DNA of 64,000 nt, taken from assembly GCA_015056365.1 (NCBI GenBank), contig SVGM01000007.1, positions 1 to 64,000 of the forward strand, given 5' to 3'. This document shows positions 1 to 64,000 of this stretch, in pieces. This stretch comes from Clostridiales bacterium. Its GTDB lineage: Bacteria > Bacillota > Clostridia > Christensenellales > Aristaeellaceae. The first letter of the stretch is position 1; every line of letters begins with the position of its first letter. The notes under the pieces are model-generated. The model was not told the DNA's origin, made no database searches, and saw nothing but the letters and a program-made list of their open reading frames with translations. The translations under genes and the position numbers were made by a program.

Positions 1-17
1 ACCATATTGAGAATCAT
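1..17 (-). CDS. Start of next phage gene (partial)
   Basis: An ATG at 17-15 overlaps the TGA of the preceding small gene (16-14) in an ATGA arrangement. A good ribosome site (GGAGGGAGC) lies just upstream. Only the first five or so codons are inside the window. In this position after the tail fibre genes a holin, lysin or further small late gene is usual, but nothing visible identifies it. Confidence 0.4.
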
Positions 18-121
18 TTTTGCTCCCTCCAATCCTTCGCCGCGCCTGCCAGCGCCGCCGACCAAAAGCCCATCGCGGCCGCCGCCGGAATGATCCACAG
101 CAAGTGCCATGCGTTCATCAT
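14..121 (-). CDS. Small phage membrane protein (35 aa)
   Basis: This 35-residue protein starts at tandem ATGs (121-116) behind a strong GGGAGGGAAA ribosome site, 14 bases after the tailspike stop. It is mostly one hydrophobic segment (residues 5-28, rich in W, L, I and A) with a short charged tail ending KDWREQK. A single membrane span with a cytoplasmic charged tail is seen in many small phage proteins near lysis genes. It could be holin-related, but it is much shorter than typical holins. A longer frame reading back to 262 overlaps the tailspike gene and has no ribosome site, so the short start was chosen. Confidence 0.55.
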   Translation of the reverse strand: MMNAWHLLWIIPAAAAMGFWSAALAGAAKDWREQK

Positions 122-135
122 ACACTTTCCCTCCC

Positions 136-2520
136 TTACACCAGCTTGTGTGCAAACCAGCCACGAACGTCGTTGCACTGAACTTTGTACAGACCGGGTT
201 CGGTCAATGCAGCCATGAACCCCTCGGGATGGCGAAGAACCACGTTGGGCGTACCTTCGCAAATCAGGTTGACATAAAAGAACGTTGCGTCGCCGTACCA
301 GTATCCGCGTGGAAGAGTCAGCACCAGTTCTGTGCCTTCCGTAGCCGTAACGTTGTAGGTTCGACCTTCGATGGCGAACGGCTGAGTCGAAAGGTCTACG
401 GTCTGGTTGATATCTACGTAGTCGTAGTATCGGTCACAGTCCTTAATGATCATCTGATTCTTGGCGAAATAACCTCGCTTGCCAATATCCACGCCATCCG
501 TCGCGTCGTCTGTGTACTTGATCAGACCATCGAAGTAGTTGTAATACTCTGGGTTCTCGCCATTCTGTACAAGCTGATTGGCAAATACAAATCCGGTGTA
601 ATTAAACGTATTTCGGTTTGCGTCCTCCCCAAACTCAATAAACGTATCCCAACTGTTTTCCCACTTGGAGAAACGGCAGCCGTGGAACTCGTTGAACTGG
701 AAGAACTCAAGCTTCATGCCCTTGGAGCAGCCTTCCAATCCGATGTTATAGAACTTATTGCCGTTGAAGGGGTCGGTTGCGCCGTTTTTCGAGATATAGA
801 TGGGATATCCGCCTACCAGCGCGCCTCCGGTAAAGGTGTTTTCGTTGATAAACGAACCCGTCTTGTTTGTGGGGTTGAAATTGATACAGAATTCCGCCCT
901 GATTTCTTTGAATTTCACGTTGGTATATGCAATACCTTCGCCGTTAGGAGAGAGCCAAATGCCCATAAGCAGATGATCCGTTGTGCCGATCTCTATATTG
1001 TTGTAATACGGGCTATTACCCGCAGAACCGATCTGAACGGCCTCTCCCGTCGCCCATTCGACAGTGCTGATCTTGCGGATGTACAGGTCGTTTCTATGTG
1101 TCATGATATGGAACGCAACACAATGATCCACCTTGATCTCGCCATCGCAACGGAAGCGGCAATCGTTATCCCTGAAGGTCAATTGCGAAGAAATCAGGTA
1201 AACACCTTCAGGCGCATACACATTAGAGCTTGCGGCAAGCGCAGCCCGAATCGCATTCGTGTCGTCCGTCACGCCGTCGCCCACAGCGCCGAAGTCCTTG
1301 ACAGAAACCGCGTTGGTGCTGTCTGCGCTACCGCTGCCATACCCATCCGGCAGATATTTGGCATCCAGCTTATGGACGATCTCAGGTTGCCCATACAGGC
1401 CGAAAGAAAATCGTTCGTTTTCGCCGAGGTAAGACAGCTGTGCATATCTTCCGCCCATTGATTCTACCAAGTCTGGAGGTACCATCGCCAGCACAAACGG
1501 CTCGCCTGTATCTTCCCCAACACCCAGTATACTCTGATTACCCACCGTCACCAGAGTCAAGCCCATTTGCTCAATACCTCCAGCGACACATTCGTATTTA
1601 CGGTGATCAACGACCGCGATCACTTCATCCCCTGCGGCTACTTCGCTGAGCGGCGCTCTCACGATATCAACGACCGATTCAGTGTACACGGCATTAGGGT
1701 AAATCTCAGGCATACCCGTTGTGACCGTAAACGATTTGCCAACCAGCTCGGTCGAAACATTCAAAAACGCGTTGAAGCCCAAGAGATTGATCGTGTCCAC
1801 ATCAGTTATTGTCGTAAGTTTGAACAGTTCATTTTCAAGCATAACACCATCAGAGAAAAGATCACTCGCTACCGCGGTCAATTGATACGTCATACCGTCT
1901 ACCTCCACGGTATAGACCGATCCCTTATTAATGGTGATATACTCCATAAAAGGCATTTCTTCTGACACGATTTCTGCAGTGTGAAGAATCTGCTTCGCAC
2001 CTGGTTCTGCCCAATGAGTTCGCTGATCCCACTTGGTCGCGCCGTCTGCGTCGGTCACCAGCATGGCATTAGGTTCACCGCCCTCAGGAAGGCCGTTGCC
2101 GCCGGACACATCAATATTGTCAATCATGTCCTTGAGCGCCTTGCCCTGTGCAGCAGACAGCGCGGAAGCAGTGCTGGTGCTGGTCAGGTTGTTGACGACG
2201 GTGGTCTTATTCGCTCCCTCGGCGATGCCGGACAGCTTGGTCTTTTCGGCGGTGGTGTAGTCGTTGGCGGACAGGCCTTTGCCGCTTACCTTGTCCACCT
2301 TACCAGCCAAGGCAGTGTTGATGGCCTTGTTCTGCACGGGATTGGTGCTGGTGGCGCTCAAGGCGCTGTCGACGGTCACCGCATCCGGCACGTCCGCTTC
2401 CGTGAGATATCCGCTGTCGTTTTCAAGCTGGCTCGTTTTGGTAGGAACCTTACCGGCCACGTGTTCCTTCACTTTGCCCCACAGGTACGCAACGCCGTTG
2501 CTGTCAAGAAACTTGCTCAT
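136..2520 (-). CDS. Phage tailspike with pectate-lyase-like beta-helix
   Basis: This 794-residue protein is likely the receptor-binding or host-glycan-degrading tailspike at the tail tip. The N-terminus (about 1-130) has the FLDSNGVAYLW start and low-complexity A/S/T/K segments seen in Firmicute phage fibres, which dock it to the baseplate. From about residue 405 a VKDFGAVGDG motif followed by DDTNAI marks a pectate-lyase-3 type right-handed beta-helix that runs to near the C-terminus. The first codon overlaps the upstream fibre gene by ATGA (2517-2520), so translation is probably coupled. The DNA for the beta-helix part is clearly more AT-rich than its neighbours, suggesting a swapped module. 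The exact glycan substrate cannot be told from sequence. Confidence 0.85.
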   Translation of the reverse strand: MSKFLDSNGVAYLWGKVKEHVAGKVPTKTSQLENDSGYLTEADVPDAVTVDSALSATSTNPVQNKAINTALAGKVDKVSGKGLSANDYTTAEKTKLSGIAEGANKTTVVNNLTSTSTASALSAAQGKALKDMIDNIDVSGGNGLPEGGEPNAMLVTDADGATKWDQRTHWAEPGAKQILHTAEIVSEEMPFMEYITINKGSVYTVEVDGMTYQLTAVASDLFSDGVMLENELFKLTTITDVDTINLLGFNAFLNVSTELVGKSFTVTTGMPEIYPNAVYTESVVDIVRAPLSEVAAGDEVIAVVDHRKYECVAGGIEQMGLTLVTVGNQSILGVGEDTGEPFVLAMVPPDLVESMGGRYAQLSYLGENERFSFGLYGQPEIVHKLDAKYLPDGYGSGSADSTNAVSVKDFGAVGDGVTDDTNAIRAALAASSNVYAPEGVYLISSQLTFRDNDCRFRCDGEIKVDHCVAFHIMTHRNDLYIRKISTVEWATGEAVQIGSAGNSPYYNNIEIGTTDHLLMGIWLSPNGEGIAYTNVKFKEIRAEFCINFNPTNKTGSFINENTFTGGALVGGYPIYISKNGATDPFNGNKFYNIGLEGCSKGMKLEFFQFNEFHGCRFSKWENSWDTFIEFGEDANRNTFNYTGFVFANQLVQNGENPEYYNYFDGLIKYTDDATDGVDIGKRGYFAKNQMIIKDCDRYYDYVDINQTVDLSTQPFAIEGRTYNVTATEGTELVLTLPRGYWYGDATFFYVNLICEGTPNVVLRHPEGFMAALTEPGLYKVQCNDVRGWFAHKLV

Positions 2521-3020
2521 TGCAAAAGCACCTCCAGTTCTTCATTGGTGAGGCTCTCAACGCTGCCGCCATCACTGCTGCCACCACCGCCGGACGCTGT
2601 GCCCGTAGTCACTGCCAGCAGGTTCACCGTCAACTCCGCATGGGGCAGCGCCGCGGCGGTAAAGGTGACCGCGTCCTGCATTTGCGCGCAGGCATATACG
2701 CCTGCGGCTGCATAGTCCTCAAAGCACGCAGGCGCAGGGGATACCACCAGCGTATGCGCCCCGGTCACCCCGGGGATGCTCACTGTCTGGGTATAGCGCT
2801 GCCCATCATCGGCCCAGCCTTCTGCGGCAAGGACTGCGGTACGCTCCAGCGTGACGGTCTTGCCGTCCAGCAGACGCTTGAGCACGCTGCCCTGGCGGGC
2901 GTCCAGCGCCTGTCCGGGCGCATCGGCAGTCAAATGATCCGCCAGGTCGTCCCTGAGCACAAAGCGGCGTTTCAGGCCGTCAAAAAACTGTTTGAGCCCC
3001 GTTTTGTCAAGGTATGCCAT
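2517..3020 (-). CDS. Phage fibre/baseplate accessory protein
   Basis: This 167-residue protein opens with MAYLDKTGLKQFFDGLK, a type of start also found at the head of clostridial phage fibre proteins, and shares the short helical 'LDARQGSVLKRLLDGK' style with the tailspike N-terminus. The middle is beta-rich, and it ends in a glycine/serine linker (GGGGSSDGG) and an acidic tail. It lies between the baseplate protein and the tailspike and overlaps the latter by four bases. It is probably a fibre subunit or an adaptor for the tailspike. I know no enzymatic motif in it. Confidence 0.65.
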   Translation of the reverse strand: MAYLDKTGLKQFFDGLKRRFVLRDDLADHLTADAPGQALDARQGSVLKRLLDGKTVTLERTAVLAAEGWADDGQRYTQTVSIPGVTGAHTLVVSPAPACFEDYAAAGVYACAQMQDAVTFTAAALPHAELTVNLLAVTTGTASGGGGSSDGGSVESLTNEELEVLLQ

Positions 3021-3041
3021 ATTCTCTCCTCCCCTCTTTGT

Positions 3042-3638
3042 TTATCCCGCCACAATGGCGTTGATCTCCTCAGCGGTGATCACCTCACCGGACGCAAAGC
3101 GCTGATTGAGTCGTTCATCGCTGAGCCACACCGGCAGGGCGTAGCCGCAGACGCTCTCATCGCCGCGCTCATCCGTCACGTCGCCCGCCTCCACAAAGAA
3201 GGCGGCAGCACGAATGCGCACCTGCGCCAGCGACAGTTCATACACCTGCGCATTGCGGGTGAGCTGGGGCGGCTGTGGATCCGCGCCCGGCGTGCCTTCC
3301 AGCACTGCCAGGGTAATGCGGCGGCTGTTTGCGTTCAGGTCCAGCCTGGCCACCACCCGGTCGATGCGGTCTGCCGAGCCGGAAGGCTGATGGGTGAAGG
3401 TCTTGGCTGCGCCGCCGTCGTCTGAGAGCACGTAGATAAAGCCGTCAATGACCACGCCGCCCACGCTGACCGCCGTGTCCATGCTCCTGCCGTCTGCGCT
3501 GACGCAGAGACCGCCGCCATAGTGGCTGGTAACGCCGTTTTGCACCGCCGAGGACAGCAGCAGTTTCAGATCCGCCGCGTCGTATTCCCGTACGTCTCCG
3601 TCCACGCTGTCAAAATAGCCGCTGAATTCCTGTGCCAT
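3042..3638 (-). CDS. Phage baseplate/upper fibre structural protein
   Basis: This 198-residue protein begins MAQEFSGYFDSVDGDVREY, a recognisable start of structural proteins found after the tail hub in clostridial prophages. It contains alternating beta segments (DRIDRVVARLDLN, then ITLAVLEGTPG) typical of BppU-like or receptor-binding-protein shoulders, and ends in a helix (SGEVITAEEINAIVAG). It sits 27 bases after the Gp37-like gene and 21 bases before the next fibre gene. The role in baseplate assembly is inferred from gene order. Confidence 0.65.
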   Translation of the reverse strand: MAQEFSGYFDSVDGDVREYDAADLKLLLSSAVQNGVTSHYGGGLCVSADGRSMDTAVSVGGVVIDGFIYVLSDDGGAAKTFTHQPSGSADRIDRVVARLDLNANSRRITLAVLEGTPGADPQPPQLTRNAQVYELSLAQVRIRAAAFFVEAGDVTDERGDESVCGYALPVWLSDERLNQRFASGEVITAEEINAIVAG

Positions 3639-3665
3639 GGATTATCCCTCCGTTTCATTCTTGGG

Positions 3666-4751
3666 TTATACGATCACCTGTCGTTTTTCCGCCGCCAGCC
3701 GACCAAGCAGCGTCACCGGCGCTTCGCCGAAGGTGGCCGACAAGGCGATCTTGCCGTTTTCGTGGGTCTCCTGCATGGCGATGAGCCGGGTATCGGTTCG
3801 GTATCCGTCCGCTGCCACGCTGACCAGGTCGCCCACGTCATAGTCCCTGAGATAGCGGCACAGGCCGCCGTCCCGCACCTGCGCTGCCAGGGTCAGGCGA
3901 GGCAGGCTGATCTTCCGCTGCGCGCCCAGGGTGAGCATCTCCACCGATTCCGCGCCGGCAAGCTCCGTAAAGTTTTCCCTCCGGTTCAGGCCGGTTTGTT
4001 CATTGCCCACGCTGTAGATCATGCGGTTCTCGTCCTCGCCTGCGCCGCCGGCATACACGGTGGTCACTGCTGCGGTGGCGTCGTCCGTCCGGGTAACGCC
4101 GTCCGCGCTGCCCACCTCCAGGCTGAACACCGCACGGCCTGTGCCCTGCGTCCTGTCCACACCCTGCCATGCCGAGAAAACAAACGCCCTGCGGTCAAAG
4201 TCCGCGCGGATATCCCAGCCCAGGCCTGTCGCCTGCCCAATCTGGGCAAACACATCCGTCAGCTTGTCAAAGCGGGCCTGCCAGGGAAGATTTTCGCCCC
4301 GGTGCAGGTTTTCCCCCAGCACCAGGCCGGGCATCTGTCGCTTTGCATCCTCCGGGGAGGTCAGGTTGTTTTCTGCATAGTGCAGATAGGCGCTTTCCGC
4401 ATCCCCGGTGAAGCGATCCCACCCAAACCCCCGATAGGGATCGTCCGCTGTCTGCACCATCGGCGGTACGCAGATACGCCGTCCGGCCAGTCCCTTGAGC
4501 ATGGTACCGTCGGCTGTCACAGTGTCCGACGTTACGGTGCATTTTTCGATCAGAAGCATGGTCTCCGGCCTCTCAGGCATATACAAAAGCGCGTCACGCC
4601 TGAGGATCTCCCACCCCGGCATGCCGCGCTTCATGGTCAGCTTGAAGCTGCCCGTTCCGTAGTATTCCCGCTTGATCATCAAGCTTTGATACAGCGGAAT
4701 CTCCGCCATCAGGCGGAAGTTCATGTCCATCATCAACAGGGTCTGCCCCAC
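3666..4751 (-). CDS. Gp37-like phage tail hub protein
   Basis: This 361-residue protein matches the pattern of the ReqiPepy6 Gp37-like siphoviral tail proteins: an N-terminal strand-rich region (residues 10-75, FRLMAEIPLYQSLMIKREY then GSFKLTM), a conserved 'FDKLTDVFAQIGQATGLGW' middle and a C-terminal 'YDVGDLVSVAADG' barrel. It follows the distal tail protein by three bases, which is where the tail-associated hub (Tal/gp18-like) is encoded. It probably forms the baseplate hub that closes the tail tube. No lysozyme or peptidase domain is visible, so wall degradation may be done by another protein. Confidence 0.75.
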   Translation of the reverse strand: MGQTLLMMDMNFRLMAEIPLYQSLMIKREYYGTGSFKLTMKRGMPGWEILRRDALLYMPERPETMLLIEKCTVTSDTVTADGTMLKGLAGRRICVPPMVQTADDPYRGFGWDRFTGDAESAYLHYAENNLTSPEDAKRQMPGLVLGENLHRGENLPWQARFDKLTDVFAQIGQATGLGWDIRADFDRRAFVFSAWQGVDRTQGTGRAVFSLEVGSADGVTRTDDATAAVTTVYAGGAGEDENRMIYSVGNEQTGLNRRENFTELAGAESVEMLTLGAQRKISLPRLTLAAQVRDGGLCRYLRDYDVGDLVSVAADGYRTDTRLIAMQETHENGKIALSATFGEAPVTLLGRLAAEKRQVIV

Positions 4752-4754
4752 CGG

Positions 4755-5624
4755 TCATACCCCCTCATAGCAGTCGTACCATTCCACCCGGACCCGGGTT
4801 TTGGCGGTCTGCTCCCGGCTGCGGTAGCTGAGCTGGTTCACCCCCGGTTTCAGGGTGAACGCCATCAGCGACGTTACCGGATCCAGCAGCCCGAAGCCGT
4901 TCTCCTCCGTACCGTCGGCATGCCGGACGGTAACCCCCAGACGGGACGGCTCCGTACAGACGATCAGCGTATCCCCCAGGGGAAGGGGCTGCACCAGGCG
5001 AAGCACTGCTCCGCTGCGCAGATTTTGCACCTCCGGCGTCTCGCCGCAACCGCTCAGCCACAGCTGTACAGGCGCGTCTGCCTGCCCCTGATTGACCGTG
5101 CGCAGCGTCAGGGAACGATTACCCAGAGAAAACGGCAGGGTGGTGGGCAGGGTCAGCCCTTGCTCCGTCCCCTGATACACCGCCGCATTGGCAGCGCCGT
5201 ACCAGTATGGGCTTTCACACACAAAGTTCAGCGTCACCGAAGGCTGCACGTCCTGAACGCGCTTGCCCCAGTTCAGTCCGCTTTCCGGCGCCGCCCACGT
5301 CCACCAGGTGCCATGGTCGTTCTCGTAGATCAGTTTGGCGCGCTTCACCCCGTCAAAGGCCAGCTGCGGCGAAAGAATGCCGCACAATTCGCTGCGAAGC
5401 CGGTACATGCCACGGCGGCTGGAGGCCATCAGGTGCAGGGTCACCTGCACGGTGCGCTTTTCCCTGCGCAGGCTGAGAATACTCTCCCCCTGCTGCCATG
5501 CGCCTGCCGCCGACGTAATGCGCACGTCGCTCAGCCCCATACCCTTGAGGGACGCCAGCACATACGGCGCATGAAAGAACACTGCCTGCTGCCCCAGAAT
5601 ATTTTCATAGATGAGTTTCTGCAT
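4755..5624 (-). CDS. Distal tail protein (Dit-like)
   Basis: This 289-residue protein resembles Dit-type phage tail proteins that form the ring at the end of the tail tube. The N-terminal half has the beta-rich 'LSLRREKRTVQVTLHLMA' and 'LRSELCGILSPQ' segments, then 'VQDVQPSVTLNFVCESPYW', a position where Dit proteins carry a conserved ESPYW-like stretch. The C-terminal half looks like a galectin-type or carbohydrate-binding barrel. It is encoded three bases after the tape measure gene and directly before the hub gene, the standard order in siphoviruses. Confidence 0.75.
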   Translation of the reverse strand: MQKLIYENILGQQAVFFHAPYVLASLKGMGLSDVRITSAAGAWQQGESILSLRREKRTVQVTLHLMASSRRGMYRLRSELCGILSPQLAFDGVKRAKLIYENDHGTWWTWAAPESGLNWGKRVQDVQPSVTLNFVCESPYWYGAANAAVYQGTEQGLTLPTTLPFSLGNRSLTLRTVNQGQADAPVQLWLSGCGETPEVQNLRSGAVLRLVQPLPLGDTLIVCTEPSRLGVTVRHADGTEENGFGLLDPVTSLMAFTLKPGVNQLSYRSREQTAKTRVRVEWYDCYEGV

Positions 5625-5627
5625 CGC

Positions 5628-7640
5628 TTATCCCTCCTGCCCCATCAAAGCGCCCAGTTCCTGATTCACCTGTTCCATTCTCCGTGCCACGTCGCCGGGG
5701 CTTTCCATTGGCTGGTTGAAGGTGACGGTCTGGTTCACGGTAACGCTGCCCGCCTGCGCGCGCTCCCCGTAGCCGCCATAGAAGGCCGACGCTGCCGCGC
5801 CCATGGATTCCATGACGCTGCTTTGCATGGAGGCCAGCTCGTCTCCCAGCGCACCGAACCAGCCCACAATGTTGCCCACAGCGCTCTGGAAGCCTTCCAG
5901 CAACCTCTCGCCCATGGTGCGTCCCAGCAGGTCGTACTCCGGCACATAGGTGCTGAGCAGGTCCAGGATCTCCTGCTGGCTGCCTGCAAGGATCAGCTTC
6001 TCTGCTTCCGCCTCCAGCGCCGCCTGCTTCAGCCGCTGTTCATATGCGGCCTGAAGCTCCTCCTGCTGCCTGTCCAAAACGGCGATTTCCTCATCCGCTC
6101 GCTGCTCGATCAGTTCCTTTTCCTGTTCCAGGGCATCCTTACGGTCAGTCAGCTCCTGCCTGCGCAGCCGTTCCTCCCGACTCTGAATGGCCTGCTGAAG
6201 CTGTTCCTCCAGCTTCATGCGGTTGTAGTCGTCCTGCTCGTAGGCCACGTCCCGGCGCAGTTTTTCGATCTTGCGCAGCTCCTCGGCGTCCTTGGCCTCC
6301 CGATCCTCCGTATCCGCCAGTCTCTCCAGCGCCGCGATCTGATCCTCGATGGCGCGCACGCTGTCGTCGCGCCAGCTTTCCCATGCCTGACGGCTGCTCT
6401 CCAGCCGCTGTTCTTCCTCATCCCGCATGGTTTCGTAGCGGGTGGAAAGGGCCTGCACCACGCCCTGGGTGAGTCGGTCCAGGTTCTCCTGATCCCGCCT
6501 GAGAATGTCCTGGCGAACGTCATAGACCCGCTCTTCCCATTCCATGATCTCCTCTGTAGTCAGAGCATGCTTACGCCGAAGCGCCTCCAGCATTTCGATC
6601 TCTTCCTCCAGCGTGATCTCGTTCATGTGGCGCTTGTGGTCGATGAGTTCGTAGTCCCATCGGATGGCTTCCTGCCGCGCCTCCTCGGCCGCCCGGCGTG
6701 CCTCCTCCTCTTTGTTGCGTCCGCCGCCACCGCCGCCGCCCACGCGGCCGGTGCCCGCAGCTGCTTCCGCGCTACCCCCGGCCACGCCCAGCGCTGCCAG
6801 AATGGCCTGAGCTGCCTGAGCTGCCGCGATGAGCCCGTTGAGCGATGCAATGGCGCCGTCGGTGTCCACGCTAACGCTGCCGCTGATGTTCAGGCTGGCG
6901 CCGGCTTCATGAGCCCAGCGCACCAGTGCGCCCAGGTGCCCGTACATGCTGCTGGCAGATACGTTGATGCTCTGCTCCGCGGCGCCGATCTCATGATCCA
7001 GCCCGGAAAAGTCATCTCCCAACCGATCCACCGAAACGCCTGCATCCCGCAGATAGCGCTGGATGGCCAGCACCGTTGCGGCGTATGCTTCACTGCTGCG
7101 GTCGGTCTGCTTCAGCTGCTGGGTAAGGTTTTTCAGCGTGTTCAATGCCGAGCGCTGCCTGCCCAGCTGGTCGATGCGGCTGTTGAGTCCCTGCATGGTC
7201 TGCTGCTGGCGCTGCAGCTGCCTGGACACGTCCTGGCTGGCGTCCCCCAGCTGGTTCAGCTGGCCGGAAGCGTCCTGCGCGGCTGCCGCCGTATCGCTAA
7301 GCACGCCGGATGCGCCCTCCACGCCGCCGGACAGCTGATCCATCAGCCGGTTGACGTCCGTCTCGCTAATCCTGTCCAGCATGGACGAAACGCCGCCAAA
7401 CAGCTCCCCAAGGTGCTGCGCAAAGCTTTCTGAACGCTGCCGGATATTATCCTCCATGCCTGCGAGGGCTTCCCTGAGCCGCCCAAGGCTTTCATCCGCC
7501 GCTGCGGTATCCAGCAGGAACGTCTGCTGCCCCTTGAGCAGCGCCGTTAGTTCCTGCACCTTCATCGACAGGCCGTCCAACGTTTCCAGCGCCTCATCCG
7601 CCGCTACGGAGATCCGTACGCTCAATTCATCCACCGTCAT
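5628..7640 (-). CDS. Tail tape measure protein
   Basis: This 670-residue protein is mainly helical, with long coiled-coil stretches (about 10-190 and 290-560, rich in E, R, Q and L), a glycine run near residue 310 (RVGGGGGGGR), and a compact C-terminal section. Tape measure proteins set tail length and occupy the tube lumen. Identity rests on position after the frameshifted chaperone pair and before Dit, and on this composition. At 670 residues it predicts a short tail (about 100 nm by the usual 0.15 nm per residue rule). I see no lytic transglycosylase or peptidase motif. Confidence 0.75.
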   Translation of the reverse strand: MTVDELSVRISVAADEALETLDGLSMKVQELTALLKGQQTFLLDTAAADESLGRLREALAGMEDNIRQRSESFAQHLGELFGGVSSMLDRISETDVNRLMDQLSGGVEGASGVLSDTAAAAQDASGQLNQLGDASQDVSRQLQRQQQTMQGLNSRIDQLGRQRSALNTLKNLTQQLKQTDRSSEAYAATVLAIQRYLRDAGVSVDRLGDDFSGLDHEIGAAEQSINVSASSMYGHLGALVRWAHEAGASLNISGSVSVDTDGAIASLNGLIAAAQAAQAILAALGVAGGSAEAAAGTGRVGGGGGGGRNKEEEARRAAEEARQEAIRWDYELIDHKRHMNEITLEEEIEMLEALRRKHALTTEEIMEWEERVYDVRQDILRRDQENLDRLTQGVVQALSTRYETMRDEEEQRLESSRQAWESWRDDSVRAIEDQIAALERLADTEDREAKDAEELRKIEKLRRDVAYEQDDYNRMKLEEQLQQAIQSREERLRRQELTDRKDALEQEKELIEQRADEEIAVLDRQQEELQAAYEQRLKQAALEAEAEKLILAGSQQEILDLLSTYVPEYDLLGRTMGERLLEGFQSAVGNIVGWFGALGDELASMQSSVMESMGAAASAFYGGYGERAQAGSVTVNQTVTFNQPMESPGDVARRMEQVNQELGALMGQEG

Positions 7641-7672
7641 TCCGATCCCCCCCTTCTGTCACGATCCTCTTT

Positions 7673-8307
7673 TCAGCCGACCCACTCGCCGCCTTCGCCA
7701 AAGAAGGTCAACGCGTCCACGCTCTGGGTTTCCTCGCCGCCCTCCGGGTCGTGCAGCCGGTTCCACTGCTCCATGATCGTGCCGATTTCATCCATATAGT
7801 AGTCCTCCATCAGCTCCCGCTTGCTGATGCCCATGCTCAGCGCACCGGCGATCAGCCTTTGGAGCCAGTACCCGTTTTGAAGCTGCGCACCTTGTCCTGC
7901 AGCGCGCCCGCCGCTTTGATAAAATTTTCGATGCCGTTCACATGGAGCCATGCTTCCAGCATCTCCATCAGCCCGTCCAGCCCAATGGCCTCATCCTCCA
8001 GCAGCGCCCTTTCCTCAATGCCGCTCAGGGCGGCAAACAGGCTCACCGCATACCCGGGCAGGATGGCAAGCGCGCGCTGAAAAAGCGTCTGCATCTCCTC
8101 GGCGGTAAGCCGCCTGAGCCGGTTGAGCAGATTGCCGGGATGCAGCCCAGGCAGAAGCCTTGGCAGCACGTCCTCCGGCCAGTCCCGAAGGGTCTGTGCC
8201 GCCCTGAGATACTGCCCGATGGGCATGCGCCGGATGGCATATCCTCTCACCATGCGCTCCCTGGGCAGCGACATGGACAGGCTGTCCCCGTAGGTTCTCT
8301 CCTCCAT
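7673..8307 (-). CDS. Tail assembly chaperone, frameshifted form (gpGT-like)
   Basis: A -1 shift at the heptamer A AAT TTT (7927-7921) would join the first 129 codons of the short chaperone to 82 codons of the -1 frame, giving a 211-residue fusion that stops at 7673. The T domain reads WLQRLIAGALSMGISKREL and then EDYYMDEIGTIMEQWNRL, a helical pattern like the second chaperone of clostridial phages. The -1 frame has no convincing start of its own: the ATG at 7951 has no ribosome site and lies inside the first gene. The low-level fusion would recruit the tape measure and tail tube proteins. Confidence 0.65.
7852..8307 (-). CDS. Tail assembly chaperone, short form (gpG-like)
   Basis: This 151-residue protein lies between the major tail protein and the tape measure gene, the place of the gpG-type chaperone that coats the tape measure protein during tail assembly. 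It is helical and charged (for example RMVRGYAIRRMPIGQYLRAA near the N-terminus) and ends after KTGTGSKG at a TGA (7854-7852). The final 75 bases overlap an open -1 frame that continues to 7673, matching the conserved frameshift arrangement of dsDNA phage tail genes. The start at 8307 is preceded by an AGG-rich leader. Confidence 0.7.
   Translation of the reverse strand: MEERTYGDSLSMSLPRERMVRGYAIRRMPIGQYLRAAQTLRDWPEDVLPRLLPGLHPGNLLNRLRRLTAEEMQTLFQRALAILPGYAVSLFAALSGIEERALLEDEAIGLDGLMEMLEAWLHVNGIENFIKAAGALQDKVRSFKTGTGSKG
7921..7928 (-). other. Programmed -1 frameshift slippery site
   Basis: Read on the minus strand, the AAAATTTT octamer carries the in-frame heptamer A AAT TTT of the X XXY YYZ type. 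After a one-base slip both tRNAs can re-pair (AAA and TTT). A GC-rich stretch follows, including GCTGC and GCAGC arms that could form a small hairpin about 17 bases downstream, though the structure is modest. The downstream -1 frame is open for 82 codons. The site is identified by sequence only. Confidence 0.6.
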
Positions 8308-8352
8308 CCTTTTTTCCGTCCTCTCTGGTTTGCTTCGGTCACCGGGTCATCG

Positions 8353-8383
8353 TCCGGCACAGGCAAAACCCTCCTGTGCCGGA
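8353..8383 (-). terminator. Intergenic hairpin after major tail gene
   Basis: A perfect 11-bp inverted repeat (8353-8363 and 8373-8383, CCGGCACAGG arms) with a nine-base loop lies between the major tail gene and the chaperone gene. No T-run follows on the minus strand, so it is not a classic intrinsic terminator. It may lower read-through or stabilise the abundant major tail mRNA. Confidence 0.5.
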
Positions 8384-8486
8384 GCAACGAACCCCTGCCC
8401 CGGAAACGCCGCCCCTTTTTCCCCGCCCCATAGCGCGGGAAGCCCGTCCAGGCATAGCGGCGACGTTCCGGGATTCACCGCTTTTC

Positions 8487-9068
8487 TCAGCCCTTGTTCT
8501 CGGTAGCGGTCAGGAAGGCGGTGCAGGCCTCCTGATTGGACTTGTCCTCCTTGAGCTGCATCACAGCCCAGGGAGCCAGACCTGCCATCAGGGGACGCTT
8601 GAATACGCCGGTGATGATCACCTCGCACACTGCGGCGCTGTCCTTTTTGGTGGAGAAATTGTCAAAGCGGATGCCCGTCATTTCAAATACGCGGTAGTTG
8701 AAATAATAGGGCAGGCCGCTGACGGTATCCACCACAAAACGCAGGGCGTATTCCTTGCCGCTGACGTTGAAGTCAGCCTCCAGGGTTTCGGTGTCAGTGT
8801 CAAAGGTACCCAGGCCCAGCTCCGCCATGCGGGCCAGGGGCACCTCGGCCACGCGGATCTCCACGTCCTCGCCCATCACGTTCTTGATCTGGGCATAGAG
8901 GTCGTCGTCGTAGTAAAGATCGGTGGTGGATTCCTTGGTGGTGCGGCTCATGCTGCCGGCAAAGGGCAGTGCCTCGCCGGCGTCGGTGGCGTAGCTCACC
9001 AGATCGTTCTGGGTCACAGGCGCCAGGGCCAGACCCTTAAAACCAGTTGCGGCTCTTTTCTTGCTCAT
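8487..9068 (-). CDS. Phage major tail protein (phi13 family-like)
   Basis: This 193-residue protein has the size and features of the phi13/TP901-1 type major tail tube protein: a start with 'GFKGLALAPVTQND', the 'TTDLYYDDDLYAQI' segment that resembles the family's acidic D/Y motif, then 'GKEYALRFVVDTVSG' and a C-terminal 'CEVIITGVFKRPL'. It forms the tail tube by hexamer stacking. The start overlaps the stop of the upstream tail terminator gene (ATGA, 9065-9068). A strong hairpin follows the stop. Confidence 0.8.
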   Translation of the reverse strand: MSKKRAATGFKGLALAPVTQNDLVSYATDAGEALPFAGSMSRTTKESTTDLYYDDDLYAQIKNVMGEDVEIRVAEVPLARMAELGLGTFDTDTETLEADFNVSGKEYALRFVVDTVSGLPYYFNYRVFEMTGIRFDNFSTKKDSAAVCEVIITGVFKRPLMAGLAPWAVMQLKEDKSNQEACTAFLTATENKG

Positions 9069-9427
9069 GCTTCATCCATCCTTTCTGTTTCCCAAGTCTT
9101 TCGGTAGCGCCGGATGCACTGATGCACCCGGGCGGTTGCTTCTTCGTGGGCGAATACCGGCTCGTACCCCAGCTCATGCATCAGCATACCGGCCTGACGG
9201 CCAATGCTGTCCGCCTGGGCGGGGTCAGCGGCGAATACCCGCAGATACCATTCCGTCTCCATCAGGTACGCCACATCGTCATAGCGGGCGGTACAGCTTT
9301 CCCCGGCCAGCTGCACGGCGATCAGCGGCAGAAGCTCCTCTGCCTCCGCGCCGGGCCAGCCCCGGGTCACATGCCGCGCGTCCGTACCGGAGGCAAGCGC
9401 CCCGAGGATCTTGTCGATTTCTTCCAT
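9065..9427 (-). CDS. Tail terminator-like phage protein
   Basis: This 120-residue protein lies between the HK97 gp10-like gene and the major tail protein, the position of the tail terminator that caps the tube and joins it to the head. It has an acidic N-terminus (MEEIDKILGALA), a central 'ELLPLIAVQLAGE' helix and a C-terminal 'RVHQCIRRYRKTWE' helix. Sequence similarity alone is not distinctive, so the role rests on gene order. The stop is coupled to the next start by ATGA. Confidence 0.55.
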   Translation of the reverse strand: MEEIDKILGALASGTDARHVTRGWPGAEAEELLPLIAVQLAGESCTARYDDVAYLMETEWYLRVFAADPAQADSIGRQAGMLMHELGYEPVFAHEEATARVHQCIRRYRKTWETERMDEA

Positions 9428-9443
9428 GGCTTGCTCCTTTCCA

Positions 9444-9761
9444 TCAGCTGCCGGAAAGCTGCCTGATCAGCATGGCTGTCACCCGCGGGCGAACCTGGGC
9501 GAGGGCCGGCTGCAAAAACGGCTGTGCAGGCCGAAGAAACGTGCCCATCTCCACATAGGATGCGTGGGGCGCATCGGCTACCACTTCGCCTGCTGCGCCT
9601 GTTTGCGCATCGGACATCCGCAGGTGCAGGCTCTGCCTGAGCTCGCCACTGTCCACCGGGCACAGCGCCTGTGCCTGCGTGAGCACTTCCTCCAGCGCCT
9701 GCCGGGTCGCCGCCTGTGCCGCCGCTGCAATGCGGCGGGATAGATCATCCAGACCATGCAT
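9444..9761 (-). CDS. HK97 gp10-like tail completion protein
   Basis: This 105-residue protein carries the family hallmark CPVDSGELRQSL near residues 34-45, followed by a hydrophobic-beta segment and 'SYVEMGTFLRPAQPFLQPAL', where the E-x-G-T and Pro-rich phrase is also typical. HK97 gp10-type proteins join the head connector to the tail. It is preceded by an AGGAGA ribosome site and follows the head-closure gene, as expected in siphoviruses. Confidence 0.8.
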   Translation of the reverse strand: MHGLDDLSRRIAAAAQAATRQALEEVLTQAQALCPVDSGELRQSLHLRMSDAQTGAAGEVVADAPHASYVEMGTFLRPAQPFLQPALAQVRPRVTAMLIRQLSGS

Positions 9762-9774
9762 ATCGTTGTCTCCT

Positions 9775-9840
9775 TCATTGGTTGTTCCCTCCCGGCCTTG
9801 CCTGCCCCGCGCCGCCCAAGCGAAGCCTTTTGTTCATCAT
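9775..9840 (-). CDS. Possible 21-residue phage peptide
   Basis: Tandem ATGs at 9840-9835 follow a strong AAGGAGG site at normal spacing and open a 21-codon frame, rich in G, R and N, that stops at 9775. The stop is directly joined to the ribosome site of the HK97 gp10-like gene, so translation here could load ribosomes on that gene. It may be only a translational leader. Evidence is limited to the ribosome site and spacing. Confidence 0.35.
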   Translation of the reverse strand: MMNKRLRLGGAGQARPGGNNQ

Positions 9841-9891
9841 GTGTGCGCCTCCTTGCGGCGGGCAGGCCCGAGCCATCCCTTCCCGATTGTT

Positions 9892-10224
9892 TTACAGTGC
9901 CTCCAGTACGGCCACGGTGTGGGTCAGCCAGTGCTGAACCGGCTCGCGGATCCGAAAGTCGCAATTACCGTCCAGACCGTCCACGCACACGCCCATCCCC
10001 ATGCGAAGGAACGTACCCTCCGTGGTGATAAGCCTGCGCAGGCGGGTGACCTCCTCGCCGTATACCTGCCTGTCCGCGCTGCCGTCCATGGGCTGCACCG
10101 TGGCACGGAAGCGCCGTCCGCTCTGGGCAAAGACCGGTTTGCGGTCATTGCCCAGCACAGGTAGCGGTAGCGGCTCATGGGCGGTGAGGGTTCGAAGCCT
10201 TTTTTGTTGCAGGGGCATCTTCAC
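9892..10224 (-). CDS. Head-tail adaptor / head closure protein
   Basis: This 110-residue protein is encoded between the gp6-like connector and the gp10-like protein. It is beta-rich, with 'FRATVQPMDGSADRQVYGEEVTR' in the centre, resembling phage head-tail adaptor (SPP1 gp16-like) barrels, and ends in 'HWLTHTVAVLEAL'. Head closure proteins plug the connector after DNA packaging. The start overlaps the previous stop by ATGA (10221-10224). The assignment rests on gene order and fold-like composition. Confidence 0.6.
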   Translation of the reverse strand: MKMPLQQKRLRTLTAHEPLPLPVLGNDRKPVFAQSGRRFRATVQPMDGSADRQVYGEEVTRLRRLITTEGTFLRMGMGVCVDGLDGNCDFRIREPVQHWLTHTVAVLEAL

Positions 10225-10517
10225 ACCACCCTTGCCAGCCGGTAGCGGTCCAGCGCAGCCTTCAGGTCACCGGGTAGGCTGTCCACCCCAATGGTGACGC
10301 CGCCTTCGCTGTGGCTGCTTTCGCCCTGCATGCCCAGGCGGGCGTAATGCATGGCTGCCAGTTCCACCACCACCCCGAACAGATTCGCCGGCACTTGCAT
10401 GCGACCGGTGTAGGCCATCACGTACTGCTCCGCGTCTGTCAAAAGATCGGTCAGCAGCGCATCCTGGCTGTCGTCAGTCGTTGCCAGCCTTCGCTTCAGC
10501 ACTTCCAGATGGTTCAT
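10221..10517 (-). CDS. gp6-like head-tail connector protein
   Basis: This 98-residue all-helical protein fits the gp6-like connector family: 'LLTDLLTDAEQYVMAYTGR' followed by 'VVELAAMHYARLGMQGESS' and 'GDLKAALDRYRLARVV'. Such proteins form a 12- or 13-fold ring below the portal. It starts at 10517 with an AAGGAGGTGG ribosome site that lies within a small overlapping gene, and overlaps the adaptor gene by four bases. Confidence 0.8.
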   Translation of the reverse strand: MNHLEVLKRRLATTDDSQDALLTDLLTDAEQYVMAYTGRMQVPANLFGVVVELAAMHYARLGMQGESSHSEGGVTIGVDSLPGDLKAALDRYRLARVV

Positions 10518-10608
10518 GGGCCGCCACCTCCTTCTTTCTGCCTCCGCGGGGCTTTCGCGCCGCAGGCTTGCTGCGCTTGGGAATCACCCTGCCGATGATC
10601 CTGCTCAT
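10474..10608 (-). CDS. Small basic phage protein (44 aa)
   Basis: A 44-codon frame starts at 10608, nine bases after an AAGGAG site that sits just past the capsid stop, and ends at 10474 inside the connector gene in another frame. The product is very basic in its first 26 residues (IPKRSKPAARKP then RGGRKK) and acidic/neutral after. The RGG-R-K run resembles AT-hook or nucleic-acid-binding tails. Short Lys-rich proteins are often found between capsid and connector genes in Firmicute phages. The function is unknown, and the overlap with the connector gene lowers confidence. Confidence 0.45.
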   Translation of the reverse strand: MSRIIGRVIPKRSKPAARKPRGGRKKEVAAHEPSGSAEAKAGND

Positions 10609-10613
10609 TGCGC

Positions 10614-11483
10614 TCACTCCTTGCAGTGCACGTACACGCCGGCGGTCTTATTCTCGTAGACCTGAGCGATGCTCACCTGACGGTAGCCGAACTTCCAGGC
10701 GTCGGCGTCAGGATTCATCTCAGGAGAGACCACCTTGGGGCTGATGTGCTTGGGGAACTGGATCACAGCGGCGCGATGGATCACCATGAAGTTGATCTCC
10801 TTGCCGTCGGCCGCCTTGGTATAGCCGCCCACGGTCTCGCCGCTGCTGGTGCCGTCGTTCTGCTGAATGGCGGTATAGAAGCGGGTCTGGGGCACGGCCA
10901 CCACCTGGCTGAAGCGGCTGAGCACCTCGCGGCTCTTCACCAGCTCCATATCCTGCAAAAGACCATGCAGGGTGGGCGTGATAAAGAGAATGCGATCCTC
11001 CATGGGCACCTCAGCCTCGTCCATGGCGTTGGTGGCGGCGCGCAGAGCGCTGACCACGCTTTCGCCGTCGGTGAGGGTCTCGCTGGCAAAGCCAACGCCC
11101 TCCGCGCCGGCATAGGTGGCAAATCGGAAGGCGTCCAGCTCAGGGGCCACCTTGGTGCGGATAAACTCGCCGGCCAGCATGCCAAAGGCAACGCCTGCGG
11201 TCTCCGCGTCGTCCATGCTGTCCACGGTGAACATACGGCCGCGGTCGAAATTGCACACCACGGTTTCATTGGTCAGGGTCACGTCGCCGCTGACATAGCC
11301 GCCGTTACGGCTGTAGTCGGCCAGACCGTCCATGGTCATCTTGGGGATGATCAGTTCGTTGGCGTTGGCGCCCACGCGGATCAATTCCGGGTTGCCGTCC
11401 AGCACGTCGGTTCGGCTGGCTTCCTTGTACACCTCGTCCAGAAGGGGTACATACTGTTCAAAAAGCGCAATACTGTTGGCCAT
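10614..11483 (-). CDS. Phage major capsid protein
   Basis: This 289-residue protein is the likely major capsid subunit. It starts with MANSIALFEQYVPLLDEVY, has a 'NELIIPKMTMDGLADYSRN' strand region, then 'DRILFITPTLHGLL' and 'INFMVIHRAAVIQFPKHI', which match coat proteins with the HK97 fold in clostridial prophages. It lies next to the scaffold gene and before the connectors. No prohead protease gene is present in the cluster, so maturation probably relies on scaffold release, as in SPP1 or P22. Confidence 0.85.
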   Translation of the reverse strand: MANSIALFEQYVPLLDEVYKEASRTDVLDGNPELIRVGANANELIIPKMTMDGLADYSRNGGYVSGDVTLTNETVVCNFDRGRMFTVDSMDDAETAGVAFGMLAGEFIRTKVAPELDAFRFATYAGAEGVGFASETLTDGESVVSALRAATNAMDEAEVPMEDRILFITPTLHGLLQDMELVKSREVLSRFSQVVAVPQTRFYTAIQQNDGTSSGETVGGYTKAADGKEINFMVIHRAAVIQFPKHISPKVVSPEMNPDADAWKFGYRQVSIAQVYENKTAGVYVHCKE

Positions 11484-11645
11484 TTTTCTTCATCCTTTCT
11501 TTCCTCACGGGCATCTGCCGCCCGTCTTTTTGATCGCGCAAGGCAGGCATTGGGCGCGGGGGATGCTGCCGCCGTCTGCAGGTTGCTCTCCTGCCAGGCC
11601 ACAAGCCTTCATGTTGCGGTCATCCCGGCGTCTTGGCCGCCCGCC

Positions 11646-12146
11646 TTACTTCAGCCCCAATGCGGAGCGCATCTGGGCGGTATAGGCCGCCTGAGCGGCG
11701 CCCTTGGGCGCGCTGCCCCTGAGGCGCTTTTCCACCGCCCGATCCACCTGCGCACGGAAGGCTTTCTCCACCTGCGCAAGGCTGGTCTCCGCCGCCAGCG
11801 GATCGTCATAGCGCAGGCAGTCTGCCAGTTCCACCGGCAGCCCGCGCTGGCTGAGCTGGCTGAGCGCCTCGGCGCGAAGCTCTCTGCGCACAAGCGCCGC
11901 TTCCCGTCCCTCCAGAGCGGCTTCCCGCTCCGCGTCCCGGATCAAGGCCGCCTGTTGGATCTCTGCATCCCTCTCCCGCTCCCACTTGCCCCGGGCCGTG
12001 GCCAGCGAACGGCTGACCATCCGGTCAAACTGCCGCTGCAATTCTCCGTCCTCCCGGAGCAGCTGCTTCAGGCGCTCGTTTTCTTTGCCACCTTCCGGCG
12101 TCTCCAGCGTCTGGGTACCTTCCTGCATGGTGTTTTCCTTCTCCAT
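11646..12146 (-). CDS. Phage capsid scaffolding protein
   Basis: This 166-residue protein is highly charged and helical, rich in E, R, Q and A throughout (NERLKQLLREDGELQRQ, then REAALEGREAALVRRE), with a basic C-terminus (VEKRLRGSAPKG). Scaffolding proteins of the DUF4355 type have this composition and lie directly before the capsid gene. The ATG at 12146 is preceded by AAGGAGG at close spacing. An in-frame ATG at 12209 has no such site and was not used. About 160 bases without a gene separate it from the capsid gene. Confidence 0.75.
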   Translation of the reverse strand: MEKENTMQEGTQTLETPEGGKENERLKQLLREDGELQRQFDRMVSRSLATARGKWERERDAEIQQAALIRDAEREAALEGREAALVRRELRAEALSQLSQRGLPVELADCLRYDDPLAAETSLAQVEKAFRAQVDRAVEKRLRGSAPKGAAQAAYTAQMRSALGLK

Positions 12147-12234
12147 GGTTCCTCCTTGCCCGCAGCGTTCACAGCCGCTGCGTTCCTTCATGTAGATATG
12201 AAAAAACACGGCTCGGCGCGTTGCCGTCCCGTGT

Positions 12235-13539
12235 TTATTCCGTCTTTTCGCCCTGTGCCGTCAGGGCTTCGTAGGCCGCCGCTGCGTCCTCCACAAAGGG
12301 CACCTGGGACAGAAGCGTCTCTGTGGGCACCAGGCCGCGGTATGCCTGAATCGTCTGTGCCACCTCCAGCCGGTTCACCGGCAGGCTGCGGCTGAAGAAC
12401 ACCTCCACCTGATCCGCCTTGGGCACATCCATGCCCCGCAGGCTGAGGAAGTGCAAAAGACAGGTAAGCCGCCACAGAAGCCCCTCCCGGAACCAGCGTT
12501 CCTTCACCCGGGTCAGTTGTTCCAGACCAAAGAGCTTGTACTCCATGGCCACGCCGCTCACATTGCCGCCAAAGGCCTCGTCTGTCATGTCCGGTACGAA
12601 GCTCAGCTTGTGGATGTCAGCACGAAGGCTGTTTTTCAGAATCTCCGTATCGCTTTCACTCAGCGTCTTGGTCAGGTACTCCACCCTTGCGTCCGCTGCA
12701 GGCATCTCCAGTGTGCGCGTTTCCCGAAGGCGCTGCTGCAGGCTCTGGCCGCTTTCGTCCTCCTCCACCGTGGCGCCATAGATGACCATCAGTGCGTCGG
12801 TGAACTGCTGCTTGTCGTTGACCCGATCGCTCTGCAGGGCGTCATAGGCGTCGATCAGATTCATCACGCCCTCAAAATCGCCTCTCTCCCGGGCATTGTT
12901 CCAGTACTCGCACATGGGAACGTGCCCAAAGAAGTGGCGCTGACGGCTGACTTCGCTGGGCAGACCGTTGCCGCTGCGCTCCAGATGGATCACCCATTCG
13001 TCGGTCATCACGTCCACCTGCTGGCACACCTTTTCAAAGCGGGCGTTCAGCTTGTCGCTGATCAGCACGCCAAACAGCGGCGCATGCTCTACCGTGGTGT
13101 CGTACACCACAAAGGCGTTGCGCGCATCGGCCTGGCACAGCCGGGGCATGGCGTCCCCGTCAGCGTAGTACACCTCCACGCCCTTGCCGTAGATCGCCGC
13201 ATCCGCAGCCAGCTCGCAGTCCACATTGGCGCTGGCACAGCGCCTGAGCACCTGGCTGAGCACGCTGAGGTCGCTGCCGTCCACGCTCTGGTACTGCACC
13301 GGCTCGCCCACCAGATAGCCGCTGGTCAGCGCAACGATGTAGCCCGGCAGGTCATGCCACAGCCGGTGATTGGGCGCACCCTTCATGCGCATACGCCCGC
13401 TGACGGCGTGACGGCCGTCGTAATACGTCCGGAGCGCCTCCAGCCTGGCCCGTTCCTGACCGAAGCGCCGCAGCACCTCCCCCAGCAATTCCGGCGACGG
13501 CTCGCCGTCCACCAGCCAATCCCTGTCCACCTGAATCAT
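12235..13539 (-). CDS. Phage portal protein (SPP1 gp6 family)
   Basis: This 434-residue protein is the portal through which DNA enters the capsid. It shows the SPP1-type signatures 'LRTYYDGRHAVSGR' near residue 40, 'DLPGYIVALTSGYLVGEPV' around 65-85 and 'GVAMEYKLFGLEQLT' near 345. The start at 13539 overlaps the terminase stop (TGATG) behind a GGAGGG site. An upstream in-frame extension to 13977 lies wholly inside the terminase gene and is not used. No MuF-like minor capsid gene follows, which is unusual for this family. Confidence 0.85.
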   Translation of the reverse strand: MIQVDRDWLVDGEPSPELLGEVLRRFGQERARLEALRTYYDGRHAVSGRMRMKGAPNHRLWHDLPGYIVALTSGYLVGEPVQYQSVDGSDLSVLSQVLRRCASANVDCELAADAAIYGKGVEVYYADGDAMPRLCQADARNAFVVYDTTVEHAPLFGVLISDKLNARFEKVCQQVDVMTDEWVIHLERSGNGLPSEVSRQRHFFGHVPMCEYWNNARERGDFEGVMNLIDAYDALQSDRVNDKQQFTDALMVIYGATVEEDESGQSLQQRLRETRTLEMPAADARVEYLTKTLSESDTEILKNSLRADIHKLSFVPDMTDEAFGGNVSGVAMEYKLFGLEQLTRVKERWFREGLLWRLTCLLHFLSLRGMDVPKADQVEVFFSRSLPVNRLEVAQTIQAYRGLVPTETLLSQVPFVEDAAAAYEALTAQGEKTE

Positions 13540-14789
13540 CAATGAAACCCTCCTTTTTTCAGTTTGACCACCTGCTGGTTCATCACCGCCTCCATGGCGT
13601 AACGCACCGCATCGATGGTATGGTTGTCCCTGTCGGGGCATTCGGCGACGAAAACCCCGTTTCTGTCCCGCTGGTACTCGTAGAGCGAAAACTCCCTTGC
13701 CGCCACCGGGCACCGTGCGCCGTCGATGACGATGGCCGTCCGCTCGCGCAGCCAGCGGATGCCATGTTCCACGCTGCCTGCGCCTTTTTTCACGCCCAGC
13801 GCGTTCACGCCCAGCCGGCGGAGTTCCGCGATCTCCCTTGGCGCGGCGCTGTCGCAGCGCACCAGCGCATCTCCTGCCAGCTCCCGGCATTTCTCCGCCA
13901 AAAGGTGCAGGCTCTGCCCGGTGCGCACGTATTCGCCCACGATATACAGCGTGCGCGTCCGTGCCTGGTAGCTGCACTCCACCAAAGCGTCCGGGTCCGC
14001 AGCAAAGCCAAAGTCCAGCCCGAATCGGCGCACCGGCAGGCCATCCAATTCCTCCTGAGGAACCTCCCGCACCGTCACATTGCCGAACACCTGACCCCCG
14101 GTGCCCACCGCCTCGCCCAGATACATATGCCGGTACGCCCGCTCGTTCTGCTCCTTCAGCTGCTCGGCCAGCATCAGGAACCCCTCCCCCAGCCAGCTTT
14201 CGGGCAGCATCCGGTAGTCGCTTTTGTGATACAGCCGCCCCTCCACAGCCCGGAGCGCCTCCGCATTGATCCAGTTTTGCGCGTGGATCGGCGGGTTGTA
14301 GCTCACCAGCGTAATACCTCTACCTCCGCGCAGCACGCTGGCCTGAATGGTCCTGAGCTCCTCCATGCCGTGAAAGGCGCTGGCCTCCTCAAACCATAGC
14401 GCAGCGAAATACCCCTGCTCGGTTTTCAGGCCCTTGCTTTTCTCCGGGTCGTCCGCGCCGCGGAAGAGGATCCGCTGCCCGGTAGGCCGGTAAACCATCT
14501 CCAGAGGGCTGAGCCTGCAGGTAAAGTAGCTTTCCAGCCCCAGTTGCTGCGCCGCCCAGCGCATCTGGGCATAGACGCTCTCCCGCAGGCTGTCCGCCAC
14601 CTTCCGATACACCGCCACATTGGCCTTTGGGTCGCTGAGCATCAGGCATATCAGCGCGATGCTCACAAAGCTGCTCTTGCCGCTGCCGCGGCCGCCCATG
14701 AGCCAGTACTCCCGGTGCCTGCGCTGGTACACGTCCCAGAACAGCGGGTGATAGGCTTTTGCCAGCAGCCCGCTGAGGCGGATGTTCAC
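13539..14789 (-). CDS. Terminase large subunit (PBSX-like)
   Basis: This 416-residue protein is the packaging motor and nuclease. The ATPase domain has Walker A GGRGSGKSS (residues 32-40), Walker B LWFEEA near 132, and the coupling motif 'TLVSYNPP'. The nuclease domain shows DFGFAADPDALV near 250 and the closing acidic 'NHTIDAVRYAMEAV' near 395. The length is normal for the family. It overlaps the small upstream gene by four bases and the portal by one. All catalytic motifs appear intact, so the motor is probably functional. Confidence 0.92.
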   Translation of the reverse strand: MNIRLSGLLAKAYHPLFWDVYQRRHREYWLMGGRGSGKSSFVSIALICLMLSDPKANVAVYRKVADSLRESVYAQMRWAAQQLGLESYFTCRLSPLEMVYRPTGQRILFRGADDPEKSKGLKTEQGYFAALWFEEASAFHGMEELRTIQASVLRGGRGITLVSYNPPIHAQNWINAEALRAVEGRLYHKSDYRMLPESWLGEGFLMLAEQLKEQNERAYRHMYLGEAVGTGGQVFGNVTVREVPQEELDGLPVRRFGLDFGFAADPDALVECSYQARTRTLYIVGEYVRTGQSLHLLAEKCRELAGDALVRCDSAAPREIAELRRLGVNALGVKKGAGSVEHGIRWLRERTAIVIDGARCPVAAREFSLYEYQRDRNGVFVAECPDRDNHTIDAVRYAMEAVMNQQVVKLKKGGFH

Positions 14790-14995
14790 GCGCCGTCCCT
14801 CCTGTCCAGATCCACCACGATGCTGGGCGCTGTCTCCGGCGCGCCCGTCTGTTCACCAAACAGCCCGTAGCGCTTTCCCAGCAGCTCCGCTGCCCGGAGC
14901 ACCTCTGAGGGCTTAACCTCCTCCTCCCGGCGCAGGATGCTGGTCAACGCCTGCAGCACCTCCTCCGCCTGCGCCACCTTGCTCTGCCGTGCCAT
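14786..14995 (-). CDS. Truncated terminase small subunit-like protein
   Basis: This 69-residue protein starts at 14995 (AAGGGG and GATGAGG site) and ends coupled to the terminase gene by ATGA. Its centre 'KPSEVLRAAELLGKRYGLF' resembles the C-terminal part of phage small terminases ('KALELLGKHLGMF' type), but the N-terminal helix-turn-helix DNA-binding region is absent. A start at 15073 would add 26 residues, but it lies before the predicted transcription start and lacks a ribosome site. It may be a minimal small subunit, or a remnant that cannot recognise a pac site. Confidence 0.6.
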   Translation of the reverse strand: MARQSKVAQAEEVLQALTSILRREEEVKPSEVLRAAELLGKRYGLFGEQTGAPETAPSIVVDLDRRDGA

Positions 14996-15075
14996 CGCCT
15001 CATCCCCTTTCCGTGCATACAAAAACCGGGCTGCGGTCTCCCGCCTCCCGGTTTCTGTCATCTTTGACAGCATAC

Positions 15076-15109
15076 ACTATATCACAGGTTTTTGTTCACT
15101 TATGTTCAC
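15076..15109 (-). promoter_or_regulatory. Late operon promoter with tandem repeats
   Basis: The minus strand carries an extended -10 (TG at 15084-15083, then A, then TATAGT at 15081-15076). Just upstream lie two identical 7-bp direct repeats, TGTTCAC on the plus strand (15093-15099 and 15103-15109), spaced exactly one helical turn apart. There is no good -35, so an activator binding the repeats is plausible. Transcription would begin near 15069, upstream of the terminase genes. Confidence 0.5.
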
Positions 15110-15190
15110 GGCTGTCCACAACTGTCTCCTGTTTGCGTCCCCCGCGGCGCAAAAGCCACGAAAACCGCTTTCCGTCTTGCCTTTTTCAGT

Positions 15191-16228
15191 TTACTGTACC
15201 TCGCTGATCGGGATATACCCAGCCTGCTTGACGCATTTCTGGCCCTCCTCGCTCACCAGCCAGCCGGCAAATGCACTGGCGCGGTCGTCGCCCTTGCGGT
15301 ATACCGCATAGTAGCAAGTGGTGAAGGGGTAGGCGCCGGAGCGCAGGTTTTCCTCAGTAGGCGCCACGCCGTCCACCGCCAGCACCTTGATATCGCCGGA
15401 CTTGTAGAGTACATCCACGTAGTACAGATAAGAATACCCCAGCGACTGCACACCATTGTCATAGTTGCCGATCTGGGCCACCAGGTCGGACATGCCGTCG
15501 GAGATGTAATTAGACTGTGCGCCGGAAAGCGCCACTCCCTGCATCACCAGGTTCTCCATGGCGGTCTGACTGCCGCTGTTCTTGGGACGCTGAAAGGGCA
15601 GAATGGCCAGATTCTTTGTGCCGCCCACCTGACCCCAGTCCACCAGCCGACCGGTGTAAATCTCCCGGATCTGAGAAAGCGTCAGCCCCTCCACCGGATT
15701 TTGAGCATTGACCAGAAACACAAACGCGTCGTAACAGAACGGCACCTTCACCAGTTCCACTCCTGCATCCTCTGCCAGCTGGCATTCCTCCTGGCTGGGC
15801 TCGGTGCCAAGGAACAGCTCCACCGGCCGGGTGGGATCCATCATGGCGTGTTGCGACGCAAGCGTCACCGTGGGGTTGGGCAGGCCACCGATCAGCCGCT
15901 CATAGGCGCTGTGGGTGGTGGAAAAGGCCACAAAACCGTTCAGGTCGTTCTCCGGCAGGTCCAGGTGCTGCCGCGCCAGCTCCATGCCCAGCGGCACGCA
16001 TACCGTGGATCCATCGATGGAAGGGTAGCTGCCAAAGTCCACAACGGAAATTGACGGGTCGCCCTCGTAAGGGGCCGTGCTGCCCAGGGTAAACAGGCTG
16101 TTGCCCACATAGCGCTGCCAGTTTTCCGGCCGCTGCAGCGGCTGGTTGATGTGCTCCCAGGAGCCTTCTCCCAGGGCGGAGGTCACCAGCAGCATCAGGA
16201 GCCCCGTCATCGCCAACAAACGTTTCAT
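15191..16228 (-). CDS. Secreted phosphate-binding-like protein (PstS-like)
   Basis: This 345-residue protein has a signal peptide (MKRLLAMTGLLMLLVTSALG, cleavable type, no lipobox Cys) and the fold signs of PBP-like substrate-binding proteins: 'LSQIREIYTGRLVDWGQVGG', 'PKNSGSQTAMENLVMQG' and 'QSLGYSYLYYV', which are typical of PstS-type phosphate receptors. The ATG at 16228 follows a GGGAGGAAG site; upstream in-frame ATGs lack one. No pst permease or ATPase genes are nearby, so ligand and partner are uncertain. It follows the BspA-like gene by 46 bases, probably in one transcript. Confidence 0.75.
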   Translation of the reverse strand: MKRLLAMTGLLMLLVTSALGEGSWEHINQPLQRPENWQRYVGNSLFTLGSTAPYEGDPSISVVDFGSYPSIDGSTVCVPLGMELARQHLDLPENDLNGFVAFSTTHSAYERLIGGLPNPTVTLASQHAMMDPTRPVELFLGTEPSQEECQLAEDAGVELVKVPFCYDAFVFLVNAQNPVEGLTLSQIREIYTGRLVDWGQVGGTKNLAILPFQRPKNSGSQTAMENLVMQGVALSGAQSNYISDGMSDLVAQIGNYDNGVQSLGYSYLYYVDVLYKSGDIKVLAVDGVAPTEENLRSGAYPFTTCYYAVYRKGDDRASAFAGWLVSEEGQKCVKQAGYIPISEVQ

Positions 16229-16274
16229 GTTTCTTCCTCCCATTTTTGTCCGATTCATGGTTTGCAGCCGCCCG

Positions 16275-17876
16275 TCACCGTGCCTCCTGCAAAACCTCCT
16301 GTACAAATTCCTTCATCATGTACCCTTCCTGAAAATCCACCCATACATGGTACCAGTCGCCTTCCTCCCCAAGGATCTTCACCTGGGTGCCGCTGAAATA
16401 CTTGCCCAGCTTTTCGCCGTTTTTGCTTGGCGTCGCCCGCATGTTCAACCGGTCCCGGGCGTCATCCGAAACAACCACGCCGTAGCGGTCGCTGTCGCCG
16501 GTATATTCCCGGGTGTAGATCAGCTCGGAAGGATACAGATAGCCCCATGCGGCATAGGATTCCTCATCGTAAAATGCCACCACCGCCCACTGGCCTTCCG
16601 TGCGTTCATAATGTAGCGTTGTACCCTTGGGGATGGCTCTCAGCGGTTCATCATAGGGCAGCACACAAGGTCCGTTGTTCTTAAACTGCACGCCGCCATC
16701 CTTGACCCTGACGCCGGCATAGGCAAACAGGCTCTCGCCCGTCTGGGCCACCTCCACCAGCTCGGCCTGCACATACCCCTCGCCGGAACCTTCGTCCTGA
16801 TCCTGCCGCCAGTACACCCGATACCAGCCGTCCTCATAATCCTGAAGCTGAACGGTAGAGCCGCAGGCAAAGCTGCCCTGCTTCCGGCTTTGAGTGCTGG
16901 GCTGCTCGTAAATCGTCACCAGATCCCGGGCGTTTTCCGGGTTCAGGATGCCATAGCGGCTCCGCATCACCAGCTCCGGCTCGCCGTCTGCATTCCCCCC
17001 TGATTGGACGGCGCCTTTGCCTGCCAGCAGGGGCGTGTTGCGCAAAATGGAATTGCGGATATCCGTACCCTGCCACTGCTGCCAGCTGTCCCGTTCATCC
17101 TGGGTGGCGATCACCTCGATATCCTCCGGCAGGTTGATGCGCTCCAGGGACACGCAGTCCGAAAACGCATACATTCCCACATTTTTCAACGTCAGGGGCA
17201 GGTGCGCCGCCTCCAGTCTTCCGCAGCTGCTGAATGCGCCCCGCTGAATGGTATGCAGCCCAAGGGGCAGGCTGATGGTTCTGAGATGGTCATTTTCAAA
17301 GAAGGCATACTGTTCAATGGTATGCACGCCCGGCTTTACGTCGTAATGCAGTGCCTGCTTTCCCGCCGGGTAGCAGATCAGCGTGCCGCCGTCCTTGGAG
17401 TACAGCACCCCGTCCTCGCTCATCAGCCATGGATTGTCCGCAGCCACGATGATCTCCTCCAGCTCATCGCAGTCTCCGAAGCTGAAGGCGCTCACCTCCC
17501 GCAGGGTGGAGGGCAGATAGATGCGCTTGAGGCTGCTGTATTCGAAACAGTAGCCGCCCATATACCATACGCCTTCGGGGATCGTCAGCTCCTCTGTGCC
17601 CAGGCGATATCCCGCGCTGCCGCCGATCATCTGCAGGGAATCCGGCAGCACCAGTTCCCGGACAACGTTCAGATCCAGCATATCCAGCTGGGCCTGTACC
17701 AGCTGCGACTGATCGTCCTCCATCAGCTCTCCCACATAGCCGATCACCTGAACGCCTTCGTCCACGATCATTCTGTCACCATCTACGGCAAAACGCCACT
17801 GCTCATCCGCCAGCGCGCCCGTACCAAGGAATACCGCAGCGCACAGCGCCGCCAGCAGCCTGACCCAACGTTTCAT
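16275..17876 (-). CDS. Secreted BspA-type LRR protein with SH3 domains
   Basis: This 533-residue protein has a signal peptide (residues 1-23, ending GALAD). Residues about 70-270 hold BspA-type leucine-rich repeats of the 'LKRIYLPSTLREVSAFSF' and 'LRTISLPLGLHTIQRGAF' kind. The C-terminal half has three SH3-like segments (about 310-370, 385-445 and 460-530), the last with 'RLNMRATPSKNGEKLGKYF', a bacterial SH3 signature. Such proteins bind cell wall or host surfaces. No sorting signal or membrane anchor follows, so attachment may be through the SH3 domains. It is encoded just before the PstS-like gene. Confidence 0.8.
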   Translation of the reverse strand: MKRWVRLLAALCAAVFLGTGALADEQWRFAVDGDRMIVDEGVQVIGYVGELMEDDQSQLVQAQLDMLDLNVVRELVLPDSLQMIGGSAGYRLGTEELTIPEGVWYMGGYCFEYSSLKRIYLPSTLREVSAFSFGDCDELEEIIVAADNPWLMSEDGVLYSKDGGTLICYPAGKQALHYDVKPGVHTIEQYAFFENDHLRTISLPLGLHTIQRGAFSSCGRLEAAHLPLTLKNVGMYAFSDCVSLERINLPEDIEVIATQDERDSWQQWQGTDIRNSILRNTPLLAGKGAVQSGGNADGEPELVMRSRYGILNPENARDLVTIYEQPSTQSRKQGSFACGSTVQLQDYEDGWYRVYWRQDQDEGSGEGYVQAELVEVAQTGESLFAYAGVRVKDGGVQFKNNGPCVLPYDEPLRAIPKGTTLHYERTEGQWAVVAFYDEESYAAWGYLYPSELIYTREYTGDSDRYGVVVSDDARDRLNMRATPSKNGEKLGKYFSGTQVKILGEEGDWYHVWVDFQEGYMMKEFVQEVLQEAR

Positions 17877-17925
17877 TCCTTCCGCCTCCCGCTATCGTCT
17901 GTACCCATTGAAACGAACCTTCCCT

Positions 17926-17950
17926 AAAAAACCCTGCCGTTTTCTGGCAG
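17926..17950 (-). terminator. Weak hairpin upstream of BspA-like gene
   Basis: On the minus strand, CTGCC/GGCAG arms (17950-17946 and 17938-17934) are followed by GG and six T (17931-17926). The stem is only five base pairs. It could be a back-up terminator for the arabinofuranosidase gene or a leader attenuator for the BspA-like gene. Confidence 0.3.
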
Positions 17951-18034
17951 TTTCCTGTTCTTTTCCAAAAGCACCCCGGCGCGGTCCGCCCATGAGGTTC
18001 TCCTGCCTGCAGCCCTTTCCCCATGCGCGCAAAA

Positions 18035-18074
18035 GCCCCTGCCCTCACTGCAAATTTGCAGCCAGGGCAGGGGC
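18035..18074 (-). terminator. Terminator of the arabinofuranosidase gene
   Basis: An 11-bp GC-rich inverted repeat (18035-18045 with 18064-18074) encloses a second palindrome (CTGCAAATTTGCAG, 18048-18061). On the minus strand it is followed by TTTT, as in an intrinsic terminator, and lies 40 bases past the GH51 stop. Confidence 0.75.
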
Positions 18075-18113
18075 ATATCTCAAATGGCTTCTGCCGTGCG
18101 GCTTGAGCTGTCC

Positions 18114-19725
<1,612 letters not shown>

Positions 19726-19734
19726 TTTGCTCTG

Positions 19735-19763
19735 AGTATACATGGGCAAGACGCGGATTTCAA
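19735..19763 (-). promoter_or_regulatory. abfA promoter
   Basis: TTGAAA (19763-19758), a 17-base spacer and TATACT (19740-19735) on the minus strand match the sigma-A consensus closely. The start would give a leader of about 105 bases before the abfA ATG. Confidence 0.75.
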
Positions 19764-19835
19764 GAGGTATTAGCAAAGGCCGAACCCCTCGCGATATCAT
19801 CCGCCAGCGTGTATCGTTTTTTATTCGTTTTTTCC

Positions 19836-19864
19836 TTGCTGGCCCAAACCAAAAATGGTATGAT
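19836..19864 (+). promoter_or_regulatory. SGNH hydrolase promoter
   Basis: TTGCTG (19836-19841), 17 bases and TATGAT (19859-19864) form a good sigma-A promoter for the plus-strand gene starting at 19976. It is back to back with the abfA promoter, about 70 bases away. Confidence 0.7.
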
Positions 19865-19975
19865 TTTTGTAATTGTTTTTTATCTGCGCACCCCTGACCG
19901 CCGGTGCTTTCCCGCCGTGCGTCCGCCGCATTTTTGCGTATCAAGAAACCCACTTCAGCAAAGGAGACCCTGCAC

Positions 19976-20527
19976 ATGGCCGAATGCAAAACCATCCTCC
20001 TCTTGGGCGATTCCCGCCGTATGGGCTACGAACCCTTCGTGCGCAAGGCGCTGGAAGGCCGCGCCCAAGTCTACGGCCCGCAGGAAAACGGCCGTTGGGC
20101 CGGATATACCCTCAACTCCCTGCGCTTCTGGCTCAATGAATTCCCCACGCCGGACATTGTCCATTGGAACTGCGGCCTGTGGGATCTGGGCGACGATTAC
20201 CATCTGGGCCGTCCCTTTTCCCTGCCCGAGGAATACGAAAGCGCCGTGGAGCGTACCGTGGTCGTTCTTCGCAAGCTGTTTCCCGGCGTAAAGATCATCT
20301 TCGCCACCACCATGCCCGCCATGCACGGCGATACCGCTGGCGTTCAGGCGTACAACGATATCATCCGCAAGATCGCCGAGAAGGAAGGGATCCCCGTGGA
20401 TGATCTTTTTGCCACCATGCACGCGCAGATGACCACCTACGACCAGGGCGATCACCTGCATCTCAACGACGAAGGCAACACCATCGTCGCCGGACAGATC
20501 GCCGGTGTTCTTGAAAAGTATCTCTGA
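19976..20527 (+). CDS. SGNH/GDSL-type hydrolase
   Basis: This 183-residue protein has the SGNH esterase blocks: LLLGDSRRMGY near residue 8 (nucleophile Ser in GDS), 'HWNCGLWDLGDD' near 63 (block III Asn), and 'GDHLHLNDEGN' near 160 (the D-x-x-H catalytic pair). The length is normal for single-domain carbohydrate esterases. It has no signal peptide. Placed divergently from an arabinofuranosidase, it may remove acetyl or feruloyl groups from imported plant oligosaccharides, but this is inference. The ATG at 19976 follows AAAGGAGA; an upstream in-frame ATG at 19904 lacks a site. Confidence 0.8.
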   Translation: MAECKTILLLGDSRRMGYEPFVRKALEGRAQVYGPQENGRWAGYTLNSLRFWLNEFPTPDIVHWNCGLWDLGDDYHLGRPFSLPEEYESAVERTVVVLRKLFPGVKIIFATTMPAMHGDTAGVQAYNDIIRKIAEKEGIPVDDLFATMHAQMTTYDQGDHLHLNDEGNTIVAGQIAGVLEKYL

Positions 20528-20551
20528 TCCCTGTCGATATACGCATAACAG

Positions 20552-20585
20552 AAAACGCCAGACTGCGTTTGCAGTCTGGCGTTTT
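20552..20585. terminator. Bidirectional terminator
   Basis: A perfect 15-bp stem (20552-20566 with 20571-20585, AAAACGCCAG arms) and a four-base loop lie between the converging SGNH hydrolase and methyltransferase genes. The A/T ends give T-runs on both strands, so it can stop transcription from both sides. Confidence 0.9.
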
Positions 20586-20651
20586 AAATCGCTGAAAAAC
20601 TCGCACCCTTTGCCTGCACGCCTGCGATTCGGCGAATGGACCTTTGCTGCT

Positions 20652-21359
20652 TTACCTGATCTTGACATAAATTCCCACAAAGCAAGTGTACGGCTTGATC
20701 ATGGTTTCGAAGTACCGTTTATCGCCCAAGGCATATTCGTGGTTCGTAGCAAACCATTCGCTCCAGGCATTGTCGAAACATTCCATCTCCCACGTTTCGA
20801 CTTTTTCCAGGCTGCCGTGGCTGCCAATGATCTCTTTCCAAAGCTTCGGGCTTTTGAACATATACGATTCATCGCCGAGCCACGCGGATAAAAGCTCATC
20901 CGAACGACCTTCAAACGTATCTTTGATACCGGGAACACCAATCAAAACCTCAGCCTTGTTGTTGAGAAATGGCAAAATCTTATTCTCGAAAAAACCGGGT
21001 TCACCGGCAAAATAATGATACGAATCCACGCTGACCAAAGCCTGAAACTGTTTTTTGTCAAAGCTCAAATCGTTTGCGTCCTCACAGCTGGGGGTTACCT
21101 GCTGGCCAACGCCCCAGTCTTTGAAGCGCCTGGCGTTCTCTTCTGCGCCGATCCAAAGGTCGTTGGCACATACTTTGGCTCCTGTTTCTTTTGCAATGAC
21201 CAGGCTCGTCAGACCGGTTCCGCATCCCAAATCGAGAACCTGATCCTCTGCTGCAAGCTGCAGGGGGTATTTCCTGAATAGTTCTTCCAAGATTCTTACG
21301 CTGTTGGGACCCATCAATGTTTCAGCCGAGATATACCTCGCATAGTCACTAAAATGCAT
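20652..21359 (-). CDS. SAM-dependent methyltransferase (class I)
   Basis: This 235-residue protein has motif I VLDLGCGTGLTSLVIA near residues 41-56, motif II with the acidic 'VCANDLW', and a post-motif region 'FQALVSVDSYHYFAGEPGFF' that fits small-molecule methyltransferases. The start with 'MHFSDYARYISAETLMGPN' is found in a clostridial/bacillar subfamily of unknown substrate. It has its own promoter (21399-21427) and converges on the SGNH hydrolase gene with a shared terminator. The DNA is somewhat more AT-rich than its neighbours, hinting at transfer. Confidence 0.75.
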   Translation of the reverse strand: MHFSDYARYISAETLMGPNSVRILEELFRKYPLQLAAEDQVLDLGCGTGLTSLVIAKETGAKVCANDLWIGAEENARRFKDWGVGQQVTPSCEDANDLSFDKKQFQALVSVDSYHYFAGEPGFFENKILPFLNNKAEVLIGVPGIKDTFEGRSDELLSAWLGDESYMFKSPKLWKEIIGSHGSLEKVETWEMECFDNAWSEWFATNHEYALGDKRYFETMIKPYTCFVGIYVKIR

Positions 21360-21398
21360 ACTGTCACTCCCGTAAATCCAGGTTGATCACCTTAAGCA

Positions 21399-21427
21399 AT
21401 CGTAACACGGAAAAAACAAGAAAACAA
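21399..21427 (-). promoter_or_regulatory. Methyltransferase promoter
   Basis: TTGTTT (21427-21422), 17 bases and TACGAT (21404-21399) on the minus strand give a fair sigma-A promoter about 40 bases before the methyltransferase start. Confidence 0.5.
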
Positions 21428-21474
21428 GCTGCCACAGCGACGGGTTTTTTCATCTCCAAAGAACCCCTTATCCC

Positions 21475-21503
21475 TTGCCGCCCCGCATGGAATTTGATAT
21501 GAT
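21475..21503 (+). promoter_or_regulatory. GH20 gene promoter
   Basis: TTGCCG (21475-21480), 17 bases and TATGAT (21498-21503) lie about 100 bases before the GH20 start. The -10 and spacing are the same as in the SGNH hydrolase promoter. Confidence 0.65.
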
Positions 21504-21602
21504 GAACTCAGAAATATTTGGTTCTCCGCCCCACCCAAAACGAAAAATACCGCCATCCCATTTTCCCTGCCCCACGGCAGCCCAAAGAAACGGAGGATCC
21601 GT

Positions 21603-23435
21603 ATGACCATGAACTTTGATCAAAAGCAAACTGCATTGGTACGCGATTGTGTGCAGGACGTGACCGGGATCACCCTGCCCTGGGAGGTGACCGCCGTCAA
21701 AACGGACGAAGGCCTGCACGTCGCCTTCGACCAGCAGAGCGCACAGATCGCCGCCGACAGCGTGAACAGCCTTGCCCGCGGCTTTTTCCTGCTGTCCCGC
21801 GCCGTCCGGGAGGGCCGCCAGGCAGGTGAAATCCGCCAAACGCGCCACTTCCCCTCCTGCGGCGCCATGGTGGACGCCTCCCGCAATGCGGTGATGAAAG
21901 TGGACGCCGTCAAAGGCTACATCCGTCGGCTGGCCTGTCTGGGCATGAATCTGCTGATGCTCTACACGGAGGACACCTTCGAAGTGCCGGAGTATCCTGC
22001 CTTTGGCTACCTTCGCGGCGCCTATTCCATGGCCGAGTTGCGGGAGATCGACGACTACGCCGCCTCTCTGGGTGTGGAGCTGGTACCCTGCATTCAGACC
22101 CTGGCGCATCTGGCGCAGTTTCTGCAGTGGGATGCGGCCGCCCATCTGGGGGATACCCAGGACATCCTGATGATCGACGAACCGGAAACATACGCGTTTA
22201 TTGAGGCGGAGATCCGGGCCATCAGCAGCTGCGTGCGCAGCCGCCGCATCCACATCGGCATGGACGAGGCCTTCGGCGTGGGTCTTGGCAGATACTACGC
22301 AAAGCATGGCCCACAGGACCGCTACGAGCTGCTCAGCCGCCACCTTAGCCAGGTGATCGCCATCTGTGACAAATATGCCCTCAAGCCCATCATGTGGAGT
22401 GATATGTTCTTCACCCTGGGCTCCAAAACAGGTCAATACTTCGACAAGGAAGCCGTGATCCCCCGGCATGTGATCGACAGCCTGCCGGACGTGGCGCTGT
22501 GCTACTGGGACTACTACCACATGGACGCAGACGTTTACGAATACATGCTCACCCGTCACGAACAGATGGGCAAGGAAACGGTGTTTGCCGGCGGCGTATG
22601 GACGTGGAGCGGCTTCCTGCCGCAGGTCAAGCATACCGAAGCCACCATGTCCGTGGCGCTGAAGGTATGTGCCCGGCATCAGGTGGATACGGTATTCGCC
22701 ACCATGTGGGGCGACGACGGTGCAGAGACCAACGTCATGCTGGCCGCTTCCCTGCTGCCGCTTTTCTCCGAGGCCTGCTGGCAGGGCGACTCCTGCGATC
22801 CCTCCGAAGCCGTGCTGGCCGGTGAATGCCTCACCGGGATCCCACGCCCGGTTCTGGACGCGTGGGGCGACTTCTACCCCAACGCGGACGACAGCCGCCC
22901 CGGCAAGCTCCTGATCTGGTGTGACCCCCTCTTCCCCATGATCCCCTTCCATCCGGACGACAGCATGGACAAGCTGCTCGCCCGCTCCCGTGCAGCCATC
23001 CAAACGATGCAGCCCTATCAGCACCTGCTGGAATGCCGCTATGCCTCGCTGCTCTTCCAGGTGTGCATCCATAAGGGCGAGATGATCCATGAGCTCCGCG
23101 ACCGCTACCTGGCCGGAGACAGGGACTGGCTCACCGCCCTTGCTGAGGAGCGCATCCCTGCCCTTCGCAGCCTCTATCAGCAGCTGGAGCAGACCCATCG
23201 TGAACTCTGGGAGCGCGACAATAAACGCTTTGGCTGGGAGGTGCTCTGCCTGCGCTACGGCGGCGCCGTGGGTCGGCTTTCGGATGTCCAGTGCCAGCTC
23301 CGCCGCTATCTGGCAGGCGAGCTGGACTGCATCGAGGAGCTGGAAGCCGAACCCATGGGCTTCTTCAAAGCCAGCAATCCCGCCATTTACGGCAAGCTGG
23401 CCACCCCCGCCCGGGATTACTGGCAGCTGTTCTGA
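21603..23435 (+). CDS. Beta-N-acetylhexosaminidase (GH20, GcnA-like)
   Basis: This 610-residue enzyme should remove terminal GlcNAc/GalNAc from oligosaccharides by substrate-assisted catalysis. The GH20 barrel shows 'RHFPSCGAMVDASRNAVMKV', 'LACLGMNLLMLYTEDTFEVP' and the catalytic Asp-Glu pair in 'RIHIGMDEAFGVG' (residues 221-222), then 'KPIMWSDMFF' and 'VFAGGVWTWSGF'. The C-terminal third is helical, as in streptococcal GcnA-type intracellular enzymes. No signal peptide is present, so the substrate is probably imported glycan pieces. The start follows CGGAGG. It ends before a repeat element that includes its terminator. Confidence 0.88.
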   Translation: MTMNFDQKQTALVRDCVQDVTGITLPWEVTAVKTDEGLHVAFDQQSAQIAADSVNSLARGFFLLSRAVREGRQAGEIRQTRHFPSCGAMVDASRNAVMKVDAVKGYIRRLACLGMNLLMLYTEDTFEVPEYPAFGYLRGAYSMAELREIDDYAASLGVELVPCIQTLAHLAQFLQWDAAAHLGDTQDILMIDEPETYAFIEAEIRAISSCVRSRRIHIGMDEAFGVGLGRYYAKHGPQDRYELLSRHLSQVIAICDKYALKPIMWSDMFFTLGSKTGQYFDKEAVIPRHVIDSLPDVALCYWDYYHMDADVYEYMLTRHEQMGKETVFAGGVWTWSGFLPQVKHTEATMSVALKVCARHQVDTVFATMWGDDGAETNVMLAASLLPLFSEACWQGDSCDPSEAVLAGECLTGIPRPVLDAWGDFYPNADDSRPGKLLIWCDPLFPMIPFHPDDSMDKLLARSRAAIQTMQPYQHLLECRYASLLFQVCIHKGEMIHELRDRYLAGDRDWLTALAEERIPALRSLYQQLEQTHRELWERDNKRFGWEVLCLRYGGAVGRLSDVQCQLRRYLAGELDCIEELEAEPMGFFKASNPAIYGKLATPARDYWQLF

Positions 23436-23450
23436 TCAGCGCCTTAGGTA

Positions 23451-23652
23451 TGCAGGGCGCCGCCCTGCACCCGCCAGGGGCATCGCCCCTGGACCCGTTA
23501 CTGTGCAGCTACGCTGCACAGGGGGATCGCTATTCCATAACAGTCGCAAAAAGAGACGAGTGTGTTTTTACTCGTCTCTTTTTGTTATTGCCCCCTGTGC
23601 CCATACAATGGGCACAGACCGGGGTCTAGGGGATCACCCCCTGCCGGGGCCC
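23451..23652. repeat. Composite palindromic repeat, copy A
   Basis: This intergenic element holds a row of palindromes with three-base loops: 23451-23469 (TGCAGGGC arms), 23474-23492 (CCAGGGGC arms), 23501-23521 (CTGTGCAGC arms), a 14-bp terminator hairpin at 23548-23583 (AAAAAGAGACGAGT arms), and 23595-23617 (CTGTGCCCAT arms). The same modules in reverse order form the copies at 37580-37982. It sits between the converging GH20 and aldo-keto reductase genes and probably terminates both. Confidence 0.85.
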
Positions 23653-23675
23653 CAAAGTCTCCGTTCCTCTATATG

Positions 23676-24857
23676 TCAGCCCTTGGCTGCCAGACGGCGC
23701 GCCGCTTCCTCGCGTTCCTTGCAGATATCGACCCACTTGGGAATGGTGGTCAGCATCTCAGAGAGAGCCTTCAGCGCGTCAGGGATAGCGATCTGCTGGG
23801 GACAAATACCCGCACAGGCGCCGCAGCCGATGCAGGCGTCCGGCTTCTTGTCCTGTGGCAGAAACTCGATCCACATGGCCGCGTTGGTGGAGGGCGAAAA
23901 CCGGAGCTCATTGTAGGTCGCCAGCATCCGGGGGATGTCCAGCCCCATGGGACATTCGGGGGTACAGTAGCGGCAGGCGGTGCAGGGGATGGAATCCTTC
24001 ATATCCTCGGCAATGGCGAACAGGGCGCCTGCCTCAGTGTCGCTGAGGGGCCTGCGCTCCGCAAAGGTGCGCAGGTTGTCCTCCATCTGGCTCAGATTGG
24101 ACATGCCGGAGAGGATCATGGTCACGCCGGGGATCTCCTGCAGGAAGCGGAAGGCCCACGCAGGCGCGCCCTCCTCCGGGCGCAACGCCTTGAGGGACGC
24201 CTCCTGCTGCGCGTTCAGCTGACACAGGCGGCCGCCGCGCACCGGCTCCATCACCCAGATGGGGATGTTGCGCTCCTGAAGCAGCTCCACCTTGGCCTTG
24301 GCGTCCTGCAGCGTCCAGTCAAGATAGTTCAGCTGGATCTGGCAAAACTCCATATCCTCGCCGGCCACGTCCAGGAAGGCCCGCAGATTGTCCAGGCCGC
24401 CATGGCTGGAAAAGCCCAGATGCCGGATGCGTCCCAGGCGCTTTTGCTCCTTGAAGTAGTCCAGAATGCCCCACTTGGGATCCAGATACACGTCCATGGA
24501 GTTTTCGTACACATTGTGCAGCAGGTAAAAATCAAAATAGTCCACGCCGCACTTGCGAAGCTGCTCCTCAAAGATGGCGGCAGGATCGTAGCTTTCGCTG
24601 ATCTGATGCCCCGGGTACTTGGTGGCCAGGTACCAGCTGTCCCGGGGATACTCCTTCAAAACGCTCCCCATCACGATTTCAGACATACCGCCGTGATAGG
24701 GCCAGGCGGTGTCGAAATAGTTCACACCGGCCTCCATGGCGATGCGCACCATCTGTGCCACCTGCTCCTGGTCAATGGCGCCGTCCGCCATGGGCAGGCG
24801 CATTGCGCCAAAGCCCAGCTGAGAAAGCTTCTTTCCCTGAAAGTCCTTGTAAATCAT
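23676..24857 (-). CDS. Aldo-keto reductase with 4Fe-4S domain
   Basis: This 393-residue protein has an aldo/keto reductase barrel with the catalytic Asp and Tyr in 'FDTAWPYHGG', Lys in 'YLATKYPG' and His in 'FYLLHNV', then a C-terminal ferredoxin-like part with two cysteine groups: CTACRYCTPECP and CIGCGACAGICP. Such fused reductases are common in anaerobes and may pass electrons between NAD(P)H and iron-sulfur carriers. It starts 11 bases after the flavin reductase stop, so the two are one transcript. The substrate is unknown. Confidence 0.88.
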   Translation of the reverse strand: MIYKDFQGKKLSQLGFGAMRLPMADGAIDQEQVAQMVRIAMEAGVNYFDTAWPYHGGMSEIVMGSVLKEYPRDSWYLATKYPGHQISESYDPAAIFEEQLRKCGVDYFDFYLLHNVYENSMDVYLDPKWGILDYFKEQKRLGRIRHLGFSSHGGLDNLRAFLDVAGEDMEFCQIQLNYLDWTLQDAKAKVELLQERNIPIWVMEPVRGGRLCQLNAQQEASLKALRPEEGAPAWAFRFLQEIPGVTMILSGMSNLSQMEDNLRTFAERRPLSDTEAGALFAIAEDMKDSIPCTACRYCTPECPMGLDIPRMLATYNELRFSPSTNAAMWIEFLPQDKKPDACIGCGACAGICPQQIAIPDALKALSEMLTTIPKWVDICKEREEAARRLAAKG

Positions 24858-24868
24858 CGTATCATCCT

Positions 24869-25426
24869 TTACTTGATCTTCGCGCCGTCGGCGAAGGCGT
24901 CGCCCACCTTTTCGCCAAGGGTCAGGTAGGTATGGTTCATGCCGTCAAAGGTGATGGGCCGAAGCTTGACCGGATCGATCTTTCCGTCGGTGAGCACCGC
25001 TTCCTCGGCGCATACGTTCACCACCCGGCCGATCATGCAGCAGCTCTCCGGGTCATAGCTGATCAGCTCACATTCCACCGCCATGGGCAGCTCGTCAATC
25101 AGCGGCGCGTCCACAAACTCGCTCTTGCTGGTATGAAAGCCGCAGCGGGCCACCTTATCCGGGGTCTCGTTGCCGGAGACGATGCCCAGATAGTCGCACT
25201 CCGCCACATAGTCCGCCGTCGCCATGCTGACGGTAAACGCCTTGCGGGCCAGCACGTTTTTGGTGGTGCAGTGATCCGCGCTGATGCACATGGTGATCTG
25301 GTCTTCCTCGCTGATGCCGCCCCATGCTGCGTTCATGGCGTTGGGGGTGCCGTCCACGTTGTAGGTGGCGATGATGAACACAGGCTGAGGATACAAAATG
25401 GGTTTGGCGCCGAAGTTCTTGCGCAT
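24869..25426 (-). CDS. Flavin reductase family protein (FMN split barrel)
   Basis: This 185-residue protein matches the flavin reductase-like FMN-binding family: 'PQPVFIIATYNVDGTPNAMN' at the N-terminus, then 'ITMCISADHCTTKNVLA', 'FTVSMATADYVAECDYLG' and 'CCMIGRVVNVCAEE'. The ATG at 25426 follows AGAAGGAGGAA; an in-frame extension to 25570 lacks a site. It is co-transcribed with the Fe-S aldo-keto reductase, suggesting a shared redox task, perhaps flavin-mediated reduction of small electrophiles. Confidence 0.82.
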   Translation of the reverse strand: MRKNFGAKPILYPQPVFIIATYNVDGTPNAMNAAWGGISEEDQITMCISADHCTTKNVLARKAFTVSMATADYVAECDYLGIVSGNETPDKVARCGFHTSKSEFVDAPLIDELPMAVECELISYDPESCCMIGRVVNVCAEEAVLTDGKIDPVKLRPITFDGMNHTYLTLGEKVGDAFADGAKIK

Positions 25427-25543
25427 GGCAGATTCCTCCTTCTCATCGGTGGGCAGTTCCTTCTGTCGCCGGAACGCCGGCGGAAACGGGTACGGTTCAA
25501 TATTGGCCCCAGGTTCTCCCGGGGGGGGACGATTGCTGTCCTC

Positions 25544-25552
25544 ATCATACCA
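25544..25552 (-). promoter_or_regulatory. Flavin reductase operon promoter
   Basis: An extended -10 (TGG then TATGAT, 25552-25544) lies on the minus strand about 120 bases before the flavin reductase start. The -35 is weak. It is close to the divergent ABC leader promoter. Confidence 0.5.
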
Positions 25553-25605
25553 CAGAATCGCACCGGACAAAAGAACCAGAGGAAAATGTTCTTCCCCTCC
25601 CCTGC

Positions 25606-25634
25606 TTGACAGACCCTCCGTCCCGTGCTATGGT
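25606..25634 (+). promoter_or_regulatory. ABC operon leader promoter
   Basis: TTGACA (25606-25611), 17 bases and TATGGT (25629-25634) form a near-consensus sigma-A promoter ahead of the leader peptide. Confidence 0.8.
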
Positions 25635-25666
25635 ATCCTTACTCAATCCGAAGGGAGGGTGAACCC

Positions 25667-25771
25667 GTGACCAATCTGCGCCGCTTGACGCACCTGATGG
25701 GCCGCTTCTATGGCGATATTTTTGCGCAGTACGGGAGAACTCTGCCCTTTTTTGGACTGCGCGGCGAATAA
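25667..25771 (+). CDS. Leader peptide of ABC transporter operon (34 aa)
   Basis: A GTG at 25667, seven bases after GGGAGGGTGA, opens a 34-codon frame ending at TAA 25769-25771. It lies about 30 bases after a near-consensus promoter and about 30 bases before an intrinsic terminator. The peptide is basic and aromatic (NLRRLTHLMGRFYGDIF, then GRTLPFFGLRGE). It is too short for a stable protein and is best read as a regulatory leader: stalling on it could favour read-through into the transporter genes, as in antibiotic-responsive leaders of resistance genes. That mechanism is inference. Confidence 0.6.
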   Translation: MTNLRRLTHLMGRFYGDIFAQYGRTLPFFGLRGE

Positions 25772-25802
25772 CCAGGCGATCCGTTCATCGCTCTGGCTGA
25801 TG

Positions 25803-25836
25803 ATCAGCGCTCCCAACAAAGGGGCGCTGATTTTTT
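25803..25836 (+). terminator. Leader terminator / attenuator
   Basis: ATCAGCGC (25803-25810) pairs with GCGCTGAT (25824-25831), extended by CCC/GGG pairs inside, and is followed by a run of six T (25831-25836). It sits between the leader peptide and the first permease gene. An overlapping GCTG-CAGC pairing just upstream could compete with the 5' arm. Confidence 0.75.
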
Positions 25837-25858
25837 ATGTTTTCGGAGGTTTGAACAA

Positions 25859-26641
25859 GTGAAAAAACAATGGAAGGCCAGCCTTGCCACCATGCGGCTG
25901 TGCCTGAAGGAACAAAGCTATTTCGGTTTCTTTAACCAGCTGGCCCAATACCTGCTCCGGGCCGGCGCGCTGGCAGCGCTGATCATGATCTGGCGCTCCC
26001 TGTTTCTGCAGGGCGTGGATCTGGAAGGCATGACGCTGAACCAGCTCTATGTCTACACCATCCTCTCCACCGTGCTGGCGCCCATGCTGAACATCTGGAC
26101 GCCGATATCCGGCTGGCTTCACGACGGCGCCCTGCTGGGGCTGTACCAGCGCCCGGCGGGGGTATTTTCCCAGCTGGCGGCCCACACCATCGGGGGCTGG
26201 GGCATGCGGCTGTTGTGCCTGTCCCTGCCGGTGACGGTGATCGCCCTTGTGTGCGGCGTAGATATGCGCCCCTCAGGGCCGTGGTTCTTTCTCTCCCTGC
26301 CGCTGACGGTGGCGCAGGGCTTTGCGGTGGACTTTCTCTTCGCCTGTCTGCTGATCCGCCTTCGCAATCTGGAGTGGTGTGTCCATTGCCTGCGGGAGGC
26401 GCTCACCGCCCTGTTTACCGGCTCGCTGATCCCCTTTGCAGCGCTGCCCTGGGGCCTGGGCGACTGGCTGCAGCTGTCGCCCCTGGGCACGCTGGCCGGC
26501 GCGCCCCTTGCGCTGTACACCGGTCTGGGCGATCCTGCCGTCCTGCTGCCGGCGCAGCTTCTCTGGAACCTGATCCTCTGGCCGCTGGCCATCTATGGCT
26601 TTGCGGCCTCCCGGGAAAGGATGGTGTCTTATGGCGGCTAA
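25859..26641 (+). CDS. ABC transporter permease 1 (COG4587-like)
   Basis: This 260-residue membrane protein has about six helices and starts at GTG 25859 behind CGGAGG. It resembles one of the two permeases of the uncharacterised/viologen-exporter ABC family: 'LVYVYTILSTVLAP'-like second segment, then 'LYQRPAGVFSQLAAHTIGGW'. It is followed, with an 11-base overlap, by the second permease and then the ATPase, which is the family's gene order. The export substrate is unknown; toxic cations or dyes are known for one member. Confidence 0.78.
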   Translation: MKKQWKASLATMRLCLKEQSYFGFFNQLAQYLLRAGALAALIMIWRSLFLQGVDLEGMTLNQLYVYTILSTVLAPMLNIWTPISGWLHDGALLGLYQRPAGVFSQLAAHTIGGWGMRLLCLSLPVTVIALVCGVDMRPSGPWFFLSLPLTVAQGFAVDFLFACLLIRLRNLEWCVHCLREALTALFTGSLIPFAALPWGLGDWLQLSPLGTLAGAPLALYTGLGDPAVLLPAQLLWNLILWPLAIYGFAASRERMVSYGG

Positions 26642-27503
26642 TCCTTTTCGGCAGACAGTTTCCCGAAACGTCCGCGACCTTTTCAGGCTGTGGGCGCTAT
26701 ACGCCCGGATGGATCTGAACTGGCTTTTGCAGGACCTATCCAGCGTCATCATCGTGGTCATATCAGAAACCTTACAAAACCTGTCCTCCATGGCGGGCGT
26801 GCTGCTTCTGGCCGTCCGTTTCGGCGGCGTGGGCGGGCTCAGTGCCGACGAGGTGCTGTTCATGCTGGGCTTTTATGAACTGGCCAGCGGCATCGGATGG
26901 GTGCTGTTTGGCAACTACAATGTTATCCACATCAGCCGCCGCATCGGCCGCGGACAGGTGGATCATATGCTGATCCAGCCCCGTCCCCTGTGGATGCAGC
27001 TGGCCACCGAAGGCTTCATGCCCGTCTCCGGCAGCTTTGGCATGCTCATCGGCGCAGCGCTCACCGGCGTCGCCGTCAGCCGCCTGCACCTTGCCCTTAC
27101 GCCGGTATGGTTCCTGCTGCTTGGCTACTATTTGCTCATTCATATGGCGCTCCAGCTGTCCCAGAGCCTGCTGTACGGCTCCATGGCCTTCTGGCGGCCC
27201 GTTGCCTGCGAGGAGATCTCCTCCATGATCATCGACCTGAACAACCAGCTGGGCAAATTCCCCCTCTTCGGGCTGCCTACCTGGCTCACTACCCTGCTTC
27301 ATACGGTGCTGCCCATCGGTCTGTTGGCCTATCTGCCTGCCGTAGCCCTGCTTCGGGAGCTGGGCAAGCCCGTCACCATCGCACTGCCACTGATCGTCGC
27401 CTGCGGCTTTGTCACCGCCGCGATCATTTGCTTTCAGAAAGGATTGAGACATTATGAAGAATACAGCTGCAACCGCTACAAAGAAATGGGACACCGTAAT
27501 TGA
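26631..27503 (+). CDS. ABC transporter permease 2 (COG3694-like)
   Basis: This 290-residue protein has about six membrane helices and a family-like sequence 'GRGQVDHMLIQPRPLWMQL', where the 'lliqPrs' phrase is typical of COG3694/ABC2_membrane_6 permeases. The start at 26631 overlaps the previous stop by 11 bases. Its last 50 bases overlap the ATPase gene in another frame; the C-terminus past 'ICFQKGLRHYE' is therefore constrained by both frames. It should pair with permease 1 as a heterodimer. Confidence 0.75.
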   Translation: MAANPFRQTVSRNVRDLFRLWALYARMDLNWLLQDLSSVIIVVISETLQNLSSMAGVLLLAVRFGGVGGLSADEVLFMLGFYELASGIGWVLFGNYNVIHISRRIGRGQVDHMLIQPRPLWMQLATEGFMPVSGSFGMLIGAALTGVAVSRLHLALTPVWFLLLGYYLLIHMALQLSQSLLYGSMAFWRPVACEEISSMIIDLNNQLGKFPLFGLPTWLTTLLHTVLPIGLLAYLPAVALLRELGKPVTIALPLIVACGFVTAAIICFQKGLRHYEEYSCNRYKEMGHRN

Positions 27504-28449
27504 GCTTTCCGGTGTGACCAAGTATTTCGACCAAAAGCGCCCCGTGGGACTGCTCAAGCGGGAGAAGCACCGCGTCCACGCGCTCAGCGACGTATCCTTC
27601 ACCCTGCAAAAGGGCGAGTTCGCCGCCTACGCAGGTCCCAACGGTGCCGGCAAATCCACCACCTTCAAGCTGCTCAGCGGCATGCTGCGCCCTCAGGAAG
27701 GCAGCGTGCGCCTTTTCGGCATGGATCCCAGCCAGCACCGCATTCCGGTGATGCGTCGCACCGGTGTGCTTTTCGGCAACCGTAGCGAGCTGTGGTGGGA
27801 TCATCCCGTGCGTGCCTCCTTCGAGTGGAAGAAGGCTGTCTGGGACATCGACGACGCCACCTACCTGCGCATCTGCGATGAAATGCGTGAGCTTCTGGGG
27901 ATCGGCGATTTCTGGAACAGCTTTGCCCGGGAACTGTCCCTTGGCCAGCGCATGCGCGCCAATCTGGCTCTTACGCTGCTCCATGACCCGGAGCTGGTTC
28001 TGCTGGACGAGCCCACCTTGGGCCTGGACGTGCTGGCCAAGCGGCAGATGATCGACTTCCTCAAGAAGATCAACCGCGAAAAGCAGGTCACGCTGCTGGT
28101 TACCTCTCACGACATGGACGATCTGACCGAGATGGCCAACCGCATCCTGCTGATCAACAGCGGCCGCCTCGCCTTTGACGGCGACTATCAGCAGCTCATC
28201 CAGATGGCAGGCGACAACCGGATCATCAAGCTCAGGCTTCGCGGCGATGCGCCAGCCCTTGCAGGCGCATCCTATCTGGGGGAGGAAGACGGTAAGCATC
28301 TCTACCGCTACGATGCCAGCACCACCTCCGCCCAGCAGATCTTTGGCGCCATCTCCGGCGTTGAACATGTCCAGGATGTGGAGCTGGTTCACGAAGCCAT
28401 CGAGCAGGTCATTGCCCGGCTGTATCAGGCCTGGCGAAAGGAAGCCTGA
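27454..28449 (+). CDS. ABC transporter ATPase (COG4586-like)
   Basis: This 331-residue protein drives the exporter. It shows 'VTKYFDQKRPVGLLKREKH' at the N-terminus (a COG4586 trait), Walker A GPNGAGKST near 63-71, signature ELSLGQRMR near 158, Walker B LVLLDEPTLGLD near 180 and a switch His in 'LLVTSHDMDDL'. A C-terminal 80-residue extension follows the ATPase core. It starts inside the end of permease 2, so translation is probably coupled. Confidence 0.88.
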   Translation: MKNTAATATKKWDTVIELSGVTKYFDQKRPVGLLKREKHRVHALSDVSFTLQKGEFAAYAGPNGAGKSTTFKLLSGMLRPQEGSVRLFGMDPSQHRIPVMRRTGVLFGNRSELWWDHPVRASFEWKKAVWDIDDATYLRICDEMRELLGIGDFWNSFARELSLGQRMRANLALTLLHDPELVLLDEPTLGLDVLAKRQMIDFLKKINREKQVTLLVTSHDMDDLTEMANRILLINSGRLAFDGDYQQLIQMAGDNRIIKLRLRGDAPALAGASYLGEEDGKHLYRYDASTTSAQQIFGAISGVEHVQDVELVHEAIEQVIARLYQAWRKEA

Positions 28450-28503
28450 GCAGTTGCGCGGCTGACAAGCAGCACAATCAACCTGAATACAGGAGAAAAA
28501 AGC

Positions 28504-29034
28504 ATGAGCAAAATCAGACTGATCAAAGTCTCTGCCGAGTACGCGGAGAAGATCATGGAGTACAGATCCGAATTCCCCGCCGCCCGGGAGCGGGTGACCT
28601 ATGACCCCGACCGGATCCCGGGGCTGGACTGTCTTGAAGACTACGGCCATGTATCCGATTGGCTGCGGTTTTGCCAATCCATGTCAGGCAAGATCACCTG
28701 GTATATGTCCGTTCGTGAAGGCGACGGAAAGATCGTCGGCTTTCTTGTTCTCCGTCACCGGCTGGAATACGATGACGACGACCCGGCGTTCGCCTCGCAC
28801 ATCGGCTATTCCGTTTGCCCCAGCGAACGGGGCAAGGGCTACGCAAAGGAGCAGCTCCGGCTGGGCCTTAAGGAGGCAAAAGCCCTCGGGCTGGATCAGG
28901 TACGCATTGTCTGCCGGGACAGCAACATCGGCAGCAAAAAAACCATCCTTGCCAACGGCGGTGTGTATGTAGACACGATCCACGGCGAGGAATCCGGCAT
29001 GGATATCGAGCGGTACGACATCCGGCTGTCCTGA
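28504..29034 (+). CDS. GNAT family N-acetyltransferase
   Basis: This 176-residue protein has a GNAT fold: 'RLIKVSAEYAEKIMEYRSEF' at the N-terminus, then 'GKIVGFLVLRHRLE' (beta4) and the acetyl-CoA loop 'SVCPSERGKGYAKEQLRLGL' (Q/R-x-x-G-x-G/A type). The family with 'GLDCLEDYGHVSDWL' is often annotated as a putative acyltransferase of unknown substrate. It lies 54 bases after the ABC ATPase and before a strong terminator, so it is likely the last gene of that operon and may modify the exported toxin. Confidence 0.82.
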   Translation: MSKIRLIKVSAEYAEKIMEYRSEFPAARERVTYDPDRIPGLDCLEDYGHVSDWLRFCQSMSGKITWYMSVREGDGKIVGFLVLRHRLEYDDDDPAFASHIGYSVCPSERGKGYAKEQLRLGLKEAKALGLDQVRIVCRDSNIGSKKTILANGGVYVDTIHGEESGMDIERYDIRLS

Positions 29035-29101
29035 GGACGTCCGGCAGCGTCAGGCGACCTGCCGTTCCGCAGGCACCGGTCTGCCGGACAGCCCGAAAGC
29101 C

Positions 29102-29135
29102 AAAACGCCAGGGTGCTTTCGCACCTTGGCGTTTT
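29102..29135. terminator. Bidirectional terminator
   Basis: A 15-bp stem with one G-U pair (29102-29116 with 29121-29135, AAAACGCCAG arms) separates the GNAT gene from the converging signal peptidase gene. The outer arm sequence is the same as in the terminator at 20552-20585. Confidence 0.88.
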
Positions 29136-29192
29136 CTTCGTATGACCGCCGCTTTCATCCTGCGGCTTCCTTTCTCTCCGTCTCAGTCCCCT

Positions 29193-29735
29193 TTACCGGA
29201 TTACCCGTATGCTGTCAAACGGATACATCACGAAACGTACCCTGCCCAGGATCATCTCCCGGTCAATGGCCGCAGGGTAGCCGTAGCCGTAATAATTCCT
29301 GCTGTCGTGGCTGTTGTCCCGGTTATCGCCCATGACAAAATACTCTCCCTCCCCCAGCGCAAAGGGCGCCATATCAAAGCCGTCGTCATTGCGCCACGGG
29401 GTCAGGTAAGGCTCGTCCATGATTTCACCGTTGACCAGCACCACATTGTCTGCCACCTCCACCGTATCCCCCGGCAGGGCCACCACCCGCTTAACAAACT
29501 TTTCCGTCCGTCCCGGGTAGCGGCACACCACCACGTCGCCCCGCCCGGGATCACCCAGCAGGTAATCCAGCTTGCTTACATACATCACTTCTGTGTTTTT
29601 CAGGGTATCGCTCATGCTTTCGCCCTTCACAGCCACTGGCTGAAAAATCAAATACTGGACCATCTGTGCCACCACCAGCGCCAGCGTCAGCTGCCATACC
29701 CAGCTGAGGATCTCCCTCAACACTTTCTTTTTCAT
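29193..29735 (-). CDS. lepB: Signal peptidase I
   Basis: This 180-residue protein cleaves signal peptides of exported proteins at the membrane surface. It has one N-terminal membrane helix (about 10-30), the catalytic Ser in 'VKGESMSDTL' near 40, the catalytic Lys in 'KFVKRVVALPGD' near 80, and the family box 'YFVMGDNRDNSHDSR'. The ATG at 29735 follows ACGGAGGGAT; an in-frame extension to 29912 has no site. It follows the class A PBP gene with a terminator between, so it probably has its own promoter. Confidence 0.93.
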   Translation of the reverse strand: MKKKVLREILSWVWQLTLALVVAQMVQYLIFQPVAVKGESMSDTLKNTEVMYVSKLDYLLGDPGRGDVVVCRYPGRTEKFVKRVVALPGDTVEVADNVVLVNGEIMDEPYLTPWRNDDGFDMAPFALGEGEYFVMGDNRDNSHDSRNYYGYGYPAAIDREMILGRVRFVMYPFDSIRVIR

Positions 29736-29862
29736 CGTTGATCCCTCCGTTTCAGGATGGTTCATCTTTCGCTGCGAAACCTTTGCGACCCTGTCTCCCA
29801 ATGTAAAGATACTGTAACCGCGCCGTAAACAACCCCTCCGCCGCAGCACGTCCCTGCATTGA

Positions 29863-29897
29863 AAAATCCAAGGCTGCTGCTCCGCGCCTTGGATTTT
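29863..29897 (-). terminator. Terminator of the PBP gene
   Basis: AAAATCCAAGG (29863-29873) pairs with CCTTGGATTTT (29887-29897) around a 13-base loop. On the minus strand the stem is followed by a T-run, about 30 bases past the PBP stop. Confidence 0.75.
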
Positions 29898-29927
29898 CTT
29901 CTCTTCTGCCATGGGCGACCGCCCTCT

Positions 29928-32837
29928 TCAGTCCGTCCAGAAGATGGACGACTGATTTTCCGTCATGCTCTCCACCGCGTCGTTATCATCGTCGTCCCTG
30001 CCGCCGGTGAAGAAATCCCGCAGATCATCCCACAGGGTGCGCCGGGCGCTCTGGTTGGCCTGAGCCACCTGCACTGCCTGCACGCCCTCCAGCAGAATGC
30101 CGTTGTTGAGCAGCTCCGCATGCACGGGGATTACCCGGTAGGTATAGACAATACCGGGCTTGGCGGTGGTGTCGGTGTAGTACAGGGTCTCGCCGGGGGT
30201 TCCGTAGAGCTCCGTGAGCACAAAGCTCTCGCCGTAGGTATCCCGCTGGATCCGGTAGATAGCTTCATCCGCCGGCTGAATGATCAATAGCGGCTGGCCT
30301 GTATCGCTGTGCCCCACCACAAACCGGTTGGGCGAGCGCGGCGGCGTCCACACGTCGCTTTTCTTGGTGGGGTGGTTGTCCTCGGTGAAAAACTCCGTAT
30401 AGCGGTATTTCTGCGGCGTCAGATCCCCTGCCAGCATGGGCTCGCCCCGCCATTTGATGGCTTGGCGGTCGATCTCCAGCGAAATGATCCCGTTGGGACG
30501 GGTAAACTGCGGCTTATCCCGGTTCTGGTACAGGGCGCGGAAATAATCTCTGGCCATGGCGGCTGTGTTGTCGCCGCCGCTGATCCAGCCCTGCAGCCGG
30601 TGGTTTGCGTCCGGCTCGTCAAATCCCATCCAGAAGGCGCAGGCGATCTCGCTGTTATAGCAGGCCATCCAGATATCCCGATTGCCGCCTCCGGTCATGT
30701 TGACGGTGCCGGTCTTGCCCGCCACTGGCGTACCAGCCCCGGACAGCTTTGCGCCGGTGCCGCTGGAGGTAACGGATTGCATCAGGCTGGTCATCAGGTA
30801 GGCAGAGGTGGCCTTGAGCACCTGTTCTCCACTCACGCGGTGCTGATAAAGGATCTGTCCCTCCGGTCCCACGATGCGCCTGATGAAATGGGGCTGGTAA
30901 TAACTGCCGCCGTTGCCGAAGGGCACATACGCCGCCGCCAGCTGTACTGGCGATACGCCGTAGGTCATCGCGCCCAACGCCAGCGCCAGGTTGCTGTCCC
31001 GCGGATCCAGCGGAATCCCCACCTTCTGCAGGTACGCCCGCCCTGCCTCCACGCCGATCTGGTCAAGCAGCGCCACCGTGGACACGTTCAGGCTGTTTTG
31101 CAGCGCAGTGCGCATGCTCACATTGCCATAGTAGGTATAGCTGGCGTTGCGAGGCTTGTAGCCGTTAAAGTTCGTAGGTTCGTCCTTGAGCACGCTGGCG
31201 GTCATGTAGCCGAACTGGTCGATGGCGGGTGCATAAGCCACCAGCGGCTTGAGAGCAGAGCCCGGCTGGCGGCGCAGGTCGGTGGCACGGTTAAAGCCGC
31301 GGCGCACCTCGTAGCTGCGCCCCCCTACGATAGCCAGCACCTCCCCGGTGCGCACGTCCACGCAGGCCGCCGCCCCCTGCACCGGGGTACCGTCGCTGGC
31401 GTCTGCCGGGAACACATCAGAGGCAAAGCGCGCATCCAGTGCGTCCTGATGGGTTCGACTCAGGGTGGTTTCGATGGTGAAGCCGCCGGTGAGCACCTCA
31501 TCGCTGGTCATGCCCAGAATGCGCTCCGCCTCGTCCAGCACCGCATCCACAAACCAGCCGTAGCTGAGCTCCTGGGCAGGCTGCTCCGCCAGCACCAACG
31601 GCTGCGCTGTAGCGGTCTCGTATTCCTCCTTAGTGATCATTCCCTCCTGCAGCATGGTGGAGAGAATATACCCCCGGCGGGAGCGGTTGTTTTCCTCGTT
31701 CACATGGGGCGCATAGTAGGTGGGCGCTTTGATGGACGCCGCCAGAGCGGCTGCCTGGGTCAGCGTCAGATCCTGCGCGTCCACGCCGAAGTAGGTCTGG
31801 GCTGCAGCCTGAATGCCGTAGGCGCCGTTACCAAAATAGATATAGTTCAGGTACATGGCAAGGATCTCGTCCTTGCTCATCCGTGCCTCCAGTTGCAGCG
31901 CCAGCACCGCCTCCTCGGCCTTTCGGGCGATGGTCTTCTGCGTGCTCAGGTGGCTCTGACGGATCAGCTGCATGGTGATGGTGCTGGCGCCCTGAGCGTA
32001 GCCGCCCTCGCGGATGTTGGCCGCCAGCGCGCCGAAAATGCGCACCACGTCCACGCCCCGATGCTGATAAAACCGCAGATCCTCCGCCGCGATAAACACA
32101 TTGCGGATCTGCTGAGGAATCTCGTCAAAGGGGATCACCACCCGGTGCTGGGAACCGCGAATGGTGGTCATCAATTCGCCGTTGTTGTCATACATCCGCC
32201 CGGTCTGGGGCGCGGCGGTGATCCTGGCGATGTCCAGCCGCTGCCAGTTGGGCACGTCCAGCACATAAAACCCTACGGCAGCGCCTACGGCAAACAGCCC
32301 CAGCATCGCTGCGGCAAAACGTCGGAAGGGTCTGTGCTTATGCGGCAGCCCTGCGCCCCGGAGGGCCGGCGTGCCCAGCTTTTTCCCCTGCCGCTTACGC
32401 AAACGGGACAGCCTGCCTGCCATGCGCCTGCTGATATCCGGTTTGCGCCGCCTTGCTTCCCCGATGGCCGCACGCAGTTGCTGCTTTTCCTCATGCTTCT
32501 GCGCTTTTTCCAGCGTTCGTTCCTCCCGGCGGCGGGCACGCTTTTCCCGGCGCATCCTGCGGCGAACGCTTCGGGAAGACGCTGCCGGTTGCGCCTCCGT
32601 GCCGCCCGTCTCTGGCGGTTCCTCCCCGGCGCTTTCGCTGCCTGTTTCCTGCGCAGGCGAGTCATTTTTCGGCAAACGATCGTCCGTATGGGCGGTTCTA
32701 TCTTCTGCTTCTGCTCCCCCGGGCGGCTCAGGGGGCTGACTGACGCGCTCCTGCTCAGGGGTGTCCCCTGCCAGGGCATGCCGTTGATCGTGTTCAGTCT
32801 TGCGGCTGTTTTTTGTTGTATGCTTTGCCTTTTTCAT
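29928..32837 (-). CDS. Class A penicillin-binding protein (PBP1a-like)
   Basis: This 969-residue enzyme both polymerises glycan strands and cross-links peptides in the cell wall. A long charged cytoplasmic head (1-170, with R/K/E-rich 'RRRMRREKRARRREE') precedes a membrane helix near 178-195. The GT51 domain has 'EDLRFYQHRGVD' and 'GASTITMQLIRQ'. The transpeptidase domain has S-x-x-K in 'RQPGSALKPL', S-x-N in 'LQNSLNVS' and KTG in 'VAGKTGTVN'. The C-terminal 150 residues form a fibronectin-like tail ending in an acidic stretch. It starts behind GGAGGGATGA, divergent from the FtsH-like gene. Confidence 0.93.
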   Translation of the reverse strand: MKKAKHTTKNSRKTEHDQRHALAGDTPEQERVSQPPEPPGGAEAEDRTAHTDDRLPKNDSPAQETGSESAGEEPPETGGTEAQPAASSRSVRRRMRREKRARRREERTLEKAQKHEEKQQLRAAIGEARRRKPDISRRMAGRLSRLRKRQGKKLGTPALRGAGLPHKHRPFRRFAAAMLGLFAVGAAVGFYVLDVPNWQRLDIARITAAPQTGRMYDNNGELMTTIRGSQHRVVIPFDEIPQQIRNVFIAAEDLRFYQHRGVDVVRIFGALAANIREGGYAQGASTITMQLIRQSHLSTQKTIARKAEEAVLALQLEARMSKDEILAMYLNYIYFGNGAYGIQAAAQTYFGVDAQDLTLTQAAALAASIKAPTYYAPHVNEENNRSRRGYILSTMLQEGMITKEEYETATAQPLVLAEQPAQELSYGWFVDAVLDEAERILGMTSDEVLTGGFTIETTLSRTHQDALDARFASDVFPADASDGTPVQGAAACVDVRTGEVLAIVGGRSYEVRRGFNRATDLRRQPGSALKPLVAYAPAIDQFGYMTASVLKDEPTNFNGYKPRNASYTYYGNVSMRTALQNSLNVSTVALLDQIGVEAGRAYLQKVGIPLDPRDSNLALALGAMTYGVSPVQLAAAYVPFGNGGSYYQPHFIRRIVGPEGQILYQHRVSGEQVLKATSAYLMTSLMQSVTSSGTGAKLSGAGTPVAGKTGTVNMTGGGNRDIWMACYNSEIACAFWMGFDEPDANHRLQGWISGGDNTAAMARDYFRALYQNRDKPQFTRPNGIISLEIDRQAIKWRGEPMLAGDLTPQKYRYTEFFTEDNHPTKKSDVWTPPRSPNRFVVGHSDTGQPLLIIQPADEAIYRIQRDTYGESFVLTELYGTPGETLYYTDTTAKPGIVYTYRVIPVHAELLNNGILLEGVQAVQVAQANQSARRTLWDDLRDFFTGGRDDDDNDAVESMTENQSSIFWTD

Positions 32838-32957
32838 CCGTCATCCCTCCATTAGGGCCGATGCGCATGCGCCGCTTTTTGATGCAGCGCTTCGCCTTTG
32901 ACTACTATGCGCATCTTTTGCCTGCAAAAACCGTGGAAACGCCAGCAATAAGTACCA

Positions 32958-32987
32958 TTTACACGCCATATATCCCTCCTGTATACT
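32958..32987 (+). promoter_or_regulatory. FtsH-like gene promoter
   Basis: TTTACA (32958-32963), an 18-base spacer and TATACT (32982-32987) give a good promoter about 30 bases before the ATG at 33017. This supports that start over earlier in-frame ATGs. Confidence 0.65.
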
Positions 32988-33016
32988 CGCGGTACATCCT
33001 GATGGAGGTGTACTGT

Positions 33017-34564
33017 ATGCCCCTTAGTACCAAACGCAGCCGGGCACTGCTGCCCGCAGGTTTTTTCGCGCTTGCGCTGCTGAGTCTGTTTTTGCTTCCC
33101 CAACGGCCTGAGGCTGCTGTCCCCGGCGCGGTCATCTACGGTGGGCTGATCATTGTGCTTTTGCTTTTCATGACGCTGATCGGCAGCCGGGAAAAGCAGC
33201 GGGAACGCAGCTTTTCCGATTCGATCCGCCCTGTGGCCGGGCAGGAGATCCCCTCGGTCCGTTTTACGGACGTGGCAGCCAACGAAGAGGCCATGGACAG
33301 CCTTCGGGATCTGGTGGATTTCATCCGCTGCCCCGAAAAGTTCAGCCGTATGGGCGCTCACATCCCCCGGGGCGTGCTGCTCCACGGCATGCCCGGCACC
33401 GGCAAAACCCTGATGGCCCGGGCGCTGGCAGGAGAAGCCGGCGTGCCGTTTTTCGCCGTCAACGGCGCCGATTTTGTGGAAATGTACGTAGGCGTAGGCG
33501 CAAGTCGGGTGCGCTCCCTCTTCGCCCGGGCGCGCAAAGCCGGAAACGCCGTCATTTTCTTCGACGAGATCGACGCCATTGGCAAAAAGCGCGACAACCG
33601 CAGCGACGAGCGGGAGCAGACCCTCAATGCGCTCCTATCCGAAATGAGCGGTTTTCACGAGCGGCAGGGCATCGTGGTGCTGGCTGCCACCAACCGCATC
33701 GATACCCTGGACGAGGCCTTGCTCCGCGCCGGACGCTTTGACCGCCAGATCGAAGTCCCCCTGCCCGGCCTTCGGGAGCGGGAGCAGATCCTGACGGTGC
33801 ACGCCCGTACAAAGCCCATGGACCCGAGCGTTTCCCTTTCGGAGATCGCCGCTCAGACCGCCCTGTTCTCCGGCGCCAAGCTGGAAGGCATGCTCAACGA
33901 AGCTGCTATTCTGGCGGTGAAGCGGGGCAGCGGCATGATCAGTCAGCAGGATATCCAGCGCGCCATGGACACCATGCTCTTTGGACAGGAACGCACCGTG
34001 ACCCATCACCTGCGTGAGAAGGAGCTCACCGCCGCCCACGAAGCAGCCCATGCCCTTGCCACCGCGCTGCTCCTGCCCGAAAGCTGCATCCGCAAGGTAT
34101 CCATTATCCCCACTGGCAAGGGCGCGGCTGGTTACAGCATGGCCATCCCTCCGGAGAAGCTGTTCTACCGCAAGCAGGAGCTGCTTCATCATATCGCCGT
34201 CGCCCTGGCCGGGCGGGAAGCGGAGATTATGCTGGTGGGCAGCGATCACGTTACCAACGGCGCAGCCAACGACATCGAGAAGGCCGCCATGCTGGCCCAG
34301 CGTATGGTCTGCGAATGGGGGATGCTCCCCGGCAGTGAGGACGTGTACCTGTTTTCGCAGCCTCAGAAGGACGCCGCAGCCCAAAGCTGGCTCAGCATGG
34401 GTCAGCAGCTGGCCGCCGGCCTTCTGCGCAGCCATCGCCGCACCTGGGAGCGGCTCACGCGGCTGTTGATGGAGCGGGAGACTCTCGGCGAAAGCGAGGT
34501 ACGCGCCTGCCTGGAGGAAGGAGAGCCCCTTCCCTCCCGCGGTCAGGCCCCCTGCGCCATGTAG
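33017..34564 (+). CDS. Compact FtsH-like AAA+ metalloprotease
   Basis: This 515-residue protein resembles FtsH but is shorter than the usual 600-650. Two membrane helices (about 11-28 and 36-56) are joined by only a short loop, so the periplasmic domain is missing. The AAA+ part has Walker A GMPGTGKT (124-131), Walker B 'VIFFDEIDAIG' and the second region of homology 'ATNRIDTLDEALLRAGRFDRQ'. The zinc site reads HEAAH (341-345) in place of HEAGH, still H-E-x-x-H, with a later Asp in 'GAANDIEKAA'. It is probably an active membrane protease with an altered role; a canonical FtsH may exist elsewhere. Confidence 0.85.
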   Translation: MPLSTKRSRALLPAGFFALALLSLFLLPQRPEAAVPGAVIYGGLIIVLLLFMTLIGSREKQRERSFSDSIRPVAGQEIPSVRFTDVAANEEAMDSLRDLVDFIRCPEKFSRMGAHIPRGVLLHGMPGTGKTLMARALAGEAGVPFFAVNGADFVEMYVGVGASRVRSLFARARKAGNAVIFFDEIDAIGKKRDNRSDEREQTLNALLSEMSGFHERQGIVVLAATNRIDTLDEALLRAGRFDRQIEVPLPGLREREQILTVHARTKPMDPSVSLSEIAAQTALFSGAKLEGMLNEAAILAVKRGSGMISQQDIQRAMDTMLFGQERTVTHHLREKELTAAHEAAHALATALLLPESCIRKVSIIPTGKGAAGYSMAIPPEKLFYRKQELLHHIAVALAGREAEIMLVGSDHVTNGAANDIEKAAMLAQRMVCEWGMLPGSEDVYLFSQPQKDAAAQSWLSMGQQLAAGLLRSHRRTWERLTRLLMERETLGESEVRACLEEGEPLPSRGQAPCAM

Positions 34565-34595
34565 GGAAAGGTCCGGATTTTTCCCATCCAATGCT

Positions 34596-34623
34596 TTGCA
34601 AACCCGGGGCAATCAGGTATAAT
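34596..34623 (+). promoter_or_regulatory. Solute-binding protein operon promoter
   Basis: TTGCAA (34596-34601), 16 bases and a perfect TATAAT (34618-34623) lie about 60 bases before the solute-binding protein start. Confidence 0.7.
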
Positions 34624-34686
34624 AATGGTATCCTTGGCTGTATTGTGCACCTGTGTGCCCCGCAGCCTCTCACTGGAGGCAGAGCT

Positions 34687-36186
34687 ATGTTTCGACGCAT
34701 TCTTTGCATCCTGACCGTACTGATTCTTTTGCCCGCGATTGGTCTGGCCCAGAGCTTTTCCATGGCGGGTTTCGACGGTCAGGACAGCACCCGTTTCTGG
34801 GAAAGCAACGACTTTTTCAACCGCATGAACCAGCGTACTGGTATTTCCTTTACCTTCGACCAGTATACGGACGCCGCCAAGTGGCAGGCGGCCAAGGACG
34901 CCATGTTTGCGCCTGACGGCCAGCTGCCGGACGTGCTGTTCAAGGCCTCTCTCACCAGCGACGAGCTGATCCGCTACACCGACAGCGGTCAGCTGATCGA
35001 CCTGATGCCCCTGCTAGAGCAGCATGCGCCCAACCTCTGGGCGCTGCTGACCGAGAACCCCGAGTGGCTCCGCGCCATCACCCTACCCAACGGCAAGATC
35101 GGCGCGCTGCCCATGATCCAGGCCGTTTCCACCCAGAATATCATGTGGATCAATCAGGACTGGCTCACCGCCCTGAACCTGGAGATTCCCACAGACATGG
35201 CTTCCCTGCGGGAGGTTCTCATCGCCTTCCGGGATCGGGATCCCAACGGCAACTACAAGGCCGACGAGATCCCCATGCTGTTTTTGGGCCCGTGGGAGCT
35301 GAAGATGTTCAGCCATGCCTACGGCGTGGTCGTTAACGACTACAACCTCTATCTGGATCAAAGCGGCAAGGTCTGCTTCTGGCCGCTGGAGGACAGCTTT
35401 GTCACCTTCCTTGAGGATGTGCACGGCCTGTATGCCGACAAGCTGCTGGATCCCGACGGTTTCTCCGTCTCGGACTCCCTTCGCCTCGTCACGGAAGACG
35501 ATGCCACCAACACCTACGGCGCGTTTTTCGCCCCCACGCCGCTGAATCTGCTGCCTTACAACCTCACCGGCTCCTATGTGCTGCTGGAGCCCCTTGTCTA
35601 TGAAGGCCAGCAGATCTACCGCGACCTGTTCGGGCCCCTGCGCCGCGGCACCTTCGCCATCACTTCCGCCTGCAGCGATCCTGCCGCTGTGCTCAGCTGG
35701 GTGGATACCCTCTACACTGAAGAGGGCGCCATCGAGGCCATGGCCGGCACAAAGGACGTTCACTACACCGTGGACGGCCAGGGCTACTGGCACTGGTCCC
35801 AGGGCGACATGGAGCAGCTCATGCTGACCAGCGGTTCCCTGAGCATCGTGGACACCGGCGAAATGCCCATCCTCTTCCCCAAGGCATTCAACAACAGCTT
35901 TGGCGAGGAAGGCGTGCGCCGCATCACACTTGAGGCGGACAGGCTGACCCCCTTCCTGCATCAGCCCTTCCCCTACTACACTCTCACCCCGGAGCAGCGC
36001 CAGCAGGTCAATCCCCTGCAGCAGGAGCTGGGCCGTTATGTGGACGTCAGCATCGGCCAGTTTGTCACCGGTGAAGTCCCCATCAATGAAACCACCATCG
36101 CCGAGTTCCGCGCCGGTCTCATCCAGCGCGGCGCCGACGAGATGATCGCCTTCTGGCAAGGCGTTGCCGACACCATCACCCCCTGA
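34687..36186 (+). CDS. Extracellular solute-binding protein
   Basis: This 499-residue protein has a signal peptide (MFRRILCILTVLILLPAIGLA, no lipobox) and the pattern of large family 1 sugar-binding proteins: 'NRMNQRTGISFTFDQY', 'LIDLMPLLEQHAPNLWALL', 'GKIGALPMI' and 'DRDPNGNYKADEIPM', the last like the calcium-type loop found in LplA-like proteins. It has no permease or ATPase partner in the window, so it either shares a distant transporter or acts as a sensor. A galactokinase-like gene follows by 36 bases, suggesting a sugar ligand. Confidence 0.8.
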   Translation: MFRRILCILTVLILLPAIGLAQSFSMAGFDGQDSTRFWESNDFFNRMNQRTGISFTFDQYTDAAKWQAAKDAMFAPDGQLPDVLFKASLTSDELIRYTDSGQLIDLMPLLEQHAPNLWALLTENPEWLRAITLPNGKIGALPMIQAVSTQNIMWINQDWLTALNLEIPTDMASLREVLIAFRDRDPNGNYKADEIPMLFLGPWELKMFSHAYGVVVNDYNLYLDQSGKVCFWPLEDSFVTFLEDVHGLYADKLLDPDGFSVSDSLRLVTEDDATNTYGAFFAPTPLNLLPYNLTGSYVLLEPLVYEGQQIYRDLFGPLRRGTFAITSACSDPAAVLSWVDTLYTEEGAIEAMAGTKDVHYTVDGQGYWHWSQGDMEQLMLTSGSLSIVDTGEMPILFPKAFNNSFGEEGVRRITLEADRLTPFLHQPFPYYTLTPEQRQQVNPLQQELGRYVDVSIGQFVTGEVPINETTIAEFRAGLIQRGADEMIAFWQGVADTITP

Positions 36187-36222
36187 CACACTCACCGACA
36201 CTAAGGAAAGAAGGGCCGTCAC

Positions 36223-37530
36223 ATGAATCGTTACGCCAAAATGCAAAGCCAGCTCCAGACCTCCGACGTAATGCAGCAGCTCCATCACCTCTACGGCAAG
36301 CGTGAGGGGATGCTGGTCAACCAGCGTACGCGCTACACCGCGCTGCTCAAGCGCCACGAGGAACTCATCGGATCCACGGAAGGCCCGGTTTACATGATCA
36401 GCGCCCCCGGCCGCACCGAGATCTCCGGCAACCACACTGACCACAACCGGGGCAAGGTGCTGGCCGCTGCCGTTAACCTGGACACCCTGGCAGCCGTCAC
36501 CCCCCGCAATGATGGCATTGTGGCCATTCACAGTGAAGGCTATCCCTCCTTCAGCATCTCTATTGCTGACGAGGAGCTTGCCCCCCGCAAGGAAGAAGAA
36601 GGCACCACCGCCGCACTCATCCGCGGCGTGGCAGCCGGCATGCATCGGGAAGGCCTGGCCATTGGCGGCTTTGACGCGGTCATCACCTCCAATGTGCGCT
36701 CCGGCAGCGGCCTGAGCAGCTCCGCCGCCTTTGAAGTGCTGATCTGCGCCATCTTTGATCAGCTCTACGCCGGCAACCGTCTGGATGCCAAAAAGCGCGC
36801 CATCATCTCCCAGTATGCCGAAAACGTCTACTTCGGCAAGCCCAGCGGCCTGATGGATCAGATGGCCAGCAGCGTGGGCGGCCTGTGCTTTATCGATTTC
36901 AAGGAGGACGATCCTCAGGTGGACGCTCTCTCCTATGACTTTGCCGCTCAGGGCTTCGAACTGGTGGTCATCAACACCGGCGGCAGCCACGACGATCTGA
37001 CTCCTGCCTACGCCGCCATCCCCGAGGAGATGCGCGCCGTAGCCGCCTGCTTTGACCAGCCCAACCTGCGCGCTGTGTTGCCGGAGCAGTTCCTGCTGAA
37101 CCTGCCCAAGATTCGTCAGCAGCTCAAGGGCAAAAACGCCGACCGCGCCATCATGCGCGCCGCCCACTACTTTGCCGAGAACCGCCGGGTGGCCGAGCTG
37201 GTCTGCGCCCTCAAGCGCAACTGTATGCCCGACTTCCTGCGCCTGATTATCGAAAGCGGTCGCAGCAGCTTCCAGTACCTGCAGAACATCTTCGCCACGG
37301 CCGACCGTCAGGAGTTGTCTCTGGCGCTGATGCTGGCCGAAAGCAAGCTCAGCGGCGTGGGCGCCTGGCGCGTTCACGGCGGCGGCTTCGCCGGCACCAC
37401 CCTCAACTTCGTCCCCGCCGATATGCTGGACAGCTTCGTTAAGGAAATGGAGACCGTCTTCGGTCAGCACAGCTGCAACGTGCTCTCCATCCGCCCCGTG
37501 GGTCCTGCCTGCATCGTGCTTGGCGAGTAA
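36223..37530 (+). CDS. galK: Galactokinase family GHMP kinase
   Basis: This 435-residue protein phosphorylates galactose or a close sugar with ATP. It has the galactokinase signature region 'SAPGRTEISGNHTDHNRGKV' near 60-80, the GHMP loop 'VRSGSGLSSSAAFEVL' near 160, 'GKPSGLMDQMASSVGGL' near 210 with the catalytic Asp, and the C-terminal 'WRVHGGGFAGTTLNFV'. The N-terminal 40 residues are longer than in E. coli GalK, as in some clostridial members. It is in one transcript with the solute-binding protein. Substrate specificity is inferred; no galT or galE is adjacent. Confidence 0.85.
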   Translation: MNRYAKMQSQLQTSDVMQQLHHLYGKREGMLVNQRTRYTALLKRHEELIGSTEGPVYMISAPGRTEISGNHTDHNRGKVLAAAVNLDTLAAVTPRNDGIVAIHSEGYPSFSISIADEELAPRKEEEGTTAALIRGVAAGMHREGLAIGGFDAVITSNVRSGSGLSSSAAFEVLICAIFDQLYAGNRLDAKKRAIISQYAENVYFGKPSGLMDQMASSVGGLCFIDFKEDDPQVDALSYDFAAQGFELVVINTGGSHDDLTPAYAAIPEEMRAVAACFDQPNLRAVLPEQFLLNLPKIRQQLKGKNADRAIMRAAHYFAENRRVAELVCALKRNCMPDFLRLIIESGRSSFQYLQNIFATADRQELSLALMLAESKLSGVGAWRVHGGGFAGTTLNFVPADMLDSFVKEMETVFGQHSCNVLSIRPVGPACIVLGE

Positions 37531-37579
37531 GAAACGCCGTTTGGGGGACGTTGTTTTTGGAGCTCCGCCCCAAGCCCCG

Positions 37580-37767
37580 GCAGGGGCAGTGCCCCTGCAC
37601 CCCGCTCTGTGCCCATTTCATGGGCACAGAGGGCAATAACAAAAAGAGACGAGTGAAAACCCACTCGTCTCTTTTTGTTGTTAATCTGTCCACCCCCTGT
37701 GCAGCGCAGCTGCACAACAACGGGTCCAGGGGCATTGCCCCTGGCGGGTGCAGGGCAGTGCCCTGCA
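37580..37767. repeat. Composite palindromic repeat, copy B1
   Basis: The modules are 37580-37598 (GCAGGGGC arms, loop AGT), a TGTGCCCAT/ATGGGCACA palindrome near 37608-37628, a 15-bp terminator hairpin at 37641-37676 (AAAAAGAGACGAGTG arms), a CTGTGCAGC-like palindrome near 37697-37715, a CCAGGGGC/GCCCCTGG palindrome near 37726-37744, and TGCAGGGC/GCCCTGCA at 37749-37767. It is the reverse orientation of the copy at 23451-23652 and lies after the galactokinase gene. Confidence 0.85.
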
Positions 37768-37795
37768 TGCATTCCACGTTGCGCGCGCTGTTTTT

Positions 37796-37982
37796 GGGGC
37801 AGTGCCCCTGCACCCCGTTCTGTGCCCATTTCATGGACACAGAGGGCAATAACAAAAAGAGACGAGCGAAAACCCACTCGTCTCTTTTTGTTGTTAATCT
37901 GTACATCCCTCCTGTGCAGCGCAGCTGCACAGTAACGGGTCCAGGGGCGATGCCCCTGGCGGGTGCAGGGCAGCACCCTGCA
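37796..37982. repeat. Composite palindromic repeat, copy B2
   Basis: This is a tandem direct copy of B1 at a period of 213 bases, with the same module order. The terminator stem is 13 bp (37854-37866 with 37877-37889). Some palindromes are damaged on one arm, for example the TGTGCCCAT module, whose partner reads ATGGACACA. The stretch 37768-37795 between the copies is unique sequence. Both copies lie between the converging galactokinase and Nnr-fusion genes. Confidence 0.85.
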
Positions 37983-38040
37983 TAACAGCGCCCTGCATAA
38001 CAGTGCCCTGCATAACAGTGCCCTGCATAACAGCCCCCTG
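37976..38040. repeat. 15-bp tandem repeat
   Basis: The unit CCCTGCATAACAG plus two variable bases is repeated four times (37976-38035), with a partial fifth. It seems to have grown from the end of the B2 copy (CCCTGCA). It ends a few bases before the Nnr-fusion stop codon on the other strand. Slippage during replication is a likely origin. Confidence 0.8.
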
Positions 38041-38048
38041 CGAAACCC

Positions 38049-40061
38049 TCACCAGCACTCGATCTGGCATTCAAAGTATTTCTCCACAAAGGCCGTGGCT
38101 TCGCGCACCTGCTCCGGCGTCAGGCGGACGCCCGGCGCTGCCACCACCCATTTGTCCTCCACATCGTTCAGCCGGCGGATCACCGCCGCGACCTGTCCCT
38201 CAAAAAGCTCAAGGGGCTGACTTTCGCCGTAGATATAGGCGTCCTGCCACTCGTTGTCATCGGCCAGCACATCCTGCACGTAGCCGTAGTTCAGGGTGTA
38301 TACGATGTCCTTATGCTCCGGATGCCGGGTGCCCAGCGGACGATCCACCGTGACGGTGACCATCCTGCCCAGCGGGGATGTGCCGGTTCTTTCGGCTGAC
38401 TGGGCGATATTTCCGGGGTCGATTTCCGTCGGGTAAGCCGCTGCCAGTGCGTCGTCCCGGCTTGCTGCATTCGTGCTGCCTTCTTCCTCCGGCTGCGCTG
38501 CAAGCCCAAGGCATTCACACAGATCCGTTGCCAGCATTCCCCGGAGGCCGTACCGTTTCGCAGCCATGCGGCCAGCCAGTCCATGCAATCCACAGCCTGC
38601 CTGCATCACTTCCAGCATGGTTCGCTTGTGATCGGCCCGCTGGTTGCCCGCCAGCAGCGCGCACAATACGCCGGTCAGCGCATCGCCGCTGCCGCCCTTG
38701 GCCATGGCAGGGGTACCCAGCACGTTCAGACCGATTCCGTCCCTGCTCAAAAGCACGCTGGCAGCGCCTTTCAGCACCACGGACGCGCCCCATTTCTCAT
38801 GCAGCCTGCGGGCGGCATCCACTGGCTCCCGAGCGATTTCGCCCACAGATACATCCAACAGCCGCGCCGTCTCGCCGGGATGGGGTGTAAAAATGCAGCC
38901 GGACAGATCCTGGCATTCCTCCTGTGCCAACAAGTTCAGCGCATCCGCATCCACCACCGCTGGCAGCCCATGCCCGGACAGCCATGCAGCCGAGCCAATG
39001 ACCATCTGCCGTGCCCACAGGCCGGTGCCCATGCCGCAGCCCATGCCGAATGCATCCGCGCCCTGCATGGCCTCCGTCAGCCGGGATAGCGCGGCTTTTG
39101 CGTCCGTTGGCAATGGCAGGCAGGTAGCACAGGGGCAAAGCGTCTGTACCGTATTCACGATCTGCTCCGGGCAGGCGATCGTTACCAGCCCGGCGCCTGC
39201 GCGCAGGGCAGCCGTGGCCGCGATGGCAGCAGCTCCGGCCATACCGAAGCTGCCGCACAGGAGCATCACGCGTCCGTGATCTCCCTTGTGGCTGTACGGT
39301 TTGCGCACCGGCAGCAGCTGCGCCACGTCCTCCGGCTCAGCCACCTCCATGCCCGGCGCATCGTCCCATTCCGGCGCAAGCCCGATGGACGCCACCGTGA
39401 TGCGTCCTGTCAGGTTCGCACCCTCGCCCAGATACAGACCCGGCTTGGGGCGGTGAAAGGTAACCGTTTCCGTAGCACAGACGGCATCCCCCAATGCCTT
39501 GCCGGACGTGCCGCACAGTCCCGAGGGAATATCCACCGCCAACACTGCCACGCCCTGACTGGCCGCCTGATTGGCAAGGCGGCACAGCGCCGCCGCCACG
39601 CCGCTGAGCGGCCTGGACAGCCCAGTACCGAACAGCGCGTCAATGATGCACCCTGCACCCTCCAGCGAAATTTTGTTGCCTTCCGCATCTGTCAGCACGC
39701 CTGTTTTGGCGTATTCTTCATCATTCATCAGCCTCCGAACCGGCAGATTGGGTCTCTCTGCCACAAGCCGGTTCAGCTCCCGCTGCGCATCCGCAGACAG
39801 CTTGCCATCCAGCAGCAGGCAGCAGCCCTGCAGGCACTCGTCCGCCGCCAGCATCCGCATGGCAGCCAGCCCGTCGCCGCCGTTATTGCCCACTCCACAC
39901 AGACAGATCACCGACCCGCCCCGCGCTGCGCGGTAATGCGCAGCCCGACGTGCCACCGCGGCCGCCGCGCGCCCCATCAGGGCTTCGCCTGTGCAAAGCC
40001 CCTGTTCCATGGCCTGGGTTTCCACGCGCTTCATCTCCGCAGGGGTGATGGTACGCAGCAT
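38049..40061 (-). CDS. nnr: Nnr epimerase-dehydratase fused to pyrophosphatase-like domain
   Basis: This 670-residue protein repairs hydrated NAD(P)H. The N-terminal epimerase (1-215) has 'CGVGNNGGDGLAAMRML' and 'VDIPSGLCG'. The ADP/ATP-dependent dehydratase (about 225-510) has 'KGDHGRVMLLCGS', 'FTPHPGETARLL' and 'KGGSGDALTGVL'. A linker of about 50 residues leads to a third domain (565-670): 'TVDRPLGTRHPEHKDIVY', 'LNYGYVQDVLADDNEWQDAY' and 'RRLNDVEDKWVVAAPG', matching a clostridial family annotated as inorganic pyrophosphatase. It ends the queH-birA-acpS operon. The third fusion partner is unusual. Confidence 0.88.
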   Translation of the reverse strand: MLRTITPAEMKRVETQAMEQGLCTGEALMGRAAAAVARRAAHYRAARGGSVICLCGVGNNGGDGLAAMRMLAADECLQGCCLLLDGKLSADAQRELNRLVAERPNLPVRRLMNDEEYAKTGVLTDAEGNKISLEGAGCIIDALFGTGLSRPLSGVAAALCRLANQAASQGVAVLAVDIPSGLCGTSGKALGDAVCATETVTFHRPKPGLYLGEGANLTGRITVASIGLAPEWDDAPGMEVAEPEDVAQLLPVRKPYSHKGDHGRVMLLCGSFGMAGAAAIAATAALRAGAGLVTIACPEQIVNTVQTLCPCATCLPLPTDAKAALSRLTEAMQGADAFGMGCGMGTGLWARQMVIGSAAWLSGHGLPAVVDADALNLLAQEECQDLSGCIFTPHPGETARLLDVSVGEIAREPVDAARRLHEKWGASVVLKGAASVLLSRDGIGLNVLGTPAMAKGGSGDALTGVLCALLAGNQRADHKRTMLEVMQAGCGLHGLAGRMAAKRYGLRGMLATDLCECLGLAAQPEEEGSTNAASRDDALAAAYPTEIDPGNIAQSAERTGTSPLGRMVTVTVDRPLGTRHPEHKDIVYTLNYGYVQDVLADDNEWQDAYIYGESQPLELFEGQVAAVIRRLNDVEDKWVVAAPGVRLTPEQVREATAFVEKYFECQIECW

Positions 40062-40118
40062 CTGATCCTCACCTTTCTTCCCTTGCCGGCCACACCTGCG
40101 GCCATTTCTCCACAGACC

Positions 40119-40490
40119 TTATTCCAGCACCGCCACAGCGCCCGCCATGCCAGCCTCATGGGTCAGCGACAGCCATGCGGCAGAGGCGCCCATGGCCTCC
40201 ATGCGCTGACGTGCTTCCGCGCCCAGCACATAATAGGGTCTGCCGCTGTCCTCGTGTGCAACGGCCACCGCAGCCAGCGGAATCCCGCCCCCGATGCCTG
40301 CGCCTGTTGCTTTGAGGAATGCCTCCTTTGCGGCAAACATGGCCGCCGCGCTCTGGGCAGCGGTTTTTCCCCGGGCAGCGATATAAACCTGTTCCTCCGG
40401 GGTAAAGTAGCGCCGCAAAAAGCCGTCTCCCTTTTCCAAAATCCGCTCAAAACGTGCGATCTCGCACAGATCCATGCCGATCCCCTTCAT
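40119..40490 (-). CDS. acpS: Holo-[acyl-carrier-protein] synthase
   Basis: This 123-residue enzyme moves the 4'-phosphopantetheine arm from CoA to acyl carrier protein. It has the N-terminal 'GIGMDLCEIARFERIL' with the magnesium-binding Asp, 'RYFTPEEQVYIAA' and the family motif 'FAAKEAFLKATGAGI'. The length is normal. The ATG at 40490 gives the conserved start; longer frames do not fit the family. It lies 44 bases after birA and 57 before the Nnr fusion, the common acpS-nnr neighbourhood in Firmicutes. Confidence 0.92.
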   Translation of the reverse strand: MKGIGMDLCEIARFERILEKGDGFLRRYFTPEEQVYIAARGKTAAQSAAAMFAAKEAFLKATGAGIGGGIPLAAVAVAHEDSGRPYYVLGAEARQRMEAMGASAAWLSLTHEAGMAGAVAVLE

Positions 40491-40534
40491 ATGTCCTGTC
40501 GCACCTCGCTTCAGCAGGCGTACCTGCGCTGTCC

Positions 40535-41362
40535 TCAAACATACCCCATCAGGCCCCGCACGGACACATCGCCGCACAGAACCTGCCGCAGCTGGCCCTG
40601 CTCCGTCTCCACCAGCAGCGCGCCGGTGTCATCCACCTGCATCGCCAGCCCCACGAAGGTTTCCGCCGGGCTGAGCACCTGCACCCGTCTGCCGATGGTC
40701 ACCGAACAGGCGGCGTATTCCTCCCGGATCCCAGCAAAGCCCTGCTTTTCCACCGCCTCCATCACCTGCTCCATGTGCTGCAGATAGGCGCACAGCAGCG
40801 CCTGCCGGCTCAGGGGCGGATGGTCCGGGTCCTGACGGCGCAGCTCCATCAGTAGCGACGTGGCCTTGTCGGAAAGTGTATCCGGAAAGGAAAGCTGGTT
40901 CACGTTCAACCCCACGCCGGTAATCACAAACTCGATCCCGGCTGCCGTGGCGCTCATTTCGCTCAGCACGCCCACGCATTTCCGGCTTCCGATGACCACG
41001 TCATTGGGCCACTTGATCCCCGGGCAAAGGCCGGGGCAGCATTCCCGGATGGCCCGGGTCATGGCCAGGGCCGCCGCAAGGGTGCACAGCTGCGCCTGAT
41101 CAACAGGCAGTGTCGGCCGAAGCAGCAACGAATGCGTCAGCGCCTCGCCTCTGGGGGTCTCCCAGGAGCGGTCCAGCCTGCCCCGGCCTGCGGTCTGCAT
41201 CTCGCACAGGGCAAGGCTCCCATGGGGCGCGCCGCCGCGGGCTTCGGCCTTGAGGCGGGTGTTGGTGGAGTCCATCTCCGGGGCATAAAAGATCGTGCCC
41301 TGCCCCGCCCAGCGGGTATGCAGCGCTCGGCGGATCCCCTCCGGGCTCAACGTTTGGCTCAT
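40535..41362 (-). CDS. birA: Biotin-[acetyl-CoA-carboxylase] ligase
   Basis: This 275-residue enzyme joins biotin to carboxylase carrier proteins by way of biotinyl-AMP. The catalytic domain has 'MDSTNTRLKAEA', the 'AGRGRLDRSWETP' biotin/ATP loop, 'KWPNDVVIGSRK' and 'GVGLNVNQLSF', then a C-terminal SH3-like part ('VGLAMQVDDTGALLV'). There is no N-terminal helix-turn-helix, so it should not act as a biotin-operon repressor. Its start overlaps the queH stop by ATGA. Confidence 0.92.
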   Translation of the reverse strand: MSQTLSPEGIRRALHTRWAGQGTIFYAPEMDSTNTRLKAEARGGAPHGSLALCEMQTAGRGRLDRSWETPRGEALTHSLLLRPTLPVDQAQLCTLAAALAMTRAIRECCPGLCPGIKWPNDVVIGSRKCVGVLSEMSATAAGIEFVITGVGLNVNQLSFPDTLSDKATSLLMELRRQDPDHPPLSRQALLCAYLQHMEQVMEAVEKQGFAGIREEYAACSVTIGRRVQVLSPAETFVGLAMQVDDTGALLVETEQGQLRQVLCGDVSVRGLMGYV

Positions 41363-41913
41363 GCCTGTGCCTCCTTGTTTTTCTTGCGCTTCTGGTAGCG
41401 CTCCTCCTCGCTGAAGATGCAGCCGCAGTACTTCTGCATATACAGGCCCATCTCCCGTGCTTCGTCCTGCCCCTGACGGAAATGAGGCCGGAAGTCCCGG
41501 TGGAGGAAGCTGACGCCGAATTCCGCCGCTGCTTCCTCCGCCGCACGGATCATCAGCTCATGGTTTTGATAGGGGCTGACGAACAGCGTGGAGGTAAAAT
41601 GCGTAAAACCGTTCTCGGCTGCATACTTTGCCACGGAGCGAAAGCGCAGCCGGTAGCAGTGCAGGCAGCGGCCGGCATAGTCCCCGTCCACGTCGTCCAG
41701 AAACGCCCGCAATCCGTACTTGCCGCCGATGACCAGCTTCAGGCCGATGCTTTTGGCGTATTCCTCCAGGGTGTTGCGCCGGGTGCGGAACTCGGTGTAG
41801 GGGTGGATGTTGGGATTGTCCCAGTAGCCCACCGGCTCAATGCCCTCCTCCCGAAGGGTGCGAATGCACATAATGGAGCAGGGCGCGCAGCAGATATGGA
41901 GCAGCAGGTTCAT
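41359..41913 (-). CDS. queH: Epoxyqueuosine reductase QueH
   Basis: This 184-residue protein makes queuosine in tRNA from epoxyqueuosine. It has the QueH cysteines: 'LLHICCAPCSIMCI' at the N-terminus, 'GRCLHCYRLRF' near 97 and 'YCGCIFSEEERY' near the C-terminus, which bind an iron-sulfur cluster and a second metal. 'YWDNPNIHPYTEFRTRR' is a further family stretch. The ATG at 41913 follows GGGAGGAAC. It is the first gene of the minus-strand operon. Confidence 0.92.
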   Translation of the reverse strand: MNLLLHICCAPCSIMCIRTLREEGIEPVGYWDNPNIHPYTEFRTRRNTLEEYAKSIGLKLVIGGKYGLRAFLDDVDGDYAGRCLHCYRLRFRSVAKYAAENGFTHFTSTLFVSPYQNHELMIRAAEEAAAEFGVSFLHRDFRPHFRQGQDEAREMGLYMQKYCGCIFSEEERYQKRKKNKEAQA

Positions 41914-41951
41914 GGGCGGTTCCTCCCTTGTGTGGCATAGGTTCAACCCTT

Positions 41952-41980
41952 ATGATAGCACAAGCCCGGCCTTGTATCCA
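41952..41980 (-). promoter_or_regulatory. queH operon promoter
   Basis: TGGATA (41980-41975), 17 bases and TATCAT (41957-41952) on the minus strand form a fair promoter about 40 bases before queH. Confidence 0.5.
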
Positions 41981-42026
41981 GTCCCAATTGTCCCCGCGCT
42001 TCCTACTGTTCAAACCCCTGCAGTTA

Positions 42027-42035
42027 TGCTATAAT
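42027..42035 (+). promoter_or_regulatory. CHAP protein gene promoter
   Basis: An extended -10 with a perfect TATAAT (TG at 42027-42028, C, then 42030-42035) lies about 50 bases before the CHAP-like gene. The -35 is weak. Confidence 0.65.
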
Positions 42036-42083
42036 ACAAAGTGACGTTTTTTACCCACAGACAACCTTCAAAGGAGCGTACTT

Positions 42084-43115
42084 ATGCAGACGTATGACCG
42101 TTTTTGCTCATCTGCCAAGCGCATCGTTGCGCTGGTGATGGCGCTGGTTTGCCTCGCCCCCCTTGCAGCCTTTGCGGCTGAAGACCTGACCCCGCTGTTT
42201 CAGGAGCGCCTGGAAGCCCTCCAGACCCCTGCTGAAGAAGGCATCGCCACCGGTCTGTACACCCTGCGCACCGGCGACAGCGCCTATATGCCCCATGTGT
42301 CCCCCGGCGTGATCCCCTTCGACCAGCAGGAGGAGACCCCCGTCCCTGCCCCCCAGGGCGTTTTCTCCTCGGATGACGAAAGCATCGTTACCGTCACTGC
42401 CAACGGCATGATGACCGGCGTCAGCGCCGGCGAAACCGTGGTGCGCTGGCTCTCTCCCGAAGGGGAAAAGACCGTCACCGTCACCGTGGCCGACGACGCC
42501 ATCACCGAGATCGCCAAGAACTATGTCTACGTGCTCAACCGGGAGTATTACTCCGTTGCCCGTGCCAAGCTGCCCAAGTACAACCAGTACGCCAAGTGGT
42601 ACTACCGCAAAAAGAAAGAGGTCGGCTGGTGCTCGGTATTCACCATCTTCTGCGCCAACGCCGCCGGTTTTGATCCAATCGAAGAGAAAACCCTGGATCC
42701 GGAAGCCGGCTACACCTCCCTGTTCCTCCGCGAAGGCCAGGTAGGCGACCAGTACGACGGCTTCAACAAGCTGGGCCGCTTTGTGGGCGTGCCAAAGCCC
42801 GGCTACCTGGTCATCTATGTGGACATGAAAAAAGCCTACCTGACCACCCACGTGGGCTCCGTGGTGGCCGTGGAGGATCGCGGCAACGGCATCTACGCCG
42901 TCACCACGGTGGAGGGCAACATGTCCAACTCCGTCAAGCGCTATACCTATCTCTACGACAGCAACTGCTCCAACCACGAGATCACCACCGACACCCGCAA
43001 GCACCTTCAGGACAACATGGCCACCCTGCCCGAGGCGGAGCATACCGATCCCCTGGCACAGTACGAGCTGCATACCGATCACTGGTCGGTCTTCGGTTTC
43101 TGCGCTACGTGGTAA
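42084..43115 (+). CDS. Secreted CHAP-like protein with Ig-like domain
   Basis: This 343-residue protein has a signal peptide (residues about 10-32, ending AAFAAEDL). Residues 90-137 look like a bacterial Ig-like (Big2) domain: 'SSDDESIVTVTANGMMTGVS' then 'GEKTVTVTV'. The C-terminal half has a cysteine-histidine pattern of CHAP/NlpC-type peptidases: 'EVGWCSVFTIFCANAAG' with the likely catalytic Cys, and 'TTHVGSVVAVED' with the His, then 'AVTTVEGN'. It may act on peptidoglycan at the surface. It has its own promoter. Confidence 0.75.
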   Translation: MQTYDRFCSSAKRIVALVMALVCLAPLAAFAAEDLTPLFQERLEALQTPAEEGIATGLYTLRTGDSAYMPHVSPGVIPFDQQEETPVPAPQGVFSSDDESIVTVTANGMMTGVSAGETVVRWLSPEGEKTVTVTVADDAITEIAKNYVYVLNREYYSVARAKLPKYNQYAKWYYRKKKEVGWCSVFTIFCANAAGFDPIEEKTLDPEAGYTSLFLREGQVGDQYDGFNKLGRFVGVPKPGYLVIYVDMKKAYLTTHVGSVVAVEDRGNGIYAVTTVEGNMSNSVKRYTYLYDSNCSNHEITTDTRKHLQDNMATLPEAEHTDPLAQYELHTDHWSVFGFCATW

Positions 43116-43202
43116 TTCCCTGATGAACCTTTTGCTGCACGGGTATGCTATCCATGCAGCATGATATTCTCGCTACCAACACCAAAAAAGGAGGAATACC
43201 CC

Positions 43203-43745
43203 ATGAAACCCATCAAAGGCACCAAGACCGAAGCAAACCTGATGACCGCATTCGCCGGCGAAAGCCAGGCCCGCAACAAGTACACCTACTATGCCTCCAA
43301 GGCCCGCAAGGAAGGCTACGTACAGATCGCCAACCTGTTCGAAGAAACCGCCAACAACGAAAAAGAGCACGCCAAGATCTGGTTCAAGCTGCTCCATGAC
43401 GGCGAAGTGCCCACCACGGAAGTGAACCTGCTGGATGCTGCCGAGGGCGAAAACTACGAGTGGACCGATATGTATGCCGGCATGGCCAAGGACGCCCGCG
43501 AGGAAGGCTTCACCGAGATCGCCATCCTCTTTGAAAAGGTCGCCGCCATCGAAAAGCGCCACGAGGAACGCTACCGCAAGCTGCTGGCCAACGTGCAGGG
43601 CGGTTTGGTGTTCAGCCGCGATGGCGATATGATCTGGGAATGCGCCAACTGTGGCCACATCGTCGTGGGCAAGAAGGCCCCCGAGCTGTGCCCCGTTTGC
43701 AAGCACCCCAAGGCCTACTTCATGATCATGGCCGAAAACTACTGA
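43203..43745 (+). CDS. rbr: Rubrerythrin
   Basis: This 180-residue protein is a non-heme iron peroxidase that protects anaerobes from hydrogen peroxide. The four-helix di-iron part has E-x-x-x-x-Y/E-x-x-H elements: '[16 protein letters not shown]', '[14 protein letters not shown]' and '[17 protein letters not shown]'. The C-terminal rubredoxin part has 'CANCGH' and 'CPVCKHPK' for the FeS4 centre. The ATG at 43203 follows AAAGGAGG. The upstream region has a GCTGCA/TGCAGC inverted repeat at about 43134-43160 that may be an operator, perhaps for a peroxide sensor. Confidence 0.95.
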
Positions 43746-43756
43746 TCCCTGCATTC

Positions 43757-43790
43757 TTCAGGCGAGCCGCTCACCGGCGGCTCGCCTGAA
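43757..43790 (+). terminator. Terminator after rubrerythrin
   Basis: A 13-bp stem (43757-43769 with 43778-43790, TTCAGGCGAGCCG arms) with an eight-base loop is followed by CCTGTTTTATTTT. It separates rubrerythrin from the glycosyltransferase operon. Confidence 0.8.
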
Positions 43791-43821
43791 CCTGTTTTAT
43801 TTTCCAGCCGGGAGGTCGCCC

Positions 43822-45309
43822 ATGCGCATCGTTCACATCAACGTTACCGCCACCCTGTCCACAGGACGGATCGCCGCCGACCTGTGCCGTCATGCCATGG
43901 CTCAGGGGCATGAAACGCTCTTGTGCTACGGCCGCGGCAGCGCGCCGAAGGACATCCCCACCCTGCGCGTAGGCGAGGTGACCCGGGAGCTGGACTACAA
44001 CAAGCTGCTGCGCAAAAACTTCCGCAACCCCCATCGCCGTATGGACGTCCAGACTGCCCTGACCCGGCGCACCCTCTGGGATAAGCTGCGCTCCCGGAGC
44101 ATTGATCTGGGCGTCAATATTCACGCCGGCCTGAGCCGCATCACCGACCGTTCCGGCTTTTACAGCAGCCGCTCCACCCGCCGCTTGATCCGCGAATTGG
44201 AGAAATTCAAACCCGACCTGATTCATCTGCATAATCTTCACGGCTATTATCTTCATCTGCCCACCCTGTTCCGCTACCTGCGGGACAGCGGCATTCCCGT
44301 GGTATGGACCCTTCACGACACCTGGGCCTATACCGGCCACTGCGCCTACTACCACTTCCCGGTGGAGCCCTTCCTGCGAAAAGATCTCGACCAGCAGGAA
44401 GATAACTACGACGATTACGAGGACGAAGCCGCCGCACCTGCGCCCGTCAGCTGCCAGCTGTGGAAAAGCGGCTGCCACCACTGTCCTCTGAAAGATACCT
44501 ATCCCATCAGCTATGTGATGGACCAAAGCGCCCGCAACTACAAAGAAAAGCGCGCCCTGTTTACCGCCCTGCCCCTGATGGTGCTCACCACGCCCTCCCA
44601 GTGGCTGCGCAACGAAGTGCTCCAGTCCTATCTGGGCAAATACCGCATCTATGCCCTGCCCAACGGCATCAACCTCAACGACTTTTCCCCCTGCAGCGAT
44701 CCCCGCTTCATGCAGGACATCTCCATGTTCTACGGGCTGGACCGCATCGGCCAGCGCAAGCTGGTGATCAGCGTGGCTGCCGTATGGGACGATCGCAAGG
44801 GGCTGGATGACCTGATCATGCTGGCCGACGAGCTGGGCGACGAATACTGCGTCGCCGTGGTGGGTCTGGATCGCTATCAGGTGAACAACCTGCCCGGCCA
44901 TATGCTGGGCGTGGTCCGCACCAGCAACGTCCGCGAGCTCTGCGTCCTCTATACCGCCGCCGATCTGTGCATCAGCATGAGCCGGGGCGAGACCATGGGC
45001 ATGACGCTGGTGGAATCGCTGGCCTGCGGCACCCAGGTGCTCTGCTATGACAGCACCGCCATGCCGGAGATCGTCACCCCTCAGGTAGGCGAGACCGTCC
45101 CCGCCGGCGATATCAAGGCCGCCGCAGACGCGGTGCGCAGGCTGTGTGAGCATCCCAAGGAGCCGCTGCACTGCATCGCCCGCGCCGCCCAGTACGGCCG
45201 CAACCTGCGCTATGACGAATACATGAAGCTCTACCGCCTGATCGAGGAATACGCCATCACCCGTCAGGTGCAGAAGCATCGTCCTGCCGGCGCTGCCGAA
45301 AGCGTCTGA
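43822..45309 (+). CDS. Glycosyltransferase (GT4 family)
   Basis: This 495-residue cytoplasmic enzyme transfers a sugar from a nucleotide donor. The N-terminal GT-B half starts 'MRIVHINVTATLSTGRIAAD' and has 'DLIHLHNLHGYYLHLP' and 'VVWTLHDTWAYTGHCAYY', family marks of capsule/polysaccharide transferases. It includes a Cys cluster ('CQLWKSGCHHCP') often found there. The C-terminal half has 'ALPNGINLNDF' and the donor-site E-x7-E region 'SRGETMGMTLVESLACGTQV'. It is the first gene of the operon with the lipoprotein and the tubulin-like gene, 39 bases upstream, so it may modify a surface polymer linked to that system. Confidence 0.88.
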   Translation: MRIVHINVTATLSTGRIAADLCRHAMAQGHETLLCYGRGSAPKDIPTLRVGEVTRELDYNKLLRKNFRNPHRRMDVQTALTRRTLWDKLRSRSIDLGVNIHAGLSRITDRSGFYSSRSTRRLIRELEKFKPDLIHLHNLHGYYLHLPTLFRYLRDSGIPVVWTLHDTWAYTGHCAYYHFPVEPFLRKDLDQQEDNYDDYEDEAAAPAPVSCQLWKSGCHHCPLKDTYPISYVMDQSARNYKEKRALFTALPLMVLTTPSQWLRNEVLQSYLGKYRIYALPNGINLNDFSPCSDPRFMQDISMFYGLDRIGQRKLVISVAAVWDDRKGLDDLIMLADELGDEYCVAVVGLDRYQVNNLPGHMLGVVRTSNVRELCVLYTAADLCISMSRGETMGMTLVESLACGTQVLCYDSTAMPEIVTPQVGETVPAGDIKAAADAVRRLCEHPKEPLHCIARAAQYGRNLRYDEYMKLYRLIEEYAITRQVQKHRPAGAAESV

Positions 45310-45348
45310 TTCTCCGTTCATTCCACACCACCAAAGAGGAGGGTTCCC

Positions 45349-47397
45349 ATGCAGCCAATCAAACGTCTCCGATTCTTCCTGTGCCTGCTGGTCCTCCTGT
45401 GCCTGTGTGGCTGCTCGCTGCTTCCCCCTGCCCAGCCTTCCGGCCGCCTGCCGGATCTTCGCCAACTGTCCATGCCCGCCTTTGAAGAAACCATCTTCTC
45501 CTCCGCAGGTGAAGGCGGACAAAACGCACCCCTGCAGGTGGATCTGTGGCTGGACGCCTCCCAGGTGATGGGCGGCATCAACCCGGTCCAGGACAGCCTG
45601 TACCCCCATAAGGGCGTCAAATACCGGGAGGGCGGCTTCCACTATCGCTATGAAAACCAGGTAGGCTGGTATGAAAACCTGCTGCGGGATATGCTCAGCG
45701 CCGCCGAAGGCTCCCGCGTGCGCATCCTGCGCGCCGGCAACGAGCGCATCTCTGACCAGCTGCTGCTTTCCTCCGGCCTTGCCGCCTCCGATGATCCCGC
45801 CCTGCTGCGTTCGCTGCGCCGGGATCTGCTCACCTATGCGATCGATCCCATGCCCACGGTCTTTACCGCCTTTTCCGGGGAGAGCATGCAGGACAGCTTT
45901 TATTCCCCCTTCTCACCTCAGATGAACCGCATAGCGCAGTTTGCCCAGGACGGCGGCGTCCTGCTGGAAAACCCGGGCAAGACCGACGAAATGGACGCTC
46001 TGCTCACCAGCGTGGTAGCCTCTTACAATCCCAAAAAGCCCGAAGAGACCCTCCCCCTGCTGCTGACCGACCGCAACAATCCCCTGACCTATGCCCTGGA
46101 CAATCTGGATCCCTCACGCCTTTCGGTGATCACCTGCGACCCGGCCACGTTCCGCCGTCTCAGCACCACCGCTGCAGATGGCTCCACCATCGCCTTCATC
46201 CAGGAAGCGGTTGAAGAAAGGGGCATCTTTGACAAGGGGCTGGCAGTGGGTCTGTACGCTTTTCAGCTGGATTATTTGGGCCAGATGACCGCCATCACTG
46301 ACGCCGATCTTTCCCAGCCCCTCATCTGGGGCCGGATGGACTACAATCAAAGCAAAAACAAGCTCATGGGTGTTTTGCCCATGCCCCGCATCCTGCTGAC
46401 GCTGGTGGTGGGCTCGCCTGCGCATGTGACCGCCTTCACCGGCGCCCTCAACGCCGCCCTTGATACAGACAGCGCCCTGCGGGGGCTCCGCGGCCCGGAA
46501 AAGGGGCAGCTCACCTACTCCAAAGACGGCCAGACCGTCACCCAGCAGCCCTTCTCCTTCGCCTACGAATATACCTTGCTTCGCCGCCACGCGGTGGAAC
46601 CCTACACCCTGCGTTCCCCCGGCATGACCATGACCCTGAGCGAAGGAGTCCTGCTGGAGGATACCGCGCTGCCCACCGTTGCCCTGCCCTATGAGGAAGG
46701 CGCTTCCGGCCAGCGGGAGATCACCGTCTCCTGGCCGTTGGAGCAGCTGGAGGGCGGCCTAAGCCTTGATCCTGCTCAACTTTCCTCCCTGAAGGCCGAG
46801 GGGATTGCCTCCCTTGTGCTGACCAGAACCGAGCCCAACCTGCCCACCGCCCTTCCAGAGCCCGGCGTGCAGACGCTGACCCTTCGGGATACGCTGTATC
46901 ACTTCGCCTATACCCAGGAGAACGTTTCCCTGCCCTGCACCGCCAAATCCCTGCGCATCAGCGATGACGGCTCCACGCTGCTGGCGTCCTTCACCCTCGA
47001 CAACAGCCAGCTCAAGCCCGGCTACTACCGTCTGCGCCTCACCGCGGATATCGCCGGTGACCAGCTTACCTGGCCCCAGGTGGAATGGGTCTCCCGGCTC
47101 AACGCCACCATCACCAACGAGCAGATTTCCTCCTGGCAGCTGATCGCGGACGCCCTCAGCCTGAACCACCGCAAAGGCGGCAACATCCCCAACCGCTTCA
47201 CCCACGCCTGGGGCGAGGACTCCGGCTCCACCTACCGGGATGTGCTCATCCCCGACTGTCCGCCGGTTTATGCCGCGCCGCGCCTTCTGGAGCTGTTCAC
47301 CCAGCTTCAGTCCGCCGCCGAAACCGAGTCCACTCCCTTTATCTGTTGTGAACTGGATCTGTTTGTCGCTCCGGCAGAGCAAATTGCCGGTCTGTAA
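45349..47397 (+). CDS. Lipoprotein of the tubulin-like operon
   Basis: This 682-residue protein has a lipoprotein signal with lipobox LCGC (lipid Cys at residue 22) and should sit on the outer face of the membrane. I do not recognise a family for the rest. Near residue 68 'VDLWLDASQVMGG' resembles a von Willebrand A metal site (D-x-S-x-S) with the second Ser changed, and 'LPLLLTDRNN' follows at a spacing that could be the matching later strand. The C-terminal 250 residues look beta-rich. It precedes the four-helix membrane protein by 18 bases and probably forms the external part of that machine. Confidence 0.7.
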   Translation: MQPIKRLRFFLCLLVLLCLCGCSLLPPAQPSGRLPDLRQLSMPAFEETIFSSAGEGGQNAPLQVDLWLDASQVMGGINPVQDSLYPHKGVKYREGGFHYRYENQVGWYENLLRDMLSAAEGSRVRILRAGNERISDQLLLSSGLAASDDPALLRSLRRDLLTYAIDPMPTVFTAFSGESMQDSFYSPFSPQMNRIAQFAQDGGVLLENPGKTDEMDALLTSVVASYNPKKPEETLPLLLTDRNNPLTYALDNLDPSRLSVITCDPATFRRLSTTAADGSTIAFIQEAVEERGIFDKGLAVGLYAFQLDYLGQMTAITDADLSQPLIWGRMDYNQSKNKLMGVLPMPRILLTLVVGSPAHVTAFTGALNAALDTDSALRGLRGPEKGQLTYSKDGQTVTQQPFSFAYEYTLLRRHAVEPYTLRSPGMTMTLSEGVLLEDTALPTVALPYEEGASGQREITVSWPLEQLEGGLSLDPAQLSSLKAEGIASLVLTRTEPNLPTALPEPGVQTLTLRDTLYHFAYTQENVSLPCTAKSLRISDDGSTLLASFTLDNSQLKPGYYRLRLTADIAGDQLTWPQVEWVSRLNATITNEQISSWQLIADALSLNHRKGGNIPNRFTHAWGEDSGSTYRDVLIPDCPPVYAAPRLLELFTQLQSAAETESTPFICCELDLFVAPAEQIAGL

Positions 47398-47415
47398 GGA
47401 AAGGAGGCAAGCGCC

Positions 47416-48057
47416 ATGACCCCCGCCCCTGTGAAAATCAAAAAGCGGCTCCGCCTGCGTGCCTCCAACCGTTTCAAGGTGCTTCTGTGCTACCTGATCT
47501 GTTTTTCCCTGCCGCTTTTGTGGCAATGGGCCGGGCTCTGGCTGGTGTACCCCTACAAGCTGGCCTTCTCCGCCCCCACCATTGCCGATACCCTCGCCCA
47601 GCTCCTGCCTGCGCCGCCTGCCGCGCTGCTGGAGGCCGCCAGCGCCGCGGCCGACCCCCTTGCCGGAGGGCATCAGGTCTGGTCCCAGGCGCTGCAGATC
47701 CGCGATCTGCACTGGCAGCGCTTCGTACTGGTCTGCTTCGGCATCGCCTTCCTTGCCACCCTTGTTCTCCAGCTGCTCTGGCGTATCCTCCACGGCCGCG
47801 CCATCAACGCAGCCAAGCAGGCGCGCCGCGCCAAACGAAACTACCGCCTGACCCAGCTGGGCATCTGGCTGCTCAATGCCGCTGTCGCCTACGGCTTGTG
47901 GTATCTGGGCGTCAGCAAGATCACCGGACGCACCCTGTGGGATCTGCTGGTCTACTTCCCGCCCTATGTGCTCAATGCGCTGGCGGCTCTTCTCTGCTTC
48001 CGGTTGGCGGCCCCCCCGGTCATCAGCGGCAAGCACGGATTTTTCAAGCGCCTCTAA
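47416..48057 (+). CDS. Four-helix membrane protein of the tubulin-like operon
   Basis: This 213-residue protein has about four membrane helices (near 22-48, 103-125, 146-166 and 178-202). A basic N-terminus (KIKKRLRLRASNRFK) and a basic loop (NAAKQARRAKRNYR) set both on the cytoplasmic side, with a roughly 55-residue loop outside after the first helix. I know no matching family. It lies between the lipoprotein and the tubulin-like gene (18 bases either side) and could link the outside lipoprotein to the cytoplasmic filament-type proteins. Confidence 0.7.
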   Translation: MTPAPVKIKKRLRLRASNRFKVLLCYLICFSLPLLWQWAGLWLVYPYKLAFSAPTIADTLAQLLPAPPAALLEAASAAADPLAGGHQVWSQALQIRDLHWQRFVLVCFGIAFLATLVLQLLWRILHGRAINAAKQARRAKRNYRLTQLGIWLLNAAVAYGLWYLGVSKITGRTLWDLLVYFPPYVLNALAALLCFRLAAPPVISGKHGFFKRL

Positions 48058-48075
48058 GGGCGGAAAGGAGTGCCT

Positions 48076-50172
48076 ATGGGCTGCTATGTTCTGGCCATCG
48101 GCGGTACAGGCAACAAGATTTTAGAAAGCATCGTCTATGCTGCCGCTGCCGACGCCTTTTACACCATCTCGCCAAACGGAAAGCGTACGCCTGTGCGTGA
48201 GCTGCATCTTTTGTCCGTGGACGTGGACGCCGCCTGCGGCAACACCACCCGCGCCAGCCGCGCCGCCGAATACTACGAGCAGGTGCGCGCCGCCTTTGAC
48301 GAAACCAGACAGACCCGTCGGGGGTTCCGTACCCGGCTGGATCTTCGCCGCTGGAACATGAACCTGAGCCGCCGTGCCACCTCTGTCAGCCGCATGACGG
48401 AGAACCATGCCCGCGATCAGCTGCTCTCCCGCACCCTGTTCAGCAAGACCGAAGCCTCCCTGGAATACAGCGAGGGCTTCCGTGGCCATCCTGATCTGGG
48501 TGTCTTGTTCTTCTCCGATCTCCTGTCCTCCCTGGATCAGCTCCGCGCCATGGGTCAGCCTGACGAAATGAATGCCCTGCTGGATCAGATGGATGCGGAT
48601 ATCAGCCGGGGCGAGACCGTCAAGGTCATGCTCTGCGGCAGCATCTTTGGCGGCACCGGCGCCAGCGGCATCCCTGCGCTGGCGCGGTATCTGCACGAGC
48701 GCTTCCGCGACCGCCTTTCCCTGTTTGAGATGGGCTCCATGCTTATGCTGCCCTACTATAAAGTGCCGCCGTCCTCCCACAACGAGGAACTGGAGATCGT
48801 GGTCAAAAGCGCGGACTTCCCAGACAAGGCGCGCACCGCGCTGCAATACTACGGCATGTCCGGCATGATCCGCAGCAGCGAGGAGGATACCGACGGCGTA
48901 TTCGACGCCATCTATATGCTGGGTCTGCCCCCCGAAGCCTTTGTCCAGACCCGCATCTACTCCACCGGCTCCCAGAGTCAGGAGAACGACGCCCATATGC
49001 TGGAGTGGCTGGCCACCCGCTGCATCGCCGCCTTCCTGCGCACCGGCATGCGGGGTGCCAATGCCCACAACATGGACTGCTACTACTATCAGTGGCACAC
49101 TCCCTCCTTCTGCTGGCAGAGCTTTGACAGCGAAGGCGAACTGTACCGTGTGGGCTACGGCGGCCTGCTGAAGGCATCGGCGTTGTTCTTTGCCGAATGC
49201 TATCCCAGCCTGCGCAAGCTGGTCACCGGCAGCGGCCGGGGTGGCAGCGCCATCGGCTATTGCGCCCCCTATTTCTCCGACATCCACCATATGAACGCCC
49301 TCCAGCGCGATCAGTTGGAAAAGCTGCTGGATGCGCTATACCATTTCTTTGCATTCTATGCCAACTGGATGGTGCAGCTCACCCGCACCATCCCCCCCAC
49401 CATGCGCCCCAAGCAGCAGCAGGAGCTTCGTCTGGATGAGGCCTCCCATGTCTATCAGCTGCTGATCCAGCGCCGCGCCCAGCTGAAAATGAACGGCGAA
49501 GGCACCCCCGGCTACGATACCCTGGTCAACGACCGCATGGACGCCCAGTCCCAGTGCGATATCCTGCTGCCCCAGATCGGCGGCGAGGCATGGCTTGAGA
49601 TGCTTTTCAGCGCGCGTCACAGCGCCCAGGAGCAGCTCCGCCATCAGGAAACGCTGGTGGCCGATCAGGAGGAACTTCTGCATCGCATCACCCATCAGGA
49701 GCGCCAGATGACCTCCCCCGAGGAGGTACGCCGCCAGCAGGAAAAGCTTGCCTCCCTGCGCCTGATCCGGGATGAATACGCTCTGCGTCTCCACCTGATG
49801 GAGGAAGACATCCGTTCCGCCGTCCGCGCCGACCTGCCGGGCCATTATCCTGCCCCTGCCGCTGTCCGTCACGGGGACGTTCCGGAAAACGACCTGCTCA
49901 GCGCCTCCGTCCTCAGCGCCCTGTATACCCTCCTGCGCCAGTACGGTACGGGCGCGGAGGAGCGCGACCCAGACGCCATGAGCCGCAGCAGCCTGAACAT
50001 CCAAAGATCCCTGCACAAGCTGATCCTCAGCGCCGTGCCGGATCGCCGCACCACCGCCTATGCCATTGCTGCGCTGGGCGGCGGTCGCTGTGCCCATCAG
50101 ACCCCCGGCGGCGTGATCGCATCCTTTACGGCTACGCTGCTGGCCGCTGTCATGGAGGACTCCGCCCTATGA
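48076..50172 (+). CDS. Tubulin/FtsZ-superfamily protein
   Basis: This 698-residue protein has the nucleotide-binding marks of the FtsZ/tubulin fold: 'YVLAIGGTGNKILESIVY' at residues 4-21 (phosphate loop T1), 'LHLLSVDVDA' at 43-52 (as FtsZ 'NTDAQ') and the tubulin signature 'CGSIFGGTGASGIPALARYL' at 187-206. The middle is mixed; residues about 510-590 are coiled coil (E/Q/R-rich). It is longer than FtsZ (about 350-400) and nearer to the bacterial tubulin-like (Tubulin_2) group. The ATG at 48076 has AAGGAG at good spacing; a GTG at 48070 is the alternative. It overlaps the next gene by ATGA, so the two are coupled. Confidence 0.78.
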   Translation: MGCYVLAIGGTGNKILESIVYAAAADAFYTISPNGKRTPVRELHLLSVDVDAACGNTTRASRAAEYYEQVRAAFDETRQTRRGFRTRLDLRRWNMNLSRRATSVSRMTENHARDQLLSRTLFSKTEASLEYSEGFRGHPDLGVLFFSDLLSSLDQLRAMGQPDEMNALLDQMDADISRGETVKVMLCGSIFGGTGASGIPALARYLHERFRDRLSLFEMGSMLMLPYYKVPPSSHNEELEIVVKSADFPDKARTALQYYGMSGMIRSSEEDTDGVFDAIYMLGLPPEAFVQTRIYSTGSQSQENDAHMLEWLATRCIAAFLRTGMRGANAHNMDCYYYQWHTPSFCWQSFDSEGELYRVGYGGLLKASALFFAECYPSLRKLVTGSGRGGSAIGYCAPYFSDIHHMNALQRDQLEKLLDALYHFFAFYANWMVQLTRTIPPTMRPKQQQELRLDEASHVYQLLIQRRAQLKMNGEGTPGYDTLVNDRMDAQSQCDILLPQIGGEAWLEMLFSARHSAQEQLRHQETLVADQEELLHRITHQERQMTSPEEVRRQQEKLASLRLIRDEYALRLHLMEEDIRSAVRADLPGHYPAPAAVRHGDVPENDLLSASVLSALYTLLRQYGTGAEERDPDAMSRSSLNIQRSLHKLILSAVPDRRTTAYAIAALGGGRCAHQTPGGVIASFTATLLAAVMEDSAL

Positions 50173-53100
50173 AACAAAAGAAACGCCTGCATTCCCCTCT
50201 GCTCAATGAAGACCAGACCAAACGGGCGCTGGATAAAAGCACGTCCTATACCACGCTGCTGCCCCATATGGACGAGGGCTTCCACATGGGCTACCGTCCC
50301 ATTCCCGGCATCCTGACCGACGGCAGCCAGAAGCCACACGAATGGCTGGAGAGCATGGCCAAGAACATGCAAACCCCCGGCCGGGACGTGGGCTTTGCCA
50401 TCCCGGACGTGCTGGCCTCGGAGCAGCAGCTCCGCCGCCTGAGCCGCATGCCCGCCGAGCTGGCGCTGCGCCATCAGCAGATGATCGACTTCCGCGCCCT
50501 GCTGTCCCTTTTGCTCATCTGGGATCAGCTTCAGCAGGTCCCGGGCTGCCCTGTCCTTACCGTGGAGAAGATGGACGCGGCAAGCGGATCCTTTGCCGCC
50601 ATGGTGCTGGGTGCACTGCCGGTACAGCGTGCCCGCGAAGGGCTGTACCTGGTCACCCTCACCCCTGAAAACAATGAAAAGCATACCCGCTATCCCCTGT
50701 GCCTTCTGTCCAATCAGACGATCCTGACCCCAGCCGCCGACCCGGAGGATCTCAGCCAGGTGCTTCCTCCTGCGATCCGCTGGTACGACCGTCAACGCAA
50801 GCGCTTTCTGGATCCCTGCGCCTATCTGGACGAAAGCCAGCTGGCGCTTCTGTTGCCCCGGCTTCGCCTGCTGATGACCCTTTGCGAGGATGCTTCTCTT
50901 CAAAGTCCCCTGTACAGCCCATCGGCGCAGCTGTGCGCCCCCCTTGGCCGCTTTGTGGACGAACTGCTCTCCACCCGCCAGCCCTGGCGGGATAAGCTGC
51001 TGGCAGGCGATCCCGAAGCTGTGTTCCAGCTGCGCACAAGAGTGCAGGCTGTCTATGGCCTGATGCTGCGCTCCCCGGACACCTCCCGCATCGCCGCCGT
51101 CAGCCTGACCCAGGATGATACCGACCCCGCCAAGAACCCCCTGCTCCGCGCATTCCTGCCCACCTCCTGCGACCTGCCCCGCCTGCTCCAGCCCCAGACC
51201 TTCTATACCCTGGACGGCGTTCCCTTTGCCCGCATGAGCGGCGTATGCTTGTTGGAGCCCACCGGCGCAGAGGGCGAAAGCGACGCCCTTGCCAGGATCG
51301 CCGAGGAATGCAAGCTGCTGGACCGCTACGATCCTGACTGGCGCGCCCATATGGCCCAGACCCTTGCCCGGCTTGACGAGAAGCTCAGCGGCCGCACCGG
51401 CCTGATGCCCGAAGTGCCCCGTCTTTTGATGACCTGGCAGCAGGAATATGCCAGCGCATCTGTGCCTGCCCGTCAGGAAGTCACCCTGACCTATCCAGAG
51501 GACAGCCAGCGTATCGCTGCCCAGTCACTTTTGTCCCGCACCCTGGGCATCGACGATCCTCAGGCGCTCACCCAGCCCATGTCGGACTGCCTTATGCTCA
51601 TCGAGGGCGCAAGCCGTTCTCCCTTTGCCGATCTGGTGATGACCACCTCCTGCGCCATTTCCTTGGGAACGGATCAGCCGCCCCTGTATTTCCTGCCCCC
51701 TATCTCCCCAGCGCTATGCGCCTGTCTGATGAACCGGGACAATCCTGCCCTGCTGCTGCCCGAGTCCCTTTCCGCTGTTCTGAGCGAGGATCGGCAAAGT
51801 GTGGACGTCTCCTTCCGGGTGACGCGCCATCTGCCTGAGGACGGTACCCAGACCGTGGTCACCTTCCGCCGCTCCTACCGTCTCAGCGACGTGCCGGAAG
51901 CCGACGCTGCTTTCCGTATGCCGGCAGCCCAGCTGCCCATGGTCACCGTGTGGCCCAATGTACGCCTTGAAGGCGAAGGCTGGCGGCAATACTACCTCCA
52001 TACCCACAACCCCGGCGAGCTGACCCCTCTTGCCATGACGGACGAAGGCTGGCAAGCCGGTCAGGAACGCACCGCTCCCGGCGGCCTGACAGGTACCGGC
52101 CAGCCCAGACGATGGCAGATCCTGCAGACCAGCCAGTTCCCAGGCTATGTACCCCTCCGCCTTGGTAAGCTGAGCGTGGGCGCGCTGCCCAACCTCTCCG
52201 CCGCGCGCCGGATCCGCCGGGAAGCCCCCGCCGCCGTGGGTCTTGATTTCGGCAGCATCTCCACCACGGTGATGCTCCGCCAGGGCGAAAAGATCCAGCC
52301 GGCTACCCTGCCCAAGGGGCTCCACGCTACCCTGCTGCGGCCTGACCCGGTGGCACCCGCTGTGCTGGAAAACGAGCTCATTCCCCCCGAAGCGCTCCGC
52401 AGCGGCGCCCAGCGGGAATCCACCTTCTACAGCGTCATGGATCTGTTCAGCGACGATCCTGAAAAGTGGCTGCGGCCTCTGGTGGACGGCCATATCTACT
52501 ATCCTGCCCAGCTCAGCACCCTTCAGGACAAGAACGAAGGCACCCTGTACTACGACCTGAAATGGAACGAGGAATCCTATGTAATGGCCTGCCTGCGCCT
52601 GTTCCTCAAGCAGGTGATGATGCAGGCGTCCCTCTCTGCCCGGCTGCACGGTTCGCCTTCCCTGAGCTGGCGCGTATCCACCCCCAATGCCATGCCCCCG
52701 CACCGTCAGGAGGGCTACCTGAACCTGATGCGCGGTCTTGCCCGGGAGGTTGCGCAGGAAACCGGCGTTCCCCTGACCCAGGGCACTCCCTCGGTGCTCT
52801 ACGCCAGCGAAAATCAGGCCGGTGGTCTGTATTTCCGCAGCCGTAACGAAGTCAGCGCCGCCGGCGGATATCTGAACCTGGATATCGGCGGCGGCACGGC
52901 GGACCTGAGCCTGTGGCTGGGCGGCGCCGGCAGCGCCACTGCCGAATGCTCCCTGCTGATGGGCTGCCGCCAGATGCTCTTTACCTCCTTCAGTAACGGC
53001 CACATCGACGATTTTGAGGCAGATTATGCCTTTGCCGACCCTGAGGTCAGGCAGGCGGCTGCCAGCCTCGCCTCTGCCATGCGCGCCGGTCTCAGCGCCA

Positions 53101-53813
53101 CCCGCGCTCAGCAAAAGTGTATGCTGCTCATGGACGACTTCTTTGCCGCCTACCCTGAGCAGATCCGACAGGGGCTTGAAAATCACCGCAATCAAGGCAG
53201 CCTTGCTTATACGGAATGCCTGCTTCTGTTTGGTCTGGGCTTCCTGTTCCACCTGTGCGGCGTACTTCTGCACCGGGCCAGTCTGGATCCAGAGCTGCGG
53301 CCCATGCTCCCTGCCCGGATGGAGCTTTGCATCGCGGGCAACGGCGGCCAGTTCCTCAACACCCTCACCCAGGAGCAGCGGGAGCGTCTGTGCCAGCTGG
53401 CGCTGAGTGCTCTGGGCGCCGATCACCCCCTGCGCGCCCTGATGCCTGTTCAGAGCCGCGACCCCAAGCTGGAAGTGGCCACCGGCCTGCTCAGCAACGA
53501 CGGCATGCTGCTGAGTACCCTTCGCAGCGTCAATCGCTGGAACGGCACCTTCCAGCAGGTGCGTCTGGAGGATCGTCCCAACCTGACCAAAAACTATCTG
53601 CTTCTGTTCATCCAGACCTTCCCCCAGGCAGCCGAACGCCTGCTGGGCGGGCTGTATCATCACAAGACCCAGGACGGCAAGCCCGCCCTAATGCCCAGCG
53701 CGGAGATGGAGCTTGCCACCATTTACGAAAACGAGCTGCACCAATGCGCCGACGACGACCTGACCGCCGCCGTCAACTGCTTCCATGCCCTCAAGCGCAT
53801 GTGGGAAATCTGA
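50169..53813 (+). CDS. Giant Hsp70/actin-like ATPase protein
   Basis: This 1214-residue protein has an actin/Hsp70-type ATPase in its C-terminal half. Phosphate loop 1 is 'VGLDFGSISTTVMLRQG' near 690, phosphate loop 2 is 'LNLDIGGGTADLSLWLGG' near 904 and the adenosine motif is 'CIAGNGGQFLNTL' near 1055. The N-terminal 650 residues are unlike known chaperones, with mixed helix and strand and no membrane segment. No Hsp70 substrate domain follows. It starts inside the end of the tubulin-like gene (ATGA). It probably uses ATP to control assembly of the neighbouring tubulin-like protein or the membrane complex. Confidence 0.78.
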   Translation: MKQKKRLHSPLLNEDQTKRALDKSTSYTTLLPHMDEGFHMGYRPIPGILTDGSQKPHEWLESMAKNMQTPGRDVGFAIPDVLASEQQLRRLSRMPAELALRHQQMIDFRALLSLLLIWDQLQQVPGCPVLTVEKMDAASGSFAAMVLGALPVQRAREGLYLVTLTPENNEKHTRYPLCLLSNQTILTPAADPEDLSQVLPPAIRWYDRQRKRFLDPCAYLDESQLALLLPRLRLLMTLCEDASLQSPLYSPSAQLCAPLGRFVDELLSTRQPWRDKLLAGDPEAVFQLRTRVQAVYGLMLRSPDTSRIAAVSLTQDDTDPAKNPLLRAFLPTSCDLPRLLQPQTFYTLDGVPFARMSGVCLLEPTGAEGESDALARIAEECKLLDRYDPDWRAHMAQTLARLDEKLSGRTGLMPEVPRLLMTWQQEYASASVPARQEVTLTYPEDSQRIAAQSLLSRTLGIDDPQALTQPMSDCLMLIEGASRSPFADLVMTTSCAISLGTDQPPLYFLPPISPALCACLMNRDNPALLLPESLSAVLSEDRQSVDVSFRVTRHLPEDGTQTVVTFRRSYRLSDVPEADAAFRMPAAQLPMVTVWPNVRLEGEGWRQYYLHTHNPGELTPLAMTDEGWQAGQERTAPGGLTGTGQPRRWQILQTSQFPGYVPLRLGKLSVGALPNLSAARRIRREAPAAVGLDFGSISTTVMLRQGEKIQPATLPKGLHATLLRPDPVAPAVLENELIPPEALRSGAQRESTFYSVMDLFSDDPEKWLRPLVDGHIYYPAQLSTLQDKNEGTLYYDLKWNEESYVMACLRLFLKQVMMQASLSARLHGSPSLSWRVSTPNAMPPHRQEGYLNLMRGLAREVAQETGVPLTQGTPSVLYASENQAGGLYFRSRNEVSAAGGYLNLDIGGGTADLSLWLGGAGSATAECSLLMGCRQMLFTSFSNGHIDDFEADYAFADPEVRQAAASLASAMRAGLSATRAQQKCMLLMDDFFAAYPEQIRQGLENHRNQGSLAYTECLLLFGLGFLFHLCGVLLHRASLDPELRPMLPARMELCIAGNGGQFLNTLTQEQRERLCQLALSALGADHPLRALMPVQSRDPKLEVATGLLSNDGMLLSTLRSVNRWNGTFQQVRLEDRPNLTKNYLLLFIQTFPQAAERLLGGLYHHKTQDGKPALMPSAEMELATIYENELHQCADDDLTAAVNCFHALKRMWEI

Positions 53814-53833
53814 TCATCACCTAAGGAGGCATT

Positions 53834-55447
53834 ATGCTTCGTTTGCACCAAATCCGGCTGCCGCTCAAGCAGGCCCAGCAGCTCACTTCCGAGGAGCTGC
53901 GCCGCCTGTGCGCCCGGTCGCTGAAACTGCCCGATGACGCCGTGGTGGACGCCCAGATGAAAAAGCGCAGTCTGGACGCCCGCGACAAGGGCGATATCCA
54001 CTATACCCTGACGGTGGACGTCCGCCTCAGGGACGCCGCCCGGGAGAAGCGCATCGCTGCCGCATCCAAGCCCAACCGCATCCTGTTCATGGAGAAGGCG
54101 GAGCCGGAGCACGACGTTTTTTCCTTGCCCATGGAGCCCTGGCCCAAAGATCGGCTGCGTCCCGTGGTGGTAGGCGCCGGCCCTGCCGGCCTGTTCTGCG
54201 CCCTGGCGCTGGCTGTCCGCGGCGCAAGGCCCATCCTGCTGGAACGCGGTCAGCCGGTGGAGCAGCGCGCCAAGGATATCGCCGCCTTTGAAACCGACTC
54301 CATCCTTCAGCCCGAAAGCAACGTCCTCTTCGGCGAGGGCGGCGCAGGCGCATTTTCCGACGGCAAGCTGACCTGCGGCCTGAGCAATCCCCACATCAAA
54401 ACCGTGCTGCGCACCCTGCATACCTGCGGCGCGCCCGAGGAGATCCTCGTCTCCCAGCGCCCCCACATCGGTACCGATCTCTTGCGGCCGGTGCTTCGCT
54501 CCATGCGCCAGCGCATCCTCTCCCTTGGCGGCGAAGTCCGCTTCGGCTGTACCCTCACCGGCCTTATCCTTACCGACGGCCGCGTCTCCGCTGTCCGCTG
54601 CGTCAAGGACGGTCGCACCGATGAATTTGCCGCGAGCCACGTGTATCTGGCCATCGGCCACAGCGCCCGGGATACCTACCAGTGGCTCTACGACATGGGC
54701 CTACCCATGGAGCAGAAGTCCTTTGCCGTGGGCGCCCGTATCGAACACCCGCAAAAGGACGTGAACTTCGCCCAGTACGGCAAAGCCGCCGGCGATCCTG
54801 CCCTTCCCCAGGCCGACTACAAGCTCAACGCACCCACACCGGACGGCAGAGGCGTTTACACCTTCTGTATGTGCCCAGGCGGCCAAGTCATCGGCGCTAC
54901 CGCTGAAGCCGACGGCGTCAATGTCAACGGCATGAGCATGCACGCCCGGGACGGCCGAAACGCTAACGCCGCTTTGCTGGTGGGTGTACGCCCCTCAGAT
55001 TTCGGCAGCGAGCATCCCCTTGCCGGCGTATGGTTCCAGCGGGAGATGGAGACAGCCGCCTTCCGCGCCACCGGCGGCTTCCGCGCCCCCTGTCAGCGGG
55101 TGGGCGACCTTCTGGCAGGCCGTGCCACCTCTTCCTTTGGCGCAGTCAGCCCCAGCTATTTGCCCGGCGTTGTCCCCGGCGAGATCCGCTGCTGCCTGCC
55201 AGATTTCGTCATCGACAATTTCCGTCTCGCCATCCCCCAGCTTGCCCGCCGCCTTCGCGGCTTTGACGCCCCCGACGCGCTCCTTACCGCACCCGAGACC
55301 CGTTCCTCCGCGCCCCTTCGCATGCTGCGCAATCAGCACCGGGAAAGCCCCTTTGGCGGCCTGTACCCCCTGGGCGAAGGCGCAGGCCATGCCGGCGGCA
55401 TCGTATCCGCTGCCGTGGATGGTCTCATGGCGGGTATGGAGGCTTAG
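53834..55447 (+). CDS. FAD-dependent oxidoreductase (COG2509-like)
   Basis: This 537-residue flavoprotein has an N-terminal domain of about 95 residues ('HQIRLPLKQAQQLTSEELRR'), then the FAD loop 'VVVGAGPAGLFCALALAVRG', 'NVLFGEGGAGAFSDGKLTCG' (an FAD-contact stretch in this family) and a C-terminal 'YPLGEGAGHAGGIVSAAVDG'. Such proteins are annotated as FAD-dependent dehydrogenases or 'NAD(P)/FAD-dependent oxidoreductases' of unknown substrate. It follows the Hsp70-like gene by 20 bases with a TAAGGAGG site, but is found widely without such neighbours, so its link to the tubulin-like system may be only positional. Confidence 0.88.
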   Translation: MLRLHQIRLPLKQAQQLTSEELRRLCARSLKLPDDAVVDAQMKKRSLDARDKGDIHYTLTVDVRLRDAAREKRIAAASKPNRILFMEKAEPEHDVFSLPMEPWPKDRLRPVVVGAGPAGLFCALALAVRGARPILLERGQPVEQRAKDIAAFETDSILQPESNVLFGEGGAGAFSDGKLTCGLSNPHIKTVLRTLHTCGAPEEILVSQRPHIGTDLLRPVLRSMRQRILSLGGEVRFGCTLTGLILTDGRVSAVRCVKDGRTDEFAASHVYLAIGHSARDTYQWLYDMGLPMEQKSFAVGARIEHPQKDVNFAQYGKAAGDPALPQADYKLNAPTPDGRGVYTFCMCPGGQVIGATAEADGVNVNGMSMHARDGRNANAALLVGVRPSDFGSEHPLAGVWFQREMETAAFRATGGFRAPCQRVGDLLAGRATSSFGAVSPSYLPGVVPGEIRCCLPDFVIDNFRLAIPQLARRLRGFDAPDALLTAPETRSSAPLRMLRNQHRESPFGGLYPLGEGAGHAGGIVSAAVDGLMAGMEA

Positions 55448-55448
55448 G

Positions 55449-55540
55449 GTTGTGAGGGGACGTGCAAGGGGCTACGCGCCTTGACCCCTGCAAGAGCGCC
55501 CCTGCGCCCCCTACTGCACCCATTTCATTGACGCATCGGG
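55449..55540. repeat. Degraded composite repeat (copy C)
   Basis: This stretch after the FAD gene has fragments of the composite repeat family: GCCCCTGC-like GC blocks and a CTGCACCCATTTCATTG piece similar to the TGTGCCCATTTCATGG module. The arms no longer pair well and no terminator hairpin of the family is left. A GGCTGTTTTTTCTT run near 55583 may still end transcription. The rest, to 55620, shows nothing else clear. Confidence 0.45.
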
Positions 55541-55629
55541 CGTGCAAATTGTTTTCTTATCCGGCCGCATCGTTAGACGCTGCGGCTGTTTTTTCTTACG
55601 ACGGTCTCTGCTTTTCTTTGCGCAACGTT

Positions 55630-55680
55630 TAATACAATATAATACAAATCATTGACAGAAAGAATACAATATGATACAAT
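55630..55680. promoter_or_regulatory. AT-rich repeats at HAD gene promoter
   Basis: AATACAATAT-AATACAA (55631-55647) and AATACAATAT-GATACAA (55663-55679) are direct repeats about 32 bases apart, the second running into the -10. They could bind a regulator that overlaps the polymerase site. Confidence 0.4.
55652..55680 (+). promoter_or_regulatory. HAD phosphatase promoter
   Basis: TTGACA (55652-55657), 17 bases and TACAAT (55675-55680) form a near-consensus promoter about 45 bases before the HAD gene. Confidence 0.8.
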
Positions 55681-55723
55681 CCAGTCCATGCCCACCATCT
55701 ATTCCCAGAAAGGATGACCTGCC

Positions 55724-56386
55724 ATGATTCGCGGCGTTCTCTTCGATATGGACGGCGTTCTCTTCGATACCGAAACCCTGGGCCAGGAGCTGATGCCCAA
55801 AGCAGCCCGCGCCTATGGACAGCAAATGGACAAGGCGCTGTATCACCGCCTTCTTGGGGTCAATGAGCATCTCTCCCGCCAGATCATCGCGGAAGCCTAC
55901 GGCGAAGATTTCCCCTTCGACGCATTCCATGACCTGTTTTTGCAATATTTCATCGATATTGCCCAGCGAGGCGAACTGCCGTTGAAGCCTGGCCTTGCCC
56001 AGTGCATGGAGGGCCTGAAAGCGCGCGGCATCCGCATTGCGCTGGCCACCAGCACCCAACGTCCTGTTGTGGAGTGCTATCTGCGCAATACCCCCGTCTT
56101 GCAGCATTGCTTCGACGATACGGTCTGCGGCATCGAGGTACCCCGTGGCAAACCCGAACCCGATATTTATCTGGAAGCCGCTCGCCGTTTAGGGCTCACC
56201 CCCGACCAGTGCGTCGGCGTGGAGGACAGCCGCAACGGCCTGCGCAGCCTTCGCGCCGCAGGCGTGGTCTCCGTCATGATCCCCGACCTGCTGCCTTTCT
56301 CCGAGGAGCTCGCCCCCTATGTGGATCACTGTCTCCCCGATCTCACCCATCTCTGCCCTCTCATCGACAAACTAAACGCCCTGTAA
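55724..56386 (+). CDS. HAD phosphatase (beta-phosphoglucomutase-like)
   Basis: This 220-residue protein has HAD motif I 'VLFDMDGVLFDTE' (nucleophile Asp9), motif II 'IALATSTQRPVVE', motif III Lys in 'VPRGKPEPDIYL' and motif IV 'CVGVEDSRNGLRS'. The cap is of the alpha-helical type used by beta-phosphoglucomutase and sugar-phosphate phosphatases. The substrate cannot be told. It has its own strong promoter and a clear terminator, so it is a single-gene unit. Confidence 0.9.
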   Translation: MIRGVLFDMDGVLFDTETLGQELMPKAARAYGQQMDKALYHRLLGVNEHLSRQIIAEAYGEDFPFDAFHDLFLQYFIDIAQRGELPLKPGLAQCMEGLKARGIRIALATSTQRPVVECYLRNTPVLQHCFDDTVCGIEVPRGKPEPDIYLEAARRLGLTPDQCVGVEDSRNGLRSLRAAGVVSVMIPDLLPFSEELAPYVDHCLPDLTHLCPLIDKLNAL

Positions 56387-56390
56387 TAAC

Positions 56391-56424
56391 AAAAACGCGG
56401 ACAAGCAACGTTGTCCGCGTTTTT
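56391..56424. terminator. Bidirectional terminator after HAD gene
   Basis: A perfect 14-bp stem (56391-56404 with 56411-56424, AAAAACGCGGACAA arms) with a six-base loop, T-rich on both ends, lies just after the HAD stop and before the converging P-type ATPase gene. Confidence 0.88.
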
Positions 56425-56445
56425 CTTTTTCTATCTTTCTCCCTC

Positions 56446-56515
56446 GCACCCATGCAATGGGCGCAGATCGGGTTCCAAGGGCACTCCCCTTGGCGGGGGT
56501 TGAGGCGACGCCCTT
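56446..56515. repeat. Composite palindromic repeat, copy D (diverged)
   Basis: Past the terminator at 56391-56424 the same module order as in the copy at 23451-23652 is seen: a GCACCCAT/ATGGGCGC palindrome (56446-56464, loop GCA), then AGATCGGGTTCC and a CCAAGGG/CCCTTGG palindrome (56475-56493). The arm sequences differ from the other copies but remain paired. Confidence 0.6.
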
Positions 56516-56525
56516 GCTTCCTCCC

Positions 56526-58841
56526 TCACTTGCTCACCCCACGCCTGATCAGCGCGCCTAGACCGATCTGGATCGGGATGCAGGCCGCAGCGCAGGCTGC
56601 CAGCACCCACCACTGGGCGGCGGTCAGGGAAACCAGATAGAACACTTGAGGGAAAAACGTCACTGCGATGACCAGCAGGGCCGTAACAAACAGCAAGAGC
56701 AGGGCACGAATCCGATCCAGCGGCAGGCAGGTCAGCAGCAGTACCAACAGCCCTGAGAAAGCGGCGATCAGCGTGCACATTGTGCCGCAGACCTCCTCGC
56801 CGTAGCCCATGGGGCCGCTGAGCAGCATCACCGCAATGCACATCAGCGATACGCACACGCCGCCGGGCAACGCCCGCATGATCACATTGCCAAGAAAGCT
56901 GCCTTTGATCCGGTCGCCGCTGGGCTGCAACGCCAGCACAAAAGAGGGCAGACCCACAGTCAAGGTGCTCACCAGAGTCAGCTGGATCGGGGCAAAGGGA
57001 TAGGCATACGGAAGGATGAGCATGGCAAGGGACAAGATCAGGCTGAGAATGTTCTTCACCAAGAAGAGCGACGCCGCCCGGGTAATGTTGTTGATCACCC
57101 TGCGGCCCTCCAGCACGATATCCGGCAGGGCGTCAAAGCCGCCGCTCATCAGGGTCATCTGTGCCACGCGGCTGGCGGCATCGCTGCCCCCTGCCATGGC
57201 AATGGAGCAGTCCGCCGCCTTAAGGGCGGGAATGTCGTTCACTCCGTCACCGATCATGGCGACGCTGTGCCCGTCTGCCTTCAGCGCCTGTACAAGCCCG
57301 CGTTTGTCCTCCGGCGATACGCGGCCAAACACCGTGTACTCCCGGCTCAGCTGTGTGTAGTCCTTTGGGGCGTTGATCGCAGCCAGATCGATCATTTTCT
57401 CTCCGTCGGGCAAGCCTGCGTCCATGGCCACACGGGAAACCGTGACCGAGCTATCGCCTGAGATCACCATCAGCCGTACGCCCTGCTGCTGGAAATAGGC
57501 AACGGTATCCCGAACCATGGGCCTGAGGGCGTCGCTTACGGTGATCAGCGCGGCAGGCACAACCCTAACGGGCAATTCACCCTCTGCCTCCTGCCAGCCA
57601 TCACCGCAAAGCACCGCCAGCACGCGCAACCCTTCGGCTGCATAGCCTCTGGCGACTTCCAGTATTTCGCCGGCAAGCAGCCGCTCCGGCGCGCCCAGGA
57701 CGACGGTTCCCAGGCTGCCAAACCGCGCGGCAGACCATTTGCGTTCGCTGGAGAAGGGAATCACCTCCAGCGCCCCATATTCGCTTTCTGAGCCTATTGC
57801 TTCCGCCAGGGCAACAGAGGTCGGCGAATCGGAGGGCAAGGCCGAAAAAAAGGCTCTCAGCCTCTCCTGAAGGGCATCTCCATCCATCTCTCCGATGGGG
57901 ATGATCTCCTCCATCGTCATCCGGCCGCCAGTAAGGGTGCCGGTTTTGTCCATGCAGATCACGTCGGTTCGGGCCAGGGTCTCAATGCCGTAGAGCTGAT
58001 TCACCAGCGTCTGCTTCCTGCCCAGCTTCACCACGCCCGCCGCCAGCGCAACGGACGTCAGCAGCATCAGCCCCTCCGGGATCATGCCCAGCACGGATGC
58101 CACGGTTTTGGTCACGTTCTCTGCCAGAGGCAGCGATTCCATGCCTGACTGCTTCCAAAACAGCAGTGCTCCCACCGGCAAAATCAGCAGTGACACCCAA
58201 CGGATCAGCCAGCGCAGTTCTTTCATCAGGCGGCTTTCTTCATGCTTCACCTTCCGCGCAGCCAGCTGCAGCCGTCCCGCATAGCTGTCCGCGCCAACGG
58301 CGGTAAGCCGCGCCTTCACGCTGCCGCTTTTGAGATAGCTACCGGCATACAGCCCGTCCTTCGCTGCTTTGCTGACCGAGACGCTCTCGCCCGTCAGCAG
58401 AGACTCGTCCACATCGGCCGACCCTTCCAGCACGATCCCGTCTGCTGGCACCTGTTCGCCCCGGGAGAGGCATACCACGTCGTCCAGTACCAGCTCTCTG
58501 GAGGGCAGCTCAGTGATGACGCCGTCCCGATATACACGGATCGTGCTTTCGCTGAGCAGGGTCAGCCGGTCGTGGGTTCGCTTGGCGCGCCACTCCTGCA
58601 CCGTGCCAATGAGTGCATTGGACACCACCACGCCCAGGAACAGCATGTTCCGGTAGCTGCCAACGGCGATCAAAGCCGCCGCCAACGCCATATTCAGCAG
58701 GTTGAAAAGCGTCAGAAGATTACGGCGCAGGATGGTTCCTACGCCGCCTTCTTTGGATCTGTTCATTTCATTGTGCTTACCTGCCTTCATGCGCTGCGCT
58801 GCTTCTGCGCTGCTCAGGCCCAGTTGCTCTGTACGTTGCAT
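56526..58841 (-). CDS. P-type cation-transporting ATPase (CtpE/CaxP-like)
   Basis: This 771-residue pump moves cations across the membrane using ATP. It has 'VDESLLTGESVSV' (actuator), the M4 motif 'GMIPEGLMLL', the phosphorylation site 'VICMDKTGTLTGG' and the hinge 'MIGDGVNDIPALKAADCSIAM'. No N-terminal metal-binding domain or CPx motif is seen, which excludes copper/zinc types; the PEGL motif and size suit the calcium/magnesium-type group that includes mycobacterial CtpE. It starts 15 bases after the sortase-fusion stop, so it is probably co-transcribed, perhaps to supply calcium-related control at the surface. Confidence 0.9.
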   Translation of the reverse strand: MQRTEQLGLSSAEAAQRMKAGKHNEMNRSKEGGVGTILRRNLLTLFNLLNMALAAALIAVGSYRNMLFLGVVVSNALIGTVQEWRAKRTHDRLTLLSESTIRVYRDGVITELPSRELVLDDVVCLSRGEQVPADGIVLEGSADVDESLLTGESVSVSKAAKDGLYAGSYLKSGSVKARLTAVGADSYAGRLQLAARKVKHEESRLMKELRWLIRWVSLLILPVGALLFWKQSGMESLPLAENVTKTVASVLGMIPEGLMLLTSVALAAGVVKLGRKQTLVNQLYGIETLARTDVICMDKTGTLTGGRMTMEEIIPIGEMDGDALQERLRAFFSALPSDSPTSVALAEAIGSESEYGALEVIPFSSERKWSAARFGSLGTVVLGAPERLLAGEILEVARGYAAEGLRVLAVLCGDGWQEAEGELPVRVVPAALITVSDALRPMVRDTVAYFQQQGVRLMVISGDSSVTVSRVAMDAGLPDGEKMIDLAAINAPKDYTQLSREYTVFGRVSPEDKRGLVQALKADGHSVAMIGDGVNDIPALKAADCSIAMAGGSDAASRVAQMTLMSGGFDALPDIVLEGRRVINNITRAASLFLVKNILSLILSLAMLILPYAYPFAPIQLTLVSTLTVGLPSFVLALQPSGDRIKGSFLGNVIMRALPGGVCVSLMCIAVMLLSGPMGYGEEVCGTMCTLIAAFSGLLVLLLTCLPLDRIRALLLLFVTALLVIAVTFFPQVFYLVSLTAAQWWVLAACAAACIPIQIGLGALIRRGVSK

Positions 58842-58856
58842 TTGCTCTCCTGATCC

Positions 58857-60902
58857 TCACTGTACCTTTTCCAGCAGATAATAGGGCTTCATGTGGCAGT
58901 CACCCAGGTTTTCGATGGCAATGCGCACCACGCCCGGCTGCAGGATCTCTGCATAGTGATTCCGGTCATATTTCTCATAGCTGTCTCTGGGCAGCGGATC
59001 CAGCACATAGACATACGTGTCGTCCCAGCCCGCAAGGAGCACATAGTGGCCGGACTTGGTAAAGGGGCTGCCGTTGGCGGCGCAGCAAATCACCATGCGT
59101 TTAATGCCGTCGTCATCGTTCAGGCGCTTGAACAGCTCCTCTTCCTCTTCGATAACAGACACGCGGATGCCGTATAGCGCGCCCATCTTCTCCAGGAAGC
59201 GCATATTGGTACCCGTGCCCACGCCTCTGGACTTGATCGTCCAGATGTTGTTGCCCGTTGCAAAGTTACCGATGGCAATGGGCATATACCGCAGGAACTC
59301 CTCCCCGGTACGCAGCTGGTACTGGGCGTGGGTATGGTTGCAGTAGTAACGGTTCACCGAGCAGTCGCAGAAGGTAAAGCCCACCGCCGTATTGGCATAA
59401 CCAATGAGCCTGGGCAATTCATCCACCGGGCACAGATTGGCGATGCCCATCGCCACTGCCGTAGGTCCGCATCCGCTTTCGCCGAAGGTGCGGCGTTTTC
59501 CGGTACCACTGGCTTCATAGCGCATTTTCTTCCACAGCTCGTCGGTCTGGGAATAATACATAAACCGACCGATCCCGTCGATCTCCACATAGCCGTTGTT
59601 GGTGGGCTTTTGATCCATGGCCTGCTTGGCCACGGTAATGTTCTCCTCAGTGGATTCGTAAACGATAGGCCGCATACGCCCGTAGATCACGTAGCGCTGA
59701 CCGTGCTCCACATTGGTGCAGGTCACCAGCACCAGCAGACGGTCGCCCCACTCCGGCATGGCTTCCTCCTTCGCCTGGAAGGACGACTGGGAGCAGATGT
59801 CGCTCACGAAGCCGAGGAACTCCTCCTCCGTCTCCAGATCCTTCAGTCGCCAGGAGCTCTCGTCATCCACCAGCGTGGTCAAGCCCGCGAACAAGTCCAC
59901 CTGATAATCCGCAAAGGGCGTCAGCAGCAGCATCTGGGGATGCTCGTCATAATATGCCGGATCCAGGTACTTGCTCAGGGAAGCAAACATGCTGCCGTCC
60001 TTGGTATGGTGGCCGTAAACATACGTGGCGCTGTCGATGAAGGCAATGGAATTGCCACTGTCCATGAAAATGGAGCCGGAGGAATTCACCGTTCCGTCAA
60101 AAAGATGGTTCAGATAGTATTCGTTGTTCTTTCCGCGCAGGATGGGGTAATTGATGGGCGTGCCTTCCTGGTAGATCCATCCCGTCACTTCTTCGTTGAT
60201 CAGGGTCAGATAGTCAAAATCTACGGAATAACGTGCGGTGGTCACCGTCACGGCCCGCTCCATGCTGATACCGGACTTGGGGATATACGCCGCCACGGTA
60301 GGCGTGGGCGAAGGCGTTGCCGTAGGCGCCTCGGTGGGTACAGGCGTGGGCTCCTTCTCAGGCTCCGCGGTGACCTTGCCGTCGGTTTCCGCAGCAGCAG
60401 GCGCAGCCGTACGTTCAGGCGTGGCTGTGGGCGCGGGGGTGGGGGCAGGGGTCGCCCTGGGCAGGTCGGTGATCAGCTCGTCTTCGCTGGTTTGGTTCTT
60501 CAGCATCCAGACGAAGGCTTCATCCTCCACGATCTCGCCTTCCGGTTCAATCTCAGGCTCTTCCGTCACTACCGGTGCTACCCCGTCGGGCGCAATATAC
60601 ACGTCCGTCGGACCAGCCGCAGCCGGCTGCCCGTTGCTGGGCTCCGTTCCGGGCTGAGATGCGCTGCTTGCGCCGGAAACAGCCGGAGCCTGCGTCGCGC
60701 CTCCTGCATTCGGCATGGGGGCGTCGGTCGTATTTTCATCTTTGATGGTCAAAGCAGCGTTCTGCAGGTCGGCATAGGTATCGTTGCTCTCCTGATAAAC
60801 CTGCAGTCTGCCCATCAGGCCATAGATCGCCACGCCGCTGACAATCAGGCAGATCACGATCATCACATACAGGCCGCCAAGGCCGCTCTTTTGCTTCTTC
60901 AT
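58857..60902 (-). CDS. Class B sortase fused to C39-like cysteine peptidase
   Basis: This 681-residue membrane protein has an N-terminal helix (about 10-32), a long P/T/A/E-rich linker (50-210, with TPAPTPAPTATP), then a class B sortase (215-415): 'VTGWIYQEGTPINYPIL', the His in 'TYVYGHHTK' near 297, Cys in 'VLVTCTNVEHG' near 395 and Arg in 'GQRYVIYGR'. The C-terminal domain (about 440-681) looks like a C39-type peptidase: Cys in 'GESGCGPTAVAMGIANL' near 478, His in 'KSGHYVLLAGW' near 619 and Asp in 'YVLDPLP'. The two catalytic sites appear intact. It lies between the CnaB adhesin and the P-type ATPase genes. Confidence 0.88.
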   Translation of the reverse strand: MKKQKSGLGGLYVMIVICLIVSGVAIYGLMGRLQVYQESNDTYADLQNAALTIKDENTTDAPMPNAGGATQAPAVSGASSASQPGTEPSNGQPAAAGPTDVYIAPDGVAPVVTEEPEIEPEGEIVEDEAFVWMLKNQTSEDELITDLPRATPAPTPAPTATPERTAAPAAAETDGKVTAEPEKEPTPVPTEAPTATPSPTPTVAAYIPKSGISMERAVTVTTARYSVDFDYLTLINEEVTGWIYQEGTPINYPILRGKNNEYYLNHLFDGTVNSSGSIFMDSGNSIAFIDSATYVYGHHTKDGSMFASLSKYLDPAYYDEHPQMLLLTPFADYQVDLFAGLTTLVDDESSWRLKDLETEEEFLGFVSDICSQSSFQAKEEAMPEWGDRLLVLVTCTNVEHGQRYVIYGRMRPIVYESTEENITVAKQAMDQKPTNNGYVEIDGIGRFMYYSQTDELWKKMRYEASGTGKRRTFGESGCGPTAVAMGIANLCPVDELPRLIGYANTAVGFTFCDCSVNRYYCNHTHAQYQLRTGEEFLRYMPIAIGNFATGNNIWTIKSRGVGTGTNMRFLEKMGALYGIRVSVIEEEEELFKRLNDDDGIKRMVICCAANGSPFTKSGHYVLLAGWDDTYVYVLDPLPRDSYEKYDRNHYAEILQPGVVRIAIENLGDCHMKPYYLLEKVQ

Positions 60903-60938
60903 TCGCTGTCCCTCCCGGAGACGGAATTCTTTGTCAGT

Positions 60939-60947
60939 ATTATATCA
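60939..60947 (-). promoter_or_regulatory. Sortase operon promoter
   Basis: An extended -10 (TGA then TATAAT, 60947-60939) lies on the minus strand about 35 bases before the sortase-fusion start and after the adhesin terminator. The -35 is weak. Confidence 0.6.
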
Positions 60948-61018
60948 TCCGCGTGCCAAAAAAGAAAGAAGCTGTGCGTTTCCACGCATCCTCTTTCGCG
61001 CATATCTGCACAAAAGAA

Positions 61019-61046
61019 AAGGGAAGCCGCCTAAGCGGCTTCCCTT
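61019..61046 (-). terminator. Terminator of the adhesin gene
   Basis: A 12-bp stem (61019-61030 with 61035-61046, GGGAAGCCGC arms) with a four-base loop is followed on the minus strand by TTTTCTTTTG. It ends the adhesin transcript before the sortase gene. Confidence 0.85.
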
Positions 61047-61080
61047 GCTTGATTCCATCGGGAATCAGGACTATTTGGGG

Positions 61081-64000
61081 TTATTTAGCCTGACCATTCC
61101 GGGCTGCTGCAGCGGCCTTCTTGCGGCGGCGGATTTCCACTGCGGCCAGAGCGGCTACCAGCATCGGCAGAGCGATTGCAGCGCCCCAGAGGATGAAGTT
61201 GGTCTCGTCGCCGGTGAGCGGCACGCCGCCAAGCGGGACGCCGAACTCGTCGATGTAGACCCATTCGCCATCCACGAACCGTACGCCGTAAGGTACGCGG
61301 CCGGTGGGCGTCGGGGTCGGCGTCACATTGGGCAGCGTGGGCGTGGGCGTGGGCGGGAAGTCCTCTTCGGGAATGGTGTTGATGATGGTGCGGCCGTCGT
61401 TAAGGTACTTAACGGTGTAGCCGGGCACCTCTTCCTCGACGATCATGTAATCGTACAGGAAGCCTTCGGGGCTGCGGCGCGGCAGATCCGTGAAGGTGAA
61501 GGTCCAGGTGTTCTTGCCATTGTCCATCATATCAACCGTCATGAAGGGAGTGGCAGGATACTCAGTCTGAGAGCGATCCTTCTGGAACAGCTGGATGGTA
61601 ATCTTCTCGGGCCGCAAACCGAGCACATCGTCCTTGTCTTCCCAACGCTTGGTTACCTTCACCTCAATGGTGGTGGGTTCGGGCGTGGGCGTCACTTCGG
61701 GGATGGGCTGGTCATACATGATCATGCTGGAGCCGTTGGTGTTGACACCGTTGACAATCAGCATGCCATCGTCCGCGCTGATGGTGAAGGTCATCGGATC
61801 AGCGGTCAGATAACCGTAGGGAGTGATCTTCTCAACCAGGGTGTACTGGACGCCCGCGGTGAGGCGGCTGTCGGCCACATAGTGCCAACCGTCGTTGCTG
61901 CCGTCGGTGACCCAGGACTCGATCACGGTGTCGCCCTGCATGATGGCGAGGGTTGCGCCGTAGACGATACCCTTGGTCTCGCTATCCAGCTTGCGGAAGC
62001 GATACTCGTGGCAGTTGCTGGCGGAGAAGCTGCGGTAGGTGCCGGGGATATCGGTGAGTTCAACCGTGAAGACGAAGGGAGCCATCGCAACGAAGCCGGA
62101 GGGCGCCTTGGTTTCCACGATGGTGTAGGTCTGGCCAACCTTCAGTCCGGCGAGGATCTTGCTGCCGGTGCCGGAAGTCCAGGTCTCAACCGGCTGTCCC
62201 AGGCCAGCGGTGGCAGCGCCGCCCTCGTAGAGAGCGAACTGAGCGCCAGGCAGGGTCTTGCCGGTCTGTTCATCCAGCTTGATGAACTCAACCATGTTCA
62301 TGGTGTTGAGTACGTTGTAGTCCTCAACGGTGGTGATGTAGCCGGTAACCACGTCTTCGGTGATGGTGTAGTTGATCTTCTGACCAACTGCGCCAGCCTT
62401 GTACACGGGCAGATCAGCGAAGGTCCAGCTCCAGTTGTCGGCTTCGGTCACGACGCGGTTGTCGATTTCGACGCCGTCAGCCAGCAGGCGGATGGTGACG
62501 CTGTCGGGACGCTTGAAGTAGATGTTGTTCAAGTCGTTCCAGGTCTTTTTGCCGGTGATCTCGGTGGTTTCGGGCTTATGGGTATTGGTCACATCGTAGC
62601 CGGTGACTTCCGCGGTGTAGCCGGTGACGGCTTCCTCGGCGATGGTGTAGACGATTTCCTCGCCCACCTTGCCGGCGCGGTACTTGGGCAGGTCGGTGAA
62701 GCTCCAGCTCCACTGATCGGCTTCGGTCACAGTCGCGGTCTTGACCACGGTCTCGCCGTCCATCAGCTTGATGACGATGCTCACAGGACGGATGCCATCC
62801 TGGTTGTCAGCGTCGACCCAAGTCTTGGTGCCGGTGACTTCGGTGGTCTCGGTGATGTGGGTGTTGATGGCGTTGTAGCCTTCGATCTCCGTGGTGTAGC
62901 CGGTGACGGCTTCCTCGGTGATGGTGTAGACGATCTCCTTGCCAGCTGCGAACTTGTCAAGGTCGGTGAAGCTCCAGCTCCAGTTGTCGGCCTCGGTCAC
63001 AGTCTTGGTGGCGATCACAGCGCCGTCGGCCAGCAGGTTGATGATGATGCTCTCGGGACGCTTGCCGTCCTGGTTGTCAGCGTCAACCCAGGTCTTGGTG
63101 CCTTCCACATCGGTGGTCTCGGTGATGTGGGTGTTGGTCACGTCGTAGCCATCGATCTCGGTGGTGTAGCCGGCGACGGCTTCCTCGGTGATGGTATAGA
63201 CGATTTCCTTGCCGGCTGCGAACTTGTCAAGGTCGGTGAAGCTCCAGCTCCAACCTTCGGCCTCGGTCACAGTCTTGGTGGCGATCACAGCGCCGTCGGC
63301 CAGCAGGTTGATCACGATGCTCTCGGGACGGATGCCGTCCTGATTGTCAGCGTCAACCCAGGTCTTGGTGCCTTCCACATCGGTGGTCTCGGTCTCGTGG
63401 GTGTTGATTACGTCGTAGCCATTGATCTCGGTGGTGTAGCCGGTGACGGCTTCCTCGGTGATGGTGTAGACGATCTCAACGCCCTGATCGCGGTACTTGG
63501 GCAGCTCGGTGAAGCTCCAGCTCCACTGATCGGCCTCGGTCACGGTCTTGGTGTCGATCACAGCGCCGTCGGCCAGCAGGTTGATGGTGATGGTAGCAGG
63601 ACGGATACCATCCTGATTGTCAGCGTCAACCCAGGTCTTGGTGCCTTCCACATCGGTGGTCTCGGTCTCGTGCGTGTTGATCACGTCGTAGCCATCGATC
63701 TCAGTGGTGTAGCCGGTCACGGCTTCCTCGGTGATGGTGTAGACGATTTCCTTACCGGCTGCGAACTTGTCAAGGTCGGTGAAGCTCCAGCTCCAGTTGT
63801 CGGCCTCGGTCACAGTCTTGGTGGCGATCACAGCGCCGTCGGCCAGCAGGTTGATGATGATGCTCTCGGGACGGATGCCGTCCTGATTGTCAGCGTCAAC
63901 CCAGGTCTTGGTGCCTTCCACATCGGTGGTCTCGGTCTCGTGGGTGTTGATCACGTCGTAGCCGTTCACCTCGGTGGTGTAGCCGGTCACGGCTTCCTCG
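61081..64000 (-). CDS. CnaB-repeat surface adhesin, C-terminal part
   Basis: This frame is open to the window end, so the N-terminus and signal peptide are outside. At least five near-identical CnaB units of about 90 residues ('TTDVEGTKTWVDADNQDG' to 'EEAVTGYTTEIDGYDV') and a sixth diverged one ('TGKKTWNDLNNIYFKRP') are followed by a SpaA-type domain ('VEFIKLDEQTGKTLPGAQF'), a related one ('FRKLDSETKGIVYGATL'), a last CnaB ('VTKRWEDKDDVLGLRPEKI'), a PTPTPT linker and a wall-sorting end: VPLTGDET, a membrane helix and RRRKK. CnaB folds usually make internal isopeptide bonds. The adjacent sortase fusion is its likely anchoring enzyme. Confidence 0.9.
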   Translation of the reverse strand, partial: EEAVTGYTTEVNGYDVINTHETETTDVEGTKTWVDADNQDGIRPESIIINLLADGAVIATKTVTEADNWSWSFTDLDKFAAGKEIVYTITEEAVTGYTTEIDGYDVINTHETETTDVEGTKTWVDADNQDGIRPATITINLLADGAVIDTKTVTEADQWSWSFTELPKYRDQGVEIVYTITEEAVTGYTTEINGYDVINTHETETTDVEGTKTWVDADNQDGIRPESIVINLLADGAVIATKTVTEAEGWSWSFTDLDKFAAGKEIVYTITEEAVAGYTTEIDGYDVTNTHITETTDVEGTKTWVDADNQDGKRPESIIINLLADGAVIATKTVTEADNWSWSFTDLDKFAAGKEIVYTITEEAVTGYTTEIEGYNAINTHITETTEVTGTKTWVDADNQDGIRPVSIVIKLMDGETVVKTATVTEADQWSWSFTDLPKYRAGKVGEEIVYTIAEEAVTGYTAEVTGYDVTNTHKPETTEITGKKTWNDLNNIYFKRPDSVTIRLLADGVEIDNRVVTEADNWSWTFADLPVYKAGAVGQKINYTITEDVVTGYITTVEDYNVLNTMNMVEFIKLDEQTGKTLPGAQFALYEGGAATAGLGQPVETWTSGTGSKILAGLKVGQTYTIVETKAPSGFVAMAPFVFTVELTDIPGTYRSFSASNCHEYRFRKLDSETKGIVYGATLAIMQGDTVIESWVTDGSNDGWHYVADSRLTAGVQYTLVEKITPYGYLTADPMTFTISADDGMLIVNGVNTNGSSMIMYDQPIPEVTPTPEPTTIEVKVTKRWEDKDDVLGLRPEKITIQLFQKDRSQTEYPATPFMTVDMMDNGKNTWTFTFTDLPRRSPEGFLYDYMIVEEEVPGYTVKYLNDGRTIINTIPEEDFPPTPTPTLPNVTPTPTPTGRVPYGVRFVDGEWVYIDEFGVPLGGVPLTGDETNFILWGAAIALPMLVAALAAVEIRRRKKAAAAARNGQAK
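62539..64000. repeat. 270-bp tandem repeats in adhesin gene
   Basis: The phrase CCAGGTCTTGGTGCC or a close variant recurs at 62539, 62818, 63088, 63358, 63631 and 63901, giving periods of 279, 270, 270, 273 and 270 bases. The middle units are almost identical at DNA level, so unit number can change by recombination and read assembly could collapse here. Confidence 0.9.

Follow-up and report, generated by a model that had tools for sequence, protein, structure and literature searches.

In this study, a four-gene cassette was identified in which a relative of tubulin (TUB) and a relative of actin (ACT) are encoded behind a lipoprotein (LPP) and a small membrane protein (TM); the DNA analysed (the window) was a 64,000-nt stretch of contig SVGM01000007.1 from a Clostridiales bacterium. 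The cassette looks like an unstudied cell-envelope machine, since the TUB-ACT pair recurs in bacteria that are only remotely related and, in some relatives, is fused into one protein. We propose, with a probability of roughly one half, that it is a membrane-tethered switch or scaffold working like the FtsZ-FtsA pair, outside division. Gene order, protein families, conservation and fusion, on which this proposal draws, were observed directly. The features are as follows.

43822 to 45309, + strand: GT4 glycosyltransferase (Pfam E 4e-16), outside the conserved cassette
45349 to 47397, + strand: LPP, 682-aa lipoprotein (ORF list)
47416 to 48057, + strand: TM, 213-aa polytopic membrane protein (ORF list; 3 helices by hydropathy, perhaps 4)
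48076 to 50172, + strand: TUB, 698-aa putative divergent Tubulin_2/FtsZl1-family protein (Pfam, hhalign, loop motifs)
50169 to 53813, + strand: ACT, 1214-aa protein with a C-terminal actin-superfamily ATPase-like domain (motifs, PDB profile search)
52245 to 52268, + strand: phosphate-1 motif of ACT (D-F-G-S...), residues 693-700
52881 to 52904, + strand: phosphate-2 motif of ACT (D-I-G-G-G-T-A-D), residues 905-912
53334 to 53348, + strand: adenosine-type glycine motif of ACT, residues 1056-1060

The first-pass annotation of this DNA had described four tightly spaced genes at 45349-53813, and the ORFs, the 18-base gaps between LPP and TM and between TM and TUB, and the -4 spacing of TUB and ACT (an ATGA overlap) were as claimed. 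G-rich, ribosome-binding-site-like stretches lie upstream of the cassette ORFs. The GT4 gene reported upstream is present, ending 39 bases before LPP, but its adjacency to the cassette is confined to the window's genus, to which all 9 loci belong and in which it is possibly co-transcribed with the cassette. Because a terminator-like stem of 15 pairs (43757-43790) lies upstream of the GT4 gene and the gene for a FAD protein (53834) starts 20 bases downstream of ACT, a transcript of six genes, GT4 through the FAD protein, may be predicted.

TUB of the window matched Tubulin_2 (PF13809) with an E-value of 1.1e-4 and 22 bits, against a Pfam cut-off of 27 bits; the homologue from Gloeothece, with 40.8 bits, exceeded the cut-off. 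Among 20 aligned TUBs, 12 matched Tubulin_2 (best 2.1e-7) and 10 matched PF00091 (best 2.5e-5), and hhalign of TUB against five Tubulin_2 proteins gave an E-value of 4.5e-6 over 175 columns. GGTG is found both in the T1 loop (9-12) and in the T4 loop (192-195) of the window's TUB. Assignment of TUB as a divergent tubulin-superfamily (Tubulin_2/FtsZl1) protein is thereby supported at the level of sequence. The FtsZ profile aligned with only 23 C-terminal columns of TUB (E 0.047), leaving the GTPase region unaligned. At the presumed position of the T7 catalytic Asp, which was assigned by inference from the alignment, 5 of 29 full-cassette rows have D and 17 have S; the window is among the latter, and its TUB differs from FtsZ in this column.

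These residues bear on a simple filament system, in which TUB would polymerise like FtsZ or TubZ, ACT would be a filament-binding adaptor and the filaments would deform the membrane. The kinship of TUB with Tubulin_2 speaks for such a system, as does the proposal that FtsZl1 proteins remodel membranes (PMC2875224); the scarcity of Asp in the presumed T7 column, the statement in the same article that T6-H7 could not be identified in FtsZl1, and the natural TUB-ACT fusions described below, with which a simple filament fits less easily, make it unlikely.

In ACT, phosphate-1, connect-1, phosphate-2 and adenosine motifs occur in this order and fall in columns that are invariant, or nearly so, across 18 ACT rows. 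The phosphate-1 and phosphate-2 patterns were both found in 18 of 20 proteins, where they lie 210-226 residues apart. An 18-row profile of the actin domain, searched against PDB, matched MreB (7.6e-7), an actin-family protein (4.6e-4) and Hsp70 (0.0022). The best 60 of the 93 PDB profile matches are by name all actin-superfamily proteins, including Ppx/GppA, which we take to be members. The ordered motifs and the MreB match place the C-terminal domain of ACT, as judged from its sequence, in the actin superfamily. The AlphaFold (AF2) model was of low confidence over much of the actin region, and its fold search matches were weak. In its ordered motifs ACT resembles MreB, Hsp70 and FtsA (actin-ASKHA); unlike them, it carries approximately 680 extra N-terminal residues before the actin-type domain, and no Pfam family passed the cut-off in ACT of the window or 19 members.

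An Hsp70/actin ATPase domain had been annotated previously; the actin-superfamily part holds, while the Hsp70 match is weaker than that to MreB. It is quite improbable that ACT acts on TUB as a chaperone or remodeller of the Hsp70 kind, folding or disassembling it, with the envelope genes forming the client complex. Hsp70 chains are among the PDB profile matches (E from 0.0022) and the large extra domain would suit such a role, but the best match is MreB, none of 19 ACT members matched HSP70 of Pfam at E 0.1, and the ATPase domain of ACT is C-terminal, the reverse of the domain order in Hsp70.

TUB was detected in 39 of 200 genomes of the family, and ACT in 2 of 398 of the phylum. The 39 genomes had been found by searching with TUB alone; in 38 of them ACT lies next to TUB or is fused with it, and in the remaining one the contig ends there. 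In a table of 53 loci (duplicates L033, L034, L035, L037 and L038 dropped; L060 and L111 ending at contig edges), TUB and ACT are adjacent or fused in all 50 loci holding both. Gene calls in the surveyed genomes were made with a custom script; L107 had no call for TUB or ACT, and profile matches put both in one frame. LPP and TM genes precede TUB in 27 of the 29 loci with LPP. Conservation of this order over many genomes argues that it is more than chance, and profiles, motifs and order together uphold the linkage, suggested earlier, of a tubulin-superfamily and actin-superfamily pair to genes for a lipoprotein and for a membrane protein.

TUB and ACT form one ORF in six loci of genus g26, which make up one clade (support 100), and in genome G026 both profiles match within one 1774-aa open frame. 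In L053 (G107), TUB is fused to the N-terminal half of ACT only. The hosts of the four-gene cassette are gut bacteria. A check of co-occurrence across Clostridia had been proposed; the linkage is kept there and is not limited to them: cyanobacterial plasmids also carry the pair, together with genes for a lipoprotein and a membrane protein, and a Prevotella has the pair as well. LPP homologues adjoin the pair on two of the cyanobacterial plasmids, and sequenced Picosynechococcus strains hold the pair on plasmids. A tentative extension, put at somewhat less than an even chance, is that the cassette represents an ancient non-division couple of tubulin and actin relatives, that is, an obligate complex of a GTPase fold and an ATPase fold, present in at least three phyla, with an LPP-TM envelope relay (by profile in two phyla) and fused in one genus.

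The patchy spread (TUB in 39/200, ACT in 2/398 genomes) and the carriage on cyanobacterial plasmids would be in keeping with an accessory device for stress or phage defence whose triggering perturbs the membrane. The chromosomal neighbours of the cassette are stable within the window's genus, no toxin-like domain was seen in the scans made, and PADLOC gave no match at E 1 for five proteins of the window and only weak ones (best 3.1e-4) in 3 of 10 relatives; such a device is therefore improbable. No evidence was found for defence or for polymer secretion, both of which had been suggested initially. ACT had no match in phages by tblastn, and an IMG/VR scan with A6 returned 27 pattern matches and 0 relatives.

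LPP begins with a hydrophobic stretch. The standard lipobox pattern is present in 9 of 11 LPP homologues scored, the two without it being that of the window (L-C-G-C, off-pattern) and L075. In the AF2 model of LPP (pLDDT 68.8, pTM 0.71; residues 70-104 and 309-346 under 50), an N-terminal alpha/beta domain (approximately 58-378) is followed by a C-terminal beta sandwich (approximately 413-682), on which the matches of the fold search mainly fell. The N-terminal domain of the model has a VWA-like order of strands and helices and a MIDAS-like D69-A-S after strand 1, and D-x-S-G-S-M is present in two cyanobacterial LPP homologues. By topology and motif the domain is possibly VWA-like, against the sequence profiles: hhalign of four LPP alignment versions with 14 VWA domains from the surveyed genomes gave E-values of 0.41, 0.17, 0.059 and 0.014 over 16-31 columns (TUB control, 0.6), and VWA had no Pfam match in 15 + 10 members and two cyanobacterial homologues and no support from PDB profiles.

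A profile of eight LPPs excluding the window's type matched the window's LPP at 1.2e-6. Among 26 cyanobacterial proteins, the LPP profile recovered two LPPs (2.2e-13 and 9.1e-6) and not that of the third record, which is annotated short; the Prevotella lipoprotein had no match at E 0.1 and was assigned by place, signal and motif only. A crude hydropathy scan gave TM 3 helices in the window and 2 to 5 over seven proteins scored. Profile search showed the TM family to be conserved between the LPP and TUB genes, the final family-profile E-values referring to a small protein collection of which the members themselves were part. TM genes of L075, the cyanobacteria and Prevotella, which did not match the family TM profile, were assigned by place and size, that of Prevotella by place only; a cyanobacterial TM profile matched TM of L125 at 5.2e-12.

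In the tree, LPP and TM are absent from one clade of 20 rows, with support of 100 for the clade and only 94 for its tie to L052; L053 was left out, and the placement of long branches, among them L075, L111 and L125, is uncertain. All 29 TUB rows that adjoin LPP have an intact T4 GTP loop, compared with 4 of the 20 rows of this clade, which suggests that GTP binding goes together with the presence of LPP and TM. Joint decay of both nucleotide sites was considered and rejected, as all eight ACT motif residues are retained in the fused proteins, whose TUB loops are lost; site integrity of TUB and ACT had a Spearman coefficient of 0.43 over 49 rows, a value given no weight since the rows are related.

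The closest precedents make the cassette less unprecedented than it first seemed. A membrane-remodelling system of FtsZl1 and VWA proteins was predicted by Makarova and Koonin in 2010 (PMC2875224); in its loci a protein kinase, P-loop GTPase or OmpA gene is frequent, not universal. Features in common with the cassette are a Tubulin_2-family protein that has the T1 and T4 loops, linkage of its gene to those of secreted or membrane proteins, and possibly a VWA-like protein (LPP). The cassette differs in having an actin-fold partner in every locus not cut off, and none of those three genes was seen among eight window proteins scanned; the main text of PMC2875224 names no actin-fold partner, although ACT may be among the unnamed families in its additional files. 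Tubulin_2 exceeded the cut-off in 10 genomes of the phylum, and the loci of 5 were examined (five of six f66 genomes skipped). ACT was seen in none of these five canonical loci, a weak test as the TUB profile missed their Tubulin_2 at E 1; a phosphate-2-like pattern, present in ACT of G809, was found in none of their genes. In open-access literature without bioRxiv, including PMC9871819 and PMC5898192, as far as it was covered, nothing on the TUB-ACT pair besides PMC2875224 was found.

FtsA-FtsZ is the textbook actin-tubulin pair, acting in division. As in the cassette, the two genes are neighbours and their products have a link to the membrane; ACT is far larger, and the cassette has its own lipoprotein and membrane protein. 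All 7 genomes tested had a separate ftsZ, in 6 of them next to an FtsA match; that of the window's genome lies at G000:C18, apart from the cassette and likewise next to an FtsA match. In G809, PF14450 (FtsA) matched away from ftsZ in frames of 350 and 356 aa, one of them MreB-like by sequence. TubZ and ParM types are tubulin- or actin-like NTPases forming plasmid partition cytoskeletons; some TUB-ACT copies are likewise on plasmids, but the cassette operon includes envelope proteins, and 2 of the 3 cyanobacterial plasmid records have ParA genes of their own.

For the membrane-tethered switch, the complex, direction of signalling and output would be as follows. Adjacency and natural fusions suggest a stoichiometric cytoplasmic complex of TUB with ACT, which the small polytopic TM would anchor and relay to LPP. 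LPP would be an extracytoplasmic, sensor-like lipoprotein, possibly with a VWA-like, metal-dependent ligand-binding domain, and the ligand or envelope state it senses would control whether TUB binds GTP. ACT, whose motifs are those of an ATPase, would assemble, position or reset TUB at the membrane, the output probably being local remodelling of the envelope or membrane. If this is true, the cassette is a second conserved tubulin-actin pair beyond FtsZ-FtsA, tied to a lipoprotein and fused in one lineage; it would offer a new place to ask how both cytoskeletal folds act on one another and a handle on what FtsZl1 proteins do, a question dating from 2010. The fused form is present in three genomes assembled in one or two contigs (G163, G132 and G091), and these, together with the plasmid copies of Picosynechococcus, make the system testable.

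Four ORFs of the window form a closely spaced row, with intergenic spacings of 18, 18 and -4 bases:

45349-47397, LPP, lipoprotein
47416-48057, TM, small membrane protein
48076-50172, TUB, divergent Tubulin_2/FtsZl1-family protein
50169-53813, ACT, protein with a C-terminal actin-superfamily domain

A GT4 gene, preceded by a stem resembling a terminator, was located 39 bases upstream of the row and an FAD protein gene 20 bases downstream; the cassette transcript may include both. Further upstream (42084-43745) are genes for a Big_2/CHAP protein and a rubrerythrin, which accompany GT4 in 6 and 8, respectively, of nine same-genus loci. Judged solely from how its ORFs are ordered and sized, a minus-strand series at 136-14995 resembles the structural module of a prophage.

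The TUB-ACT cassette is real, conserved and unusual, a variant within a type of system that has been described but not characterised; its protein families, gene order, linkage and TUB-ACT fusion are shown by the sequence data. Searching with TUB was positive in 39 of 200 genomes of the family (own genome counted), and ACT adjoined or was fused to TUB in 38 of them, the remaining case (G067) being at a contig edge. In genome G107, only the N-terminal half of ACT was found beside TUB; here (L053, 9137-11827) TUB is fused to this half without the actin domain, representing a remnant or a separate form. At the order level, ACT was detected in 20 of 396 genomes and TUB in 13 of 297, every one among the ACT-positive genomes, and at the phylum level ACT was detected in 2 of 398, the own genome and G809. 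The latter also has a second PF00091 match (C1:1441383-1441868; 395-aa open frame, E 4.1e-37) approximately 23 kb from TUB.

Removal of 5 duplicates from 58 tabulated loci left 53, of which 50 contained both TUB and ACT, 43 as adjacent genes on the same strand (18 with a 4-base overlap) and 7 as a single ORF. LPP was present in 29 loci, 27 of which had the gene order LPP-TM-TUB; loci L075 and L125 had a membrane gene without profile match at the TM position. Nine loci, in two groups, had a fifth gene 3' of ACT encoding 1-2 membrane helices, a coiled coil and a small C-domain; none of this type was found in the window. The product of a gene downstream of the cassette in L108 (2402-6511) is 1369 aa long and combines Sel1 repeats with an NPCBM domain; an M14 carboxypeptidase-like gene comes next.

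When tested against Pfam, the window TUB alone matched Tubulin_2 below the cut-off (E 1.1e-4); among 20 aligned TUBs, 12 matched Tubulin_2 (best 2.1e-7) and 10 matched PF00091 (best 2.5e-5). A 12-TUB profile aligned over 175 columns, from T1 to beyond T4, with Tubulin_2 from the phylum (E 4.5e-6, probability 86.5; five sequences, including one pair sharing 88% identity), and with FtsZ of the same genomes over 23 C-terminal columns only (E 0.047). In the PDB, the C-terminal part weakly matched coiled-coil proteins (best 0.0071). By sequence, TUB is assigned to a divergent branch of the FtsZl1/Tubulin_2 family.

ACT, in the window protein and its relatives, exceeded the Pfam cut-off of no family. 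Its domain alignment showed invariant or nearly invariant columns D-F-G, a P, E-x-x-A, D-x-G-G-x-x-x-D and G-x-G, which by alignment include those of the actin superfamily; we take D-F-G to be phosphate 1, E-x-x-A connect 1, D-x-G-G-x-x-x-D phosphate 2 and G-x-G adenosine. Both phosphate patterns were detected in 18 of 20 proteins, at a distance of 210-226 residues from each other; 13 of these 18 also showed the simple adenosine pattern, whose two glycines are nevertheless invariant in the alignment. An 18-domain profile matched MreB (7.6e-7), an actin-family protein (4.6e-4) and Hsp70 (from 0.0022), and the best 60 of 93 matches were all actin-superfamily proteins, judged by name. The AF2 model of this region was not usable.

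The LPP family carries a signal, with a standard lipobox in 9 of 11 scored, and its AF2 model has an N-domain with VWA strand-helix order and a C-terminal sandwich; profile comparisons did not recognise VWA. For TM, 3 helices are clear in the window protein, and the seven scored range from 2 to 5.

Outside Bacillota, tblastn with ACT against 72,556 plasmids matched five records, all cyanobacterial. Three were examined, and each carried a row of four genes: an LPP-like gene (profile-confirmed in two; on the opposite strand in Gloeothece), one for a membrane protein of 156-170 aa, then TUB and finally ACT. The Gloeothece TUB was above the Tubulin_2 cut-off (40.8 bits) and also matched Prevotella sp. 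oral taxon 299, where TUB (5.3e-46) adjoins ACT (1.6e-30) downstream of a lipoprotein-like and then a small membrane gene, both assigned by position and matching no profile tried. The LPP strand-1 motif is D-G-S-G-S-M and D-A-S-G-S-M in two cyanobacterial homologues, and the Prevotella lipoprotein-like product contains E-R-S-G-S-M, all similar to VWA MIDAS sites.

Makarova and Koonin (2010, PMC2875224) described FtsZl1 as accompanied by genes for VWA, kinase, GTPase and OmpA proteins and proposed a role in membrane remodelling; a term search of the main text found no Hsp70, DnaK or actin-like partner, and the paper's additional files list unnamed linked families. A weak test of five canonical Tubulin_2 loci revealed no relative of ACT. 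L129 has, next to a canonical Tubulin_2 gene, an ORF (6910-8709) whose product begins with a GLGGAG-type motif and may also be tubulin-like. FtsA-FtsZ is a second analogue; all 7 genomes tested had a separate ftsZ, and in 6 of them, including the window's genome, this ftsZ lay next to an FtsA match.

A TUB-ACT complex may be located at the inner membrane face, where TM would couple it to LPP. Of 29 full-cassette TUBs, just 5 had Asp in the supposed T7 column. This casts doubt on classical FtsZ-like hydrolysis within filaments in the clade of the window, and for this reason a switch or scaffold is favoured over a treadmilling filament.

In a quick-search ACT tree (50 rows, SH-aLRT supports), one clade (support 100) comprised 14 pairs plus 6 fusions, all lacking LPP and TM, and was placed next to the full cassette L052 (94); the six fusions, all from genus g26, were a single clade (100). 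The T4 GTP loop was intact in 4 of 20 members of the reduced clade versus 29 of 29 TUBs beside LPP. All eight ACT motif columns were intact in the six fusions, and 13 of 14 reduced pairs had lost the second phosphate-2 Asp. These patterns modestly suggest that GTP binding by TUB serves an envelope-coupled function and that the TUB-ACT body persists without it, only modestly because a single loss event is involved. The g26 fusions (L101-L106) are single ORFs of 1692-1756 aa, four of the six with nucleotidyltransferase-like and GalE-like genes upstream, and the reduced pairs of L055, L063, L064, L069, L070 and L072-L074 lie downstream of three conserved genes, sugar transferase-, nucleotidyltransferase- and GalE-like (all names from sequence reading).
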